From Embleya hyalina (lineage in GTDB: Bacteria; Actinomycetota; Actinomycetes; Streptomycetales; Streptomycetaceae), in assembly GCF_003967355.1 (NCBI RefSeq), contig NZ_BIFH01000038.1, forward strand, positions 1,249-65,248: a stretch of 64,000 nucleotides of DNA. The letters are read 5' to 3'. Under the pieces are notes generated by a model that saw only the letters and a list, made by a program, of their open reading frames with translations, was not told the origin of the DNA and searched no databases. Position 1 is the stretch's first letter. Each line of letters opens with the position of its first letter. Positions 1-64,000 of this stretch are shown piece after piece. A program made the translations under genes and the position numbers.

Positions 1-320
1 ACCACACCCGTCTCGCCGAACTTCCCCAGTCTCGGAACCCGTACGCCGGCGGCGGCCCGCCCCGCGACCCGGACCGGCCCCGCACCGGCCGGCCCGTGAC
101 CACGAACGCAACGCATGCCGGAAACGCCCCACCCGCTCGGGAAGGATTTCGGTGGAGGCGGGGTGTGTTCGGGGCGGTGTCGTCCGTCCCGGTTTTGGGG
201 TGGTTCAAACCTTTCGTGCGCCGGATGGGTGAACCGGGTGGGAGTCGATGGGGTTGGTGGGGAGTGGCCCCATGCTGGGCCTGCGGTCGCAGTGGGTGGC
301 CTGGGTGGAGAGGGGCAAGT
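1..320. other. Upstream region of the CAP-domain gene, no confident gene
   Basis: I see no convincing gene here. Open frames cross it, including an in-frame upstream extension of the CAP protein from position 96, but the extension has no signal peptide and an ordinary start with a good ribosome binding site lies at 321. The stretch probably holds the promoter of the CAP gene. Confidence 0.4.
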
Positions 321-881
321 GTGCGTAAACGCTTCGGAGTTCCGGCTGCTGCGGCGGCGGTGTTGGTGGTGGCTGCGGCGGTGCCGGCGACGGCGCGGCG
401 CGCGTTGCCGGACGCCACCGACAATGCCTTCCTGAACGAGATGTTGGCCGCGATCAACGCCTATCGGAGCCGACACGGCGTGCCAGCGGTGCGGTTGGAT
501 CCGGGACTGAATGCCTACGCCCGACAACGCGCGGCACAGGTCTCGTCCGATGACGGGCTCGACGAGCGGCATGCCGGACTGCGCGTCGGTACCGGCGAGA
601 CCTTGTTCTGGGCCGGCAGCAGTGCGTCGAGCCCGGTGTCGGCTACGGAGGCGGCCAAGGCCTGGTACGACGAGATAGCCGAATACGACTTCGGGCGGGG
701 CGAATTCGGCCCGGACACCGGGAACTTCACCCAACTGGTCTGGAAGGGCAGCACCCGGATCGGCGCCGCCCGGTCCGCCGGGCGCGGTTCGCGGTGGTAC
801 GAGACCTGCATCGTGGTGAACTGGCAGGCACCGGGGAACATGATGGGCGTCTTTCGCGACAACGTGTTCCCGGCTCGCTGA
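321..881 (+). CDS. Secreted CAP-domain (SCP/PR-1-like) protein
   Basis: A 186-residue protein with an N-terminal signal peptide (basic MRKRFG, then an Ala/Val-rich hydrophobic stretch ending near ATA at residues 23-25) followed by one CAP domain. Family signatures are visible: a helix with AINAYRSRHGVPAV, the HAGLRVGTGETL segment that corresponds to the usual His/GEN region, and NFTQLVWKGSTRIG, which closely matches the conserved CAP motif. The GTG start at 321 was chosen because GGAGAGGGG lies 5 bases upstream and because it gives a proper signal sequence; an open extension to 96 exists but looks non-coding. CAP proteins are extracellular, and their biochemical role in bacteria is mostly unknown. 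The gene appears monocistronic. Confidence 0.85.
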   Translation: MRKRFGVPAAAAAVLVVAAAVPATARRALPDATDNAFLNEMLAAINAYRSRHGVPAVRLDPGLNAYARQRAAQVSSDDGLDERHAGLRVGTGETLFWAGSSASSPVSATEAAKAWYDEIAEYDFGRGEFGPDTGNFTQLVWKGSTRIGAARSAGRGSRWYETCIVVNWQAPGNMMGVFRDNVFPAR

Positions 882-949
882 CCCCGTCGCCGGCCCCACC
901 TGCCCGGAAGGCCCGGGAAGCGGGCAGCGCGAATGCGCCAATGCGTGAA

Positions 950-986
950 TGCGTGAATGCGGAAAGGGGTCTGCCGCATTCACGCA
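950..986. promoter_or_regulatory. Perfect 13-bp inverted repeat before the glycosylase gene
   Basis: TGCGTGAATGCGG at 950-962 is exactly complementary to CCGCATTCACGCA at 974-986, with 11 bases between. The left arm is part of a short tandem array of ATGCGTGA (two and a half copies from 941). The repeat ends 14 bases before the ATG at 1000, so it could be an operator, a terminator of the CAP gene, or an RNA hairpin that hides the translation start. Confidence 0.6.
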
Positions 987-999
987 CATACTTGTGGTC

Positions 1000-2127
1000 A
1001 TGGAGTTCTCTTCCCGCCCGTCCCGCCCCTCGGTGTCCCGCCGCGTGCTCAACCGGACGTTGATCGCCCGTCAGTTGCTCGCCGAGCGTGCTCCCCTGCC
1101 CGCCGCGCAGGTGGTTCGGCGCCTCGTCGCCATGCAGGCGCAGGAGCCGAACTGGCCGTATGTGGGCCTGTGGTCGCGCATCGCGGAGTTTCGGCAGGCG
1201 GAGTTGACCGACCTGTACGCGGACAAGAACGTGGTCCGCGGCCCGCTTCTGCGCGGCACCCAACACCTCGCGGCGGCCGAGGACTACGCCTGGATCCGCC
1301 CGCACTTCCAACCCGCGCCCGGGACGGAGCTGCGCGCGAGCTACTACGCCGCCGAGACGCGCGGCCTCGAACCCGACGAACTCGCGTCCACGGGAAGGGA
1401 GTTGCTTGCCGGTGGGCAACTCCCCCGGCGCGAACTCGGCCGGCTGCTCGCCGAGCGGTATCCCGGTCGTTCCGGGTACGTGCTCGCGGCGGCGGTGCAG
1501 CGCATGTTGCCGATCGTGCACCCGACGCCCAACGGCGTGTGGGGCGGCTGGGGCAATCGGCCGTCGGTGCCGATGGCCCTGGCCCCGGTCTGGACCGGCC
1601 GGGCGATGGACCCCACCCGTGACGTCCGCGACCTGGTCGAGCGCTACCTGGCCGCGTTCGGCCCGGCTAGTGTGGCGGACGTACAGGCCTGGTCCGGGCT
1701 CAAGCGGCTGCGCGCGGTGATCGAGGCCATGCCGCTGCGGGTGTTGCGCGACGCGGACGGGCGCGACCTGTACGACCTCCCCGACGCGGAACTCGCCGCC
1801 GAGGACGCGCCCGCGCCGGTGCGGTTCCTGCCCGCCTTCGACAACGCCGTACTCGGCCACGCCGACCGGACCCGGATCCTGCCCGACGAGTACCGCCGCC
1901 GGGTCCTGCCGGGCAACTCGCTCGTATTGCCCACCTTTCTCGTCGACGGGTTCGTTGCCGGTACCTGGTCCGTACACCCCACCGGGCTGCGGCTGACCCC
2001 CTTCGCCGCGCTGTCCGCCGACACGACCGACGCGGTCATGGCCGAGGCGACCCGGCTGTGCACGTTCGCCGTCGCCGACCCGGCCGACCCCGTGGTCCGC
2101 GACGTCGAGATCCTGACCGAAGGGTGA
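1000..2127 (+). CDS. AlkZ/YcaQ-like DNA glycosylase (winged-helix HTH_42 family)
   Basis: A 375-residue member of the winged helix DNA-binding domain-containing family that includes AlkZ of the azinomycin cluster and E. coli YcaQ (AlkX). These monofunctional glycosylases excise bulky alkylated or cross-linked purines. Residues 46-48 read Q-A-Q within the segment VAMQAQEPNW, the QxQ active-site motif associated with AlkZ-type enzymes rather than the QxD of YcaQ. The ATG at 1000 is preferred over the in-frame ATG at 949, because the upstream part lies inside an inverted repeat and does not look coding. No toxin cluster of the azinomycin type is adjacent, so a general repair role or resistance to an environmental alkylator is possible. 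The subfamily assignment is inferred from motif only. Confidence 0.75.
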   Translation: MEFSSRPSRPSVSRRVLNRTLIARQLLAERAPLPAAQVVRRLVAMQAQEPNWPYVGLWSRIAEFRQAELTDLYADKNVVRGPLLRGTQHLAAAEDYAWIRPHFQPAPGTELRASYYAAETRGLEPDELASTGRELLAGGQLPRRELGRLLAERYPGRSGYVLAAAVQRMLPIVHPTPNGVWGGWGNRPSVPMALAPVWTGRAMDPTRDVRDLVERYLAAFGPASVADVQAWSGLKRLRAVIEAMPLRVLRDADGRDLYDLPDAELAAEDAPAPVRFLPAFDNAVLGHADRTRILPDEYRRRVLPGNSLVLPTFLVDGFVAGTWSVHPTGLRLTPFAALSADTTDAVMAEATRLCTFAVADPADPVVRDVEILTEG

Positions 2128-2228
2128 GCACGGGCGCGCCGTCCATCCCCCACCCGAGGGATGGGCCCCCGCCCACCCGCCGCGCACGATCGATCGGGTC
2201 GGAATCCGCCACCCGAGGAGCGCGCAGC

Positions 2229-3221
2229 ATGCAGGCCGTCATCGCCACCCGCCACGGCGGACCCGAGGTGCTGAGCACCGTCGACACCCACCCCGAACCG
2301 CGGCCCACCCGAGGCCGGGTCCTGGTGGCCGTCGCCGCGAGCGGGATCAACTACATCGACATCAGCCAGCGTCGCGGCGTGTTCGCCGTACCCACCCCGT
2401 TCGTTCCCGGCGTCGAGGGCGCCGGCACCGTCCTGGAAACCGGCCCGGACGTGGTCGGCGTCGCCGTCGGCGACCGGGTCGCCTGGGCCATGGACGGCTC
2501 GGTGAGCACCGCGTACGGCGCCTACGCGCAGCGCGCCGTGGTCCGCGCCGACCGCCTGGTACCGATCCCGCCCCGCCTCGACGCGGAATCCGCCGCCTCG
2601 GTCCTGATGCACGGGATGACCGCGCACTACCTCACCCACGACGCCTACCGGATCCACCCCGGCGACACCGTCGTGGTACACGCCGCCGCCGGCGGTCTGG
2701 GCGGCCTGCTCACCCAATACGCCGTCGCCCGCGGCGCCCGGGTGATCGCCACCGTCTCCGGGCCCGGCAAACACGACCGGGCCCGCGCCGCCGGCGCCGC
2801 CCTCGTGCTCGACTACGCCGGATTCGCCGACCGGGTCCGCGAGGCGACCGCCGGACAGGGTGTGGACGCGGTGTACGACGGCGTCGGCGCGGCCACCTTC
2901 GACGCCGGCCTGGCGAGCCTGCGCCCGCGCGGCACGATGGTGCTGCTCGGCGGCATCAGCGGCCCGGTGCGTGACTTCGACACCGGCCGACTGCTCGCCG
3001 GCGGGTCGCTGCACCTGACCCGACCGGGGATCGCCGACTACATCCGCGACCGGGACGAACTCCTGCTTCGCGCCCGCGACGTGTTCGCCCGCACCGAGAA
3101 CGGCACGCTGCGCCCGCACCTGGGCGGCCGCTACGCACTGGCCGAGGCCCGCCGTGCACACGAGGACCTGGAGAGCCGCCGCACGACGGGGAAGCTTCTG
3201 CTGATCCCGGAGGTTGATTGA
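2229..3221 (+). CDS. Zinc-independent quinone oxidoreductase (MDR/Qor-like)
   Basis: A 330-residue medium-chain dehydrogenase/reductase of the NADPH:quinone reductase type. The N-terminal GroES-like half contains SGINYIDISQRRGV and PGVEGAGTV, both typical of Qor. The nucleotide-binding motif AAAGGLGGLLTQYA follows at about residues 154-167. The zinc ligands of alcohol dehydrogenases are absent. The C-terminal EARRAHEDLESRRTTGKLLL is the usual family ending. The start at 2229 has GAGGAG eight bases upstream. The protein would reduce quinones or enones with NADPH in the cytoplasm. Nothing nearby fixes its substrate. Confidence 0.88.
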   Translation: MQAVIATRHGGPEVLSTVDTHPEPRPTRGRVLVAVAASGINYIDISQRRGVFAVPTPFVPGVEGAGTVLETGPDVVGVAVGDRVAWAMDGSVSTAYGAYAQRAVVRADRLVPIPPRLDAESAASVLMHGMTAHYLTHDAYRIHPGDTVVVHAAAGGLGGLLTQYAVARGARVIATVSGPGKHDRARAAGAALVLDYAGFADRVREATAGQGVDAVYDGVGAATFDAGLASLRPRGTMVLLGGISGPVRDFDTGRLLAGGSLHLTRPGIADYIRDRDELLLRARDVFARTENGTLRPHLGGRYALAEARRAHEDLESRRTTGKLLLIPEVD

Positions 3222-3240
3222 ATCCGAAAACCGCATCCGA

Positions 3241-3287
3241 AACCGAAAGCCCTTCCGAAACCGAATCCGGAACCGAAAGCCCTTCCG
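3241..3287. repeat. Direct repeat, two 17-bp copies 30 bp apart
   Basis: AACCGAAAGCCCTTCCG occurs at 3241-3257 and again at 3271-3287, inside a longer run of CCGAA(T/A)CCG-like elements between the oxidoreductase and the LuxR gene. It lies in the leader of the LuxR gene and has lower GC than its surroundings. It could be a regulator binding array or a slippage product. Confidence 0.6.
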
Positions 3288-3372
3288 GAAGCCCTCGAGC
3301 GGTAAGCCCCCAGCGCAAGCGCAAGCCCCCGACACCAGGCCCCGACCAGCCCCCGACCAGGACGGACCCGCC

Positions 3373-4458
3373 ATGACCCGCCGACCCGACACCGACGCCT
3401 GGAAGCGTGACGAGCTGCTTGCCCGCGCCGCCGACGCGCCGGACGCGCTCGCGTTGTTCGCCGGCGCGTCCACCCGACTGCGCCGCCTGGTGCCCTTCGA
3501 CGCCGCCGTGTGGCGGGCCACCGATCCGCTCACCGGGCTGATCGCCGCGCCGATCCGGGTGGAGAACCTGGACGAGGAGGGCTGCGCCGCGTTCTGGACC
3601 AGCGAGTCGGACCCGGACACGGTCAACGCGTTCCGGGACCTGGTCGACGCGCGTGTCCCGGCGGCGGCGCTGCGCGAGAGCACCGGCGATCGGCCCGAAC
3701 TCGGTCCGCTCTACGACGCGTACCTGCGCCCGCGTCGTTTCGGCGACGAACTGCGCGCGGTGTTGCGGGTGGGTGGGCGGCCGTGGGGCAGCGTGAGCCT
3801 GTTCCGCGACCGGGACCGGCCCGCCTTCACCGCCGCCGACACCGAACTGGTCGCCGGCCTGTCCGCGCCGCTCGCCGGCCGGCTGCGCGGGTTCCTGCGG
3901 CCGGTCGAGGTCACCGCCGACGCGGTCGCCGAGGCGACGGAGGCCACCGGCGTACTGCTCTTCGACCGCGCCGGACGCCTGGTCTCGGCCAACGAACAGG
4001 CCCGCGCCCGGATCGCGAGCGTGACCGGCGAACCGGGCGACCCCTCGACGCCGATCTGGGTCGCCACCCTGGCCGCCGCCGGGACCGGCCGGGTGCGGGT
4101 GCGCACCCGGACCGGGCGCTGGCTGGTGTGCCACGCGTCCCGGCTGAGCGGCGACGACGCGTTCACCGTCGTGATGATCGAGGCGGCGCCGGCGTCCGAG
4201 GTGGCCACGATCATCGTCGAGACGTTCGAACTCACCGCGCGCGAGACGGAGATCACCCGGCTGGTCACGAGCGGCCTGGCCACCGACGAGATCGCGCGCC
4301 GGCTGCACATCTCCACCCACACCGTGCGCGACCACGTCAAGTCCGTGCTGGGCAAGGTCGGCGTCGCCAGCCGAGGCGAACTGGTCGCCAAACTCTTCAC
4401 CGAATACGTGGCCCCGGCCACCGCGCCGGCGGTACACCGGGTCCGCACGGCGAGCTGA
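3373..4458 (+). CDS. LuxR-family transcriptional regulator
   Basis: A 361-residue regulator with a C-terminal LuxR/NarL helix-turn-helix at about residues 285-340 (TARETEITRLVTSGLATDEI, then STHTVRDHVKSVLGKVGV). The N-terminal 270 residues are not a classical receiver domain. They look like a GAF/PAS-type sensor (for example LLFDRAGRLVSANEQARARI, a PAS-like stretch). The ATG at 3373 was chosen; a TTG at 3214 would add 53 residues translated from the repeat region and is unlikely. It converges on the ArsR gene with only 10 bases between stops. The signal sensed is unknown. Confidence 0.8.
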   Translation: MTRRPDTDAWKRDELLARAADAPDALALFAGASTRLRRLVPFDAAVWRATDPLTGLIAAPIRVENLDEEGCAAFWTSESDPDTVNAFRDLVDARVPAAALRESTGDRPELGPLYDAYLRPRRFGDELRAVLRVGGRPWGSVSLFRDRDRPAFTAADTELVAGLSAPLAGRLRGFLRPVEVTADAVAEATEATGVLLFDRAGRLVSANEQARARIASVTGEPGDPSTPIWVATLAAAGTGRVRVRTRTGRWLVCHASRLSGDDAFTVVMIEAAPASEVATIIVETFELTARETEITRLVTSGLATDEIARRLHISTHTVRDHVKSVLGKVGVASRGELVAKLFTEYVAPATAPAVHRVRTAS

Positions 4459-4468
4459 CCCGCCACTG

Positions 4469-5560
4469 TCACCGCAGCACGGCCGTCAGCAGATCGGTAC
4501 CGAGCGTCGCGGTCGCCGCGGCGTCGAGTTCGTGGATCACGTACCGGCCGCGCCGCCGCGCGGTCAGCAGGCCGGCCCGACGCAGTACCGCCAGGTGTCG
4601 GGAGACCTCCGGCGCGCTCAGCGACCACGTCGAGGCCAACTCGCCGGTGGTGTGCGCGCCGCGCGCGAGGGTGCGAACCAGGCGCAGCCGTACCGGGTGC
4701 GACAGTGCCTCCAACCGCAGCCGCACCGACTCCATCGGCACCGCCTCGGCCGGCTTCCGATCGGGGACCGCGACCGGGTATTGCACCACCGGCCGCCACC
4801 CGCGCGCGTGCACCACGATCAGATGCGGCGCGCCGAACACGGTCGGCAGGAAGGTCACCCCGTCGCCCATCGCGCTGGTCGTACTGTCCTGGAGCTTGTC
4901 CACCACGATCCGCCGCCGGTCCTCGTCCACCTCGATCGCCCCGGACACCGCCGCCAGCGCCTCGGCGACGCCGCGCCGGGCCAGCAGATCGTTCTTCAGC
5001 CGCAGATCCGCCACCAGCCGGGGCAGGACCCGCGCCCAGGCCGCGGCGAAGAACACGGCTTCGCACTCCTCCAACATCCGCCGCACCCGGGCCCGCACCA
5101 TTGGCGGATCCGCGATCAGCCGCTCCGCGAAGGACGCCTGCCGCGAGCCCCGGGCGTACGCCAGGTCCAGGGTCCGTTCCCGGGTGGGCGCGTGCCGCAG
5201 CGGCGACCCGCTGTCCGGCGGCAGTCGGTCCGTACCGCAGGTGGCGACCAGCGCGGCGGTCACGTACGTGTCGTCGTCGAGCAGATCGACCCGGTCCAAC
5301 TCGTCCGCCAGCGTCGGCCCGGGTCGCCCGGGCAACAGGAAGTCCGCCTGCGAGGAGCGCCACAGGAACTCCGCCTCCAGCAACTGCTCGGCCAACTCCG
5401 GCCGCAGCGCCGACCGGGTCTCGACCGCCCAGTCCCGGTGCGCGGGGTGGTGCGCGGGCTCGGCCAGGACATGCAGCATCGCGGTCAGCTCGGCCAGCGG
5501 GGACACGGCGAACAACAGCCGCTCGGCCGGCACGCCGGCAATGTCGATGGTCAGGCTCAC
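4469..5560 (-). CDS. ArsR-family regulator with N-terminal DUF5937-like domain
   Basis: A 363-residue protein whose last 90 residues form an ArsR winged helix (LEALSHPVRLRLVRTLARGA, STWSLSAPEVSRHLAVLRRAGLL, then a RRRGRYVIHEL wing). The long N-terminal part, unlike ordinary 100-residue ArsR proteins, resembles the domain found in many actinomycete regulators annotated DUF5937. I see no metal-binding CxC motif. It starts with GTG at 5560 and is divergent from the MFS exporter gene. A perfect palindrome in the shared intergenic DNA is the obvious binding site, so this protein probably represses the exporter and itself. Confidence 0.82.
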   Translation of the reverse strand: MSLTIDIAGVPAERLLFAVSPLAELTAMLHVLAEPAHHPAHRDWAVETRSALRPELAEQLLEAEFLWRSSQADFLLPGRPGPTLADELDRVDLLDDDTYVTAALVATCGTDRLPPDSGSPLRHAPTRERTLDLAYARGSRQASFAERLIADPPMVRARVRRMLEECEAVFFAAAWARVLPRLVADLRLKNDLLARRGVAEALAAVSGAIEVDEDRRRIVVDKLQDSTTSAMGDGVTFLPTVFGAPHLIVVHARGWRPVVQYPVAVPDRKPAEAVPMESVRLRLEALSHPVRLRLVRTLARGAHTTGELASTWSLSAPEVSRHLAVLRRAGLLTARRRGRYVIHELDAAATATLGTDLLTAVLR

Positions 5561-5597
5561 AGCGGGATCATCGCAGGTGGCGGCGGTACGGCCGAGC

Positions 5598-5622
5598 TCG
5601 ATTGACGACCATCGTCAATCGA
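5598..5622. promoter_or_regulatory. Perfect operator palindrome between ArsR and MFS genes
   Basis: TCGATTGACGA (5598-5608) and its exact complement TCGTCAATCGA (5612-5622) are separated by CCA. An inverted repeat with ATTGA/TCAAT arms is typical of ArsR-family operators. It lies 38 bases before the regulator's GTG and just before the exporter's possible starts, so it can control both divergent genes. Confidence 0.8.
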
Positions 5623-5659
5623 CGTGACCATCGACGGGCACGCCGGCCACGGTGTCGCC

Positions 5660-7087
5660 ATGACCACGACCCCGGCCCCCGCGACCCCCGACGACGCCGC
5701 GTCCACCCCGACCGCCCCGACCACGGGCGGCGGCCGCGCCGGGCCCGGCGCGGGGCGGCTCGGGCCGACGCCGGTACGCGAGCGACCCCCACGCCCGCGC
5801 CTCGCCACCCTGATGCGGGCCTCCGGCGGCCCCCGCTACACGATCGCGCTCGGCGTGGACGCGCTCGGAACCGGGATGTTGCGCCCGTTCCTGCTGCTGT
5901 ACGGGATCCAGGTGCTCGGCCTCGGCGTGGCCCGCACCGGCACCGCGATGTCGATCGGCATGCTGTTCGGCCTCACCGCCGTGCCGTTCCTGGGCCGGTG
6001 GCTCGATCGCGGCGCGCGCAGCGCGGCGGTGGCCGCGGCGATGTCCGTCCGGGTCGTCGGCATCGTGGTACTGCTCGGCAGCGCCGTGTGGGGTGGCTCC
6101 GCCGTGTGGGGGTTCACCGTCGCCGCGCTGTTCCTGGGCATCGGCGACCAGTGCTGGGCGCCGGCGCACGCGGCGCTGGTCGGTACGGTCGCCGACGAGC
6201 GGTATCGGGACGCCGCGCTGGCCGCGGGACGGTCGTTGCGCAACGCGGGCCTGGGGGCCGGCGCGCTGGTCGCCACGATGGCGATGGCCGGGGGGACGGG
6301 GGCGCTGCGGGTACTCGCCGCGGTGACCGGCCTCGGCTACGCCGTCGCCGCGTTCCTGGTCCGCTCGCTGCGGGTGACCGCGACGGGCCGGTCCGGGGAT
6401 GGGGAACCCTCCGGGCCGAACGAGCCGCGGGCGCGTGCCGCCGGCGGGTCGCGGATCACCGCGCTCGACGTGGCCAACCTCCCGTACGCGTTCTGCTTCA
6501 ACGTCCTGGAGGTGGCGCTGCCCGCGGTGCTGGTCACCCACCTGCACGCGTCGCCGGCCTGGTCGGCCGGCATCTTCGTGGGCAACACCGTCATCGTGGT
6601 CGCCACCCAGATCGCCGTCGTGGTTTGGCTGTCCCGATACCCCAGGCGCTCGACCCTGGCCGGCGCGGGGCTCGTGCTCGGCGTGTCCTACCTGGGCTTC
6701 TGGGCGGCGGGCGGCCTGGGCGGCAACGGCGGGGCGGCGGCCATCGCGCTGGTGTCGGTGCTCTACACGGCCGGCGAGATCATGTACACCGGCAGCGCCA
6801 TCGCCCTGATCGTGGCCACCACACCCGCCCATTGCCTCGGGCGCGCGCTGTCCCGCTTCCAGTTGTCCTCCGGACTCGGCGCCGCGGCGTCGCCGGCGGT
6901 ACTGATGGCGCTGTTCGCGGTGGGACCGGGATTGTTGTGGGCTTCGCTGGCGGCGGCCACCCTCGCGGCGGCGGTGGCGGTACGGCGGTGGGCGCCGGAC
7001 GATCACGGGACGCCGGAACCTCGTGGGGCCGCCCGCCCCGGCACGGCCGACGAGGCCCGGTCCGTGATCGACCGGAGCCCGTCGTGA
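5660..7087 (+). CDS. MFS transporter, probable drug exporter
   Basis: About 475 residues with some 12 predicted membrane segments, beginning after a Pro/Ala/Thr-rich cytoplasmic tail of roughly 50 residues. Recognisable stretches include a glycine-rich TIALGVDALGTGMLRPF first helix and FLGRWLDRGARSA, corresponding to the loop 2-3 signature of the major facilitator superfamily. The ATG at 5660 is used here; a GTG at 5624, immediately after the operator, is also open and could be a leaderless start. Neither has a clear ribosome binding site. It is divergent from the ArsR gene and shares the operator at 5598-5622, so expression is likely relieved by that regulator's ligand, which is probably also the exported substrate. 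Confidence 0.82.
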   Translation: MTTTPAPATPDDAASTPTAPTTGGGRAGPGAGRLGPTPVRERPPRPRLATLMRASGGPRYTIALGVDALGTGMLRPFLLLYGIQVLGLGVARTGTAMSIGMLFGLTAVPFLGRWLDRGARSAAVAAAMSVRVVGIVVLLGSAVWGGSAVWGFTVAALFLGIGDQCWAPAHAALVGTVADERYRDAALAAGRSLRNAGLGAGALVATMAMAGGTGALRVLAAVTGLGYAVAAFLVRSLRVTATGRSGDGEPSGPNEPRARAAGGSRITALDVANLPYAFCFNVLEVALPAVLVTHLHASPAWSAGIFVGNTVIVVATQIAVVVWLSRYPRRSTLAGAGLVLGVSYLGFWAAGGLGGNGGAAAIALVSVLYTAGEIMYTGSAIALIVATTPAHCLGRALSRFQLSSGLGAAASPAVLMALFAVGPGLLWASLAAATLAAAVAVRRWAPDDHGTPEPRGAARPGTADEARSVIDRSPS

Positions 7088-7246
7088 GGGTGGCGCCGCG
7101 ACCCGGCCGGGCGGTAGCTCGCGGCGTTTCGTGCCGAAGGTCCGGAACGGGGAACTCCACAGCCCGTCGCGGAGGTTGACGGTGTGACAGGTGGCCGGCG
7201 CCGATCGTCCGGTGCCGGCCGTCGGACGGGGACGAGAGGCAACCAC

Positions 7247-8470
7247 GTGGACGCGACCGCGATCGTCGAACTGCTCGGCACGCCCGAGACCCGGGCGGAC
7301 CCCTATCCGCTGTACGAACAGGCCCATCGGCTGGGCCCGGTGGTGCGGGTGAGCGACATGCTCGTCCTGGTCACCGGCTACGCCGCCGTCGACCGCGTGC
7401 TGCGCGACCGGGACTTCGGCGTGATCGACCGCGAGCTGACCGCCACGATCTTCGGCGACCACTTCGAACCGCCGTCGCTGGAACTGTTCGGCCGTTCGAT
7501 CCTGCAGACCAACCAGCCCGCCCACACCCGGATGCGCGCCCCGATCGCGGCCGTGTTCACACCCCGCCGGATCGCCGCCATGCGCCCGGCCGTCGAGCGG
7601 GCGGTGGACCGGCTCCTGGACGACCTGGCCGAGGCCGGACGCGGTGGCGAACCGGTCGACTTCATGGACCGGTTCGCCTTCCCGCTGCCGGTCGGGGTGA
7701 TCTGCGAACTGCTCGGTGTGCCCGAGGCGGATCGACGCCGGTTCCGGGGGTCGGCGCACGACCTCATGACGGCCCTCGAGTTCATGACCGTCGAGCGCGA
7801 CCTGACCGCCGCGGACCGGGCCGCCGTGGAACTACAGGGCTATTTCGCAGAGTTGGTCGCCCGGCGGCGAGCCCACCCGAGCGAGGACCTGGTCGGTGCG
7901 CTGGTCGCGCGGCGCGACGCGGACCCGGACGGCGGGATCACCGACGCCGAGCTGATCGCCAACCTCGTGCTGCTCCTGGTGGCCGGCTTCGAGACCACCA
8001 CGAACCTGCTCGGCAACGGCCTGGCACTGCTGTTCGGGCACGACGGCGCGCGTACCGCGCTGGCCGAGGGGAAGTTGCCGCCGGGCGACTTCGTCGAGGA
8101 GGTGTTGCGGTACGACTCGCCGGTCCAGCTCACCTCGCGGATCGCGCTCCGCGACGGCCTCGGGATCGAGGGCGTCGCGGTGCCCAGGTTCGGCGAGGTG
8201 CTGCTGCTGATCGGCGCGGCCAATCGTGACCCGGTGCGCTTTCCCGAGGCGCGGCGGTTCGATCCGTGGCGGGCCGAGATCGCGCCGCTGAGCTTCGGCG
8301 CCGGGATGCACTACTGCGTCGGCGCGATGCTGGCCCGCCTGGAGGCGACGGTGGCCTTCCCGCGCCTGCTGGCCCGCTTCCCGGCGCTGGCCCAGGCGCC
8401 GGGAGCGGTCCGCGACGATCGCCTGCTGCTGCGCGGATACGGCGAACTCCCGGTCACGGTCGGCGGTTGA
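7247..8470 (+). CDS. Cytochrome P450
   Basis: A 407-residue soluble bacterial class I P450. The heme-binding loop SFGAGMHYCVGAMLAR places the thiolate ligand at Cys357. The I-helix motif is LLVAGFETTTN, with the acid-alcohol-type pair displaced to E/T, and the K-helix ExxR is EEVLRY. Length and motifs fit CYP105/107-like monooxygenases that hydroxylate secondary metabolites or xenobiotics using ferredoxin. The GTG at 7247 has GAGAGG seven bases upstream, while the open frame extends to 7184. No ferredoxin gene is adjacent. The exporter ends 159 bases upstream, so the two could be co-transcribed, but the substrate is unknown. Confidence 0.93.
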   Translation: MDATAIVELLGTPETRADPYPLYEQAHRLGPVVRVSDMLVLVTGYAAVDRVLRDRDFGVIDRELTATIFGDHFEPPSLELFGRSILQTNQPAHTRMRAPIAAVFTPRRIAAMRPAVERAVDRLLDDLAEAGRGGEPVDFMDRFAFPLPVGVICELLGVPEADRRRFRGSAHDLMTALEFMTVERDLTAADRAAVELQGYFAELVARRRAHPSEDLVGALVARRDADPDGGITDAELIANLVLLLVAGFETTTNLLGNGLALLFGHDGARTALAEGKLPPGDFVEEVLRYDSPVQLTSRIALRDGLGIEGVAVPRFGEVLLLIGAANRDPVRFPEARRFDPWRAEIAPLSFGAGMHYCVGAMLARLEATVAFPRLLARFPALAQAPGAVRDDRLLLRGYGELPVTVGG

Positions 8471-8492
8471 TCAACGCACGACCGACAACGGA

Positions 8493-8527
8493 GCGACGCC
8501 CCGGCCGATCGGCGGCCGGGGCGTCGC
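8493..8527. terminator. Bidirectional hairpin terminator
   Basis: GCGACGCCCCGGCCG (8493-8507) and its exact complement (8513-8527) form a 15-bp perfect stem with a 5-base loop, between the P450 gene and the convergent small ORF. There is no clear U tract, which is usual in Streptomyces. Confidence 0.8.
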
Positions 8528-8597
8528 GGTGGTCTGTACCGACGTACGGTCGCGCTGTGCGACGTATATCGATTCGAGTGGGGTCACGCGGGTCGGT

Positions 8598-8765
8598 TCA
8601 CCCGGCCGCGGAGTCCCCGTGGGCGGCGCGCTCGTAGATCCGCTTGCCTGGGCCCGGCGGCAACGCGGGCTCCAGCTCCGGCAGAACCTCGGCCAGGAGT
8701 CGCTCGAAGTCGTCGTTGTCGAGCCACTCGGGCTCGGCCTCGGGCTGTCGCTGATGCTCGTCCAT
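8598..8765 (-). CDS. Small hypothetical protein, 55 residues
   Basis: A short gene reading MDEHQRQPEAEPEWLDNDDF at its N-terminus and ending in RIYERAAHGDSAAG. It is acidic, with a predicted amphipathic helix (DDFERLLAEVLPELEPAL). Almost every codon ends in G or C, as in the flanking real genes, which supports coding; the longer overlapping frames do not show this. The start is ATG at 8765, with a G-rich run directly before it. I do not recognise the family. It converges on the P450 gene across the 8493-8527 terminator. Confidence 0.55.
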   Translation of the reverse strand: MDEHQRQPEAEPEWLDNDDFERLLAEVLPELEPALPPGPGKRIYERAAHGDSAAG

Positions 8766-9252
8766 CCCCCGATGCTGTCACGTGACGGTGTGGTTGGCTG
8801 CCACAGAAGCCCAATCGATTGGCAAACGGCATCCCAACCCATTCAGGGCAAGACGACCAAGCCCTGGTCGGAATGGGCCGGTTCGGCCTGATTCACCGGC
8901 TCGTGCAGGGGGTGGGGCGGCCTGGTGACGTCCACTACATTCACGCGCGCCGGCGCCGATCGGTTCCCGGATTTCGTCGGCGAATTCGACCCGTGGGCCG
9001 TGGTCGTGATCGCGCGTGGGGCGGGGTGGGTGGGGGAGGGCGGTGGAGGGTGGCCCCGGATCCGTCCGAAACCCTTCTGGCGCGCCTCGACTTCCCCGGT
9101 TTCGCCGCCGCCGGCGGGTCGGCCGTTCCGTACACCTGATGGATCATCAAATCCTGGTGACGGGACGGTGAATCGTGGTGGGCGAGTTTGGCCGAGATGG
9201 CCTGTGCCTCTTGGCGGCGGAACTCCGCAGTGCTTCAATGTGACTCGTCCTA
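8766..9252. other. Non-coding gap with palindromes and a G-quadruplex
   Basis: No convincing gene. Open frames on both strands lack coding bias. It contains two short perfect palindromes, GTCACGTGAC at 8777-8786 and CCAATCGATTGG at 8811-8822, near the start of the small gene, and a striking G-rich run near 9018. The right end holds the chitosanase promoter. Confidence 0.5.
9018..9040 (+). promoter_or_regulatory. Very strong G-quadruplex motif
   Basis: Five G-runs of 3-5 bases separated by single bases (C, T, T, A) occupy 9018-9040. One-base loops give the most stable class of predicted quadruplex. It lies about 300 bases before the chitosanase start. Confidence 0.6.
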
Positions 9253-9271
9253 GTTAGGAAACTTTCCTAAC
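9251..9271. promoter_or_regulatory. CsnR-type operator overlapping the chitosanase promoter
   Basis: GTTAGGAAA (9253-9261) and TTTCCTAAC (9263-9271) form a perfect 9+1+9 palindrome. It matches the operator known upstream of Streptomyces chitosanase genes, bound by the ROK-family repressor CsnR and released by chitosan oligomers. TAGTTA at 9251-9256 could be the -10 element, which would make repressor binding directly block transcription. The csnR gene itself is not in this window. Confidence 0.85.
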
Positions 9272-9337
9272 AAAGGATTCCAGCCGGCACGCCAAGCCCC
9301 CCGAACATGGCCGTCATCGGCCGGAACGGAGACGCAC

Positions 9338-10198
9338 GTGCACGCTCATCTCGGACGCACCCGCAAGCGCCTGACCCTGCTTGTGGCCACCGGCCTGCTG
9401 ATCGCCGTACCGGGGCCGTTGGCCCACGCGGCGACCACCGGCGCGGCATCGTCGGGTTCGACCGCCTCGGCCACGGCCGCCGCGCGCATCGACCTGGACG
9501 ACCCGCACAAGAAGGACATCGCGATGCAACTGGTGTCCAGCGCGGAGAACTCCTCCCTGGATTGGAAGGCGCAGTACAAGTACATCGAGGACATCGACGA
9601 CGGCCGCGGCTACACGGCCGGGATCATCGGCTTCTGTTCCGGCACGGGCGACATGCTCGACCTGGTCGAGCTGTACACCGCGCGCAAGCCCGGCAACGTG
9701 CTGGCCAAGTTCCTGCCCGCGCTGCGCAAGGTCAACGGCTCCGACTCGCATTCCGGGCTGGGCAGTGCGTTCGAGAAGGCGTGGGCGACCGCGGCCGGCG
9801 ACGCCGACTTCCGCAAGGCGCAGGACGACGAACGGGACCGGGTGTACTTCAACCCGGCGGTCAACCGCGGCAAGTCGGACGGCCTCGGCGCGCTGGGCCA
9901 GTTCATGTACTACGACGCCATCGTCATGCACGGCGACGGTGGCGACCGGGACAGCTTCAGCTCGATCCGCGCCAACGCCCTGAAGAAGGCCAAGCCGCCG
10001 GCCCAGGGCGGCAACGAGACCACCTACCTCAACGCCTTCCTCGACGCCCGCAAGGTCGCCATGAAGCACGAGGACGCGCACAGCGACACCAGCCGGGTCG
10101 ACACCGAACAACGCGTCTTCCTCAAGGCCGGCAACCTCGACCTGGACCCGCCGCTGAACTGGAAGGTCTACGGGGACAGCTACTCGATCAAGAGCTGA
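9338..10198 (+). CDS. csnA: Secreted chitosanase, glycoside hydrolase family 46
   Basis: A 286-residue endo-chitosanase that cleaves beta-1,4 bonds in chitosan outside the cell. A basic N-terminus and hydrophobic core (residues 11-25) ending in AHA at about 29-31 form the signal peptide. The mature part begins near DLDDPHKKDIAMQLVSSAEN. The catalytic pair of the family is present: Glu70 (general acid, in SSAENSSLDW) and Asp88 (general base, in IDDGRGYTAG), 18 residues apart as in the Streptomyces N174 enzyme. The GTG start at 9338 is preceded by a CGGAG ribosome binding site. The CsnR-type operator upstream indicates induction by chitosan oligosaccharides, and a hairpin terminator follows. 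Confidence 0.96.
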   Translation: MHAHLGRTRKRLTLLVATGLLIAVPGPLAHAATTGAASSGSTASATAAARIDLDDPHKKDIAMQLVSSAENSSLDWKAQYKYIEDIDDGRGYTAGIIGFCSGTGDMLDLVELYTARKPGNVLAKFLPALRKVNGSDSHSGLGSAFEKAWATAAGDADFRKAQDDERDRVYFNPAVNRGKSDGLGALGQFMYYDAIVMHGDGGDRDSFSSIRANALKKAKPPAQGGNETTYLNAFLDARKVAMKHEDAHSDTSRVDTEQRVFLKAGNLDLDPPLNWKVYGDSYSIKS

Positions 10199-10253
10199 CC
10201 CGCGACGGCCCCGGATCCCCCCGACCCGGGACCCGACCCCTCCCATGCACCGC

Positions 10254-10281
10254 AAGGCCGCCGCCCTCCCGCGGCGGCCTT
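10254..10281 (+). terminator. Terminator after the chitosanase gene
   Basis: AAGGCCGCCGC (10254-10264) and GCGGCGGCCTT (10271-10281) form an 11-bp perfect stem with a 6-base loop, 56 bases after the chitosanase stop. Confidence 0.8.
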
Positions 10282-10529
10282 CCGCATGCCCGCTCCGCCC
10301 GGACGACCCTCGCCGGTCCGAGCGCGGTCGGGTTTGAACCGGCCGCCCCGGATGGGCGGCGAGCGACGTGATCCTTACGCGCGCGCTGCGCGGGGAAGAT
10401 GTCGGGGGCGGTGCGGGAAAGGTGCTCCGGGAGAATCAAATACGCGTGGTTTGCCAAGGGGACCGGGAATGGACGATTTCGTCCCCGGGGTTCTCCACGA
10501 TCCCGACGGACCCTGGTGAGGGGAGCGCG

Positions 10530-11036
10530 ATGAAGGCCGCTGTGGTCGAGTTGGGGCGGCACGACTGGGCCTCGCTTCGATGTGGATGCGGGAGGTCGGG
10601 CGCGCATGTTCCGTCCTCGTTCACCGCCCTGCTCCAGGCGCGCACCGTCCAGGAGACCATCGGGCACACGCTCGACGGCCACGTGGAGCGGGAGTCGATG
10701 CTCTTCGAGGTGGCGCCGTACGCGGTACCCGTCATTCTGGCCGCGCTGACCGAGGAGCTGCCGTCGTTCGTCAGGTCGCATTTTCTCGGCCTGTTGTGTC
10801 ACCTGGTCACGGGGGAGTCGCATATGACCGAGGTGGAGGCGGGCCTGCCGGATCTCGAGGTGGAGTGCCGGGCGGCCGTCGGTGAAGGGATCTGGCTGAT
10901 CTATCGAGAGGCGGCGTCCGGGGACCGGGAGACGGCTCTGGATATTTTGGAGTTCGCGGATTCGGATTCCTCGCGCTTCGAGCACTTTCGGTCGGTGGTC
11001 ACCGCCGAACGGAAGAAGCGTCGCGGGACCTTTTGA
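10530..11036 (+). CDS. Hypothetical HEAT-like repeat protein
   Basis: A 168-residue protein of a type common in Streptomyces. The pattern W-ASLRCGCGRSGAHVP, then a helix, then FEVAPYAVPVILAAL resembles actinomycete HEAT-like proteins with the consensus HAYGxAxxVP and TAPAVPFLxxL. No enzymatic motif is visible and there is no signal peptide. The ATG at 10530 has GAGGGGAG a few bases upstream. Such proteins are sometimes found beside polymorphic toxins as putative immunity or scaffold proteins, but no toxin gene is evident here. The 3' end is unusually AT-rich for the window (GATATTTTGGAGTTC), which may hint at acquisition. Confidence 0.6.
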   Translation: MKAAVVELGRHDWASLRCGCGRSGAHVPSSFTALLQARTVQETIGHTLDGHVERESMLFEVAPYAVPVILAALTEELPSFVRSHFLGLLCHLVTGESHMTEVEAGLPDLEVECRAAVGEGIWLIYREAASGDRETALDILEFADSDSSRFEHFRSVVTAERKKRRGTF

Positions 11037-11125
11037 TGTGATCACGCGGTGATGTGGTGACGCCGTGACGCCGTGATCGGGCCGGGCCGAGGCTTGCTGT
11101 GGGTGGGGCGTGTGAAGATGGCCCG

Positions 11126-14068
11126 GTGACGGATGTGGGTTGGGATGCGGCTTTGGTGGGGCGGGGCGAGGAGGTTGCCCGGCTCGAGGAGGCGCTGGGG
11201 CGTGGGCGGTCCGGCGATCCCTGCGCCGTGCTCGTGGCCGGGGACGCCGGTGTGGGGAAGACGCGGTTGTTGGCGGAGGCGGCGGCCCGGGCGGCCGGGG
11301 CCGGGATGACCGTGTTGACCGGGCACTGCGTGGACCTCGGCGATGTCGGACTGCCCTATCTGCCCTTCGTCGAGGTGCTGCGGCGGTTGGAGGCCGACGA
11401 GCGGCATGCCGACGTGTTGGCCGCGCATCCGGCCGTGGAGCGACTGCTGCGGGCCGGCGGGGGCAAGGAGCACGCCGGCGACATGCCGGACTCCGGAGTG
11501 CGACTGCGGCTCCTGGAGGACGTCGCCGGGCTGCTCGGGGACCTGGCCGAGCAGGCGCCGGTGTTGTTGGTCGTCGAGGACCTGCACTGGGCCGACCAGT
11601 CCACGCGCGACCTGCTGCGCTTCCTGCTCAGCCGACTCCTGCCGCAACGCCCGGGGGCGGCCGGCTACCAGCGGCTGACCGTACTGGTGTCCTATCGCTC
11701 CGACGACCTGCACCGCCGCCACCCGCTGCGCCCGCTGCTCGCCGAACTGGTGCGCCTGCCGTCCGTCGGGCGGCTCGACCTGCGGCCGATGGACGACGAC
11801 GACGTGGCCCGCCTCGTCCGCGGCCTGGCCGCCGACCCGCTGCCCGAGCACACCGTCCGGGCCATCGTCGAGCGTGCCGAGGGCAACGCCTTCTACGCCC
11901 AGGAACTGCGGGCCGCCACCGACGACATCGACGGCGGCGTGCCCAGCGGCCTGGCCGAGGTGCTGCTCACCCGGATCGAGCAGATGTCCGGTGTGGCCCA
12001 GCGGGTGCTCCGGACCGCGGCCGTGGCGGGGCGCCGGGTCGAGCACGGACTGCTCCGGGACGCCGTCGAGCTGCCCGACGACGAGTTGGAGACCGCGCTG
12101 CGCGAGGCCGTCGGGCGGCACCTGCTGGTCGCCGGCGAGGGCGACACGTACGCCTTTCGGCACGCGCTGACCCGGGAGGCGGCGTACGCGGACCTGCTCC
12201 CGGGCGAGCGGGTCCGGATCCACGGCGTGTTCGCCCGGCTGCTCGGCGAGCCGGGCCGGCGGGCGGGCAGTTCGGCCGAGCGCGCCCACCACCACCGCGC
12301 CGGTCACGACCTGCCCGGTGCGCTCAGCGCCTCGGTCGAGGCCGCCGACGCCGCAGCCCGGATGGGCGCGCCCGCCGAGGAGATGCGCCGCCTCGAAGCG
12401 GCCCTCGAGGTGTGGGACGCGGTGCCGGACGCCCGCGAACTGGTGGACAGCGACGACGTGACGCTGATGATGCGTGCCTCGGCCGCCGCCGTGCGGGCCG
12501 GCGAGGCGCATCGGGCCGTCGCCTTCGCACGCAGCGCGCTGGACCGGGTCGGCGAACACGCCGACGTCGACCTCGCCGTCACCGTGCGCTACACGCTCGC
12601 CTCCAGCCTGATGAACGTGGACAACCTCCACGCCGCGTTCGAGTACAGCAGCCAGGCGCTCGCGATGATCCCCGCCGACCCGCCCTCGCGCACGTGGTTG
12701 TGGGCGGCGGCCACCCACATCCAGGCCGCCTACTACCTCAACGACGACGAGACCGCGCGCCGACTCGGTCATCAACTATTGGCCGCCGCCGAGGAGTTGG
12801 GCACCGACGACGCGCTCGCCGACGCGATCATCTCGCTGACCGGCCTGGAATGGGGCAGCCGCCAGGACCCGGAGGGACGCGAACGGCTGAGCCAGGCACG
12901 CCACTTGGCGCACAAGTCGGGGAACACCGCGATCGAGTTGCGGGCGCTGTTCAACCTGGCCATGGGCAGCTTCGAGTCCGGTCGACTCGCGGAGAGCCTG
13001 GGCTGGCTGGACGAGGGCCTGGAACTGGCCCGCCGCACCACCAGATCCACCTCGCCCTACCCGCTGGACATGCGGTACCTCCGCGCCCAACTCCTGTACA
13101 CCCTCGGCCGCTGGGACGAGGCGCTCGAAGTGGTGCCCGAGGCGGTGCCGTCCGCGTTCCGGCACGTCGCGGAGGCGGCGCTGTACGTCCCGCTGGGCCG
13201 GGGCGAGCCGGGTGTCGCGGAGCGGGCCCGCGCCCTGTTCGAGGAGCGGCCGTTCAACTGGATGGGCACCCTGATCGGCAGCCTGGTGCTCATCGACGAG
13301 GCGGCCTGGCGCGGGGATTCCACGGCGGCGGCCGAGTGGGCGCGGCGCGCGCTCGACGCGTTGTCCGAGGACCGCAACCCCTTTCCCGACGCGGGCATCC
13401 GGATCTCGGCCCTGGCCCTGTCCGCGATCGGCGACGCCGCGACCGAGTCGCGGGCGGCCGGGGACACCGAGGCGGCGGCCCGGGAGGTGGCGCGGGCGGA
13501 GCAGTTCATCGAGCGGGCCCGTACCACGATGTCCTGGCCCAATCGGCGCTTCCCGCGCACCGGACCCGAGAGCGTCGCCTGGTTGTCGCGCGCCGAGGCC
13601 GAGTGGGCGCGGGTGCGCGGCGAGGTCGACGTCGCGCTGTGGGAGAAGACCGCCGAGGCGTACGGCTACGGCAACGTGTTCGAGCGGGCGCGCAGCGAAC
13701 TCCGGCTGGCCCAGGCACTGGTGGCCGCGGACCGGCGGGAGGAGGCGACCGCCCTGGCGCAGCGGGTGCGGGAGACCGCGGAGCGGCTGGGGGCGGTACC
13801 GCTGCGCGACGCGGTGGACGCCATGGTGCGGCGCGCGCGACTGGCCGGTTCGGCGGCGCCGGCCGACGAGGTGACGCTGACGGCGCGCGAGCGTGAGGTG
13901 TTGGAGCTGCTGGCGCGCGGGTTGAGCAATCGGCAGATCGGCGAGGAGCTGTACATCAGCGCCAAGACCGCGAGTGTGCACGTGTCCAACATCATGGCCA
14001 AGGTCGGCGCCTCGCGCCGCACGGAGGCGGTCGCCCTGGCGCGGCGCGGCGGGTTGATCCCGGACTAG
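11126..14068 (+). CDS. LAL-type LuxR regulator with AAA ATPase domain
   Basis: A 980-residue large ATP-binding regulator of the LuxR family. A Walker A motif lies at residues 39-46 (GDAGVGKT), a Walker B-like VLLVVEDLHWAD at about 149-160, a long TPR-like helical region follows, and a LuxR helix-turn-helix closes the protein (LTAREREVLELLARGLSNRQ, then SAKTASVHVSNIMAKVGASR). Proteins of this class activate degradation and antibiotic clusters in response to an inducer. The GTG start at 11126 aligns with the usual family N-terminus (LVGRGEEVARLEEAL). It lies next to the lanthipeptide/NRPS region and in the same direction as the exporter, so it is a candidate pathway activator, though this is only positional. 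Confidence 0.9.
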   Translation: MTDVGWDAALVGRGEEVARLEEALGRGRSGDPCAVLVAGDAGVGKTRLLAEAAARAAGAGMTVLTGHCVDLGDVGLPYLPFVEVLRRLEADERHADVLAAHPAVERLLRAGGGKEHAGDMPDSGVRLRLLEDVAGLLGDLAEQAPVLLVVEDLHWADQSTRDLLRFLLSRLLPQRPGAAGYQRLTVLVSYRSDDLHRRHPLRPLLAELVRLPSVGRLDLRPMDDDDVARLVRGLAADPLPEHTVRAIVERAEGNAFYAQELRAATDDIDGGVPSGLAEVLLTRIEQMSGVAQRVLRTAAVAGRRVEHGLLRDAVELPDDELETALREAVGRHLLVAGEGDTYAFRHALTREAAYADLLPGERVRIHGVFARLLGEPGRRAGSSAERAHHHRAGHDLPGALSASVEAADAAARMGAPAEEMRRLEAALEVWDAVPDARELVDSDDVTLMMRASAAAVRAGEAHRAVAFARSALDRVGEHADVDLAVTVRYTLASSLMNVDNLHAAFEYSSQALAMIPADPPSRTWLWAAATHIQAAYYLNDDETARRLGHQLLAAAEELGTDDALADAIISLTGLEWGSRQDPEGRERLSQARHLAHKSGNTAIELRALFNLAMGSFESGRLAESLGWLDEGLELARRTTRSTSPYPLDMRYLRAQLLYTLGRWDEALEVVPEAVPSAFRHVAEAALYVPLGRGEPGVAERARALFEERPFNWMGTLIGSLVLIDEAAWRGDSTAAAEWARRALDALSEDRNPFPDAGIRISALALSAIGDAATESRAAGDTEAAAREVARAEQFIERARTTMSWPNRRFPRTGPESVAWLSRAEAEWARVRGEVDVALWEKTAEAYGYGNVFERARSELRLAQALVAADRREEATALAQRVRETAERLGAVPLRDAVDAMVRRARLAGSAAPADEVTLTAREREVLELLARGLSNRQIGEELYISAKTASVHVSNIMAKVGASRRTEAVALARRGGLIPD

Positions 14069-14105
14069 GACCGGGTCCGGCGGCGGGTCGTGGTGGAGGC
14101 CCGGC

Positions 14106-14172
14106 GCGGGGCTTCGCGGGGCGGCGTGCTTGGTGTCCGGTGCGGGGCTTCGCGGGGCGTGCTTGGTGTCCG
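14106..14172. repeat. Imperfect tandem duplication, about 33 bp
   Basis: The stretch beginning GCGGGGCTTCGCGGGGC and ending GTGCTTGGTGTCCG is present at 14106-14139 and again at 14142-14172. The second copy lacks three bases (GGC) in the middle. It sits between the LAL stop and the ABC exporter start. Confidence 0.75.
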
Positions 14173-14256
14173 TGCGGCCACCCGTCCGCCCCATTGGTAC
14201 CCGTAGCGTGCCTCGGGCTCGGGCATACCCCACTTGTCGGCCGGGAGGGGTTCGGG

Positions 14257-16173
14257 ATGGCGGGGCATGTGCCACCGGAGTTGGGCGAGTTCGACGAGTT
14301 GGGCGAGGGCTACGACACACCCTTCGACGGCGAGGCGGCGAACGCGGGACTGGGTCGCATGGTGACCCGGTTGCCGGTCGCGCTGGCGCAGGTGTGGCGC
14401 CTGGCGTGGGCGGCCGGTGGGCGTGCGGCGGTGGTGTCGGTATGCGCCCAGGCCGCGGCCGGGGTGGCCACCGCCCTGGCGCTGCTGGCCACGTCGCGGG
14501 CGTTGTCGGCGCTGTTCGCCCCGGGGCCGGCGGCGGACCGGGTCGGCGACGCGGTGCCGGCGGTGATCGCGGTGGTGGTCGCGACCTCGGCCCGCGCCGG
14601 GTTGGAGACGGTGGTGGCGGCGACCCAGGCCCGACTGTCGCCGGGGATCCGTCGGGTCGCCGAGGAGCGGCTGCACGCGGCGGCGGTCGGCGCCGAGTTG
14701 GCCGCGTTCGACGACGCCGACTGGCACGACGCGCTCGCCCGGGCACGCGACCGCGGCATCGACCACGCCCAACTGGCCCTCGCGCACGCGGTCGAACTGC
14801 TCGGCGCCCTGGTGGGTTTGCTGGTCGGCATCGGGGTGGTGACCGGGCTGCACCCGGTACTGCTGCCGCTGTTGGTGCTGTCGATCGCGCCGCAGGGGTG
14901 GGCCGCGCTGCGCTCGGCCCGGATCGGGTTCGAGGGCATGGTCCAGCGCATGACGCTGTATCGGCGCCTGTGGTTGTTCGCCGACCTGCTCACCGCCCGG
15001 GAGGCGGCGGCGGAGGTGCGGGCCGGGACCGCCGAGCGGCCGCTGTTGACCGAATACCGGCGCCTGGCCCGGCTGGTCGAGCGGGCCGAGGTGCGGGTGG
15101 GCTACGCCCAGGTGCGGGTGGGCGTGGTCGGGCGCACGCTGTCGGGCCTGGCGTTGGGGGCCACCTACGTGGCGCTGGGACTGCTGGTCCGCGCCGAGAT
15201 CGTGCCGCTCGCGGTGGCCGGCACCGCGGTGTTGGCGGTGCGAACCGCGAGCGGTTCGCTGGCCACGCTGATGGTGGCGGTGGACCGGCTCTACGAGAAG
15301 TCCCTGTACATCACCGACTATCACGCCTTCCTGGCCGAGGCGGTCGGCCGGGCCCGTCCGCCGGCGGTGGGCGAGGTTCCGGACGGTTTCGCGGAAATCC
15401 GGTTACGGGACGTCTACTTCGCGTACCCCGGCAGCGCGGGACCGGCGTTGCGCGGGGTGGATCTGGTGATTCGGCGGGGTGAGACGGTGGCCCTGGTCGG
15501 GGAGAACGGGTCCGGCAAGACCACCCTCGCCCTGCTGTTGGCCGCGCTGCACCGGCCGGACAAGGGCACCGTGCACTGGGACGGCACGGACCTGGCCACG
15601 GTCGACCCGGTGGGGGTCCGCGAGCAGGTGGCGCTCGTGATGCAGCAGCCCACGCGGTGGCCGCTGACGGCGCGCGGCAACATCGTGCTCGGCCGCGCCG
15701 GTCGGCCGGACGCGGACGGTACGGCGCTGACCCGGGCGGCCCGGGACGCGGGCGCCGACGGCCTGATCTCGCGACTCCCGTACGGCTACGACACGTTGTT
15801 GTCGAAGAAGTTCCGCGCCGGGGTGGACCTGTCCGGCGGCCAGTGGCAGCGGATCGGGATCGCGCGCGGCTTCTACCGGGACGCCCGCCTGCTGATCGCC
15901 GACGAACCCACGGCGGCTCTGGATGCCCGCGCGGAGCACGCGGTCTACGCCAACATCCGGCGGCTCGCGGCCGGCCGCACGGTGGTGCTGATCAGCCACC
16001 GGTTGGCCTCGGTCCGCGAGTGCGACCGGATCGTGGTGCTGCGCGCCGGCGAGGTGGTCGAGCACGGCACCCACGAACAACTGATGTGCGAGAACGGCGA
16101 ATACGCCGACCTGTACCGGATCCAGGCATCGGCCTACGCGGACGGATCGGGCGGCGCGACTCCCGTGCCATAG
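14257..16173 (+). CDS. ABC exporter, fused permease and ATPase
   Basis: A 638-residue half-transporter. An N-terminal membrane domain of six segments spans roughly residues 45-330, followed by a nucleotide-binding domain with Walker A GENGSGKTT near residue 415, signature LSGGQWQR, Walker B LLIADEPTAALD and an H-loop (LISHRLASV). The ATG at 14257 has GGGAGGGG upstream. There is no N-terminal C39 peptidase domain, unlike dedicated LanT transporters that cleave double-glycine leaders, so precursor processing would need another protease. It converges on lanM with 18 bases between stops and is the natural candidate to export the lanthipeptide, but it could also confer resistance. Confidence 0.85.
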   Translation: MAGHVPPELGEFDELGEGYDTPFDGEAANAGLGRMVTRLPVALAQVWRLAWAAGGRAAVVSVCAQAAAGVATALALLATSRALSALFAPGPAADRVGDAVPAVIAVVVATSARAGLETVVAATQARLSPGIRRVAEERLHAAAVGAELAAFDDADWHDALARARDRGIDHAQLALAHAVELLGALVGLLVGIGVVTGLHPVLLPLLVLSIAPQGWAALRSARIGFEGMVQRMTLYRRLWLFADLLTAREAAAEVRAGTAERPLLTEYRRLARLVERAEVRVGYAQVRVGVVGRTLSGLALGATYVALGLLVRAEIVPLAVAGTAVLAVRTASGSLATLMVAVDRLYEKSLYITDYHAFLAEAVGRARPPAVGEVPDGFAEIRLRDVYFAYPGSAGPALRGVDLVIRRGETVALVGENGSGKTTLALLLAALHRPDKGTVHWDGTDLATVDPVGVREQVALVMQQPTRWPLTARGNIVLGRAGRPDADGTALTRAARDAGADGLISRLPYGYDTLLSKKFRAGVDLSGGQWQRIGIARGFYRDARLLIADEPTAALDARAEHAVYANIRRLAAGRTVVLISHRLASVRECDRIVVLRAGEVVEHGTHEQLMCENGEYADLYRIQASAYADGSGGATPVP

Positions 16174-16188
16174 CGACTCCCGTGCCAT
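16156..16188. repeat. Tandem 16-bp repeat across the exporter stop codon
   Basis: GCGACTCCCGTGCCAT occurs at 16156-16171 and 16173-16188. The exporter stop codon (TAG, 16171-16173) lies at the junction, so the second copy is non-coding. It looks like a local duplication. Confidence 0.8.
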
Positions 16189-16191
16189 GGC

Positions 16192-19104
16192 TCAGAGTTC
16201 GTCGAGGAGCAGCAGTGACGGCGGGCGTTCCTCGCCGGTCGGGTGCATGCGCAGGAGTTGGTGCAGGGCGCCCGCGCTGCCCGGCAGCAGGGACGCCGTG
16301 GTGGTGTGCCGGGTGGACGGGGTGTGTGGGCCGTAGGTTTCGAGCCCGGTCAGCAGGAGCGCGTCGAGGTGGGCGCGGGTCGGGGCCTCGGGCAGGTGGG
16401 ACCGAAGCTGCTCGGGGGCGCCGCGCAGGAGGGTGTCCAGGAGTTCCCACGAGCCCAGGTCGCCGTGGCACAGTGTGTAGTCCCAGCCGAAGCCGGTACG
16501 CCAGGTCGCCGCCGCCGCGCGCAGGGCCCGGTCCAACTGCCCGGGTGCGCCGGTGCGCCGGTACAGGTCCCAGCCGGCCAGGCCGATGCCGGTGCTGCCG
16601 TGGCACCAGGAGTCGAGGAACAAGACCTCGCCCCGCTGCCGGCCGTCCAGCCAGCCGCGCGCCTTCGGGTCGTACAGGGCCTCCTGGAACGCCCAGGCCA
16701 GGTCCGCGAGTTCGAACCACTCGGGCTGGTCGACGGCCAGGCCGAGCCGGGTCAGGGCCCAGGCGATGCCCGCGGCGCCGTGCGCGAAGCCCCCGATGCC
16801 GTCGGGGAAGAGTACGGTCGGCCAGCGGGCGGTGCGTCGGCCGAGGGTGTCCTCCTCGACGACGGCGCGTCGCCCGAGCAGTTCGGCGGCGGATTCGGCG
16901 ACGTCGCGCCAACGGCGGTCGCCGGTACGGTCGGCCAGGGCGAGCATCGGTACGATCAGCCCGGCGGCGCCGCCGGCCAGGTCGAGGATGGTGTCCTCGG
17001 CCAGCAGGCCCGGTGCACGCTCGGCGTGTCGGATCGCCCGTTCCAGGTCGGCCGGCCGGCCCGACGCGGTGTGCAGGGCCAGCCAGGTGCGGACCGCCGC
17101 GCCGATCCCGTCGAACGCGCCGACCCGGGTGGTGGGTACCGCGTCCTCCATCGCCGCCAGTGCCCGGATCGCCCCCTCGGTGAGCGCCGACAGCCCTTCC
17201 ACGGCCGGCACCCGGCCCGCGCGGGACTCGGTCAGATACGCCCGCAGGGCCAGCACGACGCCGGCCTGTCCGCTGTACAGGTCGGCGGCGAACGGGCGTA
17301 CGTTGAAGCCGCTGTCGGTGTACACCGGCCCGATCCAGGTGGCCGTCCCGTCCGCGCCCACCACGGCCCGGGCACACAGGTCGCGCGCGGATTCGGCGGC
17401 GAGGGCCCGCCGGCGTTCCTCCCGCTCGTCGTGTCGTACGGCGACCTCGTGGTGTCGTTCCCCCTCCGGCATCGCGCTGCGGTCGCGGTAGACGCCGAGC
17501 AGCGAGGAGCGGATCATCACCTCCTCGAACTCCGGATCCCCGGCCCGCCAGCGGGCGACGCTCTCGTCGATCAGGTGTGCGGGATCGCCCCATTCGGTGC
17601 CGCGCGGTCCGCTCATCCGCCCCCGCTCGGGCCGGACGCCGAAGAACGGGATGTCGCCGTCGAGGAGATCGGCGACCTCCGCGCCGACCACCTCCGGCGT
17701 GTCGGGGGCGCCGTGCAGCGCCTTCGCCTGGCGGATCAGTACGTCCCGGGCGCGTTCGACGGCCGGGCCCTCGTCGTGCAGCGACGCGGGATGCCACAAC
17801 ATCCGGGCGATCTCGACGTAGACCTGGGTGGGGCGCAACACCACCCGCAACTCGCAGCCGGCGAACACGTCGAGTATGGGACGCAGTCGCCCGGCCGCGT
17901 CGAGTCCGTCCAGGCGGGCGCGCAGGTCGCGGTAGCCGTGCACGATGTCGTCCTGGTGGGCGAGCGGATCGGCGTCGGGGGCGGGCAGGTTGGCCGATCC
18001 GGCCACGTCGGCCGGCTGCATCGTCAGCCGGGCCAGATCGGTGCCGGCGCCGGTGATCACCGGGACCGGGACGCGCGGCTGCTGGTCCGGGAGGGCGCCG
18101 ACGGCGGACATGTCCACGCCCTGCAGGGCGAGTTGGCCCAGGCGCATCGGCAGCAGGCCGGTGCGCAGCACGGTGCGCCGGACCGAGGCGGCGGCGGTGT
18201 CGAAGGCGTCGCCGAGTCCGCTCGCGCCGACCCGGGGTTCGGGGCTGAACAGGGTCTCGCAGTCCACCACCCACGGGACGGGGCCGCGGGCGATCACGTT
18301 CTCCGAGTGCAGGTCGGTGCCGCCGAGGAGTTGCACGACGCACATCCACTCGCCCAGTCCGCGGTAGAAGCGGGATCGTTCGGCGGCGTCGGCGCAGTAG
18401 CGGTGTTCGACGTGTTCGGCCCAGCCGTGGTCGCCGCCGAGCAACACCCGGGGCACCGCGATGCGTTCCTCGCGCGGGATGTGGGCCAGAAGGGTGTCCA
18501 CGGTGGTGGCGAGGGCGACGTCCACGGCGAGCGCGCGGGGTTTGTACACCACCCGGCCGGCCTCGAAGCGGAGCAGGGCCACGGTCCGGCCGCCGCGGTG
18601 CGAGTCGCCCGCGTCCGTGCCGATCTCGACGAGTTCGCCGGGGCGCGTGCCGAGCAGGTCGGTCAGCCGGTCACGGTCGCCGGCGATGTGCCGGGCCAGG
18701 GTGAGCAGCGCCGTGCAACGATTGCGGATCACCCGGTCCAGGCGTGGGGCGAACGCGGGGTAGTCGTCCTGGAGTTCGCTCCAGAACCCGGGCTCGGCGG
18801 CGCGTTCGAGGAATTCGTGCCAGCGTTGCTCGCTGGTCGCGCGGGTGAGCCGGCCGGACATCCGGGCGGCGTGCAGTTCCAGCAGGAGCAGCCGGTTGGC
18901 CTTGGGGCGCACGGTGTCCAACAGGCCGCGTCGGGCGGCGCGCAGCAGGATCTCCCGCTCGGTGGTCGACAGCGGGTCCGGCACGGCGCGCAATCGGCGC
19001 CGGAAGCGGTTCAGGGCGGGGCCGATCAGCGGCTCGAACGTGGTGTCGAACTCGCCCGCGTCGTCGTAGCCGACCACGGGACGGGGCCGGACCGGAATCG
19101 CCAT
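16192..19104 (-). CDS. lanM: Class II lanthipeptide synthetase LanM
   Basis: A 970-residue bifunctional enzyme that dehydrates Ser/Thr of the precursor and then forms (methyl)lanthionine rings. The N-terminal kinase-like dehydratase shows VVYKPR with Lys188, GGTDLHSENV with Asp264/His266 and VVDCETLF with Asp281/Glu283. The C-terminal LanC cyclase has the zinc ligands Cys834 (DSWCHGSTG) and Cys879-His880 (TLCHGDLG), plus GFAHGAAGIAW. All catalytic motifs look intact and the length is near the family norm (900-1050). It lies 90 bases downstream of the precursor gene in the same direction, with a hairpin between them that may lower synthetase expression relative to precursor. Confidence 0.96.
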   Translation of the reverse strand: MAIPVRPRPVVGYDDAGEFDTTFEPLIGPALNRFRRRLRAVPDPLSTTEREILLRAARRGLLDTVRPKANRLLLLELHAARMSGRLTRATSEQRWHEFLERAAEPGFWSELQDDYPAFAPRLDRVIRNRCTALLTLARHIAGDRDRLTDLLGTRPGELVEIGTDAGDSHRGGRTVALLRFEAGRVVYKPRALAVDVALATTVDTLLAHIPREERIAVPRVLLGGDHGWAEHVEHRYCADAAERSRFYRGLGEWMCVVQLLGGTDLHSENVIARGPVPWVVDCETLFSPEPRVGASGLGDAFDTAAASVRRTVLRTGLLPMRLGQLALQGVDMSAVGALPDQQPRVPVPVITGAGTDLARLTMQPADVAGSANLPAPDADPLAHQDDIVHGYRDLRARLDGLDAAGRLRPILDVFAGCELRVVLRPTQVYVEIARMLWHPASLHDEGPAVERARDVLIRQAKALHGAPDTPEVVGAEVADLLDGDIPFFGVRPERGRMSGPRGTEWGDPAHLIDESVARWRAGDPEFEEVMIRSSLLGVYRDRSAMPEGERHHEVAVRHDEREERRRALAAESARDLCARAVVGADGTATWIGPVYTDSGFNVRPFAADLYSGQAGVVLALRAYLTESRAGRVPAVEGLSALTEGAIRALAAMEDAVPTTRVGAFDGIGAAVRTWLALHTASGRPADLERAIRHAERAPGLLAEDTILDLAGGAAGLIVPMLALADRTGDRRWRDVAESAAELLGRRAVVEEDTLGRRTARWPTVLFPDGIGGFAHGAAGIAWALTRLGLAVDQPEWFELADLAWAFQEALYDPKARGWLDGRQRGEVLFLDSWCHGSTGIGLAGWDLYRRTGAPGQLDRALRAAAATWRTGFGWDYTLCHGDLGSWELLDTLLRGAPEQLRSHLPEAPTRAHLDALLLTGLETYGPHTPSTRHTTTASLLPGSAGALHQLLRMHPTGEERPPSLLLLDEL

Positions 19105-19132
19105 CTGCGGATCGCCACCCCATCGAGACGGA

Positions 19133-19180
19133 CCCGCCGTCCGGCGCCGATCGCGGGGGCGCTCGGTGCCGAACGGCGGG
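19133..19180 (-). terminator. Hairpin between lanA and lanM (partial terminator)
   Basis: The arms 19133-19145 (CCCGCCGTCCGGC) and 19168-19180 (GCCGAACGGCGGG) pair over 13 positions with one G-U wobble in the RNA and a 22-base loop. Attenuating hairpins after lantibiotic precursor genes commonly keep precursor mRNA in excess of the synthetase message. Confidence 0.65.
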
Positions 19181-19194
19181 CCGGTGAGCTTCGG

Positions 19195-19398
19195 TCAGCA
19201 ACAGGCGCGGGTGCGCGACCACGAACAGGCGGTGCCGCAGCTGATCGCCGCGACGTCGATCTCGGTGAGGCCCTGTTCCGTGGCGGATCCGCCGATGTAG
19301 AGCGAACCGGCGGGGTTTTCGACGCCGTCGGCCGTTTCGGCGCCGGAGCGCCAGGCGTCGACGACGGGGTTCCGCGTGGCATTCGATGCGGTGCGCAT
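19195..19398 (-). CDS. lanA: Lanthipeptide precursor peptide (mersacidin-like)
   Basis: A 67-residue precursor directly upstream of lanM. The leader begins MRTASNATRNPVVDAWRSGA and contains ENPAG at about residues 27-31. Mersacidin's leader has the same arrangement, a hydrophobic-x-x-W-basic segment followed by NPAG. The C-terminal core reads ISCGTACSWSRTRACC: four Cys (54, 58, 66, 67) and five Ser/Thr (53, 56, 59, 61, 63). Up to four thioether rings are possible in only 16 residues, with two Arg giving positive charge. No classical GG cleavage site is present; EIDVAA precedes the core, so cleavage after Ala51 is my guess. The start is supported by GGAAAGG about nine bases upstream. Confidence 0.88.
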   Translation of the reverse strand: MRTASNATRNPVVDAWRSGAETADGVENPAGSLYIGGSATEQGLTEIDVAAISCGTACSWSRTRACC

Positions 19399-19837
19399 GA
19401 CGATACCTTTCCGCCGATGTCGATGACTACCGGCGGGTACACCGGGTTCAACGATCATCGACCCTGGGTGAGGGAAGTGCGGCAGGCACACGTTAGCGCC
19501 CGAATGTCGTCCGCGACAGACTTCCGCGCGACGAGGCGAATTCTCCGCTCCCAGGCCGGAATCGAGTAGTTCGCACGCGGCGCGACGAGCCGGCGGGGTG
19601 GTCGATGTGCCCTTCCGACGCTGCGACCGGCCGGTTTTCCACCTCGAACGTGGTCCGGGATTCGGAACGGCTCTTGTCATTGGTCTAGTCCATTGACAGT
19701 CTTGGGCGCGTCGCCGACGGTCATCGCTCCATGGCTCGTCGGTGGTTCCCGTACGGCAAATTCCGCCTATTTCGAGCGTGAGCCGACACTGCTCCGTCGG
19801 CGTACCGAACTTTGCACTCCTACCCCGGAGAAGAACC
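19399..19837. promoter_or_regulatory. Divergent control region of lanA and the NRPS operon
   Basis: About 440 bases without a convincing gene other than the leader ORF that follows. It must hold the promoters of lanA (leftward) and the NRPS operon (rightward). It has lower GC than its flanks. The only strong site I can name is the box at 19679-19698, listed separately. Confidence 0.6.
19679..19698 (+). promoter_or_regulatory. DasR-like (dre) box overlapping a -35 element
   Basis: ATTGGTCTAGTCCATT at 19679-19694 matches the DasR responsive element consensus A(G/C)TGGTCTAGACCA(G/C)T at 13 of 16 positions. A consensus -35 hexamer TTGACA (19693-19698) overlaps its right end, about 140 bases before the leader ORF. 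A GntR-family regulator sensing amino sugars could repress the NRPS operon here. The -10 element is not clear. Confidence 0.5.
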
Positions 19838-19894
19838 ATGCGCAGAGCTCAACCACGTCCGTGCCCGGCGACGTCGAAGCGGGGCGCGCCGTGA
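19838..19894 (+). CDS. 18-codon leader ORF coupled to the first NRPS gene
   Basis: ATG at 19838 follows an excellent ribosome binding site (GGAGAAG, 19827-19833) and opens a short frame encoding MRRAQPRPCPATSKRGAP. Its TGA (19892-19894) overlaps the GTG start of the NRPS gene at 19891. The NRPS start itself has only a weak ribosome binding site, so translation of the short ORF probably delivers ribosomes to it. The peptide is basic and Pro/Arg-rich and is unlikely to function on its own. Confidence 0.55.
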   Translation: MRRAQPRPCPATSKRGAP

Positions 19895-22800
19895 CCGCCC
19901 CCGACGTCCGGCCCGGGTTATCCGGTTCGAGGCGTCCCGAGGACCGATTCACCGTCCCGGGCCTGTTGGTAGCCCGCGCGCACCTCGACCCGCATCGTGT
20001 CGCGATCCTGGTTCCGGGCGATACCGGGACCGGACTGACCTTCACCGACTGGTGGCACCGATCCGTCGCCCTGGCCCGCGAGTTGCACGATCGGGGGGTA
20101 CGCGCGGGGGATCGGGTCGCGCTGATCTTCGCCGGTCGCGAATGGGCCGACTACGCGGTCGCCTACTGCGCGGTCCAGTGGGCCGGCGCGGTCGCGGTAC
20201 CGCTGCCCGAACGCCTGCCGGCCGCCGCCGTCCAGGTCCTGCTCACGCACTGCGCGGCGACCGGCGTCCTGCACGGTGTCGACGTCGAGCCACCGAACAC
20301 CGAGGCGTGGACCGCGATTTCGACCGGCGTCGAAGCCGCCGCACCCGCGAAGGCCCCTTCGAATCCGGACCGCCTCCCGGCACCGGACCCCGTCGATCCG
20401 CACGAATCCCCGGAGTCCGCCGAACCCCCGGCCCCCGCCGGGCCGCATCCCGACGACCTCGCGCAGATCCTCTACACCTCCGGCACCACCGGCACCCCCA
20501 AGGGTGTCGCCGCCACCCACGCCAACCTCACCCACGGCTTCGAACCGGCGCCCCGACGACGGCAGTTGGCGCACTCGAAGCACTTCCTGCACGCCTTCCC
20601 GATCGGCACCAACGCCGGGCAGACGATGTTGCTCAACGCGCTGACCGCCCAGCCGACCGCGCTGTGCGCCCCGACGTTCGACGCCGAGGAGTTCTGCGCG
20701 CTGATCGCCGCCCACCGGGTCGGCACCGTGTTCACCGTGCCCGCGATGGCGACCGACCTGGTCAACTCGCGCGCCTGGACCCGACACGACCTCGACTCGG
20801 TGCAACTCTTCGGCTCGACCGCCGCCGCACTGCCGCCGGCCACCGCACTGGCCCTGGCCGAAATTTTCCCCGACGCCGTGATCGTCAACTCCTACACCTC
20901 GACCGAGGCGGCCCCGGCGCAGACCACCATGGTCTTCGACCCCGACCGGCCGACCTCGGTCGGGCGCGGCACCGGCGCGGACGACCTGCGCATCGTCGGC
21001 CCGGACGGCGAACCCGTACCGACCGGCGAGGCCGGCGAGATCTGGCTCCACTCGCCCACCACCTCGCGCACCTACTACCGCGACCCGAGCGCGGACGCCG
21101 GGGTGTTCACCGCCGGCTGGATCCGGATGGGCGACATCGGCCGACTCGACGCCGACGGCTACCTGTACCTGATCGACCGGGAAAGCGACCTGATCAAGTC
21201 CGGCGCGAACAAGATCGCCACGCTCGCGGTGGAGGCCGCGCTGTACGAACACCCGGACGTCGCCGAGGCCGCCGTGTTCGGTGTTCCACACGCCGTGATG
21301 GGCACGACGGTCTCCGCCGCCCTGGTCCTGCGGGACGAGGTCTCGGGCGACGACCTGCGGGCGTTCCTGCGCGAACGCCTGGCCCGGCACGAGATCCCGA
21401 CCCGATTCCTGCGCCTGGACGCCCTGCCCCGCAACCCCGCGGGCAAGGTGGTCAAGGGGGAGCTTCGAGCCCGGATGGCGGCGGACGACGCCGCGCGGCC
21501 GAGCCTGCCCCGGACCGCGACCGAGTCCGCCGTCGGCGGCCTCTGGGAGGAGGTGCTGGGCACGCCCGGCGCCGGGCCCGACGACAACTTCTTCGCCCTG
21601 GGCGGGGATTCGTTCAAGGCGACCCGGCTGGCCGCCGCCGCGACCCGGCTGTTCGCCCTCGACGTGCCCGTCTCGCTCGCCTTCGACCGACCCGAACTCG
21701 GCGGCCAGGCGGCCTGGATCGACACCGCCCGGGCGCGACCGGAACCCACCCGCACGGAATCGCATCGCGCGGGCGCGCGGGAGCCCGCGTGCGAGCGGCC
21801 CGGGCCCGTAGGGCCCGAGTCGGCGGAGAACCCGGTCGTCCGCATGCCGCTCAGCTCCCAGCAGGAGAACTTCTTCGTCTGGATGTACGCCACCGAGCAG
21901 CCGCGCGACGTCGGCCCGGTCAGCGTGGGCATCCGGATCACCGACACCCTCGACCCGGACATCCTGGAGGCCGCCCTGGGCGAGGTGGTGCGCCGGCACG
22001 AGGCGCTGCGCACCGTCTTCCACTACGCCGACGGCAGCGTCGACGCCGTCGTACTCGCCGAACTGCCGCCCGAGATGCGGCGGATCCGCGCCGAAGGCGC
22101 CACGCACGCCGACCGCGAACGGTTCGCCCGCGAGCACGCCGGCACCGAACGCGAACACCACTGGGATCTCGCACACGGGCCCCTCGTGCGCGCCCTGCTG
22201 ATCGAACTCGACCCCGAGGAGCACGTGCTGATCCTCGCGGTGCACCACATGGTTTTCGACGGCTGGTCGATGGGCGTGCTGCTCCGGGAACTGGCCCTCG
22301 TGTACTCGGCGTTGCACACCGGTCGGCCCGCTCCGCCGGCTTCGTCCGCGCCGACCTGCTCGGAACACCTGGGCTGGGCCCGCGCGCAATGGCCGCGCAC
22401 CCGCCCGTTCTGGGAGGCGACCCTGGCCGGGGCGCCCGCCGCGCTCGACCCCTTCCCGGGGCGCGCGGTCACCGGCCTGCTGCACAGCGGTTCGGTGCGT
22501 TTCGGCCTTCCCGTCGACCTGGTCGAGCGATTGCGCACGGCCGGCCGCGAGCGGGGCGCGACGCCGTTCATGCTGGCCACCGCGTGCTGGACGGGCGTCC
22601 TGGCACGGGCGTCCGGCATCCGCGACATCGTGGTGATGTCGCCGGTGCCCGGCCGGACCCGACCGGGCAGCGAGAACCTGATCGGCTGCCTCGTCCAGTC
22701 CCTGTTGATCCGGGTCGACCTCGGCGGCGACCCGTCGTACGACGGCCTGCTCGACCGGGTCCGCACCGCCTCGCTGGCCGCGACCGAGCACCAGTGCTAC

Positions 22801-23175
22801 CCGTTCGCCGAGTTCTACCCGCGCTTTCCGGACGCGGCCTGGGTGCGCTACGAGAGCTGGAGCAACCAGGCGCACTTCCTGGGCCTGCTCTCCGAACCCT
22901 TTGAGCTGCCCAGGCAGTTGGACGCCGAATGGCCCACGCCGGACGGCCGCCCGGACCTGGGCGTGCCCGAACTGGCCCTGACCGAACAGCCCGACGGCAC
23001 CATCGCCGGCTGGCTGCTGTACAACGACCGCGCGTTCGCCCGGCCCGTCGTCGAGGACCTGGCCCGGGCCTTCGTCGAGGCCTGCGAGTTCGCGCTCGAC
23101 CACCCCCAGGCGCCGGTGTTCGGGGACACCGCCGCGCCTGCGTACGCACCCACCGCCTCCCAGAAGGGCCGCTGA
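19891..23175 (+). CDS. NRPS loading protein, A-T-C
   Basis: A 1094-residue synthetase. The adenylation domain (about residues 25-535) carries LYTSGTTGTPKG near 193 and VVKGEL near the end. It belongs to the acyl/aryl-acid ligase branch: the Asp that anchors the amino group of amino-acid-activating domains is not found in the substrate region, so it likely loads a carboxylic acid. The carrier domain has FFALGGDSFKATRL (phosphopantetheine Ser near 574). A complete condensation domain follows, with HHMVFDGWS at about 785-793. The GTG at 19891 is preferred because it overlaps the stop of a short leader ORF. The gene overlaps the next by one base (TGATG). An A-T-C order followed by another C domain is unusual. 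Confidence 0.9.
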   Translation: MTAPDVRPGLSGSRRPEDRFTVPGLLVARAHLDPHRVAILVPGDTGTGLTFTDWWHRSVALARELHDRGVRAGDRVALIFAGREWADYAVAYCAVQWAGAVAVPLPERLPAAAVQVLLTHCAATGVLHGVDVEPPNTEAWTAISTGVEAAAPAKAPSNPDRLPAPDPVDPHESPESAEPPAPAGPHPDDLAQILYTSGTTGTPKGVAATHANLTHGFEPAPRRRQLAHSKHFLHAFPIGTNAGQTMLLNALTAQPTALCAPTFDAEEFCALIAAHRVGTVFTVPAMATDLVNSRAWTRHDLDSVQLFGSTAAALPPATALALAEIFPDAVIVNSYTSTEAAPAQTTMVFDPDRPTSVGRGTGADDLRIVGPDGEPVPTGEAGEIWLHSPTTSRTYYRDPSADAGVFTAGWIRMGDIGRLDADGYLYLIDRESDLIKSGANKIATLAVEAALYEHPDVAEAAVFGVPHAVMGTTVSAALVLRDEVSGDDLRAFLRERLARHEIPTRFLRLDALPRNPAGKVVKGELRARMAADDAARPSLPRTATESAVGGLWEEVLGTPGAGPDDNFFALGGDSFKATRLAAAATRLFALDVPVSLAFDRPELGGQAAWIDTARARPEPTRTESHRAGAREPACERPGPVGPESAENPVVRMPLSSQQENFFVWMYATEQPRDVGPVSVGIRITDTLDPDILEAALGEVVRRHEALRTVFHYADGSVDAVVLAELPPEMRRIRAEGATHADRERFAREHAGTEREHHWDLAHGPLVRALLIELDPEEHVLILAVHHMVFDGWSMGVLLRELALVYSALHTGRPAPPASSAPTCSEHLGWARAQWPRTRPFWEATLAGAPAALDPFPGRAVTGLLHSGSVRFGLPVDLVERLRTAGRERGATPFMLATACWTGVLARASGIRDIVVMSPVPGRTRPGSENLIGCLVQSLLIRVDLGGDPSYDGLLDRVRTASLAATEHQCYPFAEFYPRFPDAAWVRYESWSNQAHFLGLLSEPFELPRQLDAEWPTPDGRPDLGVPELALTEQPDGTIAGWLLYNDRAFARPVVEDLARAFVEACEFALDHPQAPVFGDTAAPAYAPTASQKGR

Positions 23176-26100
23176 TGCGCACCACCCGACCGGTATCCCT
23201 GCCGCCGGAATCCCCGTGCCGAGCCCCGGTGTCCCCGGCGCAACACGGCATCCGGTTCACCGAACTCGCGGTACCTACGGGCACCGCGCACCACATGCCC
23301 CTGAGCATCCGGTTCACCGGCGATCTCGACCGGGCCGCGCTCGCGCACGCCTGCGACACGGTCGTGGTGCGACACCCGGTCCTGGGCAGCGCGCTGCGCG
23401 AAATCGACGGAGAGCCGTGGCTGGTCCCCGCCGACACCGTGCCGCGCCTGGTGATCGAGGACCTGACCGAGGCGCCCGACAACCGACGCGCGGATCTGGC
23501 CGCCGAGTCGCTGCGCCGCGAGACACTGCGCCCGTTCGACCCGGAGACCGGGCCGCTGGTGCGCTTCACCCTGGTCGACGCGGGCCCCGGACACCGGACC
23601 CTGCTCGTGGTCGCCCACCACCTCGCCTTCGACGGCGGCTCCAAGGACATTCTCGTCCGCGATCTGGCCGCGCACTATGCCGCGTTCGGCACCGGCGTCG
23701 AACCGGATCTGCCGGACCTGGCGGAGTCGGAGGACGCCGAGCGCATCGCCCGCGAGGCGGCCGAGGCCGAGCGCCGGGTCGGCCTGGCCGAGATCCGCTT
23801 CGCCACCGAGGAACGCGAACCACCCGCCGTCATCCTGCCCGGACGCCGCCACACCACGACCGACGGCGACACCGGCGGGTCAGTCCCGATCGCCGTCGAC
23901 GACGAACTGCGCGTGGCCCTCGCCGCCACCGCCGAACTCCTCGGGGTCAGTACCTTCGCGCTGCTCCTGGGCGCGCTGCACGTCCAGCTGTGGCGCTACG
24001 GCAACGAACGGACCACGGTCGCCATCGACCTGGGCACCCGCACCCCGCACAGCCGCGACCGGGTGGGCCCCTACGTCAACGAACTCCCCATCCACACCAC
24101 GCCCTCCGCCGACCCCACCTTCCGTGCCTTCGTCCAGGCCCTGCGGGCGGACCTGCGCGACCTGTACCCGGTCCGCGACGTGCCGCTGGGCCGGGTCGTC
24201 ACCGGCCTGACCCCGCGCCTGGCGCTGGCGCCGGTGTCGATGAGCTATCGCCGCCGTACCTCGGTGCCCGACTTCGCCGGCCTGCCCGTGTCGATCGACT
24301 GGACCGTGTTCAACCACGCCGCGCGCGGTGACCTGCACGTGCAGTGCCTGGACGACCCGAACCGGCTCGCACTGCACCTGCACTACGCCTCCGACGCCTT
24401 CGGCGAGGGCGCCGCGACGGCGATCGCGGGCCACTACCGGACCCTGTTGCGGGCGATCGTCGCGGACCCGGACGCCCGCCTGTCCCGCCTCGCCCTGCAG
24501 AGCGCCGACGCGCGCGAACGCATGGTGCGCGATTGGAACGACACCGCCCGAGAGACCGAACCGGACACCCTGCCGGCGCAGTTCACGGCACAGGCCGCCC
24601 GGACCCCCGAGTCGATCGCGGTGGAGTGCGGCGCGACCCGGCTCACCTACGCCCGACTCGACGCGGCCGTCGACGCGGTGGCCCGGCGGTTGCGGAGCGC
24701 CGGGATCGGTCGAGGCGACCTGGTCGCGGTCTGCGCGCGCCGCACCGCCGCGTTGCCCGCGGCACTCCTCGGGGTGTTGCGGGCGGGCGCCGCGTATCTG
24801 CCGCTGGACCCGGAATACCCGTCGGCCCGCCTGGCGATGGTGCTCGAAGACTGCGCCGCGGATGCCCTGTTGACCGAACGCGACCTCCTCGGCCGCTTCC
24901 CCGGACACGCCGAGGAAGCGCTGCTGATCGACGGGATCGAGGGGCTCGACGGGACCGACGACCTCGCCGGCACGGCGGAGATCGACCCGGCCGGCCCCGA
25001 TCCGGTGGCGGCACCCCCACCGACCCCCGGCGAACTCGCTTACGCGTTGGCCACGTCCGGCTCCACCGGGCGCCCGAAGGGCGTGGAGATCGAACACCGG
25101 GCGCTGGGCAACCTGCTCGCGTCGATGCGGGACGTCCTGGCCTGCGCCGCCGACTCGGTGTGGCTCGGGCTGACCTCGGCGTCCTTCGACATCTCGGCGG
25201 TCGAGCTGTACCTGCCGCTGATCACCGGCGGGCGACTCGTGCTCGCCGAGGACGCGGAGACCCGGGACGGCCGGGCGCTGCTCCGGTTGATCCGGGGCCG
25301 ACGGGTAACCCATGTCCAGGCCACCCCGTCCGGCTGGCGCATGCTGCTCGACGCGGGCTTCGAGGAGCCGGCGGTGTGCGCCGTGACCGGCGGCGAGCCG
25401 CTGCCGGTGCCGCTCGCCCGGGAGCTGCGCCGCCGGGCCCGCCGACTGGTGAACGCGTACGGGCCGACCGAGACCACGGTGTGGTCCAGCACCGCCGAGA
25501 TCGACCCGGACGACGAGGTGACCATCGGCCGCCCGATCGCCAACACCCGGATGTACGTCCTGGACCGACACCTGACCCCCACCCCGGTCGGGGTGGCGGG
25601 TGACCTGTACATCGGCGGCGACGGACTGGCCCGGGGCTACCGCCGGTTGCCCGCGGTCACCGCCGACCGTTTCGGGCCCGACCCGTACGGCCCGCCCGGC
25701 GCCCGCCTCTACCGCACCGGCGACCTGGCCCGGTATCGCGACGACGGCCGGATCGACTTCCTGGGCCGGGACGACCACCAGGTCAAGATCCTCGGCCATC
25801 GGGTCGAACTCGGCGAGATCGAGGGCGCGTTGCTCGACCACGCGGGCATCGCCGCGGCGGCCGTGACGGTGCGTGGGGACGGCTCCGACGGGGCGGCCCT
25901 GGTCGCCTACCTGGTCCCGCGCGGCGCCGCCACGCCGAGCGCGGCCGAACTGCGCGTACATCTGACCGCGACGCTGCCCCGGGCCCTGGTGCCCGGCGTC
26001 TATGTGCCGCTGGAACGCCTGCCGCTGACCCCCAACGGCAAGCTGGACCGGGCCGCGCTGCCCGCGCCGCCGCGCCTGCGGGCGGCCGAACCGGACCCGG

Positions 26101-26363
26101 ACCACGAGGTGGACACTCCCGCCGACACCGGGCCCGCCGCCGAGATCACCGCGATCTGGCGCGAAGTGCTCGGACTGGACGACATCCGTCCCGATGAGGA
26201 CCTGTTCGACCTGGGCGGCCACTCGTTGACCGTCACCCGGATCGGCGCGCGGATCCGCAAGCGCCTCGGCGTCGACGTACCGCTGCACGTGTTCTTCGAA
26301 ACCCCGACCATCTCCGGACTCACCAGCGCGGTATCCGCGATGCGAAGCGAACGGCGGCCATGA
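23175..26363 (+). CDS. NRPS module, C-A-T
   Basis: A 1062-residue single module. The condensation domain has HHLAFDGGS at about residue 149; the usual Trp after DG is replaced by Gly. The adenylation domain shows ATSGSTGRPKG near 627, FDISAVELYLPL, NAYGPTETTVW and NGKLDRAALP. Aligning by eye to GrsA gives substrate-pocket residues D-I-V-Q-V-G-A-V-W, which recalls glycine codes (D-I-L-Q-L-G-L-I-W) but is not an exact match. The carrier motif FDLGGHSLTVTRI is near 1012. There is no epimerase. The stop and the next start overlap (ATGA). Confidence 0.93.
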   Translation: MRTTRPVSLPPESPCRAPVSPAQHGIRFTELAVPTGTAHHMPLSIRFTGDLDRAALAHACDTVVVRHPVLGSALREIDGEPWLVPADTVPRLVIEDLTEAPDNRRADLAAESLRRETLRPFDPETGPLVRFTLVDAGPGHRTLLVVAHHLAFDGGSKDILVRDLAAHYAAFGTGVEPDLPDLAESEDAERIAREAAEAERRVGLAEIRFATEEREPPAVILPGRRHTTTDGDTGGSVPIAVDDELRVALAATAELLGVSTFALLLGALHVQLWRYGNERTTVAIDLGTRTPHSRDRVGPYVNELPIHTTPSADPTFRAFVQALRADLRDLYPVRDVPLGRVVTGLTPRLALAPVSMSYRRRTSVPDFAGLPVSIDWTVFNHAARGDLHVQCLDDPNRLALHLHYASDAFGEGAATAIAGHYRTLLRAIVADPDARLSRLALQSADARERMVRDWNDTARETEPDTLPAQFTAQAARTPESIAVECGATRLTYARLDAAVDAVARRLRSAGIGRGDLVAVCARRTAALPAALLGVLRAGAAYLPLDPEYPSARLAMVLEDCAADALLTERDLLGRFPGHAEEALLIDGIEGLDGTDDLAGTAEIDPAGPDPVAAPPPTPGELAYALATSGSTGRPKGVEIEHRALGNLLASMRDVLACAADSVWLGLTSASFDISAVELYLPLITGGRLVLAEDAETRDGRALLRLIRGRRVTHVQATPSGWRMLLDAGFEEPAVCAVTGGEPLPVPLARELRRRARRLVNAYGPTETTVWSSTAEIDPDDEVTIGRPIANTRMYVLDRHLTPTPVGVAGDLYIGGDGLARGYRRLPAVTADRFGPDPYGPPGARLYRTGDLARYRDDGRIDFLGRDDHQVKILGHRVELGEIEGALLDHAGIAAAAVTVRGDGSDGAALVAYLVPRGAATPSAAELRVHLTATLPRALVPGVYVPLERLPLTPNGKLDRAALPAPPRLRAAEPDPDHEVDTPADTGPAAEITAIWREVLGLDDIRPDEDLFDLGGHSLTVTRIGARIRKRLGVDVPLHVFFETPTISGLTSAVSAMRSERRP

Positions 26364-29300
26364 ACCCGACCCGAAGCCACGACCCGCACCCGTTGTCGGC
26401 CCCGGCCCGGCCCGCCGACCCGTCCGCGTCCCGCCCAGCGCGGCGCATCCCGCTCTCCGCCGGCCAGGAGCGGCTGTGGCTGCTCGACCGGATCAACCCC
26501 GGCGACGCGGCGTTCAACATGTTCCAGGTCCACCGCCTGCGCGGCCCGCTCGACGTCGCCGCACTCGACCGCGCCCTGTCCGAACTGGTCGACCGGCACG
26601 ACAGCCTGCGCGCGACCTTCCCCGACGAGGACGGCGTACCGATCCAGGTGATCGGCGCGCCCGGGACGTTCGCCCTGGAGCGGGTGCGGGTCGACGGCGC
26701 CCCGGCCGAACGCGAACAGCGCGCCCGCGACCTGGTGGCCGAACGCACCAACCGCGCGTTCGATCTGGCGCGGGGCCCGCTGTTCGCGGCGAGCCTGCTG
26801 CACCTGGACTCCGCCGGCCTGGACCACGTGTTGTGCCTGGCCCTGCACCACATCGTCGCCGACGGTTGGTCGATGAACGTGGTCGACGAGGAACTGGCCG
26901 CGCTGTACGCGGCGTTCGTTGAGGGCCGCCCCTCGCCGCTGGCCCCGCTGCCGCTGGACTACGGCGACTACGTACGGCGGCAACACGAACTCCTCGACGA
27001 GCCCGGCTTCGAGGAGCGGCTGACCTACTGGACCCGACAACTCGCCGGTGCGCCGACCCTGGACCTGCCGGTCGACCGACCCCGCGGCGGCGGCGCCGAC
27101 ACCGAGTCCGGACACGGCGGCACGGTCACCCACCACCTGCCCGCCTCGCTGCGCACCGGAATCGAACAACTCGCCCGGCGCGAACGGGTCACCCTCTACA
27201 TGACCCTGCTCGCCGGATACCAGACCCTGCTCGCCCGCTACTGCGACCAGGAGGACGTCTGCGTCGGCTCGCCGCTGGCGGGTCGGGACGAGGAGGACTA
27301 CGAGCCGCTGGTCGGCTACTTCCTCAACACCCTCGTCCTGCGCGGCAGTACCGCCGGCGATCCGTCCTTCCGCGACTTCCTGACCCGCACCCGCACGGTG
27401 GCCCTCCAGGCGTACGCGCATCAGGACGTGCCGTTCGAGCGGCTGCTGGGCGCGTTGGACGTGGACCGCGATCCGGACAGCCCGCCGGTGTTCCAGACCA
27501 TGCTGACCCTGCGCCCACCGGCCGGAGCCGGACTGCGCCTCGCGGGGGTCGCGGCCGAAGGGTTCGCGTCGGGCTTTCGGCAGGCGAAGTTCGATCTGGC
27601 CCTGGAGGTCTGGCCGGAAGGGGACGAACTGATCACCGAATTCGTCTACAACACCGACCGCTTCGCCCCCGAGAGCATCGCCCGACTGGCCCGCTGCTTC
27701 GAGACCCTGCTCGCGGGCGCGGTCGCGCGTCCGGAAACCCCGCTGTCCCGGCTGCCGCTGTTGTCGGCGGCGGAGCGCGTCCGCATGCTGGCCGGCGCGA
27801 TGGGACCGACCGGCGGCGAATGCCCGGATCCGGTCGTGGCCTTCGAGGTGCAGGCGCTGCGCACCCCGCACGCGGTCGCCGTCGAGTCGGGTGACACCCG
27901 GGTCGACTACGCCGACCTCGACGCCCGGGCGAACCGGCTCGCCCGGGGGTTGCGCCGGGCCGGCACCGGACCGGACACGGTGGTCGCGGTATGCGCCGAA
28001 CGTTCGATCGAGACGGTCGTCGCGCTGCTGGCCGTGCTCAAGGCGGGTGGCGCGTATCTGCCGATCGACCCGACCTCGCCGACCGACCGGATCGAGTGGA
28101 TGCTGGCCGACGCCGGGGCGGAACGGGTGTTGTGCCGGGCACGATTCGCCGACCGGTTCGCCGGGGGCGCACTGCCGGTGCTGCTCCTGGACGAGGTCGA
28201 TCCGGATCCGAGTGGCGACACCGAGGCGGAGCCGCCCGCCCGGATCGCCGGTCCCGACCATCTGGCCTACATCATCTACACCTCCGGTTCCACCGGCCGC
28301 CCCAAGGGCACCCCGATCACCCGGGAGGCGCTGGCCGCTCGGGTGGCGTGGATGCGCGAGCGGTATCGGAGCGGGCCCGGTGATCGGGTGTTGCAGTTCG
28401 CCTCGTTCGGCTTCGATACGCACGTCGAGGAGCTGTATCCGAGTCTGCTCGGCGGCGCCACGCTCGTGCTCGCCCCCGCCGACGGGCTGCTGCCGGACTT
28501 CTTCGGCACCGCGGCCGGGCGCACGCTCACGGTGCTCGACCTGCCCACGTCGTATTGGCACGAACTGGTCGCCCAGACACCGGGCTTGCCCTGGCCAAAG
28601 ACCCTGCGGCTGCTGATCCTGGGCGGGGATCAGGCCGACGCGGCCTCGATGCGGCGCTGGCACGAGGTGTTCGGCGAGCGGGTCGAGGTGGTCAACACGT
28701 ACGGCCCGACCGAGGCCACGGTGATCGCCACCGCGGCGGACCTGGCCGGCGGCGCGGCCGGAGCCTGGGACGGTTCCCGCCCGCCGATCGGCCGCCCGCT
28801 CGCGGATACCCGCGTACATGTGCTGGATCGGCACCTGGAACCGGTACCGATCGGGGTCCCGGGCGAACTGTGCATCGGTGGGGCCGGGTTGGCGCGCGGC
28901 TATCTCGGTCGACCGGCCCTGACCGCGCGCCACTTCGTGCCCGACCCGTACGGGCCGCCCGGAGCCCGGCTCTACCGCACCGGTGACCGGGCCCGGCTAC
29001 GCGCGGACGGGGCCCTGGAGTTCCTGGGTCGCAACGACCACCAGGTCAAGCTGCGCGGCTACCGGATCGAACTCGGCGAGATCGAGGCGGCCCTGGTGGC
29101 CCGGCCCGACGTCGGGCAGGCGGTGGTGGTGGTCCGGGACGAACGAGGAGATCGACGGCTGGTCGCCTATGTGGTGCCGGAGGCGGGCGGGTCGATGCCC
29201 GTGCCCGACGGGGCGGAGTTGCGGGCCGCGCTGGGGCGCACCCTGCCGGCCCACGTGGTGCCCGCGGCGTTCGTGACCCTGGACCGGTTGCCGCTCACCC

Positions 29301-29680
29301 CGAACGGCAAGCTGGACCGGGCCGCGCTGCCCGCGCCCGAGCGACAGAGCACGCCCGACTCCTCGTTCGTGGCACCGCGCGGCAGTGCCGAGGAGTTGGT
29401 CGCGGAAACGTTCGGTGACGTGCTCGGGGTGTCCCGGGTCGGCGCGCTGGACGACTTCTTCGCCCTCGGCGGCCATTCGTTGCTGGCCACCCGGGCGGTG
29501 GCCAGACTCGGCGCGGCGATCGAACTCGCGGTGCCGATCCGGACGCTGTTCGCCGATCCCACCGTGGCCGGTCTGGCCGCGGCGATCGAGGAACTGCTGA
29601 TGGCCGAACTGGACGAACTGACCGAGGCGGACGCCGAACGACTGGTGCTCGACGGAACCGAGACGGGGGACCTGCGATGA
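26360..29680 (+). CDS. NRPS module, C-A-T, basic amino acid predicted
   Basis: A 1106-residue module. The condensation domain has HHIVADGWS near residue 162, the adenylation domain IYTSGSTGRPKG near 639, and the carrier FFALGGHSLLATR near 1034. The pocket residues read by alignment to GrsA are D-T-E-D-I-G-T-V-I. Glu and Asp at the third and fourth positions followed by G-T-V resemble lysine-type codes such as D-G-E-D-H-G-T-V-V, so a cationic side chain (Lys, Orn or similar) is likely. The C-terminus carries an acidic tail (EELLMAELDELTEADAER), perhaps a docking element for the next protein. Confidence 0.93.
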   Translation: MNPTRSHDPHPLSAPARPADPSASRPARRIPLSAGQERLWLLDRINPGDAAFNMFQVHRLRGPLDVAALDRALSELVDRHDSLRATFPDEDGVPIQVIGAPGTFALERVRVDGAPAEREQRARDLVAERTNRAFDLARGPLFAASLLHLDSAGLDHVLCLALHHIVADGWSMNVVDEELAALYAAFVEGRPSPLAPLPLDYGDYVRRQHELLDEPGFEERLTYWTRQLAGAPTLDLPVDRPRGGGADTESGHGGTVTHHLPASLRTGIEQLARRERVTLYMTLLAGYQTLLARYCDQEDVCVGSPLAGRDEEDYEPLVGYFLNTLVLRGSTAGDPSFRDFLTRTRTVALQAYAHQDVPFERLLGALDVDRDPDSPPVFQTMLTLRPPAGAGLRLAGVAAEGFASGFRQAKFDLALEVWPEGDELITEFVYNTDRFAPESIARLARCFETLLAGAVARPETPLSRLPLLSAAERVRMLAGAMGPTGGECPDPVVAFEVQALRTPHAVAVESGDTRVDYADLDARANRLARGLRRAGTGPDTVVAVCAERSIETVVALLAVLKAGGAYLPIDPTSPTDRIEWMLADAGAERVLCRARFADRFAGGALPVLLLDEVDPDPSGDTEAEPPARIAGPDHLAYIIYTSGSTGRPKGTPITREALAARVAWMRERYRSGPGDRVLQFASFGFDTHVEELYPSLLGGATLVLAPADGLLPDFFGTAAGRTLTVLDLPTSYWHELVAQTPGLPWPKTLRLLILGGDQADAASMRRWHEVFGERVEVVNTYGPTEATVIATAADLAGGAAGAWDGSRPPIGRPLADTRVHVLDRHLEPVPIGVPGELCIGGAGLARGYLGRPALTARHFVPDPYGPPGARLYRTGDRARLRADGALEFLGRNDHQVKLRGYRIELGEIEAALVARPDVGQAVVVVRDERGDRRLVAYVVPEAGGSMPVPDGAELRAALGRTLPAHVVPAAFVTLDRLPLTPNGKLDRAALPAPERQSTPDSSFVAPRGSAEELVAETFGDVLGVSRVGALDDFFALGGHSLLATRAVARLGAAIELAVPIRTLFADPTVAGLAAAIEELLMAELDELTEADAERLVLDGTETGDLR

Positions 29681-32600
29681 CACTCACCTCACCCCCGACC
29701 CGAGCGGGCGGCCTGTCCGCCGCGAAGCGGACTCTGCTGGAACAGCGGTTGCGCCGGTCGACGGCCGCCGCCCCGCCGTCGATTCCCCGGCTGCCGGACG
29801 AGGCCGAGATTCCGCTGTCCTCGGCGCAGATCCCGCTGTGGTTCATGGAGAACCTGACGCCGGGCACCGCCGCGTACACCATCCCGTTCGCGCTGCGGCT
29901 GCGCGGGCCGCTGGACGAGGCGGCGGTGGAGCGGGCGTTGACCGGGCTGCTCGCCCGGCACGACAGCCTGCGCACCACATTCGGGACCAGCGCCGACGGC
30001 CACCCGACCGCGACCGTGCACCCGCCGGCGCCGGTCCCCGTGATCCGGCGCGACGCGCCCCTCGACCCGGATCTCGGGGCGCGCGAGCGGTGGGCCGCGG
30101 CGCTCGTGGGCGAGGAGTTCGTCCGGCCGTTCGATCTGGAGGTGGCCCCGCTGTTCCGGGCCGCACTGGTGCGGCTGGACCGGGACGACACGGTCCTGGT
30201 CGTGGTGCTGCACCACCTGGTCGGCGACGGCTGGTCGGTGCACCTGATGGTGAACGAGCTCATGGCCGACTACAACGCGTTCGTCGCCGGGCTCGAATCG
30301 CCCCTGTCGACACCGACGGTGCGGTACGGCGACTACGCGGCCTGGCAGCGGCAGCGGCTCGGCGGCGCCGAGGGCGAACGTGCCGCCGCCTATTGGCGCG
30401 AGCGGCTGGCGGGCGTGGGCACCCTGGCGCTGCCCACCGACCGGCCGCGCCCGCCGCAGCAGACGTTCCCCGGGGACGGGCACTCGTTCGAGCTCGACAA
30501 GGAACTGTGCGACGCGGTCACCGCGTTGGGGCGGGCCCACGGCGCCACGCAGTACATGACGCTGCTCGCGGCGTGGCAGGCGGTGTTGTCCCGGCACGGC
30601 GGGCAGAGCGACTTCGCGGTCGGCTCGCCGATCGCGGGGCGTCCGCATCCGGATCTGGAACCGATGATCGGCATGTTCGTCAACATGCTGGCCATGCGGG
30701 CGCCGCTGGCGGGTGATCCGACCTTCGCCGAACTCCTCGGCCGGGTACGGGAGAGCAGCCTGGATGCCTACGCCCACCAGGATCTGCCGTTCGATCAGGT
30801 GGTGCGCGGGCAGAACGTGGTGCGCGACGTCTCCCGTACGCCGCTGTTCCAGGTCACCTTCGCGCTCCAGAACTACGGGCGCGGAGAGCGCGGCTTCACC
30901 GGCCTGGCGCACGAGTGGTTCACCGCCGATTCCCGGGTGACCCGCTTCGATCTGAGCCTGTTCGTGTTCGAGGTCGGCACCGGGATGCACGGGCTGATGA
31001 CCTACAACACCGACCTGTTCGACGCGGCCACGGTCGAGCGGCTGGCCGGGCATCTGGCCACGCTGTTGCGGTCGGTGGTCGCCGATCCGCACGTGCCGCT
31101 GTCCCGGATCGACCTGCTCGGTGCGGCCGAGCGGACGCGGTTGCTCACCGAGTGGAACGACACGGCTCGTCCGCTGTCCGAACACGCCACGTTGGCGCGG
31201 GCGATCGAGGCACAGGTGGCCCGCGATCCGCGAGCGCCGGCGGTGACCCACCAGGGCGAAACGCTCGACTACGGCGAACTCGACGCCCGCGCGAATCGGC
31301 TGGCCCGTCGGTTGCGGGCGGCCGGGGCGGGGCCGGAGACGCCGGTCGCGTTGTGCCTGGAGCAGTCCCCGGACCTGGCGGTGGCGGTGCTCGCCGTGCT
31401 CAAGGCGGGTGCGGCGTATCTGCCGCTTGATCCGGAACAGCCGGTGGAGCGACTGACGTTCATGCTCACCGACTCGGCGGTGCGGGTGGTGGTCACCGAC
31501 ACCGCGCTGCGCGAGCGTACGGTGGGCCACACCGGAACGGTGGTCCTGGTCGACCGCGAGCGGGCCGCGATCGAGGCGGAGAGCGCGGATCCGGTGCCGG
31601 GCACGGCGCAGCCGGGGAATCTGGCCTATGTGATCTACACCTCCGGTTCGACCGGGCGTCCCAAGGGAGTCGCGGTCCAGCACCGGGAGGCGCTGGCCTA
31701 TCTGGAGGGGGTGCGCGAGCGGTTCGAGGTGGTGCCCGGGTCGGTGTACGGGCTGGCCCAGTCGTTGTCCTTCGACTTCGCGATCACCACGCTGTACCTG
31801 GCCTGGACCACCGGCGGCGAACTGCACCTGATGCCCAAGCGGCTCTCCGGCGCGGAGTTCGCCGACTATCTGGCCCGGCATCCGGTCGACTACCTCAAGA
31901 TGACGCCCTCGCACCTGGCCGGGCTGGCCGCGGAGGTCGGCACCGAACCGCTGTTGCCCCGGCGGTTGTTGATCCTCGGCGGCGAGGGCTCGTCCTGGGA
32001 GTGGACCCGGGATCTGGCCGCGCTCGGGGGTTGTGCGGTGGTCAACCACTACGGGCCGACCGAGACCACGGTGGGGGTGACCACCTACCGGGTCCGGCCC
32101 GACGACGTGGTGACCTCGACCGTGACGCCGATCGGCCGGCCGCTGCCGAACGCGCGGGTGTACCTGCTGGACGCCCACTCGGAGCCGGTGCCGATCGGGG
32201 TCACGGGGGAGATCCACATCGGCGGCGAGCGGCTGGCCCGGGGCTATCTGGGCCAACCGGGGGCCACCGCGGACCGGTTCGTCCCCGACCCGTTCGGCCC
32301 GCCCGGCGGGCGGCTGTACCGCACCGGTGACCTCGGCCGGTATCTGCCCGGCGGCGACATCGAGTTCCTGGGGCGCGGCGACCAGCAGATCAAGGTTCGC
32401 GGCTACCGGGTCGAACCCGCCGAGATCGAGGAGGCGTTGCGGGCGCAGGAGGGCGTCGCGCAGGCCGTGGTGGACGCTCGCGGCCCGGCGGGCGCGCAGC
32501 GGTTGATCGCGTATCTGGTGCCGCCGGAGGAGGACGGGAAGGATCCGTCGCTCCCGGGTGAACGTCCCGCCGGCGCGGAGTTGCGGCGCGCGTTGTTGTT

Positions 32601-35304
32601 GCGACTGCCCGAGTACATGGTGCCGTCGCGCTTCGTGTGGCTGGATCGCCTGCCGCTGAAGGCGCACGGCAAGGTGGATCGGGCGCTGCTGCCGGAACCC
32701 GACGCGGCCGAGGGCGCGGGCGGGGGTGAGCGGGTACCGCCTGCGGGCGAACTCGAGGAAACGCTCGTCGGGATCTGGACCGAGGTCCTCGAACTCGCCG
32801 CGGTGGGCGTGACCGACGACTTCTTCGAACTCGGCGGCCACTCGCTGCTCGCCATGCAGGTTCTGGCCCGGCTGCGCAAGGTGTCGCCGCCCGGCGGTCG
32901 GCAGGTGTCACTGCTCGAACTGTTCAAGCACCGAACCATCCGCGAACTGGCGCAACTGCTCGAACGCCCGGTCGGCGCGGACGAACCACGGTCGCTGCTG
33001 CACGAGTTGACCCGACCGATCCCGGTCGGACAGCGGGTGTTGTCGCTGGTGTGCGTGCCGTACGGCGGCGGCAGCGCGGTGGTCTACCAGCCGTTGGCGG
33101 ACGCGCTGCCGGCGGGGCACGCGCTGTACTCGGTGGCGATTCCCGGCCACGACCTGTCCATGCCGGAGGCGCCCAGGCCGATCGAGGAGGTCGCCCGGGA
33201 GTGCGCGGACGAGATCCTGGCCGGGGTCGAGGGGCCGTTGGCGCTGTACGGGCACTGCGGGGTGGGCAGCGCGCTCACCGCGCAGATCGCGTATCTCCTG
33301 GAGCAGGCCGGGCGCCGCCTGGAGGCGGTGTACCTCGGCGCGATCTTCCCGTTCGCCCGGCCCGAGGGCGGTGTGCTCGGCGCGTTGACCCGATTCGCCG
33401 GCCTGGAGCGGCTGCGCGGGGACCGGGTGCATCTGAACTGGCTGACCTCGATGGGCGCCGACCTGGGCGACCTGGACGAGGAGCAGGTGAGCTTCATCAT
33501 CCGCAACATGCGCAAGGACGGGCTGACTTCGGAGGCCTACTTCACCAAGCGCATGGCCGAGGACCTGCCGCCGCTGTCCGCACCGGTGATCTCGGTGATC
33601 GGCGAGCGCGACCCGAGTACCGAGTTCTACCAGGAGCGCTACCGCGAGTGGCACTTCATGGCCTCGGCCACGGCGCTGGTGGTGATCGACGAGGCGGGCC
33701 ACTACTTCCTGCGTTACCGGGCCGAGGAATTGGCCGAGATCGTCACCGCGACCCACGACGCGGTGGCGCGGGACCGTACCGAACCGCTGACCCGGGCGGT
33801 GCGCGGCGAGGACGCGGGCTGGTGGTTGCACGGGGTCTCCGGGGCCGAATCGGGCTCGGTGGCCGAGTCGGTGCCGGGTTCCGGGTCGGGCTCGGTCGTG
33901 GATGTGAGGTCCGCGGATCGGTCGGCGGTGCGGCCGAGCATGGGCCGCTTCATGGCGGTGGCGCTCGGGCAACTCGCCTCGATCACCGGGTCCGCGCTGA
34001 CCGAGTTCGCCATCCCGATCTGGATCTATCTGCGTACCGATTCGCTCACCCAGTTCGCGCTGTTCTCGGTGCTGGCCCTGGTGCCGGGCATCGTGGTGGC
34101 GCCGCTCGCGGGGGCGGTGGTGGACCGCAACAGCCGCCGGTCGGTGATGTTGGCCGCGGACTGCGTGGCGGGTCTGGTGCAGGTGACGATGGCACTGCTG
34201 CTGTGGGCGGGCCATTTGGGGGTGGGCGCGGTGTACGGCCTGCTCGTGGTGTTGTCGCTGACCGCGACCTTCCAACGGCTGGCCTACAACTCGGCGGTGC
34301 CGCAACTGGTGCCCAAGCGCTATCTCGGCCACGCCAACGGGATCGTGCAAATGAGCACCGGGCTGGCCCAGTTGGTGGTGCCGCTGATCGCGGTGGCGCT
34401 GCTCGCGGGGATCGGGCTCGGCGGGATCCTGCTGATCGACATCGCCACCTTCGTGATCGCGGTGACCGTGGTGGCGTTCGTGCCGTTCCCCGACACGATG
34501 GCGCAGACCCGGCGCGAGACGATGGTCAAGGAGATCGCCAACGGGGTGCGCTACTCGATGGGGCACGCGGGATTTCGCACGATGTTGCTCTACTTCGCCC
34601 TGCTGAACGTCTTCCTGGCGCCGATGCTGGTGCTGATGACGCCGCTGGTGCTGTCGTTCGGCTCGGTACACACCGCCGGCGCGGTCGGCATGGCGGCCGG
34701 GGCGGGTGCGCTGCTCGGCGGGCTGGCCATGGGCGTGTGGGGCGGCCCCCGGCATCGGCGGATGCACGGCATCCTGGTCGCCACGGCGCTGATCGCGGTG
34801 TTCGCCTTCCTGGCCGGGGTGCGGCCCTCGCCGGTGCTGGTCGGGGTCTCCTTCTTCGGGGTGTTCTTCGGCCTGTCGCTGCTCAACGGCATCTACGCGA
34901 CGATCATCCAGGTCAAGGTGCCGCAGCGGTTCCACGGCCGGGTGATCGCGCTGAACACGATGGTGGCGTGGTCCACCCTCCCGCTGGGCTTCGGGGTGAT
35001 CGCGCCGCTGTCCGTGCATCTGCTCGAACCGCTGTTGCGTCCGGACGGCGCGCTCGCCTCCAGCGTCGGCCGGGTGATCGGCGTGGGGGAGGGGCGCGGC
35101 ACCGGATTCCTGTACCTGATCTGCGCGTCGGCGATGATCCTGCTGGCCCTCGCCTCGTTCCGGCACCGGGTCCTCTCGCGCTTCGACGACGAGGTCCCCG
35201 ACGCGATGCCGGACGACCTGATCGGCATCGAGGAACGCCGCAAGCGCACCGGGACACCATCCACCAAGACCGACCCGACCCACCTCGAACCGGAGAAGGT
35301 ATGA
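29677..35304 (+). CDS. NRPS C-A-T-TE fused to an MFS exporter
   Basis: A 1875-residue fusion. Domains in order: condensation (HHLVGDGWS near 178), adenylation (IYTSGSTGRPKG near 653), carrier (FFELGGHSLLAMQ near 1049), thioesterase (about 1110-1365), a Gly/Ser-rich linker, then about 430 residues of MFS transporter of the EntS-like type with 10-12 membrane segments. Pocket residues D-F-T-K-I-G-H-V-G closely resemble the aspartate code D-L-T-K-V-G-H-I-G. The thioesterase nucleophile elbow reads GHCGVG: Cys1194 replaces the usual Ser, with Asp1312 and His1342 completing the triad. Synthesis, release and export are thus on one polypeptide anchored in the membrane. The Asp-type prediction and the cysteine nucleophile are the most informative features for the product. 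Confidence 0.93.
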   Translation: MTLTSPPTRAGGLSAAKRTLLEQRLRRSTAAAPPSIPRLPDEAEIPLSSAQIPLWFMENLTPGTAAYTIPFALRLRGPLDEAAVERALTGLLARHDSLRTTFGTSADGHPTATVHPPAPVPVIRRDAPLDPDLGARERWAAALVGEEFVRPFDLEVAPLFRAALVRLDRDDTVLVVVLHHLVGDGWSVHLMVNELMADYNAFVAGLESPLSTPTVRYGDYAAWQRQRLGGAEGERAAAYWRERLAGVGTLALPTDRPRPPQQTFPGDGHSFELDKELCDAVTALGRAHGATQYMTLLAAWQAVLSRHGGQSDFAVGSPIAGRPHPDLEPMIGMFVNMLAMRAPLAGDPTFAELLGRVRESSLDAYAHQDLPFDQVVRGQNVVRDVSRTPLFQVTFALQNYGRGERGFTGLAHEWFTADSRVTRFDLSLFVFEVGTGMHGLMTYNTDLFDAATVERLAGHLATLLRSVVADPHVPLSRIDLLGAAERTRLLTEWNDTARPLSEHATLARAIEAQVARDPRAPAVTHQGETLDYGELDARANRLARRLRAAGAGPETPVALCLEQSPDLAVAVLAVLKAGAAYLPLDPEQPVERLTFMLTDSAVRVVVTDTALRERTVGHTGTVVLVDRERAAIEAESADPVPGTAQPGNLAYVIYTSGSTGRPKGVAVQHREALAYLEGVRERFEVVPGSVYGLAQSLSFDFAITTLYLAWTTGGELHLMPKRLSGAEFADYLARHPVDYLKMTPSHLAGLAAEVGTEPLLPRRLLILGGEGSSWEWTRDLAALGGCAVVNHYGPTETTVGVTTYRVRPDDVVTSTVTPIGRPLPNARVYLLDAHSEPVPIGVTGEIHIGGERLARGYLGQPGATADRFVPDPFGPPGGRLYRTGDLGRYLPGGDIEFLGRGDQQIKVRGYRVEPAEIEEALRAQEGVAQAVVDARGPAGAQRLIAYLVPPEEDGKDPSLPGERPAGAELRRALLLRLPEYMVPSRFVWLDRLPLKAHGKVDRALLPEPDAAEGAGGGERVPPAGELEETLVGIWTEVLELAAVGVTDDFFELGGHSLLAMQVLARLRKVSPPGGRQVSLLELFKHRTIRELAQLLERPVGADEPRSLLHELTRPIPVGQRVLSLVCVPYGGGSAVVYQPLADALPAGHALYSVAIPGHDLSMPEAPRPIEEVARECADEILAGVEGPLALYGHCGVGSALTAQIAYLLEQAGRRLEAVYLGAIFPFARPEGGVLGALTRFAGLERLRGDRVHLNWLTSMGADLGDLDEEQVSFIIRNMRKDGLTSEAYFTKRMAEDLPPLSAPVISVIGERDPSTEFYQERYREWHFMASATALVVIDEAGHYFLRYRAEELAEIVTATHDAVARDRTEPLTRAVRGEDAGWWLHGVSGAESGSVAESVPGSGSGSVVDVRSADRSAVRPSMGRFMAVALGQLASITGSALTEFAIPIWIYLRTDSLTQFALFSVLALVPGIVVAPLAGAVVDRNSRRSVMLAADCVAGLVQVTMALLLWAGHLGVGAVYGLLVVLSLTATFQRLAYNSAVPQLVPKRYLGHANGIVQMSTGLAQLVVPLIAVALLAGIGLGGILLIDIATFVIAVTVVAFVPFPDTMAQTRRETMVKEIANGVRYSMGHAGFRTMLLYFALLNVFLAPMLVLMTPLVLSFGSVHTAGAVGMAAGAGALLGGLAMGVWGGPRHRRMHGILVATALIAVFAFLAGVRPSPVLVGVSFFGVFFGLSLLNGIYATIIQVKVPQRFHGRVIALNTMVAWSTLPLGFGVIAPLSVHLLEPLLRPDGALASSVGRVIGVGEGRGTGFLYLICASAMILLALASFRHRVLSRFDDEVPDAMPDDLIGIEERRKRTGTPSTKTDPTHLEPEKV

Positions 35305-35507
35305 CCATCGACGACGAACCCACGCGTGTGTGCCGTGTAGTGATCAACGACGAGGACCAATACTCGGTCTGGGCCGCCGACCGCGACATCCCGGCCGGCT
35401 GGCGAGCCGAAGGCTTCACCGGCCCCCGCGCGGACTGCCTGGCCCACATCGACAAGGTCTGGACCGACATGCGCCCCCGCAGCATCCGCAACCTCACGGA
35501 CGCCTGA
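35301..35507 (+). CDS. MbtH-like NRPS chaperone
   Basis: A 68-residue MbtH-family protein that binds adenylation domains and supports their folding and activity. The signature is clear: NDEDQYSVWAADRDIPAGW, then CLAHIDKVWTDMRPRSIR. It overlaps the last NRPS gene by four bases (ATGA) with GGAGAAGG upstream, so it is made with the synthetases. It is the last gene of the operon, before a strong terminator. Confidence 0.97.
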   Translation: MTIDDEPTRVCRVVINDEDQYSVWAADRDIPAGWRAEGFTGPRADCLAHIDKVWTDMRPRSIRNLTDA

Positions 35508-35515
35508 CCCGACAC

Positions 35516-35543
35516 GGTGGTGGGCCCGGTCGGGCCCACCACC
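35516..35543. terminator. Terminator after the NRPS operon
   Basis: GGTGGTGGGCCCG (35516-35528) and CGGGCCCACCACC (35531-35543) form a 13-bp perfect stem with a 2-base gap between arms. It serves the convergent mbtH and Uma2 genes. Confidence 0.85.
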
Positions 35544-35552
35544 GGCGGGCGG

Positions 35553-36137
35553 TCAGCGGACCGTGTCCACAAGCGGATCGGTGTCGAGGGTGAGGTCGAC
35601 CGGTGCGGGGAGGTGCACACGCTTGCCGAAGGATCGCGCGATGACAGCGGTGTATCGGCCGTCTTCCGGCTCGCTGTGCACGATCGCCTCGCAACGGTCG
35701 CGGTCGATCAGGAGATACAGCGGAATTCCGGTCTCGGCGTAGGCGCGAGGCTTCTCCTCCCGATCCCACTTGTCCGTGTCCCCATCGAACGAGGTCACTT
35801 CCACGACCATGAGTACCGCGGTCGGGTCGCTCCACTCGCCTTGGCCGAGGAAGGTGCCCTCCGGGGCGAGCGTGGCATCGGGTCGGGCCCGGCCGTTTCG
35901 GTATTGCTCGACCCGGAGACCTTGCTCGATGTAGAGCGAGAGTTCCGACCGAAGACGCGCGAACAATTTCACCAGCCACACGATGATCTCGCCGTGATCA
36001 CCATCGGGCATCGCCTTTACCCCCACTTTGCCGCCGATCAGTTCCAGCCAGAGATCGTCGGGGTTCTCACGGGTGTGCTCGACCATGCGCTCGAACTGTT
36101 CGACCGACATGGCTGCACGTTCGGTCACCGCGGACAT
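35553..36137 (-). CDS. Uma2 family (DUF820) putative restriction endonuclease
   Basis: A 194-residue protein of the Uma2 family, which has a PD-(D/E)XK nuclease fold and is very abundant in Streptomyces and cyanobacteria. Visible elements are ELIGGKVGVKAM, ARPDATLAPEG (the PD), and VVEVTSFDGDTDKWDREEKP, where E-V and the following Lys residues complete the catalytic set. The ATG at 36137 has GGAGG about six bases upstream and is preferred over the open extension to 36188. These proteins are usually solitary and their biological role is not established. Confidence 0.85.
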   Translation of the reverse strand: MSAVTERAAMSVEQFERMVEHTRENPDDLWLELIGGKVGVKAMPDGDHGEIIVWLVKLFARLRSELSLYIEQGLRVEQYRNGRARPDATLAPEGTFLGQGEWSDPTAVLMVVEVTSFDGDTDKWDREEKPRAYAETGIPLYLLIDRDRCEAIVHSEPEDGRYTAVIARSFGKRVHLPAPVDLTLDTDPLVDTVR

Positions 36138-36306
36138 CGGTGGCCTCCGTTCCTGTGGCTCGCGTCGCGTCATCCGCCCATGATTCACCGCCGACGGTCC
36201 ATGAGGCCGTCAACCGGGCCGATGTGCTGTCGTCGGGTCGAACCGTACGCAGGGATCTCGGAGTCGGGGCGAGAACTCGGGTGGTTCCCCCGAACGGGTG
36301 ATCGGC

Positions 36307-37494
36307 TCAGGGTGTCGCCGCCGGTTCCGGGGTGGCGGCCTGGTGGTGGGCGTATGTGCTGACGGCTATGCCGAGGGCCGTGATGATCGCGGCCAAGAGG
36401 TAGACGGCGCGTAGGCCCGGGCCGTTGTCGGCGGTGTGGCCGCCGAGCCAGGCGCCCAGGGCGGCGGCCAGTTGGTAGGCGGAGGCGTTGACGGCCATGG
36501 CGAGGGTGGGGGCGGAGGCGGCGGTGGTCAGGACGCGGGTCTGCATGCCGGGGATCACCGCGAAGCCGAGGGCGCCGATGACGAAGACCAGGATCGCGGT
36601 GGGCACGCGGCTGCCGGCGGTCGCCCACATGAGGACCAGGGTCGCGGCGAGCGCGGTCAACAGGCCGATCTGGGTGCGCATCGGCGCGCGGTCGGCGAGC
36701 CGCCCGCCGACGACGTTGCCCACCGCCGCGCCGACGCCGTACGTCAGCAGCAGGAACGGTACGGATCCCTCCGCGAAGTGCGCGACGTCGGTGAGCAGCG
36801 GGGCGAAGTAGGTGAAGACGGCGAGCAGGCCGGCGTTGGCGACGGCGGTGACGGCGATCGCCCACCGTACGTCCCGGTCGCGGAACACGCGCAGTTCGGC
36901 GACCGCCGAGCCGGCCGACGCGGCACCGCGTACGTCCGGAACCAGGCGCCACACCAGGGCCAGGCCCAGCGCGCAGCAGGCCGCGATGGCGACGAACGTG
37001 GCCCGCCAGCCGAACGCGTTGCCGATCAGCGTGCCCAGCGGCGCGCCCAGGATCATCGACAGGTTCATCCCGAAGACCAGCGTGGACACCGTGGACGCCT
37101 GCCTGCCCGGTGCGGCCGTGGACGCGGCGATCACGATCGCGTTGGCGAAGAACGTGGCGGTGACCAGCGAGGTGACGATGCGCGCCGCGAACAGGACGGG
37201 ATAGGTCGGGGCGAGCGCCGAGGCCAGGTTCCCGACCACCACGATCGCGAGCAGGACGGTGATCAGCGGCTTGCGCCGCGCCCGAGCGGTGAGCGCGGTC
37301 AGTATCGGACCGCCGACGATCATGCCGATGGCGTACGCGGTCACCAGCAGCCCGGCGGCCGAGATCGACACGTGCATGTCGTCGGCGACATCGGGCAGGA
37401 TGCCGGCGATCACGAACTCGCCGGTGGTGACGCCGAAGACGCACACCATGAGGGCCGCTACGGCGGGTGGGACGTCGGGTCGTATCGAGCGCAT
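36307..37494 (-). CDS. MFS transporter, DHA1/AraJ-like exporter
   Basis: A 395-residue, twelve-segment major facilitator protein. It opens with FGVTTGEFVIAGILPDVADD, the typical start of sugar-efflux/chloramphenicol-resistance-like exporters, and has a loop 2-3 element (TALTARARRKPLIT). GGGGAAG lies upstream of the ATG at 37494. It is downstream of and parallel to a TetR gene, and near-identical operator boxes lie upstream of both genes, so it should be induced when that repressor binds its ligand. Confidence 0.88.
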   Translation of the reverse strand: MRSIRPDVPPAVAALMVCVFGVTTGEFVIAGILPDVADDMHVSISAAGLLVTAYAIGMIVGGPILTALTARARRKPLITVLLAIVVVGNLASALAPTYPVLFAARIVTSLVTATFFANAIVIAASTAAPGRQASTVSTLVFGMNLSMILGAPLGTLIGNAFGWRATFVAIAACCALGLALVWRLVPDVRGAASAGSAVAELRVFRDRDVRWAIAVTAVANAGLLAVFTYFAPLLTDVAHFAEGSVPFLLLTYGVGAAVGNVVGGRLADRAPMRTQIGLLTALAATLVLMWATAGSRVPTAILVFVIGALGFAVIPGMQTRVLTTAASAPTLAMAVNASAYQLAAALGAWLGGHTADNGPGLRAVYLLAAIITALGIAVSTYAHHQAATPEPAATP

Positions 37495-37529
37495 CTTGCT
37501 TCCCCGGGGTGAGTATGCGGTGATTATTT

Positions 37530-37548
37530 TTTACTGAGCAGTACAGAA
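37530..37548 (-). promoter_or_regulatory. TetR operator copy 1, upstream of MFS gene
   Basis: Read on the minus strand, TTCTGTACTGCTCAGTAAA. It contains the inverted repeat TACTG-AG-CAGTA (37532-37543, plus-strand reading) and matches the box at 38215-38233 in 15 of 19 positions. It is 36 bases before the exporter ATG, in the most AT-rich stretch nearby. Confidence 0.72.
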
Positions 37549-37615
37549 AATGGGCATGCCGAGGCGACGCCGGGTCCTCCGGGCTCCGGATCGCCCGACG
37601 CCCCCTCGCTCCCGC

Positions 37616-38197
37616 CTACAGTGCCGCCAGCGCCCCCTCCACGACATCGAGGAGTGCGTCACGGTCGTCGGTGACCTTCGCGAGCGTGCGCAGGCCGTAG
37701 TACGTGCTCTGGAACGTCCGGGCCACCTGGAGCGCGGGCCGGTCGCCGGTCAACTCGCCCGTGGCCCGGCCGATCGTGATCAGGTGGCAGAGGGCCTGCT
37801 CCAGGTCGACGAATTGTCGGTGCACCAGGTCCGCGACCATTCCGCCGCGCCCGCTCGGTTCGGTCGCGGCGTTGAGGGCCAGGCACCCGCGCCGGCCGGG
37901 GTCGGCGAGGTCGAGGTCGATCATCCCCAGCAGCAGGTCCCGCAGTCGTTCCCGGACCGAGCCGCCCGGGTCGGCCAACATCGCCACCTGCGCCTGGGCC
38001 AGGGTGCTCCCGTAGCGGCGCACGGCCTCCTCGTACAGCCGGTGTTTGCTGCCGAACGCGTTGTAGAGGCTGCCCCGGCCGAGTCCCGTGCGGGTGCACA
38101 GATCCTGGGTGGTGGTCGCCTCGTAGCCCTTCTCCCAGAACACCGCCATGGCGGCGTCGATCACGGCTTGGTCGTCGAACTCGCGCGGCCTGCTCAT
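37616..38197 (-). CDS. TetR/AcrR-family repressor
   Basis: A 193-residue TetR regulator. The N-terminal helix-turn-helix is SRPREFDDQAVIDAAMAVFW with TTQDLCTRTGLGRGSLYNAF and the usual SKHRLYEEAV after it. The C-terminal ligand domain contains RRGCLALNAATE, a feature of the AcrR/TetR_C subfamily that controls drug exporters. The ATG at 38197 is chosen over the open extension to 38236, which runs through the operator. It sits upstream of the exporter and should repress both itself and the exporter. Confidence 0.87.
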   Translation of the reverse strand: MSRPREFDDQAVIDAAMAVFWEKGYEATTTQDLCTRTGLGRGSLYNAFGSKHRLYEEAVRRYGSTLAQAQVAMLADPGGSVRERLRDLLLGMIDLDLADPGRRGCLALNAATEPSGRGGMVADLVHRQFVDLEQALCHLITIGRATGELTGDRPALQVARTFQSTYYGLRTLAKVTDDRDALLDVVEGALAAL

Positions 38198-38214
38198 GAG
38201 CGGAAGCCAACCAG

Positions 38215-38233
38215 TTCTGTACACATCAGTCAA
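38215..38233 (+). promoter_or_regulatory. TetR operator copy 2, upstream of the TetR gene
   Basis: TTCTGTACACATCAGTCAA, 15 of 19 positions identical to the box before the exporter. It overlaps the last codon and stop of the LodB-like gene (38226-38228), so the regulatory site is embedded in the end of a coding region. Confidence 0.68.
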
Positions 38234-39371
38234 CAACGGCCGGCGGGGTGGTTCGTGCGTGGCGGCGGCGCCAGAAGGGGTGGTCGGGCCAGCGTCGTTC
38301 GGCGGTGTAGGCGTCGTGGTGGTTGCGGTGGTAGGCGGAGAGCACGGAGGTGATGCGATCCCGGTACACGGCGAGGGCGTTCGGGTGGCCGGACAGGCTC
38401 GCGTCGAGTGCCTCGGCGGCGGTCAGGCCGGTGTACAGGGCGGTGAGGATGCCCTGGGAGGAGAGTGGGTCGAAGGCCGCGGCGGCGTCGCCGACCGCGA
38501 TCCAGCCGTCGCCGAAGACCCGGTCCAGGTGCGCGCTGTGGGCGGGGGCGCGGCGCGGGGCCGGGTCGCGGGGGAAGGGGACGGCGGCCACCCGGGCGGC
38601 GGTGTGGGTGGTTTCGGCGAGGTGGGCGCGGAAGGCGACGTCCCGGCCGGGACCGAGAGTCGGCGCGTCCGCGTCGGTGAAGTAGGCGAGGAGGAGTCGG
38701 TCGCCGGGCACGAGGGCGGTGTACCACCAGCCGTCGGGGGCCGATTCGACCAGGGTGCTCGCGTCGGTATACGAGGCGGGGACGTCCGGCAGGGTCAGGT
38801 GCAGCGCGATCAGCGCGTCCCGGGTCCGGCGGTGGGCGCCGCCGACGCCGGTCGCGATGCTCGCGCGACGGCCCGTCGCGTCCACGAGCCGGTCGCAGAC
38901 CGCGACTTCGTGCCGATCGCCGCGGCGCAGTGGTACCGCCCATCTGCCGTCGGGACGCCGCGTCGGCACGCCGACCCGGGTGTGTTCGGCGACCTCCGCG
39001 CCCGCCGCCCGGGCGCCCTCGCGCAGCCGTGCGTCGAACAGGGCGCGATCCAGATGCCGGCCGGATCCGTACGGGTCGACGATGCTCGACACCGTGGCCG
39101 GGTGCGCCGAACCCCACGCGGACACCGTGGCGTGGCACGGCAGGTGGCCCGGCCCCGGTACGTGCTCGGCCACGCCCAGGTCGGCCAACAACCGCCCCGC
39201 GGCCGCCGGCAGCGCCTCGCCGATCGCCGGCGGCCCGGAACCCGCGTCGGCGAGCAGGACCGAACGACCGGCCCGAGCCAGGGTGATCGCGGCCGAGGCG
39301 CCGGCGGGACCGCCGCCCGCCACGATCACCTCGTGGCGCCGACGGACGGGCGGCGCCCCGGCCCCGGTCAC
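38226..39371 (-). CDS. lodB: LodB-like FAD-dependent oxidoreductase
   Basis: A 381-residue flavoprotein of the tryptophan-halogenase-like family. The dinucleotide motif is VIVAGGGPAGASAAITLARA at the N-terminus and the FAD ribityl motif is WIAVGDAAAAFDPLSSQGIL. LodB proteins are needed to build the cysteine tryptophylquinone cofactor in the partner oxidase. Its GTG start at 39371 overlaps the stop of the oxidase gene (GTGA), so the two are translationally coupled, which is the arrangement of known lodAB pairs. No halogenase lysine motif is obvious. Confidence 0.88.
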   Translation of the reverse strand: MTGAGAPPVRRRHEVIVAGGGPAGASAAITLARAGRSVLLADAGSGPPAIGEALPAAAGRLLADLGVAEHVPGPGHLPCHATVSAWGSAHPATVSSIVDPYGSGRHLDRALFDARLREGARAAGAEVAEHTRVGVPTRRPDGRWAVPLRRGDRHEVAVCDRLVDATGRRASIATGVGGAHRRTRDALIALHLTLPDVPASYTDASTLVESAPDGWWYTALVPGDRLLLAYFTDADAPTLGPGRDVAFRAHLAETTHTAARVAAVPFPRDPAPRRAPAHSAHLDRVFGDGWIAVGDAAAAFDPLSSQGILTALYTGLTAAEALDASLSGHPNALAVYRDRITSVLSAYHRNHHDAYTAERRWPDHPFWRRRHARTTPPAVVD

Positions 39372-41344
39372 GGGGTGTCCAGGTAGGGGTCGATGTTGTC
39401 GACGTAGCCCACCGTTACCTCCGCCGCGTCGTGCCCGGTCGCCTCGACCGCGACCGCGGTCGCCGTCTCGACCGCCGTCCGCGCCGGGACGTGCACGTTC
39501 ACCAGGTTGTTGGTGTCGGCGGCCTGATCGAAGGGCGGCTCCGGCCTCGATTCGACCCCCATCACCTTCGGGAAACGGCCGTCGCCGACGGTGTAGGGGC
39601 GGGTCTCGACGATGCCGAGCTTGTACCAGCCGTCCACCATCTGCCGGCGCTGCTCCTGCGGGGTGCTCCCGGTCAGGCCGCGCAGCCACACCGCGCGGTG
39701 CGCGAAGGCGGCCTCGCGGTCCGCCGAGCCGTCGCCGTCCGGGCGGTTGACCGTCTCGTAGTCGCTGTGCTTCAGCACATGGTTCGGCACGCGCGCCGGC
39801 CAGAACGAGGGCACGTACGGGTCGTAGCGCGGCCCGAGCCCGGCCTGCGACTCGTACCCGGCCCGACACCCGGCGGTGTCCGTCTGCCACGGCACCGCCA
39901 TCCACCGGCTCAGGTCGCCCGGGCCCTGCGCGTGCAACGGCCCGTCGGCGGCCAGTGCCTTGTCCGGGGTCAGGGTGTCGCCGTAGTCGGGATCGGGCGC
40001 ACCCTCGGCACGCGGCAGGATCCGGAACGGCTCGGCGAACATCGACGCGTGCCGGATCGGCCAGGTCACCTCGATCCCGGGATGGAACGCGTCGGCCACG
40101 CAGAAGTCCAGTGCGGCCCGATCCAACAACCCGGGCTGCGCGGCCGGCGGCGCGTCCTCCACCTTCGCGGGGTACCCCGGGAACGGCGCCGGATCGAACT
40201 CGCCCCGCGACCACGCGAGCAGCAGCCGGTCCTGGGTCGGGGACAACGTCATGTGCTGCCGCACCGTGCGCGGCACACTCGCCATGCCGTCCCCGTACAA
40301 CCACGGCCACGGCATCGGCGACTTGTCGTCGCGGCCGTGGTCGCGCAGCGCCGTGTACACCTGCCGGCGCAGCTCACGATGCCTGGTCGCCGGACTCCCG
40401 AGCCGGGCCAGGTTGTCCGGATCGAGGAAGTGGTCCGGACCGGCCCAGCCGAACCGCGCGGCGAACCCCGCGTTGACCCACTGGAGTTCGCAGAACCGGC
40501 GCAGGATCGGCTCGATGTGCTCACCGAAGGAGACCCGGGTCGGGAACGGCAGTTGCCCCGTCGAGACGAACACGTCGAAGAGCAGGTCGTACAGGGTCCG
40601 CAGGGTGCGTACCTCGGGCGCGAAGTTCGGCGGCGCGACCACCACCCACGCCGGATCCACCGGGATCGGCACGCCGTCGAGGGTGACCGTGGCGGTGACC
40701 GGCCCGTCGCAGATGTCGTCGTACCAACCGTCGTTGTTGGTCACCGAGTCCAGTGGCGTGTGGTCGGGGGAGCCGGAGGTGCCGTGCCCGCCGAGCACCA
40801 CCAACCGGCCCGCCTCGTCGGCGCGCATCTCGCCCAAGGGCACGTCGACCCGGCCGAGGAATCGGCCGCCGGTGAACGGCACGGTCGCGCCGCTCGCCGC
40901 GTCGAGGGTCTTGCGGCCGGGGTCGATCACCAACGAACCCCGGTCGGCGACAGCGGGGTTGCGCCGCACCGACGGCTTGGCCGCCGGGTCGCGGGAGTCG
41001 GGGATGTCCAGCGGCAGATGGAACCGGTACCAGCCGGCCTTGCGATTGGCCACGTGCACGCCCCAGGTGATCCCGGTGCCCGGGTCGGCGGTGGTCACCT
41101 CGCGCACCACCCGGCCGTCGGCGGTGAGGCCGTACAGGCGGAACCGGGCCGCCTGCCGCTTGATCGCGCCGTCGGGGTCCTTGTACGAACCCGCCGGGGA
41201 CACCGGCGGGTTCGGGGTCTCGGGCCCGTGGAACCAGCCGTCGGGGCGCGTGCTGTTGCCCACGCGCGCGATGCCGATGGCCGGGTGGATCCGCAGCCGG
41301 ACGATCGCATCTCCCGACCTGCCGCTGCCGTTGCGGTCGCTCAC
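39368..41344 (-). CDS. lodA: LodA/GoxA-family CTQ-dependent amino acid oxidase
   Basis: A 658-residue quinoprotein oxidase. Family members deaminate amino acids (the epsilon amine of Lys, or Gly) with oxygen and release hydrogen peroxide. It opens with RIHPAIGIARVGNSTRPDGW, the conserved LodA start. The likely cofactor residues are Cys415 (DFCVADAFHPG) and Trp486 (MAVPWQTDTAGC), 71 residues apart, similar to the spacing in LodA. FHPGIEVTWP is a strong family signature. The GTG at 41344 has GGGAG five bases upstream; the frame is open to 41647 but the extra 101 residues are low complexity. No signal peptide is seen. The substrate cannot be read from sequence. Confidence 0.9.
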   Translation of the reverse strand: MSDRNGSGRSGDAIVRLRIHPAIGIARVGNSTRPDGWFHGPETPNPPVSPAGSYKDPDGAIKRQAARFRLYGLTADGRVVREVTTADPGTGITWGVHVANRKAGWYRFHLPLDIPDSRDPAAKPSVRRNPAVADRGSLVIDPGRKTLDAASGATVPFTGGRFLGRVDVPLGEMRADEAGRLVVLGGHGTSGSPDHTPLDSVTNNDGWYDDICDGPVTATVTLDGVPIPVDPAWVVVAPPNFAPEVRTLRTLYDLLFDVFVSTGQLPFPTRVSFGEHIEPILRRFCELQWVNAGFAARFGWAGPDHFLDPDNLARLGSPATRHRELRRQVYTALRDHGRDDKSPMPWPWLYGDGMASVPRTVRQHMTLSPTQDRLLLAWSRGEFDPAPFPGYPAKVEDAPPAAQPGLLDRAALDFCVADAFHPGIEVTWPIRHASMFAEPFRILPRAEGAPDPDYGDTLTPDKALAADGPLHAQGPGDLSRWMAVPWQTDTAGCRAGYESQAGLGPRYDPYVPSFWPARVPNHVLKHSDYETVNRPDGDGSADREAAFAHRAVWLRGLTGSTPQEQRRQMVDGWYKLGIVETRPYTVGDGRFPKVMGVESRPEPPFDQAADTNNLVNVHVPARTAVETATAVAVEATGHDAAEVTVGYVDNIDPYLDTP

Positions 41345-41755
41345 AACACTCCCGTCGCCGTCGTGCGTCCTCGTCGCCGGGACGAACCCGCCCACGGGGG
41401 TCGGCCGCTCGCCACGACGCGCGACGCCTGTCCCCGTCGCGCGCGCTCCTACACGCTCGCCAACCGCGTATCCCCGGCGCAAGGCCCAGTCGGGTGACAA
41501 ACCGGGGAATCGCCACGACCCCGCCCGGCGACGGGCCGCCGGTGACGGGGTGAGCAACGGCACGACGGCGCACCGGTGTAGCCGGTCGTGGGCGGTGACC
41601 GTCGGGTCGCCGCGAGTCGGTCGGTGGGATCGGATCAGGTGACCCACCGGTCGACCACCAACGCGGTCCCGAGAGTGCCCCGATCCGGTAGCCGCCCCGG
41701 AACCGGTGCCCCCGCCCGGACGCGGGCGGGGGTGCGGGCCGGCGGGCGGCGCGCG
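41345..41755. other. Gap upstream of lodA
   Basis: About 410 bases. It contains an open but unconvincing extension of lodA up to 41647, the likely lodA promoter, and the hairpin at 41709-41732. I see no separate gene. Confidence 0.45.
41709..41732 (-). terminator. Terminator after the ACT-domain gene
   Basis: CCCCCGCCCG (41709-41718) pairs perfectly with CGGGCGGGGG (41723-41732) around a 4-base loop, 24 bases past the ACT gene stop on the minus strand. Confidence 0.7.
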
Positions 41756-42076
41756 TCAGTCGGCCGACAGGCGGGTCACCTCGGTGACCTCCACCAGGCG
41801 GCGCAGTCTCGCCTCGACCCGGGCGGCGTCGCGCGGATGCACGCTCACCTCCACCGTGGCCGCGCCGAGGTCGGTCGAGGTGTAGGTCAGCCGGTGGACG
41901 CCGTGGTTGTTGAGCACGGTGGCCACCCGGGCCAGCGAGCCCCGGTGATGGCGCATGCGCGCCACGAGATGGGCGATCTCCGGGTCCGCGGTTCGGGACC
42001 GGTCGGGTGGGCCGAGCGGTCGGGCGGGTGGTACGTACCGAGCGACATCGAGGACCTGGGCGCCGTCGTCAACCAT
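41756..42076 (-). CDS. Stand-alone ACT-domain protein, IlvM/IlvN-like
   Basis: A 106-residue protein whose C-terminal 70 residues form one ACT domain: VARMRHHRGSLARVATVLNN, then HGVHRLTYTSTDLGAATVEVS and a final VEVTEVTRL strand. The order and the start of the domain resemble the regulatory subunit of acetolactate synthase (compare E. coli IlvM, RVVRHRG...LVDVAHV). The N-terminal 35 residues are not conserved. No catalytic ilv gene is adjacent. The start at 42076 has AGGAG upstream. An attenuator-like RNA structure and an Ile-containing leader peptide precede the gene, which suggests control by branched-chain amino acid supply. Confidence 0.75.
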   Translation of the reverse strand: MVDDGAQVLDVARYVPPARPLGPPDRSRTADPEIAHLVARMRHHRGSLARVATVLNNHGVHRLTYTSTDLGAATVEVSVHPRDAARVEARLRRLVEVTEVTRLSAD

Positions 42077-42143
42077 GGGTCGCTGTGCTCCTGTCGTGGG
42101 GGTGGGTGCGCGGTTTCGATGCGAACCGTCGGAGAAAACAGAA

Positions 42144-42170
42144 AGACCCCTCGCGAAGCGCGAGAGGTCT
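42144..42170 (-). terminator. Attenuator terminator upstream of the ACT gene
   Basis: On the minus strand AGACCTCTCGCG pairs with CGCGAGGGGTCT (12 positions, one mismatch) around a 3-base loop, followed by a T-rich tail (TTCTGTTTTC). This is an intrinsic terminator placed 68 bases before the ACT gene and downstream of a leader peptide, the layout of a ribosome-mediated attenuator. Confidence 0.82.
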
Positions 42171-42208
42171 GCGTGCGGACGGTGGGCCGCAGGGAATGGT
42201 CGTCCTGC

Positions 42209-42256
42209 TCAGCCCGGTGTCGGCACGCTGTCGGTAATAATCGTCCGACGCCGCAT
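42209..42256 (-). CDS. Candidate attenuation leader peptide
   Basis: A 15-residue peptide MRRRTIITDSVPTPG. It carries tandem ATT-ATT isoleucine codons, rare in this GC-rich genome, followed by Thr, and ends 39 bases before the terminator hairpin at 42144-42170. Stalling at the Ile codons when charged tRNA-Ile is low would favour read-through. The peptide recalls the short Arg-rich leaders with Ile/Leu/Val codons that precede ilv genes in actinobacteria. I see no obvious ribosome binding site, so it may start near the transcript's 5' end. Confidence 0.6.
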   Translation of the reverse strand: MRRRTIITDSVPTPG

Positions 42257-42366
42257 GACATCGAAGTTCGCACACCCGCCACGCGCCGTCCAACGCGTCT
42301 CATGATGCGGATGGCGGCCCGTGCCGGGGCCGGCGCACGCGCCCGGCGCCCGATGCGCGTGCCGAA

Positions 42367-42432
42367 GGCACCCGGACGATCGGGTCGTCGGATCGGGTGG
42401 TGATCCGACGACCGGTCGATCGCCCGGGTGCC
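42367..42432 (-). terminator. Large hairpin after the racemase operon
   Basis: A 66-base near-perfect foldback. The inner 12-bp stem is 42383-42394 with 42402-42413 (7-base loop). CGATCG arms at 42377-42382 and 42417-42422 and an outer 9-bp stem GGCACCCGG/CCGGGTGCC (42367-42375, 42424-42432) extend it with a 3-base bulge and one mismatch. It lies 42 bases beyond the last gene of the leftward operon and is its probable terminator. Confidence 0.8.
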
Positions 42433-42473
42433 GCGGGTCGTTCAGCGCGAGCTCGGCGAGAGCTCCCGTCGTC

Positions 42474-43574
42474 TCAGAACTTGATCCATTCGCTGGACGT
42501 GGTCACCGAATCCAGGATGTCCTGGATCGGGTCGATGCCCAGGCCCGGACCGGTGGGCACGTCGAGGTGTCCGTCGGCGAGTTCGAAGGGCGTGGTGATG
42601 TCGGTGGCGAAGTAGCGGCGCGAGGCGGAGGTGTCGCCGGGGAGCACGAAGCCGGGCAGCGCGGCGAGGGCGACGTTGGCGGCGCGACCCAGGCCCGTTT
42701 CCAACATGCCGCCGCACCAGACCGGCACGCCGTGCGCCACACACAGGTCGTGGATGGCCTTGGCCTCCAGGTAGCCGCCGACCCGGCCCGGCTTGATGTT
42801 GATGATCGAGGCCGCGCCCAGGGTGATCGCTGCGGCGGCGTGCTCGACCGACTCGATCGACTCGTCCAGGCACACCGGGGTCTTCAACTGCCGGGACAGC
42901 GCCGCGTGTTGCACCAGGTCGTCGTCGGCCAGCGGCTGTTCGATCAGCAGCAGGTCGAAGTCGTCCAGCTTGGCCAGTTGCCGGGCGTCGGCCAGGGTGT
43001 AGGCGGCGTTCGCGTCCACCTGGAGCAGCAGGTCGTCGCCGAACCGCTCGCGCACCGCGCGCACCGGCGCCAGGTCCCAGCCCGGCTCGATCTTCAGCTT
43101 GATCCGGACATAGCCCTCCTCGACGAACCCGCCCACCGCGTCCAGGAGTTCGGGGATGGAGTCCATGATGCCGACGGACACCCCGCACGGCACCCGCTCG
43201 CGCGACGCGCCGAGGAAGGAGCCGAACGACTCGCCGGAGATCCGCAGTTGCGCGTCGAGCACGGCCGTCTCCAGCGCCGCCTTCGCCATCCGGTGGCCCT
43301 TGAACGGCTTCATCGCCCGCTTCGCCGCCCGCGCGTCCACCTTCTCCGGCAGCGCCGGGATCAGGAAACGCTTGAGCACGTCGAGCGCGGCGTCCACGTA
43401 CTCCGAGCTGTACAGCGGCTCGGACATCGCCACACACTCGCCCCAGCCCTCCCCCTCGGGGGTGACCACGCGCACCAACACGATGTCACGGGCGGTCTCG
43501 ACGCCGAAGGAGGTGCGGAACGGCGCGCGCAGCGGCATCGCGATCCGGCGCAGTTCGATTGCGTTGATCTTCAT
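42474..43574 (-). CDS. N-acylamino-acid/N-succinylamino-acid racemase (enolase superfamily)
   Basis: A 366-residue enolase-superfamily enzyme of the o-succinylbenzoate synthase/N-succinylamino acid racemase group. Catalytic bases Lys161 (KLK) and Lys261 (NIKPGRVGG) and metal ligands Asp187 (QVDANAAY), Glu212 (IEQPL) and Asp237 (CLDES) are present. They sit exactly two positions earlier than in the Amycolatopsis racemase (163, 189, 214, 239, 263). No menaquinone genes are nearby, but an acyltransferase and an M20 hydrolase are, which argues for racemase rather than MenC function. It is the last gene of a leftward operon. Confidence 0.9.
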   Translation of the reverse strand: MKINAIELRRIAMPLRAPFRTSFGVETARDIVLVRVVTPEGEGWGECVAMSEPLYSSEYVDAALDVLKRFLIPALPEKVDARAAKRAMKPFKGHRMAKAALETAVLDAQLRISGESFGSFLGASRERVPCGVSVGIMDSIPELLDAVGGFVEEGYVRIKLKIEPGWDLAPVRAVRERFGDDLLLQVDANAAYTLADARQLAKLDDFDLLLIEQPLADDDLVQHAALSRQLKTPVCLDESIESVEHAAAAITLGAASIINIKPGRVGGYLEAKAIHDLCVAHGVPVWCGGMLETGLGRAANVALAALPGFVLPGDTSASRRYFATDITTPFELADGHLDVPTGPGLGIDPIQDILDSVTTSSEWIKF

Positions 43575-43617
43575 GGTGCCTGGACTCCTGATCGGTTCGA
43601 GGTGGTTCGGTGGCAGG

Positions 43618-44418
43618 TCATGCGGCCGGCCCGCGGGTGAGGACGTAACGGGACCGGCCGTGGAAGCCGGTCACCCGGGCGCCGTCGGCGAGCAGCCCGG
43701 CCAGCACCTCGCGCAGCGCGAGTCGCCAGTCCCGGGCCGCGGCCGGGTCGGTGTGCCGCAACTTCTCGATGTCCGCCGGGACGCCGACGAGCAGGTCCTC
43801 GGCGTCGGTGCGGCCGAGTGCGGGCCGGCCGTCGCGATCGGTCAGCGCGGCCACCGCGCCCGGCGGTACGACCACCGGGATCGATTCGCGGCGGGCCGCG
43901 GCGACCACGCGCGGTTCGGCCAGGTCCCAGCCGACCATGGCGCGGTCGGTGTCGGTGCCGGCGTTGATCGCGTCGTCCACGGTGCCGTAGAAGTTGGGCA
44001 GGTAGGCGTCGATCACACCGCCGAGCTTGGCCAGGTTGAAGTGCGCGTTGCGGGCGATCAGCGGGTCGTACGTCCAGGTGATCCGGTGCAGGCCGCGATC
44101 GAGCGCCCAGTCGCGCTGGTGCAGCTTCAGCGCCAGGCCCGCCGCGTGGCCCGGGAGCGCGCCGGTGATGTGCGAATGCATCGTGCGGGCGATCGGCGCG
44201 CCGAAGAAGGCGACCGTCGCGCCGACGAGCCGGCCGTCGGCGTAGGCGCCGGCGACGTAGTTGCCCGCGTGCGACAGCGCGCGCATCTGCTCCACGTTGA
44301 TCGGCGGGTTGTTCGCCGGCGTGCCCCAGATCTCGCAGAACAGCGCGCAGACGGATTCCAGTTCCTCGAGCTCGTGCAGTTCCCGGATGGCCGGGGCGCT
44401 GAGCACCGGGGCGCTCAT
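43618..44418 (-). CDS. GNAT-like N-acyltransferase
   Basis: A 266-residue acyltransferase related to COG3375 proteins. AGAYADGRLVGATVAFFG and HSHITGALPGHAAGLALKLHQRDWAL match the strand and CoA-binding turn of the GNAT fold. Homologues in Geobacillus and Deinococcus lie beside the racemase and attach succinyl groups to D-amino acids. Its ATG at 44418 overlaps the stop of the upstream M20 gene (ATGA), and the racemase starts 43 bases downstream. The acyl donor is predicted to be succinyl-CoA by analogy only. Confidence 0.85.
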   Translation of the reverse strand: MSAPVLSAPAIRELHELEELESVCALFCEIWGTPANNPPINVEQMRALSHAGNYVAGAYADGRLVGATVAFFGAPIARTMHSHITGALPGHAAGLALKLHQRDWALDRGLHRITWTYDPLIARNAHFNLAKLGGVIDAYLPNFYGTVDDAINAGTDTDRAMVGWDLAEPRVVAAARRESIPVVVPPGAVAALTDRDGRPALGRTDAEDLLVGVPADIEKLRHTDPAAARDWRLALREVLAGLLADGARVTGFHGRSRYVLTRGPAA

Positions 44419-45575
44419 CGCCGCACCGCGTCGATCAGGCCCGCGAGCAGCGCGGTACGCGGGGCCAGCTCGGCCACGATCACGTGTTCGTGGTCCGCGT
44501 GCGCGCCGCCGCCGACGGCGCCGAGGCCGTCGAGCGTGGGGCAGCCGACCCCGGCGGTGAAGTTGCCGTCGGAGGCGCCGCCGACCGCCGCGGAGCGCAG
44601 CGGGGGCAGGCCCAGGTGGGCCGCGGTGAGGCCGGCGAGGTCGAACAGCGCACGGGAGGAAGCGTCCTCCAGCGGCGGGCGGTTGGCGCCGCCCGACACC
44701 TCGACCCGGGCACCCGGCACGGTCGTGGGCAGCGCGCGGATCAGCTCGTCGACCCGGTCCTGCGCCTTGCGCGTGGGCACCCGTACATCGACCGTCACCG
44801 CCGCGTGCGGCGGCACCGTGTTGGACACCGCGCCCGCCCGGACCACGGTGGGGGTCACCGTGGTGCGCCAGTCGCCCGTCGCTCCCTCGTCGACCACGTC
44901 GGCCAGGCCGTCGAGGGCGAGCACCAGGTGTGCGGCCTCGATCGCGGCGTTGATCCCCTTCTCCGGCTCCAGACCGGCGTGCGCGGCCTTGCCGTGCACG
45001 ACCAGTTCGTACTGCGAGCCGCCCTTGCGCGCGGTCTTGAGCGCGCCGCCGTCGGCGGACGCCTCCAGGACGAACGTGGCCGCGCAGCCACGGGCGGCGT
45101 CCTCGATCAGCCCCCGCGAGCTGGTCGAACCGACCTCCTCGTCGCCGGTGATCAGTACGCCGATCCCGTCGAGCGAGTCCAGCGAGGCGAGCGCGTGGAA
45201 GATCTGGACCAGGCCGGCCTTCATGTCGAAGCACCCCGGCCCCCGGGCGATCCCGTCGCGCACCGACCACGGATGGGTGGTCAGCGAGCCCATCGGCCAC
45301 ACCGTGTCGTGGTGGCCGACCAGCAATACGCGCGGGGTGCCGAAGGTCCACTGGAGGTGGGTCACGCCTTCGAGCACGATCCGGCGCGGTTGGGCGCCGA
45401 GCAGGCGCGCACCCTGGGCGGCGACCACCTCGGCGCTGCGGGCGACCGCGGCCAGGTCGGCGGAGAAGGACTCACACGTGACCAGCTCGGCCAGATCGGC
45501 CAGCATGGCGTCGGTGTCGAAGGCGGAGACGGCGCTGATGGGGCCGGGCGTGCGGTCGGTCGTGGGGCCGGTCAT
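44415..45575 (-). CDS. M20-family metallohydrolase (N-acyl-amino-acid deacylase)
   Basis: A 386-residue dizinc M20 peptidase/deacylase. Metal and catalytic motifs: LLVGHHDTVWP (His, catalytic Asp), GCFDMKAG (bridging Asp), TGDEEVGS (general base Glu plus ligand Glu), and a final HADHEHV ligand. The dimerisation domain begins near YELVVHGKAAHAGL. In the known racemase pathway an L-specific desuccinylase releases the free L-amino acid; this enzyme fits that slot. It overlaps both neighbours by four bases. Confidence 0.88.
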   Translation of the reverse strand: MTGPTTDRTPGPISAVSAFDTDAMLADLAELVTCESFSADLAAVARSAEVVAAQGARLLGAQPRRIVLEGVTHLQWTFGTPRVLLVGHHDTVWPMGSLTTHPWSVRDGIARGPGCFDMKAGLVQIFHALASLDSLDGIGVLITGDEEVGSTSSRGLIEDAARGCAATFVLEASADGGALKTARKGGSQYELVVHGKAAHAGLEPEKGINAAIEAAHLVLALDGLADVVDEGATGDWRTTVTPTVVRAGAVSNTVPPHAAVTVDVRVPTRKAQDRVDELIRALPTTVPGARVEVSGGANRPPLEDASSRALFDLAGLTAAHLGLPPLRSAAVGGASDGNFTAGVGCPTLDGLGAVGGGAHADHEHVIVAELAPRTALLAGLIDAVRR

Positions 45576-46609
45576 CGGGCCCGCCCCAGCTCGGCGCGGA
45601 ACAGCCGCTGCACGTTGCCGCCGAGAATCGCCATGATCTCCTTCTCGCCGAAGCCGCGCCGGACCAACGCCTCGGTCAGTGCGGGGAGTTCGGCCGGACC
45701 GTCCAGGCCCGGCAGGGTGGTCGAGGTGTCCACGCCGGTGTAGTCGACGCCCTCGCAGCACGGGGGGGTGATGTCGGCCAGCACCTCGCGCAGGAAATCG
45801 GGGCCGATCCCGACGTGGTCGATGCCGGCCACGCCGATCACGTGCTCGATGTGGTCGACGATGCGGTCGATGGTCTGCTCGGCGCGCTCGGTGCTCAGGA
45901 AGTCCGGCACGAAGTTGACGCAGACGACACCGCCCGTGGCGGCCACGCCCCGGATCTGCTCGTCGGTCAGGTTCCGGTGGTGGTCGCACAGCGCCCGGGC
46001 CGCCGAGTGGCTGGCCAGCAGCGGGCGGGTGGCCTCCTGCAACACGTGTGCGACACCGGAGGCGCCCAGGTGGGAGATGTCGAAGACGATGCCCAGGCGT
46101 TCCATCTCGCGCAGCGCCTCGACGCCGGCGTGGGTGAGCCGGCTGCCGGTGGCGTCCTCGCCGCTGCCGTCGCCGAGCGGGGAGCGGCCCCAGTGCGCGA
46201 TCGAGGCGACCCGGACGCCGAGGCGGTACAGGGTGCGGAACAGCTCCAGGTCGGCGTCCACGCCGGGGGCGCTCTCCAGGGCCAGGACGAGGGCGATCCG
46301 GCCCTCGGCCAGTGCCGCGTCGATGTCGTCCCCGTTCAGGCAGAGGCGCACGTCGTCCGGGTTGCCCTCGGCGATCGTGTGCGCGCACTCGACCATGCGC
46401 AGTGTGCGGCGCAGCGCTCCCTCGGGTCGGAACTGGTCGTCCACGAAGACCGGCAGCACCTGTACGTCCACCCCGCCCTCGCGGAGTTGCGGCAACCACT
46501 GCTCACGGAAGAAGCTCGCCCATCGTCCGGGTGGTCGCTCGACCACCGCCATCAACAGGTCGTTGTGCGTATCCGCGACGACGGCGCGGGTGTGCAGGTC
46601 GGAGCCCAT
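45572..46609 (-). CDS. Membrane-dipeptidase-like M19 peptidase
   Basis: A 345-residue renal-dipeptidase-family enzyme. Zinc ligands are visible in ADTHNDLL (HxD), ALVLALESAPG (bridging Glu), DISHLG and LLASHSAARALCDHHRNLTD. The family hydrolyses dipeptides and readily accepts a D-residue at the C-terminal position. It is the first gene of the operon (GGAAGGA before the ATG at 46609) and would supply D-amino acids to the three enzymes encoded downstream. No signal peptide is present, so it works in the cytoplasm. Confidence 0.92.
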   Translation of the reverse strand: MGSDLHTRAVVADTHNDLLMAVVERPPGRWASFFREQWLPQLREGGVDVQVLPVFVDDQFRPEGALRRTLRMVECAHTIAEGNPDDVRLCLNGDDIDAALAEGRIALVLALESAPGVDADLELFRTLYRLGVRVASIAHWGRSPLGDGSGEDATGSRLTHAGVEALREMERLGIVFDISHLGASGVAHVLQEATRPLLASHSAARALCDHHRNLTDEQIRGVAATGGVVCVNFVPDFLSTERAEQTIDRIVDHIEHVIGVAGIDHVGIGPDFLREVLADITPPCCEGVDYTGVDTSTTLPGLDGPAELPALTEALVRRGFGEKEIMAILGGNVQRLFRAELGRAR

Positions 46610-47085
46610 ATCGAATCCTTCCGGTCGGTGTGTCAGCGACGCTAGGCGGCGGCGCGCACCGAGTGCTTCGTCCGAATGACCAATGCTGTCGAAGGTTTCC
46701 GTAACCGGGCACAAAGCCACGACGACACGCCCCCTCCGAACGCTCGCGTACACCCCGGGGAGCGACAAGAGCCCACGGGAACCGCGGCGGGGGCGGCCGG
46801 AGGCGCGCCGGGCGTGCGGTGGAGGGCGTGCGGGAGCGCGGAGTGGGGTCGGCGAGCGGGGTCGGGGGTGGGAAGCGGGGCCGGAGGTGGGTGGGCGCGA
46901 CAAAGGAGGGGGGTCGGGTTTGTTGTCGTGGACGATCCGTGGGTGGGGGTCGGCGCTCTACCGTGCGCAGGTGTCCCGGGCTTCCCGGGGTTGGTTCGGG
47001 CGGCTCCGGTGCGGGGGGTGTCGTGCGGGTTCGGCGTCCGACCCGGATTTCTGGCCGGGCCGTCCGTCGGCCCTGGGAGGCGCCC
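46610..47085. other. Divergent intergenic region, G-rich on the plus strand
   Basis: About 475 bases between the dipeptidase and dehydrogenase starts. Open frames here lack coding bias. The left 150 bases are AT-richer and likely carry the dipeptidase operon promoter. The right part is strongly purine-skewed on the plus strand and contains the quadruplex motif at 46858-46880. Confidence 0.5.
46858..46880 (+). promoter_or_regulatory. G-quadruplex motif
   Basis: GGGG-TC-GGGGG-T-GGG-AAGC-GGGG, four runs with loops of 2, 1 and 4 bases, about 205 bases upstream of the dehydrogenase start on its coding strand. Confidence 0.5.
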
Positions 47086-48207
47086 GTGCCTGTCGACCGT
47101 TTGCTCCCCTCTGCTGCCGCCCACGACCTGATCGCCCGCACGCGGGCGTTCGCGGATCGGGAGCTCACGCCTCGGGCCGGCGCCTGTGAGGCCGAGGCGC
47201 GTTACCCCACGGGGCTGTTCCGCACGCTCGGCCGGGCCGGGCTCTCCGGACTGCCCTACCCCGTGCGCTACGGGGGCGGTGGCCAGCCGTACGAGGTCTA
47301 CCTCCAGGTCCTGGAGGAGTTGGCCGCGCGCTGGGTGGGCCTCGCCGACGCGGTGCACGTGCACACCCTGGCGTGCCTGCCGGCGGCCGTGCACGGCACC
47401 GACGCGCAGCGTGAGCAGTGGTTGCCGGGGATGTTCGACGGCGTGCTGATCGGCGGCCACGGCCGTGCCGAGCCGCATGTGGGCGCCGACCCGTCGGCGG
47501 TGGCCTGCCGGGCCGAGCGCACCCGGGGCGGTCACCTGCTGGTCGGCACCCAGGTCGAGCTGGCGCACGGCGGCCGCGCGCACTTCCACACCGTGTTCGC
47601 CCGGACCGGCCCGGCGCGGCCCGACGTCTCGTGCTTCCTGGCCCCCGGCGCCGACGAATACCTCTACTTCGGCCCGCCCGAGCCGTCGCTCGGGCTGCGC
47701 GCCTTCCCGACCACCACCGCCTACTGGGACGGCGTGTACCTGGAACCCGAACGGCTGATCGGGGTCCGGGACCGGGGTCTGCGGATCGCGTTCGAGATCC
47801 TGGACGCCGGCCGGCTCGGCGCGGCGGCGTGTGCGACCGGGCTGGCCCAGGCGGCGCTGGAGATCGCGACCGACTTCGCCGCCCGACCCGACCACGCGGT
47901 CCTGGCCGAACGCGCGGGCGCGATCGACTCGGCCCGGGCGATGTACCTCGACGCCGCCCGCCGTCGCGACGCCGGCCTGTCGTACACCCGCCAGGCGTCG
48001 GTGGCCGAACTGGTCGCCGTGGAGGCCGCGATGGAGGCGAGCACGGCGGCGGTACGGATCCTGGGCGCGGCGGCCGACGAGTTCCCGGTGCACCGCTACG
48101 CCCGCGAGGCCGCGACCCTGCACCGACGGGCGACCCCGACCGGAACGGGCGGCGACCCGCGGGCCGCTCGCCGCGACACCGCCGGGTTGGCCGCGGTGGG
48201 CCCCTGA
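47086..48207 (+). CDS. Acyl-CoA dehydrogenase-like protein, divergent
   Basis: A 373-residue member of the acyl-CoA dehydrogenase fold. The N-terminal helical part (YGGGGQPYEVYLQVLEELAA), a middle beta domain with a weak match to the flavin region, and a C-terminal helical bundle (AGRLGAAACATGLAQAALEI) are recognisable. The usual R-x-Q-F-G segment is replaced by AARPDHAVLAER, and the C-terminal catalytic Glu motif (YxGTxE) is missing; the protein ends in AREAATLHRRATP. It may be catalytically altered or act on an unusual substrate. GGGAGG precedes the GTG at 47086. It converges on the FAH gene. Confidence 0.78.
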   Translation: MPVDRLLPSAAAHDLIARTRAFADRELTPRAGACEAEARYPTGLFRTLGRAGLSGLPYPVRYGGGGQPYEVYLQVLEELAARWVGLADAVHVHTLACLPAAVHGTDAQREQWLPGMFDGVLIGGHGRAEPHVGADPSAVACRAERTRGGHLLVGTQVELAHGGRAHFHTVFARTGPARPDVSCFLAPGADEYLYFGPPEPSLGLRAFPTTTAYWDGVYLEPERLIGVRDRGLRIAFEILDAGRLGAAACATGLAQAALEIATDFAARPDHAVLAERAGAIDSARAMYLDAARRRDAGLSYTRQASVAELVAVEAAMEASTAAVRILGAAADEFPVHRYAREAATLHRRATPTGTGGDPRAARRDTAGLAAVGP

Positions 48208-48208
48208 T

Positions 48209-48245
48209 CGACCGGTACATACCCGACCGGTACGTACCCGACCGG
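48209..48245. repeat. 15-bp tandem repeat between convergent genes
   Basis: CGACCGGTACATACC (48209-48223), CGACCGGTACGTACC (48224-48238) and the partial CGACCGG (48239-48245): two and a half copies starting two bases after the dehydrogenase stop codon. Confidence 0.8.
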
Positions 48246-48280
48246 CGGACACCGCCGGAGCGGGCCGCCGGTCGGGGCGG

Positions 48281-49132
48281 TCACGGTCGGATCGGCGGCG
48301 CCACCATCGGGTTGCGGAGTTCGCCGATGCCCTCGACGTGGCTGACCAGCGTCTCGCCGGGACGCAGGAAGCGCGGCGGCCGGCGGACCGCACCGACGCC
48401 GGCGGGGGTGCCGGTGAAGATCAGGTCGCCGGGCAGCAACGTGCAGTGGGCCGACAACCGCGCGATCAACTCCGGTACGGGGAAGACCATGTCGCGGGTA
48501 CGGCCGTCCTGGAGCGTGGTGTCCTCGATCGAGCAGCCGAGCCGCAGGTCGTCGGGGTCGGCGAACTCGTCCGGGGTGACCAGCGCCGGGCCGAGCGGGC
48601 CGAACCCGGGGCAGGACTTGGCCAGGGACAACTGCGGGATCGGCCCGTCGAACTGCACCGTCCGCTCGGACAGGTCCTGGCCCACGGTCAGTCCGGCCAC
48701 ATACGCCCAACCGTCCTCGGCGGCGACGCTCCGCGCGAACCGGCCGACGACCACCACCAGTTCGACTTCCCAATCCACCGTCGTGCCGGTCAGGGTCACC
48801 GGGTCGTACGGCCCGGTCAGACAACTCGGGAACTTCCCGAACACCACGGGTGACTCCGGGACCTCGAACCCGGCCTCGGCGGCGTGGTCGCGATAGTTGG
48901 CACCCACCGCGAACACCTGTCGAGGCCGCCGCACCGGCGCCCCCACCCGGGCCCGGTCCACCGGCACGGCCCGGGCCGGGTCCAGGGTGTCCGCCCAGTC
49001 CCGCAGCCGGTCCCAGTGTTCGAACGCGGCGTCGGGGTCCGGCGCGAACCGGCCGCCGCTCGTGGTGTGTACGTCGATCGCGCCGGCGTCGACCAGGATG
49101 TGCAGGCGGTCGTCGATCGTGGCGGTACGCAT
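48281..49132 (-). CDS. Fumarylacetoacetate hydrolase (FAH) family protein
   Basis: A 283-residue FAH-fold enzyme. Characteristic stretches are FAVGANYRDHAAE, the metal-binding DWEVELVVVVG, GLTVGQDLSERTVQ and GDLIFTGTPAGVG. Family members cleave C-C bonds in beta-diketo acids or hydrate/decarboxylate products of aromatic ring cleavage. It is the last gene of the leftward operon, starting 8 bases after the Dabb gene stop, so it likely processes the product of the ring-cleaving dioxygenase made from the same message. Confidence 0.9.
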   Translation of the reverse strand: MRTATIDDRLHILVDAGAIDVHTTSGGRFAPDPDAAFEHWDRLRDWADTLDPARAVPVDRARVGAPVRRPRQVFAVGANYRDHAAEAGFEVPESPVVFGKFPSCLTGPYDPVTLTGTTVDWEVELVVVVGRFARSVAAEDGWAYVAGLTVGQDLSERTVQFDGPIPQLSLAKSCPGFGPLGPALVTPDEFADPDDLRLGCSIEDTTLQDGRTRDMVFPVPELIARLSAHCTLLPGDLIFTGTPAGVGAVRRPPRFLRPGETLVSHVEGIGELRNPMVAPPIRP

Positions 49133-49140
49133 GGGGCTCC

Positions 49141-49476
49141 TCACGCCTTCACGGGGTCGGGCCGGCCGACGATCGGGTCGTCGTCGGCGAGCGGGAACTG
49201 CAGGCGGGTGACCGAGGCGACCATCGTGGCCAGCCGTCGCGACACCGCGAGATGCGCGGGGTGCGCGGCGAAGGCGCCCAGCGCCGCGCCGTCCGCGAAG
49301 ACCGCGGCCATCCCGAAATCGGCGTTGTGCTCCTGGAGTTCCAGGTCGGCGCCGGCTCGGACGAGCAGCACTTCCGGGATGTCGTCGGCGAACCGGCGGA
49401 CCGAAGCGGCGAGTTCCGCGACGTCCTCGGCGCGGACGTCAGGCTTCCACGTGGCGAGTACCAGGTGCAGCAGCAT
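49141..49476 (-). CDS. Dabb (stress-responsive A/B barrel) domain protein
   Basis: A 111-residue dimeric alpha/beta barrel protein. LLHLVLATWKPDV at the N-terminus, VRRFADDIPEVLLVRAG and a repeated strand-helix pattern are typical. Some family members are cyclases or small decarboxylases, but most are uncharacterised. Its start lies inside the end of the oxidoreductase gene (38-base overlap) with CGGAG upstream, so it is coupled to it. It is probably an accessory or isomerising enzyme for the aromatic pathway. Confidence 0.82.
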   Translation of the reverse strand: MLLHLVLATWKPDVRAEDVAELAASVRRFADDIPEVLLVRAGADLELQEHNADFGMAAVFADGAALGAFAAHPAHLAVSRRLATMVASVTRLQFPLADDDPIVGRPDPVKA

Positions 49477-52400
49477 GTTCGGCTCCGGCGGTCGATGGGG
49501 TGGGGTCGGCGAGCCGGGCGCGCAGTACCTCGGCCCGCTCTCGGAAGCGGGCCACGCCGGCCAGCTTGATCTGCTCGTATCCGCGTACCGTGTCCGGGAG
49601 TTCGCACAGTTCGAGGACCACGTCCCGGGTTTCGGGAGTGAGCCGGTCGAGTGCGTGGCGCACATGCTCGACGTACTCCGTGACCAACTCCCGCTCGGTG
49701 CGGCGCACCGCGGCGGGCCCGAACGGGTCGAGGCGGGTGCCGCGCAGCCGGCGACCGGCGTACAGCGCGCGAAACAGCGGGGTGCTCCACGGACCCAGGC
49801 GGATCTTGCGGTTCATGCCCATGGCCCGCAACACCGGCGGGTGCAGGTGGATCGCGAACGTCCGGTCGGCGGGCGACTCGGCCAGCCAGGCCAGGTGCAG
49901 GCGGGCCACCTCGTACTCGTCCTTGTAGGCCATCAACTTGAACAGCCCCCGGGCCACCGCCTCGGCCGGCGCGGGGTCGCCCGCGAGCCGCCGGACCGCC
50001 ACCGCGTGCGCCCGGGCGACCACGTCGACGTAGCGTCGGGCGTAGTCGGCGTCCTGATAGGCGATCAACTCGGGCACCCGGATGGTCAGCAGCCTGCGCA
50101 ACTCGCCCGAGGCGTCGGCGACCCGGTCGACCAGGGCGGCGGCGACCGGCGTGAGCCGCAGTTCGCCGTCGTGCGACCGGCGCAGTTCGCCCACCGCCTC
50201 CGGGGCGGCGACCGCCGCGCGACCCCAGCCGAACGCGAGCAGATTGCGCTCGGCGGCGGTGCCGTTGCGCCGGAACGCCTCCTCGATCGTCGCCAACGGG
50301 ATGGGCAGCAGGCCGTGTTGCCAGGCCGCGCCGAGCATGATCACGTTCGCGGGCAGGTGGTCGCCGAAGACCCGCTCGGCGAGATCACGCGCGTCGATTC
50401 GGACGTTGTCCGCGGCCCGGGTGTGCGCGTCGATCACCGCGAGAGCGGCGGCGGGATCGGGCGCGGGTGTGTCGACGTCGGTGGCCATTCGGCCGGTCGG
50501 GGCCAGGCCGGTGTCGACCACGGCCACCGTGCGTTCCGGAGTTGCGTTGGCCAGGTTGGCCGCCGCCGCGGCGCCGAGCACGTCGAGGCCGAGCAGCAGG
50601 TCGACACCGCCGGTCGATATCGTCGCCGAGCCGGTCACCGGCGTGGCCGAGATCCGCAGGTCGGACACCACCGGACCGGCCTTTTGGCTCAACCCGGTCT
50701 GGTCCAGCCCGGCGGTGTGCAGACCGGCCAGCGCCGCCGCGGCGCCGAGGACCCGGGCGACGGTGACGACCCCGGTGCCGCCGATGCCGACCAGGCGGAT
50801 CCGGAGGTCGTCGGTGCCCACGCGCGGCCGGGGGAGCGGCAGTTCGGGCGGCTGGGGCGGCCCGCCGGCGGGTGCGGCGGCCGGCCCGGCCGGCCCGGCC
50901 GACCGGGAGCGTCCGCGCCCGGGCCGTACGGTCAGGAACGCCGGGCAGTCGCCGCGCAGACAGGAGAAGTCCTTGGTGCAGGAGGACTGGTGGATCCGGG
51001 TCTTGCGGCCGAACTCGGTCGGCACCGGCTCGACCGACAGGCAGCCCGACGTGGCGCCGCAGTCGCCGCAGCCTTCGCAGATCGCCTCGTTGATCAGCAC
51101 CCGCTCGGCCGGATCGGCGAGTTCGCCACGCTTGCGCTTGCGGCGCTTCTCGATCGCGCACAACTGGTCGTGGATCAGCACGGTCACCCCTTGCAGCGCG
51201 GCCAATTCGCGCTGCACCGCGTCCAGTTCCTCGCGGGGTCGGACCGAGGCGATACGTGCGAGACGGACCCGCCGATAGCGCTTCACGTCCTCGGTGGTGA
51301 TCACGATCCGGCGCACCCCCTCGGCCTCGAGGAGGCGGGTGATCGCCGGTACCGACAGCCGGCCCTGGGCGGTCTGGCCGCCCGTCATCGCGACGGCGTC
51401 GTTGTACAGCAGTTTGTAGGTGATGTTCACGCCCGCCGACACCGCGGCGCGCACGGCCAGCGAGCCGGAGTGCGCGAAGGTGCCGTCGCCGATGTTCTGC
51501 ACCAGGTGCGGCCGGGCCAGGAACGGTGCCATGCCGATCCAGTGCGCCCCCTCGCCGCCCATCTGGCTCAGGCCGGTGATCTCGCCGTGGTCCCGCGGAT
51601 TGACCGTGACCATGCCGTGGCAGCCGATGCCCGCGCCGACCAGGGTGCCGGCCGGCACCTTCGTGGATATGTTGTGCGGGCAGCCCGAACAGAAGAACGG
51701 GGTGCGCGTGCTCGCCAGGGGCAGCAGCGCGCGCCGGGCGGCGGGGACCGGCTCGCCGCCGGCGCGCAGGTCGGGCAGATCGTGGTGGGCGAGCAGCCGG
51801 GCGGTGAGCACCCGGGAGACCACGCCCGCGTCCAACACGCCGGCGAGTGGGACCAGCGCCGCGCCGGCCGGGTCGAGCTTCCCGGTCACCGGCGGGGCGC
51901 TCGGCGTGCCGTACAACGCCTCCTTGACCAGCGGCTCCAGGAACGGGCCCTTCTCCTCCAGGACCAGCACCTCGTCGAGGCCGACCGCGAACCCGCGCAC
52001 CGCCTCGGCGTCGATCGGGTGGATCATGCCCACCTTGAGCACCCGCACCAGCTCGTCCTCGACGCCGAGATGATCCATCGCCTGGCGCAGATCGTGGTAC
52101 GCGGTACCGGCGGTGACCACGCCGAGGCGCGCGTCGGGCGCCGGTGAGGCGAGCCGGGTCAGCGCGTGCCGTCGGCCGTAGGCGCGGGCCCGGGCGAGCC
52201 TGGTCTCGACCAGATCGCGTTCCATGCCGAGCAGTCGTGGGCCGATCATCATCGCGTCGGGCGTGTGCCCGGGCCCGGCCGGCGGCCCGTCGGGCGCGTG
52301 TTCGCCGCCCACGTCGACGGTCGCGGTGGCGTCGGCGACCCGGGTGACCACCTTGAGCGCGGTCCACAGGCCCGACTCGCGCGAACAGGCGATGGCGTGC

Positions 52401-53026
52401 CGGCCCAGGTCGAGCAGTTCCTGGATGTCCCCGGCCGAGAACACCGGTACGCCGAGCGCGGCGAGCAGTGCCTCCGAGGCGCCGGGCACGGTGGAGGACT
52501 TGGCCGCCGGATCGTCGCCGACCAGCATCAGTACGCCGCCGGCAGTTCCGGTGCCGACCAGGTTGCCGTGCCGGATCGCGTCGGCGGCGCGGTCGACACC
52601 CGGCGACTTGCCGTACCAGACGCCCAGGACGCCGTCGACCGTGCCGTCGTCGTGGCCGGCGGCGAGCTGGCTGCCCGCGACGGCGGTCGCCGCCAACTCC
52701 TCGTTGACGCCGGGCCGAAAGACGATCCCCAGCTCGTCGAGGAGCCGGGACTGCCCGGCGAACTCCATGTCGACGGTGCCCAACGGCGAGCCCTGGTAGC
52801 CGGATACGTAGGCCCGGGTGTTCGCTCCCGCGGCGGCGTCGGCCCGGCGCTGGTCCAGGATCAGCCGGACCAGGGCCTGCACGCCGGACAGCAGGACACG
52901 TCCGTCCGGCGTGCCGAAACGGTCGTCCGACGCGGTGCGGTCACCGCCGGCACCGCTGCCGGTCGGTGCCGCCGGGGCGGTCGGTGCGCCGAGTCGACGC
53001 GGCGGGTCGACGGAGACGGCGGTCAT
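49439..53026 (-). CDS. Indolepyruvate ferredoxin oxidoreductase family, fused subunits
   Basis: A 1195-residue fused 2-oxoacid oxidoreductase. It combines the pyrimidine and thiamine-diphosphate domains (YVSGYQGSPLGTVD, FFCSGCPHNISTKVP with GCHG), an iron-sulfur segment (CEGCGDCGATSGC plus CTKDFSCLRGDCP), and a C-terminal gamma-type domain (GIGGTGVVTVARVLGAAAAL). Enzymes of this group oxidatively decarboxylate aryl pyruvates to aryl-acetyl-CoA with ferredoxin as acceptor. Its ATG at 53026 overlaps the stop of the dioxygenase gene (ATGA). Its place in a ring-cleavage operon suggests it handles a 2-oxo acid derived from an aromatic amino acid or a related pathway product. Confidence 0.92.
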   Translation of the reverse strand: MTAVSVDPPRRLGAPTAPAAPTGSGAGGDRTASDDRFGTPDGRVLLSGVQALVRLILDQRRADAAAGANTRAYVSGYQGSPLGTVDMEFAGQSRLLDELGIVFRPGVNEELAATAVAGSQLAAGHDDGTVDGVLGVWYGKSPGVDRAADAIRHGNLVGTGTAGGVLMLVGDDPAAKSSTVPGASEALLAALGVPVFSAGDIQELLDLGRHAIACSRESGLWTALKVVTRVADATATVDVGGEHAPDGPPAGPGHTPDAMMIGPRLLGMERDLVETRLARARAYGRRHALTRLASPAPDARLGVVTAGTAYHDLRQAMDHLGVEDELVRVLKVGMIHPIDAEAVRGFAVGLDEVLVLEEKGPFLEPLVKEALYGTPSAPPVTGKLDPAGAALVPLAGVLDAGVVSRVLTARLLAHHDLPDLRAGGEPVPAARRALLPLASTRTPFFCSGCPHNISTKVPAGTLVGAGIGCHGMVTVNPRDHGEITGLSQMGGEGAHWIGMAPFLARPHLVQNIGDGTFAHSGSLAVRAAVSAGVNITYKLLYNDAVAMTGGQTAQGRLSVPAITRLLEAEGVRRIVITTEDVKRYRRVRLARIASVRPREELDAVQRELAALQGVTVLIHDQLCAIEKRRKRKRGELADPAERVLINEAICEGCGDCGATSGCLSVEPVPTEFGRKTRIHQSSCTKDFSCLRGDCPAFLTVRPGRGRSRSAGPAGPAAAPAGGPPQPPELPLPRPRVGTDDLRIRLVGIGGTGVVTVARVLGAAAALAGLHTAGLDQTGLSQKAGPVVSDLRISATPVTGSATISTGGVDLLLGLDVLGAAAAANLANATPERTVAVVDTGLAPTGRMATDVDTPAPDPAAALAVIDAHTRAADNVRIDARDLAERVFGDHLPANVIMLGAAWQHGLLPIPLATIEEAFRRNGTAAERNLLAFGWGRAAVAAPEAVGELRRSHDGELRLTPVAAALVDRVADASGELRRLLTIRVPELIAYQDADYARRYVDVVARAHAVAVRRLAGDPAPAEAVARGLFKLMAYKDEYEVARLHLAWLAESPADRTFAIHLHPPVLRAMGMNRKIRLGPWSTPLFRALYAGRRLRGTRLDPFGPAAVRRTERELVTEYVEHVRHALDRLTPETRDVVLELCELPDTVRGYEQIKLAGVARFRERAEVLRARLADPTPSTAGAEHAAAPGTRHVEA

Positions 53027-53622
53027 TCGGCGGATACCGGTCGGGCGGGTTCGTCGCCGGTGAGCGCGAGCAGCGGGTGGCTGTGTACGGCTCCGGCCGC
53101 CGCCCAGGTCCGGGTGGTGAGTTCGGCGATCGGGACACCGCGCTCGTAGTCGGCGAGCAGTCGATCGGGGTCGAACGCCGGACCGACCGGATCGGCGGTG
53201 AACTCGGGCCCGGTGAGGTACGCGGTGGTCTCCTCGGCGTCGGCGAAGTTGTCGATCTGCAACTCGACCGTGTTGCCGTCGGGGTCGCGGTAGTAGAGCG
53301 AGGTGGTCGGGCCGTGCGCGACGCACACGTGCGGGCGGACACCGGCCGCGCGCAGCACGGCGAACCGGTCGAGCAGGTCGGCGAGGCTCGCGAACGTGTA
53401 GGCGGTGTGCGCGAGTCCGACGGTGGTCGGCGTGCGCTCCGCGAACGGGACCGGGGCCGAGATCAGGCCGAGCCGGTGGTGCTCCTCGTCGAAGGTCAGG
53501 AAGGCGATCAGTTCGGTCTCGTACACCACGCGGGCGGCGAGCGCGCGCACGTACCAGTCGCGCATCACGGCCTTGCGGTTGGTCTGCAACACGGTGTGCG
53601 CCAGGCGCAGTTCGGGGGTCAT
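53023..53622 (-). CDS. VOC-family extradiol-type dioxygenase
   Basis: A 199-residue vicinal-oxygen-chelate protein. The candidate metal ligands His9 (LRLAHTVLQT), His72 (GLAHTAYTF) and Glu120 (DGNTVELQID) form the His-His-Glu triad of iron extradiol dioxygenases, and LYYRDPDGNTVELQ is the standard VOC strand. It is short, like one-domain type I extradiol enzymes. It lies between the hydroxylase and the oxidoreductase genes in one operon and would open a catechol-like ring. A glyoxalase-like function is the alternative. Confidence 0.85.
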   Translation of the reverse strand: MTPELRLAHTVLQTNRKAVMRDWYVRALAARVVYETELIAFLTFDEEHHRLGLISAPVPFAERTPTTVGLAHTAYTFASLADLLDRFAVLRAAGVRPHVCVAHGPTTSLYYRDPDGNTVELQIDNFADAEETTAYLTGPEFTADPVGPAFDPDRLLADYERGVPIAELTTRTWAAAGAVHSHPLLALTGDEPARPVSAE

Positions 53623-53653
53623 CGTGGTATCCCTCTCGATGGTGGAAAGCGGT

Positions 53654-55393
53654 TCAGGGGAAGGCGGGATCGGCCGGATCGAGCGCGTCGGCCCGGGCTC
53701 CCGCCTCGGCGCGGCCGAGCACGGCGCGCAGTGCCGGGATCAGGTCCGCCACGCCGCCCGGTCCCGCGCCGGGCACGCGCAGGGCGACGTGGCCGTCCGG
53801 GCGGACCAGGACGCACCCGTGCGGGGTGATCCCCCACACCTGTCGCCACCCGTCCGTCTCCGCGTCCAGGTCGCCGTCCGCGCCGACGCGAAACGCCGCG
53901 ATCGGTACGCCGAGCCGTCGCGAGGCGACGTCGGCCGCCTCGACCCAGGCCCGCCCCTCGGCACCCGCGAGCAGTACGAACGTGTCGGCCGACAGGTCGA
54001 CCGTGGCCCGCCGCGCACCCCCGGGCGTGCGAAACCACGTGTGCGGGGCGAGCGCGCCGGGGTGCGCGTCCATCCGGTACTCCGCGACCGTCGAGCGCGG
54101 CGCGAGCGTGCCGTCGGGAACCACCGCCGCCGACCGGTAGACGTGCCCGAACGTCTGCCCCTGGAACAGGAAGTGGTCCCGCTGCGCCGGGATCCCCGCG
54201 GCCAGCGCGGCGCGCAGGTCCGCCCCGGCGGTGTCCTCGATCGAGGCCAGCACCGAGGGATCGGTGAACAGCGCGCCGGTGCCCGCCATACGCTCCGCGT
54301 TGCGCATGCTCTGCGCGGCGTTGACCCGGGCCACCGGCATACGCTCGTCCTCGTAGCCGGCGAGCAGTTCCTCGCCCGCCCACCCCCGCAGTACGGCGGC
54401 CAGTTTCCAGGCCAGGTTGTGCGCGTCCTGGATGCCGGTGTTCATCCCGAAGCCGCCGGTCGGCGGGAATCGGTGCGCCGCGTCGCCGACGAGGAAGACC
54501 CGGCCGGCCCGGAACCGCTCGGCGATGGCGATCTCCAGCTTCCACGGCAGCACGCTGCGCACCGTGACCGCGAGGTCGGGCACGCCGACCGCCTCCCGGA
54601 ACAGTTCCGCGCAGCGCTCGGGCGGGTAGTCGGCGACGCTCTCCCGCTCCGGGTCGAACGCGAAGTTGTAGGTCCAGCGCCGTTTGCCGTCGAGGGCGAT
54701 CATCGCGCCCTGGGTCCGGGAGTTGAGGATCCACCACAGCGCGTACGGCCGGCCGCCGGTGTACGGGCCGAGGTCGGCGTCGACGTAGGCGTTGAGCAGG
54801 TGTCCGACCGGTGCGACCGCGTCGTTGCCGATGCCCAGCATCTCGCGGACCGGGCTGCGGGCCCCGTCGGCGGCCACCACGTAGCGGGCCCGCACCGTCT
54901 CCGTACCGCCGTCCGCCGCGCGCCGCACCCGCACGTCGACGCCGTCCGGGGTCCGGTCGAGCCCGGTCGCCTCGACGCCGAAGTCCACCCGTACGCCCAG
55001 CCGTCGGGCCGCCGCGAGCAGGATCGGCTCGATCCGGTCCTGTGGACAGGACACCAGCGCCTCGCTCGAATCGGCGCACATCCGGTCCCACTCGTCGGGC
55101 GCGTCGGCCGCGGTGATCCGACCGATCTCGATGCCCGTCACTCTGGTCACCCACCCGACGCCGATGCCCCGGTCGAGCGGCAGCGCGGCGTCCCGTACCT
55201 CGTCGGCGACGCCCCACTGACGGAACAGCTCCATCGTGCGGGCGTTGACCACGTGCGCCTTGGGGTGGGCGGAGCCGGCGGCCCGGCGCTCGACGACCCG
55301 GGTCGGGATCCCCAGTCGGCCGAGCAGTACGGCGGTACTCAGACCCGCCGGACCGGCGCCCACCACCAGCACGTCCACCTCTGCCACGGTCAT
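53654..55393 (-). CDS. FAD-dependent aromatic hydroxylase
   Basis: A 579-residue group A flavin monooxygenase of the MhpA/PheA type. GAGPAGLSTAVLLGRLG near the N-terminus binds ADP, ADGARSPVREMLG is the DG motif, and FLVGDAAHRFPPTGGFGMNT is the GD motif. The C-terminal thioredoxin-like region is present (FVLLAGAEGRAWVEAA). The ATG at 55393 has GGGGAG five bases upstream. It is the first gene of the operon, controlled by the promoter/operator at 55519-55549, and would hydroxylate the phenolic substrate before ring cleavage. Confidence 0.9.
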   Translation of the reverse strand: MTVAEVDVLVVGAGPAGLSTAVLLGRLGIPTRVVERRAAGSAHPKAHVVNARTMELFRQWGVADEVRDAALPLDRGIGVGWVTRVTGIEIGRITAADAPDEWDRMCADSSEALVSCPQDRIEPILLAAARRLGVRVDFGVEATGLDRTPDGVDVRVRRAADGGTETVRARYVVAADGARSPVREMLGIGNDAVAPVGHLLNAYVDADLGPYTGGRPYALWWILNSRTQGAMIALDGKRRWTYNFAFDPERESVADYPPERCAELFREAVGVPDLAVTVRSVLPWKLEIAIAERFRAGRVFLVGDAAHRFPPTGGFGMNTGIQDAHNLAWKLAAVLRGWAGEELLAGYEDERMPVARVNAAQSMRNAERMAGTGALFTDPSVLASIEDTAGADLRAALAAGIPAQRDHFLFQGQTFGHVYRSAAVVPDGTLAPRSTVAEYRMDAHPGALAPHTWFRTPGGARRATVDLSADTFVLLAGAEGRAWVEAADVASRRLGVPIAAFRVGADGDLDAETDGWRQVWGITPHGCVLVRPDGHVALRVPGAGPGGVADLIPALRAVLGRAEAGARADALDPADPAFP

Positions 55394-55518
55394 CGGCACT
55401 CCCCATCGTCTTGGTCACGCGGCGTCGTCCTGCGGCGTCGTCGAGCGGCGTCGGTCGAGCGGCATCGAGCGCGTCGTCGAGCCGCCTCGGCCGGACGCCG
55501 TCCGTCGATGTGGCCGCA

Positions 55519-55549
55519 ACGTTAACCAGACTTTGATTTCAAGTCAAAG
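55519..55549 (-). promoter_or_regulatory. Promoter and operator of the aromatic operon
   Basis: On the minus strand TTGACT (55542-55547) and TAACGT (55519-55524) are spaced by 17 bases. The imperfect palindrome CTTTGATTT-C-AAGTCAAAG (55531-55549, one mismatch) covers the -35 element and is the likely binding site of the divergent TetR regulator. The transcript would have a leader of about 118 bases. A rightward TTGACG/TCGATA pair (55552-55557, 55576-55581) could serve the regulator gene with an almost leaderless start. Confidence 0.7.
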
Positions 55550-55591
55550 AGTTGACGCGGACGACTCCGCGCGGCTCGATATGCTCGACGA

Positions 55592-56332
55592 ATGGCTGAG
55601 GGAGCAGAGGAGAAGGCGGCTCGACCGCGAGCCGGCAAACGTGCCGCGGCGGCGGTCGCGCCGGCGAAGAAGCGCACGTCGAACCGGCTGGGCACGGGCA
55701 CGGGCCCCGGCACCGGTCGGCGCGGCGAGCGCCGCCGGCAACTCCTGGAGGCGGCGGTCGCGCTCTTCTCGGAGCGGCCCTACGAGGACATCTTCATCGC
55801 CGACATCGCCGACGCCGCGGGCGTCGCGCACGGCCTGCTCTTCTACTACTTCAAGGACAAGCGCGGGATCTACCTGGAGGCGCTCGACCAGGTGGCCCGG
55901 GACATCCAGGCGTACCAGCGCGCCCGCCCCGACGAGGTCACCGCCGAGGCACGCCTGTACGGCATGGTCCGGCGCCACTTCGACTACATCGGCAGCCACT
56001 CCCAGACGTTCATCGGCTTCATGCGCCCCGGCCTGGGCGACGCGGACGTGCGCCGGATCTTCGAGTCCGCCCGGCAGGCGGGCGTGGACCTGGTGCTGGA
56101 ACTGTTCGACCTCGAATCCGAGACACCGCCGCCGCCGGTCCTGCGCGCGGCGCTGCGCGGCTGGGTGGGCTACCTGGACGAGATCAGCCTGGACTGGCTG
56201 GCCCACGGCGACGTCCCCGTCGACGACATCGTGCAACTGGCCGTCGACACGCTGATCGCGGGCCTGCGCAGCGTGGAGGGTCGGCACGCGGACATCTCCG
56301 CGATGCTCGAGGAGTTGCACCGGGCGGCCTGA
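55592..56332 (+). CDS. TetR-family regulator of the aromatic operon
   Basis: A 246-residue TetR protein with a basic, Ala-rich 48-residue N-terminal tail ahead of the helix-turn-helix (RRQLLEAAVALFSERPYEDI, then FIADIADAAGVAHGLLFYYF). The remaining 140 residues form the ligand domain. It is divergent from the hydroxylase operon, with a palindrome between them, so it most likely represses that operon until an aromatic ligand binds. No strong ribosome binding site precedes the ATG. Confidence 0.85.
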   Translation: MAEGAEEKAARPRAGKRAAAAVAPAKKRTSNRLGTGTGPGTGRRGERRRQLLEAAVALFSERPYEDIFIADIADAAGVAHGLLFYYFKDKRGIYLEALDQVARDIQAYQRARPDEVTAEARLYGMVRRHFDYIGSHSQTFIGFMRPGLGDADVRRIFESARQAGVDLVLELFDLESETPPPPVLRAALRGWVGYLDEISLDWLAHGDVPVDDIVQLAVDTLIAGLRSVEGRHADISAMLEELHRAA

Positions 56333-56509
56333 GCCGACCCGGCCCCGCGGTGGCGATCGGATCGGCGAGCGGCAGCCGGCGGGTGGCGGTGTCCGGCCCG
56401 GTCGGCGGGGTCGCGCTCGGCGTCGCGCCGAGTCGCAACGAGGCGCCGTGGACGGCCCGGCCGGATCGGCGGACGGCCGAACCCGCGTGCGCGCCCGGTA
56501 CGTCCGAAA

Positions 56510-56544
56510 GCCCTGCTCCCGGCGTGGGGCGCCGGAAGCAGGGC
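56510..56544. terminator. Bidirectional terminator between TetR and M4 genes
   Basis: A 15-position stem (56510-56524 with 56530-56544, one mismatch) and a 5-base loop. The arms begin GCCCTGCT and end AGCAGGGC. It is 20 bases past the protease stop. Confidence 0.85.
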
Positions 56545-56563
56545 CGTCATCGGTCGCGCGCGG

Positions 56564-58873
56564 TCAGGAGATCGCCACGTCGTCCACGAGGAACGTGGTG
56601 GTCAGCGACGAGTCCTCGGCGCCCGCGAACTGCACGGTCACGGTCTGGCCCTTGTAGGCGCTCAGGTCCACCGTGCGCTGCACGTAGGCACCGGTGGCGC
56701 CGACGTTGGAGTAGGTGGCGAGGGTGGTCCCGTTGATCTGCACCTTGAGGGTGTCGTAGACCGTGTTCCCGCGCTCGCTGGTGGTCGTCTTGATCCACGC
56801 CGACAGCTTGGGCGAGCCGGTGTTGGGAATCGTGACGCCGGACTGCGACAGGGTCTCGGTGGCGGTGGAGCCGTAACCCATCATCCACGCGTACCAGGTG
56901 CCGCCGTGTGCCGCGTTCTGCGAACTGTTGGTGATGTCGTTCGCGCTCTGCGTCCAGTTGGCGGTGCCGTCCTCGAAGCCGCCGTTCTTGATCGCGTCGC
57001 CGCCCGGGCCGCCGGTACCGACGGTCAGGGTGTACTGGGCGGTGTGCGTGGCGTTGGGCCCGGTACCGGTGACGGTGATCACGTAGGTGCCGTTCGCGGC
57101 GCCCGCCGCGGCGGTCGCGGTCAGCGTCGAGGAGGTGCCGGACTGGATCGGGTTCGGGCTCAGGCCGACGGTGACGTCGCCCGGCTGACCGGTCGCGACG
57201 AGCGAGACGGACTGCGCGTTACCCGAGGTGATGGTCGTGCCCAGGGTCGCGGTGATCTGCGAACCGGGCTGTACGGTACCCGAGTTCGGGGTGAAGCTCA
57301 TGGAGAAGTCGTTCTGCGCGGGACCGCCGGTGCAGGTCGGGTCACCGGTCTGCGCGGGCACGCTGATCGCGTCCCAGGCGGCCTTGGTCTTGGTGAACAG
57401 CGCACAGGTCGGGTCGAGCGTCTTGGCCGAGTTGAGCGTGGCCGTGCGGTACTTCTTGTACGTCATGCCGCTGGTCTTGAGCAGCATGCCGCCGTAGAAG
57501 ACCTTGCCGGCCTGCTGGATGCCGACCCCGGTCATCGTGGTCTGGTTGCAGGTCGGGCTGTCGGGCTTGCCACCGCCCGGGCTGGTGCCTTCGGCGAGCA
57601 GGTAGAACCAGTGGTTGAGCGGTCCGGCCGCCGCGTGCTCCTCCGTGTTGGGAATCGAGGAGCTGTAGCAGTCGGGGTCGCCGTTGGTGGACGGCTTGTA
57701 CATGTAGCGGATCGGGCCCTGGCCCACCAGGTTCACGGCTTCGCCGACGGTGTAGTCGGGGACGTCGTACGGCGAGGGCTCATTGGTGTAGGCCTCGGTC
57801 AGCGCGCCCATGATGTCGCCGGTGGCCTCGCCCAGACCCGGTTCGGTACCGGCGCCGCCGGGGGTGAACTGGTCGATGCCGTGCCCGAATTCGTGGCCGA
57901 CCACGTCCATCGAGCCGATCCACTGGTTGGCCTGGTTGTGGCCGATGGAGACGGACGAGCCGTCCCAATAGGCGTTGACGTCGTTCAGGCCGACCTTGAC
58001 CGGCCAACTGCCGCCGGTGCCGTTGTGACCGTTGCGACCCAGCCAGTCGCGGAGCATGTTCCATTCCTTCTGCGCCGCCCAGAAGACGTCGGCGCAGCCG
58101 GTTTCCTTGCTCGACGCCTGGCCGTTGCCCCAGGAGTCGGTGGACTTGGAGAAGACCGTGCCGGTGCTGTAGTCGGCGCAGGTCAGGCCCGGCCGGTTCG
58201 GGTCGCGCAGGGAGTAGGTGCCGCCCGAGTTGGTGGTGTCGATGGTCAGCGGACTCGGGCCGTTCCACTGGCTGTTCGCGCTGCCAGCCTTCACGTCGTC
58301 GATCTGGTCGAGCACCGTGCCCGTGCTCGCGTCGACGAAGACATGCAGGCGGCTGGGCGCGGTCGCGGTACGACCGACGACCACGGTTTCCCACGCGAGA
58401 TTGCCGACGCCGTCCTTGACCCGGACGACCAGGCGGTGCGATTCCACCTTGTCCACGGCGGCGAGCCGGGCCTTCGACGTCGCCTCGGCGGCGCTCGCGT
58501 CGATGGTGGCCGTGGTCTTCGCGGCTATGCGGGCACCGGTGGCGGACTGGGTCGCGCGGACCCGGCCCTGGTTGTCGGCCAGCACGACCGCGTCCCCGCC
58601 GACGACCGGCAGGCCGCGGTAGGTGCGTTCGTACGCGACCGAGTAGAGACCGTTGACCCAGGGGGTCACCGTCTGGCGCTGGTACTGCTCGTCGGGACCC
58701 TTGGCAAGGGTGTCCAGACCGCTGGAGACGGCCTGGTCGGCGGCGGCTACCGCCAACGCCTGCGAGCCGGGAGGGGGAGACGGGTCGGCGGACGCCGACT
58801 GTGCGGTGGTGGAGACCGCCAATCCGGCGAGAACGGCCAGGACAGTCCCGGCCGTCACCGTTTTTCGATTCAT
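56564..58873 (-). CDS. Secreted M4 (thermolysin-like) metalloprotease
   Basis: A 769-residue preproenzyme. The signal peptide is about residues 1-29 ([20 protein letters not shown] onwards, cut near SASA), followed by an FTP-type propeptide, then the catalytic domain. Zinc ligands are His327 and His331 of [11 protein letters not shown], with Glu328 catalytic, and Glu349 in [28 protein letters not shown] carries the transition-state His. Beyond the catalytic domain are an Ig-like/He_PIG-type stretch ([13 protein letters not shown]) and a jelly-roll-like C-terminal module ([14 protein letters not shown] to the end) typical of Streptomyces secreted proteases. GAGGAG precedes the ATG. Confidence 0.95.
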
Positions 58874-59156
58874 CGAGGCTCCTCGAGTGGAAGGTAGACC
58901 TCGACCACGAACCGGCCTTCGTCGTACGCGTATTCGCGACGTGAGCGAACCGCCGACGAGCGTGACCGCCGGGTTCGTGCCCGATCGGCAAACGCTCACA
59001 CGTTCGCGGCGTCCCGAACAATGCGGCTTCGCGGGGTCGGCAAAATCTGTCAAACTCCTTATCGGACAGGGAAGTTGTGCCCAACGGAGAATGTCTGCAC
59101 GAAGTTCGCGCGCGGACTGCCCGACCCGGGCGGGCCGGGCAGCCGGCGTGCCCGAA

Positions 59157-60800
59157 TCAGCTCAGCGGAAGCTCCAGATGGGACGGATCCTCGTCGGAGA
59201 GGGCGAGCGAGATCGTGCTGTCCGCGACGGTGGCGTCGCCGTAGAACGGATCGATCGTGTCGATGACCAACATCAATCGGTGGCCGGCCCGCACGTCGTA
59301 GCCGGTGGCCTGGAGCGCGATGTCGAGCGAGACCGGTCGGCCGCTCTCGCCGCGCGGTTCGGTGAACGGCGCGTGCGTGATGATGTGCGCGTTGTCCTCG
59401 GCGTCGACGTCGAACAGGTAGGCGATCAGCGTCGATTCGGCCGCGTCGACCGTGTAGGTCAGGTGCAGCCGGGGGACGCCGCGCAACTCGGCCGTCACCG
59501 GCAGCGGCGCGGTGGCCCACACGCCCGCGTGCGCCCGGTCGATCTCGGCGGTCGGGTAGACCTTCGGGTTGCCGGCCAGTTCCGCGTTCCCGGTCGCGAT
59601 GATCTTGTCCGCGACGGTGGCCGGGGTGTCCGTACCCGCGGCGAAGGCGACCTGCCCGTCGGCGCCGGGTTTGTCCGACAGGGTGCCGTCGCCGCCGTTC
59701 TGCGGCGCGGACAGGTACAGCCGCTCGGTGCGTCCGGTGACCGCGCCCCAGGTGGGCCGCCCCTCCAGGGTCTTGTTCCACATGATCTCGGTGACCACCT
59801 CGTCCTCGACGTCGATGCCGGTGTCGACACCCAGGAGGTAGTGGTCGAACCACCGGTGGGCGTCCTCCCAGATCCGGTTCGGCAGGCCGATGATGCCCGA
59901 CATCTCCGGTCCGGAGTGGTCGCCGATGGACAACAGGAGGCGTTTGGGGCCGGTCAACGCGTTGAACGTGGTCAGCAGTTGATTGGTCGGGAACAGCGTC
60001 TCGTGCCACGCGTTCGCGAACAGGACGGGCAGCGGTCGCTCGCGATTGTTGATCGCCTCGATGTGGTGGATGGGCGAGCGTTCCCTGGCCCAGTCCAGGG
60101 TGCCCTCGATGTCCTCGTTGTTGCGCACGTTGTCGAACCGTGTGCGGGTGTCCTCGCTGAGCCGCTTCTCGTCCGCGGCTCCCCGCAGGACCTCCACCGC
60201 GGCGGTGTGCCGGGTCTCGTTCTCGTAGAACGCCTCGCCCAGGTCGCCCCAGGTGCTCAGGGCCACCACCGCCGTCACCCGTGGATCGTGCGCGGCGACC
60301 AACTGACTGATGCCCGAGCCGTACGAGTCGCCGAGGAAGCCGACCCCGGCCGGCTCGCCGTCGATCCGGGACAACACGAACGTGAGGGCCGCGACACCGT
60401 CCTGGACGTCGAGCGGGCCGGCCACCTCGACGTTGCCCTTGGACAGGCCGAACCCCCGGGCGGTGTACGCCAGTACGTGATAGCCCTTGAGCGCGAACCG
60501 GGTTGCCTGGGCCACGTAGAGCAGCCAGCCGAAATGCGTCCACGGGGAGGGCATCACGACCACCGGCCGAGCCCGGTCTCCCGGGTGGAGCCAGAGCGCG
60601 CCGTCCAGTTCGACGCCGCCCGCACCGGGCACCCGTACCCGGCTGAATCGGGCCAGTGCCCGGGTCTCCTCGATCTCGGCGGCCCGCGCGGGCGCGAGCC
60701 GCGTGGTGTCCCCGGTCTCCAACGCCTCGACCAACTGTGCCAAGGTCGCCTCGTCCACTTCCGGATACAGGCTGGTCGTGTGCGTTTCGTGTGAACTCAC
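59157..60800 (-). CDS. CocE/NonD-family hydrolase
   Basis: A 547-residue alpha/beta hydrolase of the X-Pro dipeptidyl-peptidase/cocaine-esterase group. The nucleophile motif is [15 protein letters not shown]-terminal beta-sandwich (PXPP-C-like) begins after the hydrolase domain, with [20 protein letters not shown] and [15 protein letters not shown] matching that domain. There is no signal peptide. The GTG at 60800 has GGAAGGGA six bases upstream. It lies downstream of nothing obvious on its strand and upstream of the protease by 283 bases; the substrate could be an ester or an acyl dipeptide. Confidence 0.88.
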
Positions 60801-61061
60801 GTCGGTCCCTTCCCACTTCGCGAACGGTTCGGACGAGGGCGTGGTCGACCGGTCATGGCGGTCGGTGTCCGCCCGGGAACACGGTGTCACCGGATGCCGA
60901 CGCGTGCGGCCGGAATGCGTGGAAAATCCGAAGTGGTAGAGCCCGTTCCGGTGACCGCCCGAGGGCCGGACGCCCGCGGCCTCGCGGCGGCCCGCTTCGC
61001 TACCCTCGGCCGATCTGCCGGAATCGTCGAGCGGGCCGACCCGCGGATCGGATGGCCAGTC

Positions 61062-62528
61062 ATGAGCGTTCCCCCGGAAGCCGGGCAGGGGCGGGCCACG
61101 GTGACGATCTCCGCCGGATCGCTCCGGGGCGTGGTCGCGGCCGACGGCATCCGCCGCTGGCTGGGCATTCCGTACGCCGCCGCGCCGGTGGGGGAGTCGC
61201 GCTTCGAGCGGCCCACCGCGCACCGGGGCTGGGCCGGCGTGCGCGACGCGGACACGATGGGCCCGACCGCGCCGCAGGCGCCGTACCGGGGAGCCCTGGG
61301 GGAACTGCTGCCGACGGTGGTGATCGAGGGCGACGAATACCTGAACCTCAACGTCTGGGCGCCGGCCGACGCGAGCGGGCTGCCGGTGATGGTGTGGGTG
61401 CACGGCGGCTCGCTCGCGCACGGGGCGAACGCGCTGCCCGGCTACGACGGTGCCGCGTTCGCGCGCGACGGCGTGGTGTACGTCGCGGTGAACTATCGGC
61501 TCGCGTCGGAGGGTTTCTCCGTCCTGGACGGTGCGCCGGGCAATGTCGGCCTCGCCGACGTGGTCGCCGCGCTGCGCTGGGTACAGGCGGAGATCGCGGC
61601 CTTCGGCGGCGATCCGGCGCGGGTGACGGTGTTCGGCGAGTCCGCCGGATCGATCCTGCTCGGTGCGCTGGTCGCACACCCGGACGCCGGGACGCTGTTC
61701 GCGCGCGCGATCCTGCAGAGCGGGATGCCCGACGCGCTGCCGTCCGCGAAGGCCGGGCGGATCACCGCGCTGGTGGCCGAGCGGCTGGGCCGGACCGCGT
61801 CCCGGGCGGCGTTCGCGGAGGTGGCGCCGGACGAACTGGTCGCCGCCGAACAGGCGGTCACCACCGGCGGCACACCGATGACCGGTGGCCCGGGGTTCGC
61901 CATGGCGATCGGCGACGACCTCGTGCCCGTGCACCCGCTCGAGGCCCTGGTGGCCGGCGCGGGTTCCGGCATCGGGCTGCTGCTCGGCTCCAATACCGAG
62001 GAATACCGGCTGTGGTTCGTGCCCACCGGCCTGCTCGACCGGGTCGGGCCGGTGCTGTTCGCGGGCGCGCGGCTGAAGTTCCGGATCGGCCGGCGGATCC
62101 TGGCCGCCTACCGGGCGGCCCGACCCGGCGCCGGGCGCGGCGAACTGCTCGGCGCGCTGGCCACCGACCTGCTGGTCCGACTACCGATCAACCGCCTCGC
62201 GGACGCCCGCCTGGACGGTGGTGGAGCCCCCACCCACGTCTACGAGTTCGCCTGGCGCAGTCCGGTGCGCGACCTCGGCGCCGCGCACGCGATGGAGTTG
62301 CCGTTCGTCTTCGACGGCCTCGACTCCGGCGCGTGGACCTCGCTCACCGGGGACACGCCGCCGCAGTCGCTCGCCGACGAGATGCACGCCGCCTGGGTGC
62401 GGTTCGCCAAGACCGGCGATCCCGGCTGGGAACCGTGGGACGCGCGGCGGCCGGTACGGGTGTTCGACGCACCGACCACGACCACCGTGCTCGCCCCGCG
62501 CGAGGCCGAACGCGCCGCCTGGGGCTGA
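61062..62528 (+). CDS. Type B carboxylesterase
   Basis: A 488-residue carboxylesterase. FGESAGSILLGALVAHP carries the catalytic Ser, YLNLNVWAPADASGLPVMVWVHGGS contains the oxyanion-hole glycines, SNTEEYRLW the acidic residue region, and AHAMELPFVF the catalytic His. The ATG at 61062 follows a weak ribosome binding site; the frame is open to 60855. No signal peptide is present. It is divergent from the CocE hydrolase, with 261 bases between, and both may act on esters. Confidence 0.9.
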   Translation: MSVPPEAGQGRATVTISAGSLRGVVAADGIRRWLGIPYAAAPVGESRFERPTAHRGWAGVRDADTMGPTAPQAPYRGALGELLPTVVIEGDEYLNLNVWAPADASGLPVMVWVHGGSLAHGANALPGYDGAAFARDGVVYVAVNYRLASEGFSVLDGAPGNVGLADVVAALRWVQAEIAAFGGDPARVTVFGESAGSILLGALVAHPDAGTLFARAILQSGMPDALPSAKAGRITALVAERLGRTASRAAFAEVAPDELVAAEQAVTTGGTPMTGGPGFAMAIGDDLVPVHPLEALVAGAGSGIGLLLGSNTEEYRLWFVPTGLLDRVGPVLFAGARLKFRIGRRILAAYRAARPGAGRGELLGALATDLLVRLPINRLADARLDGGGAPTHVYEFAWRSPVRDLGAAHAMELPFVFDGLDSGAWTSLTGDTPPQSLADEMHAAWVRFAKTGDPGWEPWDARRPVRVFDAPTTTTVLAPREAERAAWG

Positions 62529-62851
62529 TCGACGGCCCGGCCGGGAGCCGGACGACCGGGCCCGGCGGCCTCCCCCGGAACGCGCCCCGACGGGGGTAAC
62601 CTGGTGCGATCGCACGATCACAGTCGGTCGGGCGTCGGGAGGTCACGGACGGCAAGGACACACAGGGTCGTCGTCGGGGACACCCCGTCGGCACCGGCCG
62701 ATCGGTTCCACATGGCCTGATCGGCCGGCGCGAGGGCCTGCCGCCCGCCCGCCCGACGGCGGGCCCGGCGGCGACAGCGCGCCCGGGACCATAGGCTGAC
62801 CGCCCACCGGCGCGGCCGGTGGACGGTATCGACACGGTTGAGGGTGCACGA
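62529..62851. other. Intergenic region with a 12-bp palindrome
   Basis: About 320 bases with no gene I can support. GTGCGATCGCAC at 62604-62615 is a perfect palindrome that could be an operator. TAGGCT at 62792-62797 may be the -10 element of the following gene. Several GC-rich foldbacks are present but none is clearly a terminator. Confidence 0.4.
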
Positions 62852-63583
62852 ATGAGCGCGCGTTTCGAGGAACTCGACTGGCGGACGACGCCGATGGGCG
62901 AGATCAGCCTGCGCCGCAGGCGCGACCCGGTCTCCGGCGAGGACGTGCACGAGGTCAAGCTCGGCGACGAGTTCCTGATGTCCAGTCTGTTCACGGCGGG
63001 CGAGATCGCGCTGACCCGGCTGGGCCTGGCCGAGTTGCCCGACGTCGAACTCGACGTCGTGGTGGGCGGTCTGGGCCTGGGCTACACCGCCCGCGCGGCG
63101 CTGGACGATCCGCGCGTACGTGACCTGATCGTGGTCGACGCGCTCGGCGAGGTGATCGACTGGCACCGACGCGGCCTGGTCCCGCTCGGCGCCGGCCTCG
63201 CGGGCGATCCCCGCTGCCGGCTGGTCCAGGGCGACTTCTTCGCCCTGGCGGGCGAGGCGCGCGGGTTCGATCCGCGGGAGCCGGGTCGGCGCTTCCACGC
63301 GATCCTGCTGGACGTCGACCATTCCCCGCGCCACGTGCTGCACCCGAGCCATGCCGCGCTGTACCGGCCCGCCGGGCTGCGCGCGTTGGCCGATCGGCTG
63401 CGTCCGGGCGGGGTGTTCGCGCTGTGGTCCAACGACCCGCCGGACCTGGAGTTCGGCGCGGTGCTCGGCGAGGTCTTCGCCGCCTCGGCCGCGCACGTCG
63501 TCGACTTCGACAATCCGCTCCAGGGCGGTACGGCCACCAACACCGTGTACGTGGCCCGGACACCGGAGGAGCCCGCGTCCTGA
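62852..63583 (+). CDS. Spermidine synthase-like (SpeE fold) protein
   Basis: A 243-residue class I methyltransferase-fold protein similar to polyamine aminopropyltransferases. DVVVGGLGLGYTARAAL is the nucleotide-binding glycine loop, VVDALGEVIDWH the acidic strand, and AILLDVDHSPRHVLHP the active-site strand that corresponds to the D-x-x-D region of spermidine synthase. The N-terminal beta domain is short. The ATG at 62852 is preceded by GAGGG. No polyamine genes lie nearby, so it may use another substrate; many such actinomycete proteins are uncharacterised. Confidence 0.82.
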   Translation: MSARFEELDWRTTPMGEISLRRRRDPVSGEDVHEVKLGDEFLMSSLFTAGEIALTRLGLAELPDVELDVVVGGLGLGYTARAALDDPRVRDLIVVDALGEVIDWHRRGLVPLGAGLAGDPRCRLVQGDFFALAGEARGFDPREPGRRFHAILLDVDHSPRHVLHPSHAALYRPAGLRALADRLRPGGVFALWSNDPPDLEFGAVLGEVFAASAAHVVDFDNPLQGGTATNTVYVARTPEEPAS

Positions 63584-63629
63584 CCCGCCGTGAGGGCCGG
63601 CCGACGGGTCGGGACGCGGGTCGGGGTAT

Positions 63630-63664
63630 CGGGTCCGGCGACAGGGCACGCGCCGCCGGACCCG
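63630..63664. terminator. Bidirectional terminator between convergent genes
   Basis: CGGGTCCGGCG (63630-63640) pairs perfectly with CGCCGGACCCG (63654-63664), and flanking GGGGT/ACCCC extend the stem beyond a two-base bulge. It lies between the SpeE-like and beta-lactamase-like genes. Confidence 0.8.
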
Positions 63665-63671
63665 ACCCCGG

Positions 63672-64000
63672 TCAGGAGGCGCGCAGGTGGTCGATCGCCG
63701 CGCGGGCCGCCAGGCCGATCGAGGCGTCGGCCGCGGGCGCGCGAAAGCCCAGCGACTCCAGGCGCAGGAACACGCCCACCGCGTAGCGCTTGCCGTCGGG
63801 GTACTCGACCACGCCGACCTCGTTGCGCACGCCCCACAGGGTGCCGGTCTTGCCGGAGACCCGGATCTCGTCCGCGAATCCCGACGCGAGCCGGTGCGGC
63901 CAGATCTGCCGGCCCATGATGTCGCGCACCTCGGCGCAGGCCTCGGTGGAGCCCGCCTCGTCCCGCCAGATCGCGGCGAGCAGCTTGGTGATCTCGCGCG
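63672..64000 (-). CDS. Class A beta-lactamase-like serine hydrolase, C-terminal part
   Basis: The last 108 codons of a gene that continues past the window's right edge. RVSGKTGTLWGVRNEVGVVE holds the K-T-G triad of class A beta-lactamases and penicillin-binding-like serine hydrolases, followed by the YAVGVFLRLES strand and a final helix ending in AIDHLRAS. The catalytic SxxK and SDN elements would be upstream, outside the window. Whether it hydrolyses beta-lactams cannot be judged from this fragment. Confidence 0.85.
   Translation of the reverse strand, partial: REITKLLAAIWRDEAGSTEACAEVRDIMGRQIWPHRLASGFADEIRVSGKTGTLWGVRNEVGVVEYPDGKRYAVGVFLRLESLGFRAPAADASIGLAARAAIDHLRAS

Follow-up and report, generated by a model that had tools for sequence, protein, structure and literature searches.

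Precursor peptides of the DUF6229 family have already been published as class II lanthipeptides, both in the description of the rhodanocins (PMC9576775) and in a mining study of Lysobacter (PMC11451712). The DUF6229 precursor LanII of Dyella sp. 333MFSha is modified to a rhodanocin with four dehydrations and three rings, which were placed by NMR between T6 and C11, C8 and S14, and T12 and C23, with T18 present as Dhb (PMC9576775). The name rhodanocins was proposed by the same authors, who expect at least two DUF6229 ring patterns. In Lysobacter, DUF6229 peptides make up 21 of the 27 unique class II precursors (PMC11451712), and lanthipeptides had not been isolated from this genus to date according to PMC10745450 and PMC10380237. 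In the literature on Embleya, embleporicin is described as a class I lanthipeptide.

Mersacidin is the other described system that comes close to the locus considered here, and the two have in common a class II LanM. The mersacidin leader carries a W and an NPAG, as does the leader of the peptide described below. The two cores differ in their spacing, and mersacidin acquires its C-terminal AviMeCys with the help of a LanD flavoprotein.

The window, that is the whole stretch of 64,000 nucleotides of Embleya hyalina DNA that was analyzed, contains a two-gene lanthipeptide system and several neighboring genes whose features are as follows.

11099-14068, plus strand: large AAA/LuxR-type regulator (PF13191, PF00196), a possible regulator of the cluster.
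14140-16173, plus strand: ABC exporter (PF00005), convergent with lanM; its true start perhaps lies further in.
16192-19104, minus strand: LanM, a class II lanthipeptide synthetase of 970 aa with its catalytic residues present (TIGR03897, 508.8 bits; PF13575, PF05147).
19195-19398, minus strand: lanA, a DUF6229 precursor peptide of 67 aa, stop codon included (translation, PF19740, orthologues).
19198-19245, minus strand: residues 52-67 of lanA, the core ISCGTACSWSRTRACC, of the type C-G-[TS]-x-C-[ST]-x-S-x4-C-C.
19246-19398, minus strand: residues 1-51 of lanA, assigned as leader from the invariant leader residues of 18 members, with a provisionally chosen border to the core.
19406-19412, minus strand: GGAAAGG, read from the sequence as a likely ribosome-binding site, 7 nt before the ATG.

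The lanA gene runs on the minus strand from an ATG (19396-19398) to a stop codon (19195-19197), ends 90 bp upstream of lanM, and is translated in full as the 67 aa peptide MRTASNATRNPVVDAWRSGAETADGVENPAGSLYIGGSATEQGLTEIDVAAISCGTACSWSRTRACC. Residues 8-67 match the Pfam profile of DUF6229 (PF19740) with an E value of 8.1e-24 and 83.8 bits, the cut-off being 25. The 16-residue C-terminal end is identical in two genomes of the same genus (G001 and G002), and in a third one (G003) the core is LTCGTACSGSRTRMCC. Over the 16 core codons, lanA and its counterpart in G001 are separated by four synonymous and no nonsynonymous differences. A chance open reading frame is ruled out by the profile match together with these synonymous-only changes. 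Judged from its sequence, lanA is genuine and encodes the precursor of a class II lanthipeptide, with LanM as its partner. This class had been proposed by an earlier sequence-only reading, which named no strand, and is borne out by the PF19740 match and the adjacent LanM; the composition listed there for the 16-residue tail (five Ser/Thr, four Cys, and two Arg, with Cys-Cys at the end) agrees with the translation. A search for a solved structure of the precursor returned no match at E up to 1.

The same reading had called the peptide mersacidin-like, a label for which no support was found. NCBIfam models gave no match to the lanA peptide, first at E up to 1 and then up to 10, and DUF6229 was its sole Pfam match. 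Membership in the mersacidin/lichenicidin group was rejected on these profile searches, which included no control run with a mersacidin precursor. Among the annotated neighbors of lanA there is no LanD flavoprotein. In the 18 aligned DUF6229 members W16, P29, A30, G31, G37, and E41 are invariant, as is the terminal Cys-Cys; the W and the PAG found in the leader are characteristic of DUF6229.

The window LanM matches the solved structures LicM2 and CylM. In an alignment of 86 LanMs its nine dehydratase residues and its three Zn ligands are all in place, and position 775 is occupied by the His that serves as the cyclase acid in NisC. The catalytic sites were placed by this alignment, with the CylM residue names given in PMC4550811. 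It is probable that lanA is the precursor of a class II lanthipeptide of the rhodanocin type, that it is processed by the adjacent LanM, and that the product is exported. LanM would bind the leader, phosphorylate Ser/Thr residues of the core, and eliminate the phosphate; it would then add Cys thiols to the dehydro residues, and thioether rings would result from this predicted pairing. The product would leave the cell probably through the ABC exporter at 14140-16173 and may serve an antibacterial use. This exporter gave only an ABC_tran match and no peptidase C39 domain at E up to 0.1, and so lacks the domain that marks class II clusters with double-Gly leader processing. No leader protease was recognized, which weighs against the explanation given here. 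A relative of the exporter was called in at least 26 of the 80 loci that were collected by LanM similarity.

The AAA/LuxR-type regulator also adjoins the lanthipeptide genes in two other loci (L037 and L039), and in both, as in the window (19693-35304, plus strand), NRPS genes diverge from the lanthipeptide genes. In the last NRPS reading frame of the window a thioesterase and an MFS domain are present as well. At 9338-10198 on the plus strand lies an enzyme of family GH46 (the chitosanase family; PF01374, E 4e-104).

The core of lanA is widely shared within its family. With identical C-termini merged before counting, 49 of the 93 distinct DUF6229 C-termini collected contain the frame C-G-[TS]-x-C-[ST]-x-S-(4-5)-C-C. 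The 49 fitting sequences were selected on 30 residues by Cys positions only (C-x3-C-x3-(2-6)-C-C), and in them position 2 of the core is Gly and position 8 is Ser without exception, position 3 is Thr in 44 and Ser in 5, and position 6 is Thr in 28 and Ser in 21. A stricter pattern, which itself demanded Ser/Thr at positions 3 and 6, was fitted by 51 of 96 distinct 45-residue C-termini; the others comprise 18 of a C-x2-C type, 4 of a repeat type, and 23 of other kinds. All 51 have a Ser/Thr one to four residues before the first Cys (three to four residues before it in 43; adjacent, as in lanA, in 6), and the terminal loop has four residues in 49. In 13 of the 51 this loop is devoid of Ser/Thr, and the recurrent hydroxyl positions that remain are then as many as the Cys, four of each. 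The rows behind these counts are interrelated and hence do not represent independent events. Carriers of the C-G-T core include Xanthomonas, Luteimonas, Dyella, Sphingopyxis, Comamonas, Myxococcus, Pyxidicoccus, and many actinomycetes, as well as an acidobacterium (L087) and a Chthoniobacterales bacterium (L104), each represented by a metagenome-assembled genome; judging from the organism names, about five phyla are spanned. The core had been regarded earlier as unlike the known class II cores. This stands insofar as no characterized product with the lanA core was found in the literature, in a search that covered the main texts of mostly open-access papers; it does not stand for the core type, which is common within DUF6229. 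With lanA, a lanthipeptide family that is already in print gains a new member, and the core of this member is widely conserved.

With the Lysobacter peptides (PMC11451712) lanA shares the precursor family. Rhodanocin and lanA have precursors of one Pfam family, are each partnered by a LanM, and carry a Ser/Thr and a Cys ahead of a C-[ST]-x-S segment. Rhodanocin has T6, C8, C11, T12, S14, T18, and C23, as printed in PMC9576775, whereas the inner Cys of lanA, C54 and C58, are four apart and are followed by two terminal Cys (C66-C67). The spacing T6-x-C8-x2-C11-T12-x-S14 with a single terminal ring-forming C23 is thus absent from lanA, in a comparison made with the printed ring positions. When the two are anchored by analogy on C-[ST]-x-S, T6, C8, C11, T12, and S14 of rhodanocin fall on S53, C54, C58, S59, and S61 of lanA; the first two are spaced differently by one residue, and lanA has an extra residue between the inner Cys. 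The C-x2-C type (e.g., TGCSSCTGS of Streptomyces) is nearer to rhodanocin in spacing than the lanA core is.

Because the lanA core resembles the NMR pattern of rhodanocin plus one inserted residue and one added Cys, four thioether rings, one of them reversed, may be expected in its product. A tentative map, which is put forward by analogy and could well be wrong, would join S53 to C58 and, in reversed sense, C54 to S61; S59 would be linked to one of the terminal Cys and T56 to the other, while T63 would be either Dhb or unchanged. The transfer is uncertain because rhodanocin has three rings and because the spacing of C8/C11 differs from that of C54/C58. A further point against it is that the Ser before the first Cys is adjacent in lanA, unlike in most relatives of the core. 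The monoisotopic masses calculated for residues 52-67 are 1703.70 unmodified, 1631.66 after loss of four waters, and 1613.65 after loss of five; for residues 48-67 the corresponding values are 2059.87, 1987.83, and 1969.82. The product might instead have three thioether rings only, one vicinal Cys being free or in a disulfide. Rhodanocin itself has three rings for its four dehydrations, and LanII-2B, another class II product of the same work, was left with one Cys free when it was expressed in E. coli (PMC9576775). However, all 18 aligned members end in Cys-Cys and four hydroxyl positions recur alongside the four Cys; this alternative is considered unlikely.

PF19740 matches were obtained in 22 of 199 relatives, in 22 of 394 genomes from the same taxonomic family, and in 3 of 396 genomes drawn across the phylum, where the own genome alone was above the curated cut-off; the own genome is counted in all three figures, and the 14 control genomes gave none. 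These tallies are possibly low, as only part of the first-pass candidates was scored in many genomes. An iterated profile run on 107 loci recovered 114 DUF6229 peptides in 102 of them, the other five being four flank extensions (L057-L060) and one truncated locus (L144). Of the 23 DUF6229 loci examined (L034-L056), all but the paralogue of the own genome (L034) had a called LanM, which makes 22. Conversely, a DUF6229 peptide is present in 79 of the 80 loci found by LanM similarity (L066-L145), which are the best 80 of 203 retrieved with query LanMs from DUF6229 loci and hence do not form an unbiased survey. Counts of neighboring genes are lower bounds, gene calling having followed a simple GC-position rule.

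Several of these loci have features of their own. In Rhizohabitans arisaemae (L076, about 5055-6893) one LanM is accompanied by a tandem array of seven DUF6229 precursors, whose cores differ and constitute a natural variant set. A berberine-bridge-type FAD oxidase (PF01565, PF08031) lies downstream of LanM in at least 14 of the 80 loci, from several phyla (e.g., L084, 11757-13199), and may be a tailoring enzyme; 13 of the 14 also carry the relative of the window exporter. None of the called window genes falls in the cluster of this oxidase, and no literature joining a class II lanthipeptide with berberine and FAD was found.

Another group, from 4 of the 394 genomes of the family, has a DUF6229 leader followed by long tandem repeats (L053, about 9186-10088; L054, about 9514-10353; L055, about 9110-9955; L056, about 9840-10351), with units of the kind VTTE (VTTEALRDS), VTIED (VTIEDAF), or ITIEE (ITIEEPS). 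There is no Cys in the repeats, the one Cys of L055 being in the leader. Each of these precursors stands beside a LanM, and these LanMs form one branch (FastTree, support 100). Their nine dehydratase residues and their Zn ligands are intact; the cyclase His at position 775 is absent in 3 of the 4, and it is present in 81 of the 82 other LanMs, the last one being truncated there. All four loci have called genes nearby for a class III aminotransferase and an MFS protein, and L054 and L055 have one for a P450 as well. Dehydration without ring closure, perhaps in a dehydration-only class II RiPP, would be a natural guess for these loci.

On the LanM tree (FastTree, 83 rows with the window LanM entered twice, the partial L067, L101, L135, and L144 omitted, rooted at the midpoint only), core type is clustered: it changes 10 times, compared with 33.8 times on average after shuffling. 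The Embleya LanMs join that of Wenjunlia (support 100) and then the LanMs of C-x2-C and repeat-core loci (support 100). Because they thus stand apart from most LanMs of C-G-T loci, the C-G-T core would be either old in the DUF6229 family or of more than one origin. This grouping of the Embleya LanMs with enzymes of other core types counts against the explanation preferred here.

The genome (12.05 Mb in 78 contigs) contains a second, orphan DUF6229 precursor on contig C19 (165602-165805, minus strand; L034, about 9800-10006), whose core is QTCGTVCSISRTRMCC. It is 69% identical to lanA and keeps all four Cys; the codons of the two differ with dN 0.27 and dS 1.15, one codon having been dropped. 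No LanM is present in the 19.8 kb around it. PF13575 has three matches in the genome, the window LanM and two on contig C22, and it is hypothesized that the orphan precursor could be modified in trans by the window LanM. On contig C22, a peptide ending in NWCTLTKECQRSCN, with a Lantibiotic_a match, is encoded beside one of these two LanMs (L062, 3392-3925, minus strand), and together with a nearby Cys-rich peptide it may form a two-component lantibiotic.

As regards function, the product could be chiefly a conserved signal or morphogenetic peptide rather than an antibiotic. The lanA frame has been kept across distant bacteria, in contrast to fast-changing cores. On the other hand, activity against Klebsiella pneumoniae is on record for the relative from Dyella, albeit at no less than 126 uM (PMC9576775), and a role of this kind is held to be improbable, about as much so as the three-ring structure. 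A joint action of the lanthipeptide and NRPS genes on one shared product is set aside as highly improbable because NRPS-like genes were called within about 7 kb at only 3 of the 80 LanM loci (a lower bound, and one of the three is Embleya), despite their divergent position in the window, L037, and L039; the lysobactin NRPS cluster as deposited likewise contains a DUF6229 gene, a link that the authors hold to be unrelated (PMC9576775).

The preferred reading is that of a rhodanocin-type precursor with its own LanM. A further reading, in which the lanA core would be a separate type with four interlocked thioether rings, one reversed, kept with little change across about five phyla because of a single conserved target or signal and not as a fast-changing antibiotic, and in which the C19 precursor would be modified in trans, is rather speculative and somewhat less credible than the ring map alone. 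A core frame common to actinomycetes, gammaproteobacteria, sphingomonads, myxobacteria, and the two metagenome-assembled genomes, for which no product was found in the literature searched, is unusual. The orphan paralogue offers a natural test of LanM action in trans, the two-gene system of the window is small enough to be expressed at once, and one solved ring map would inform dozens of genomes.
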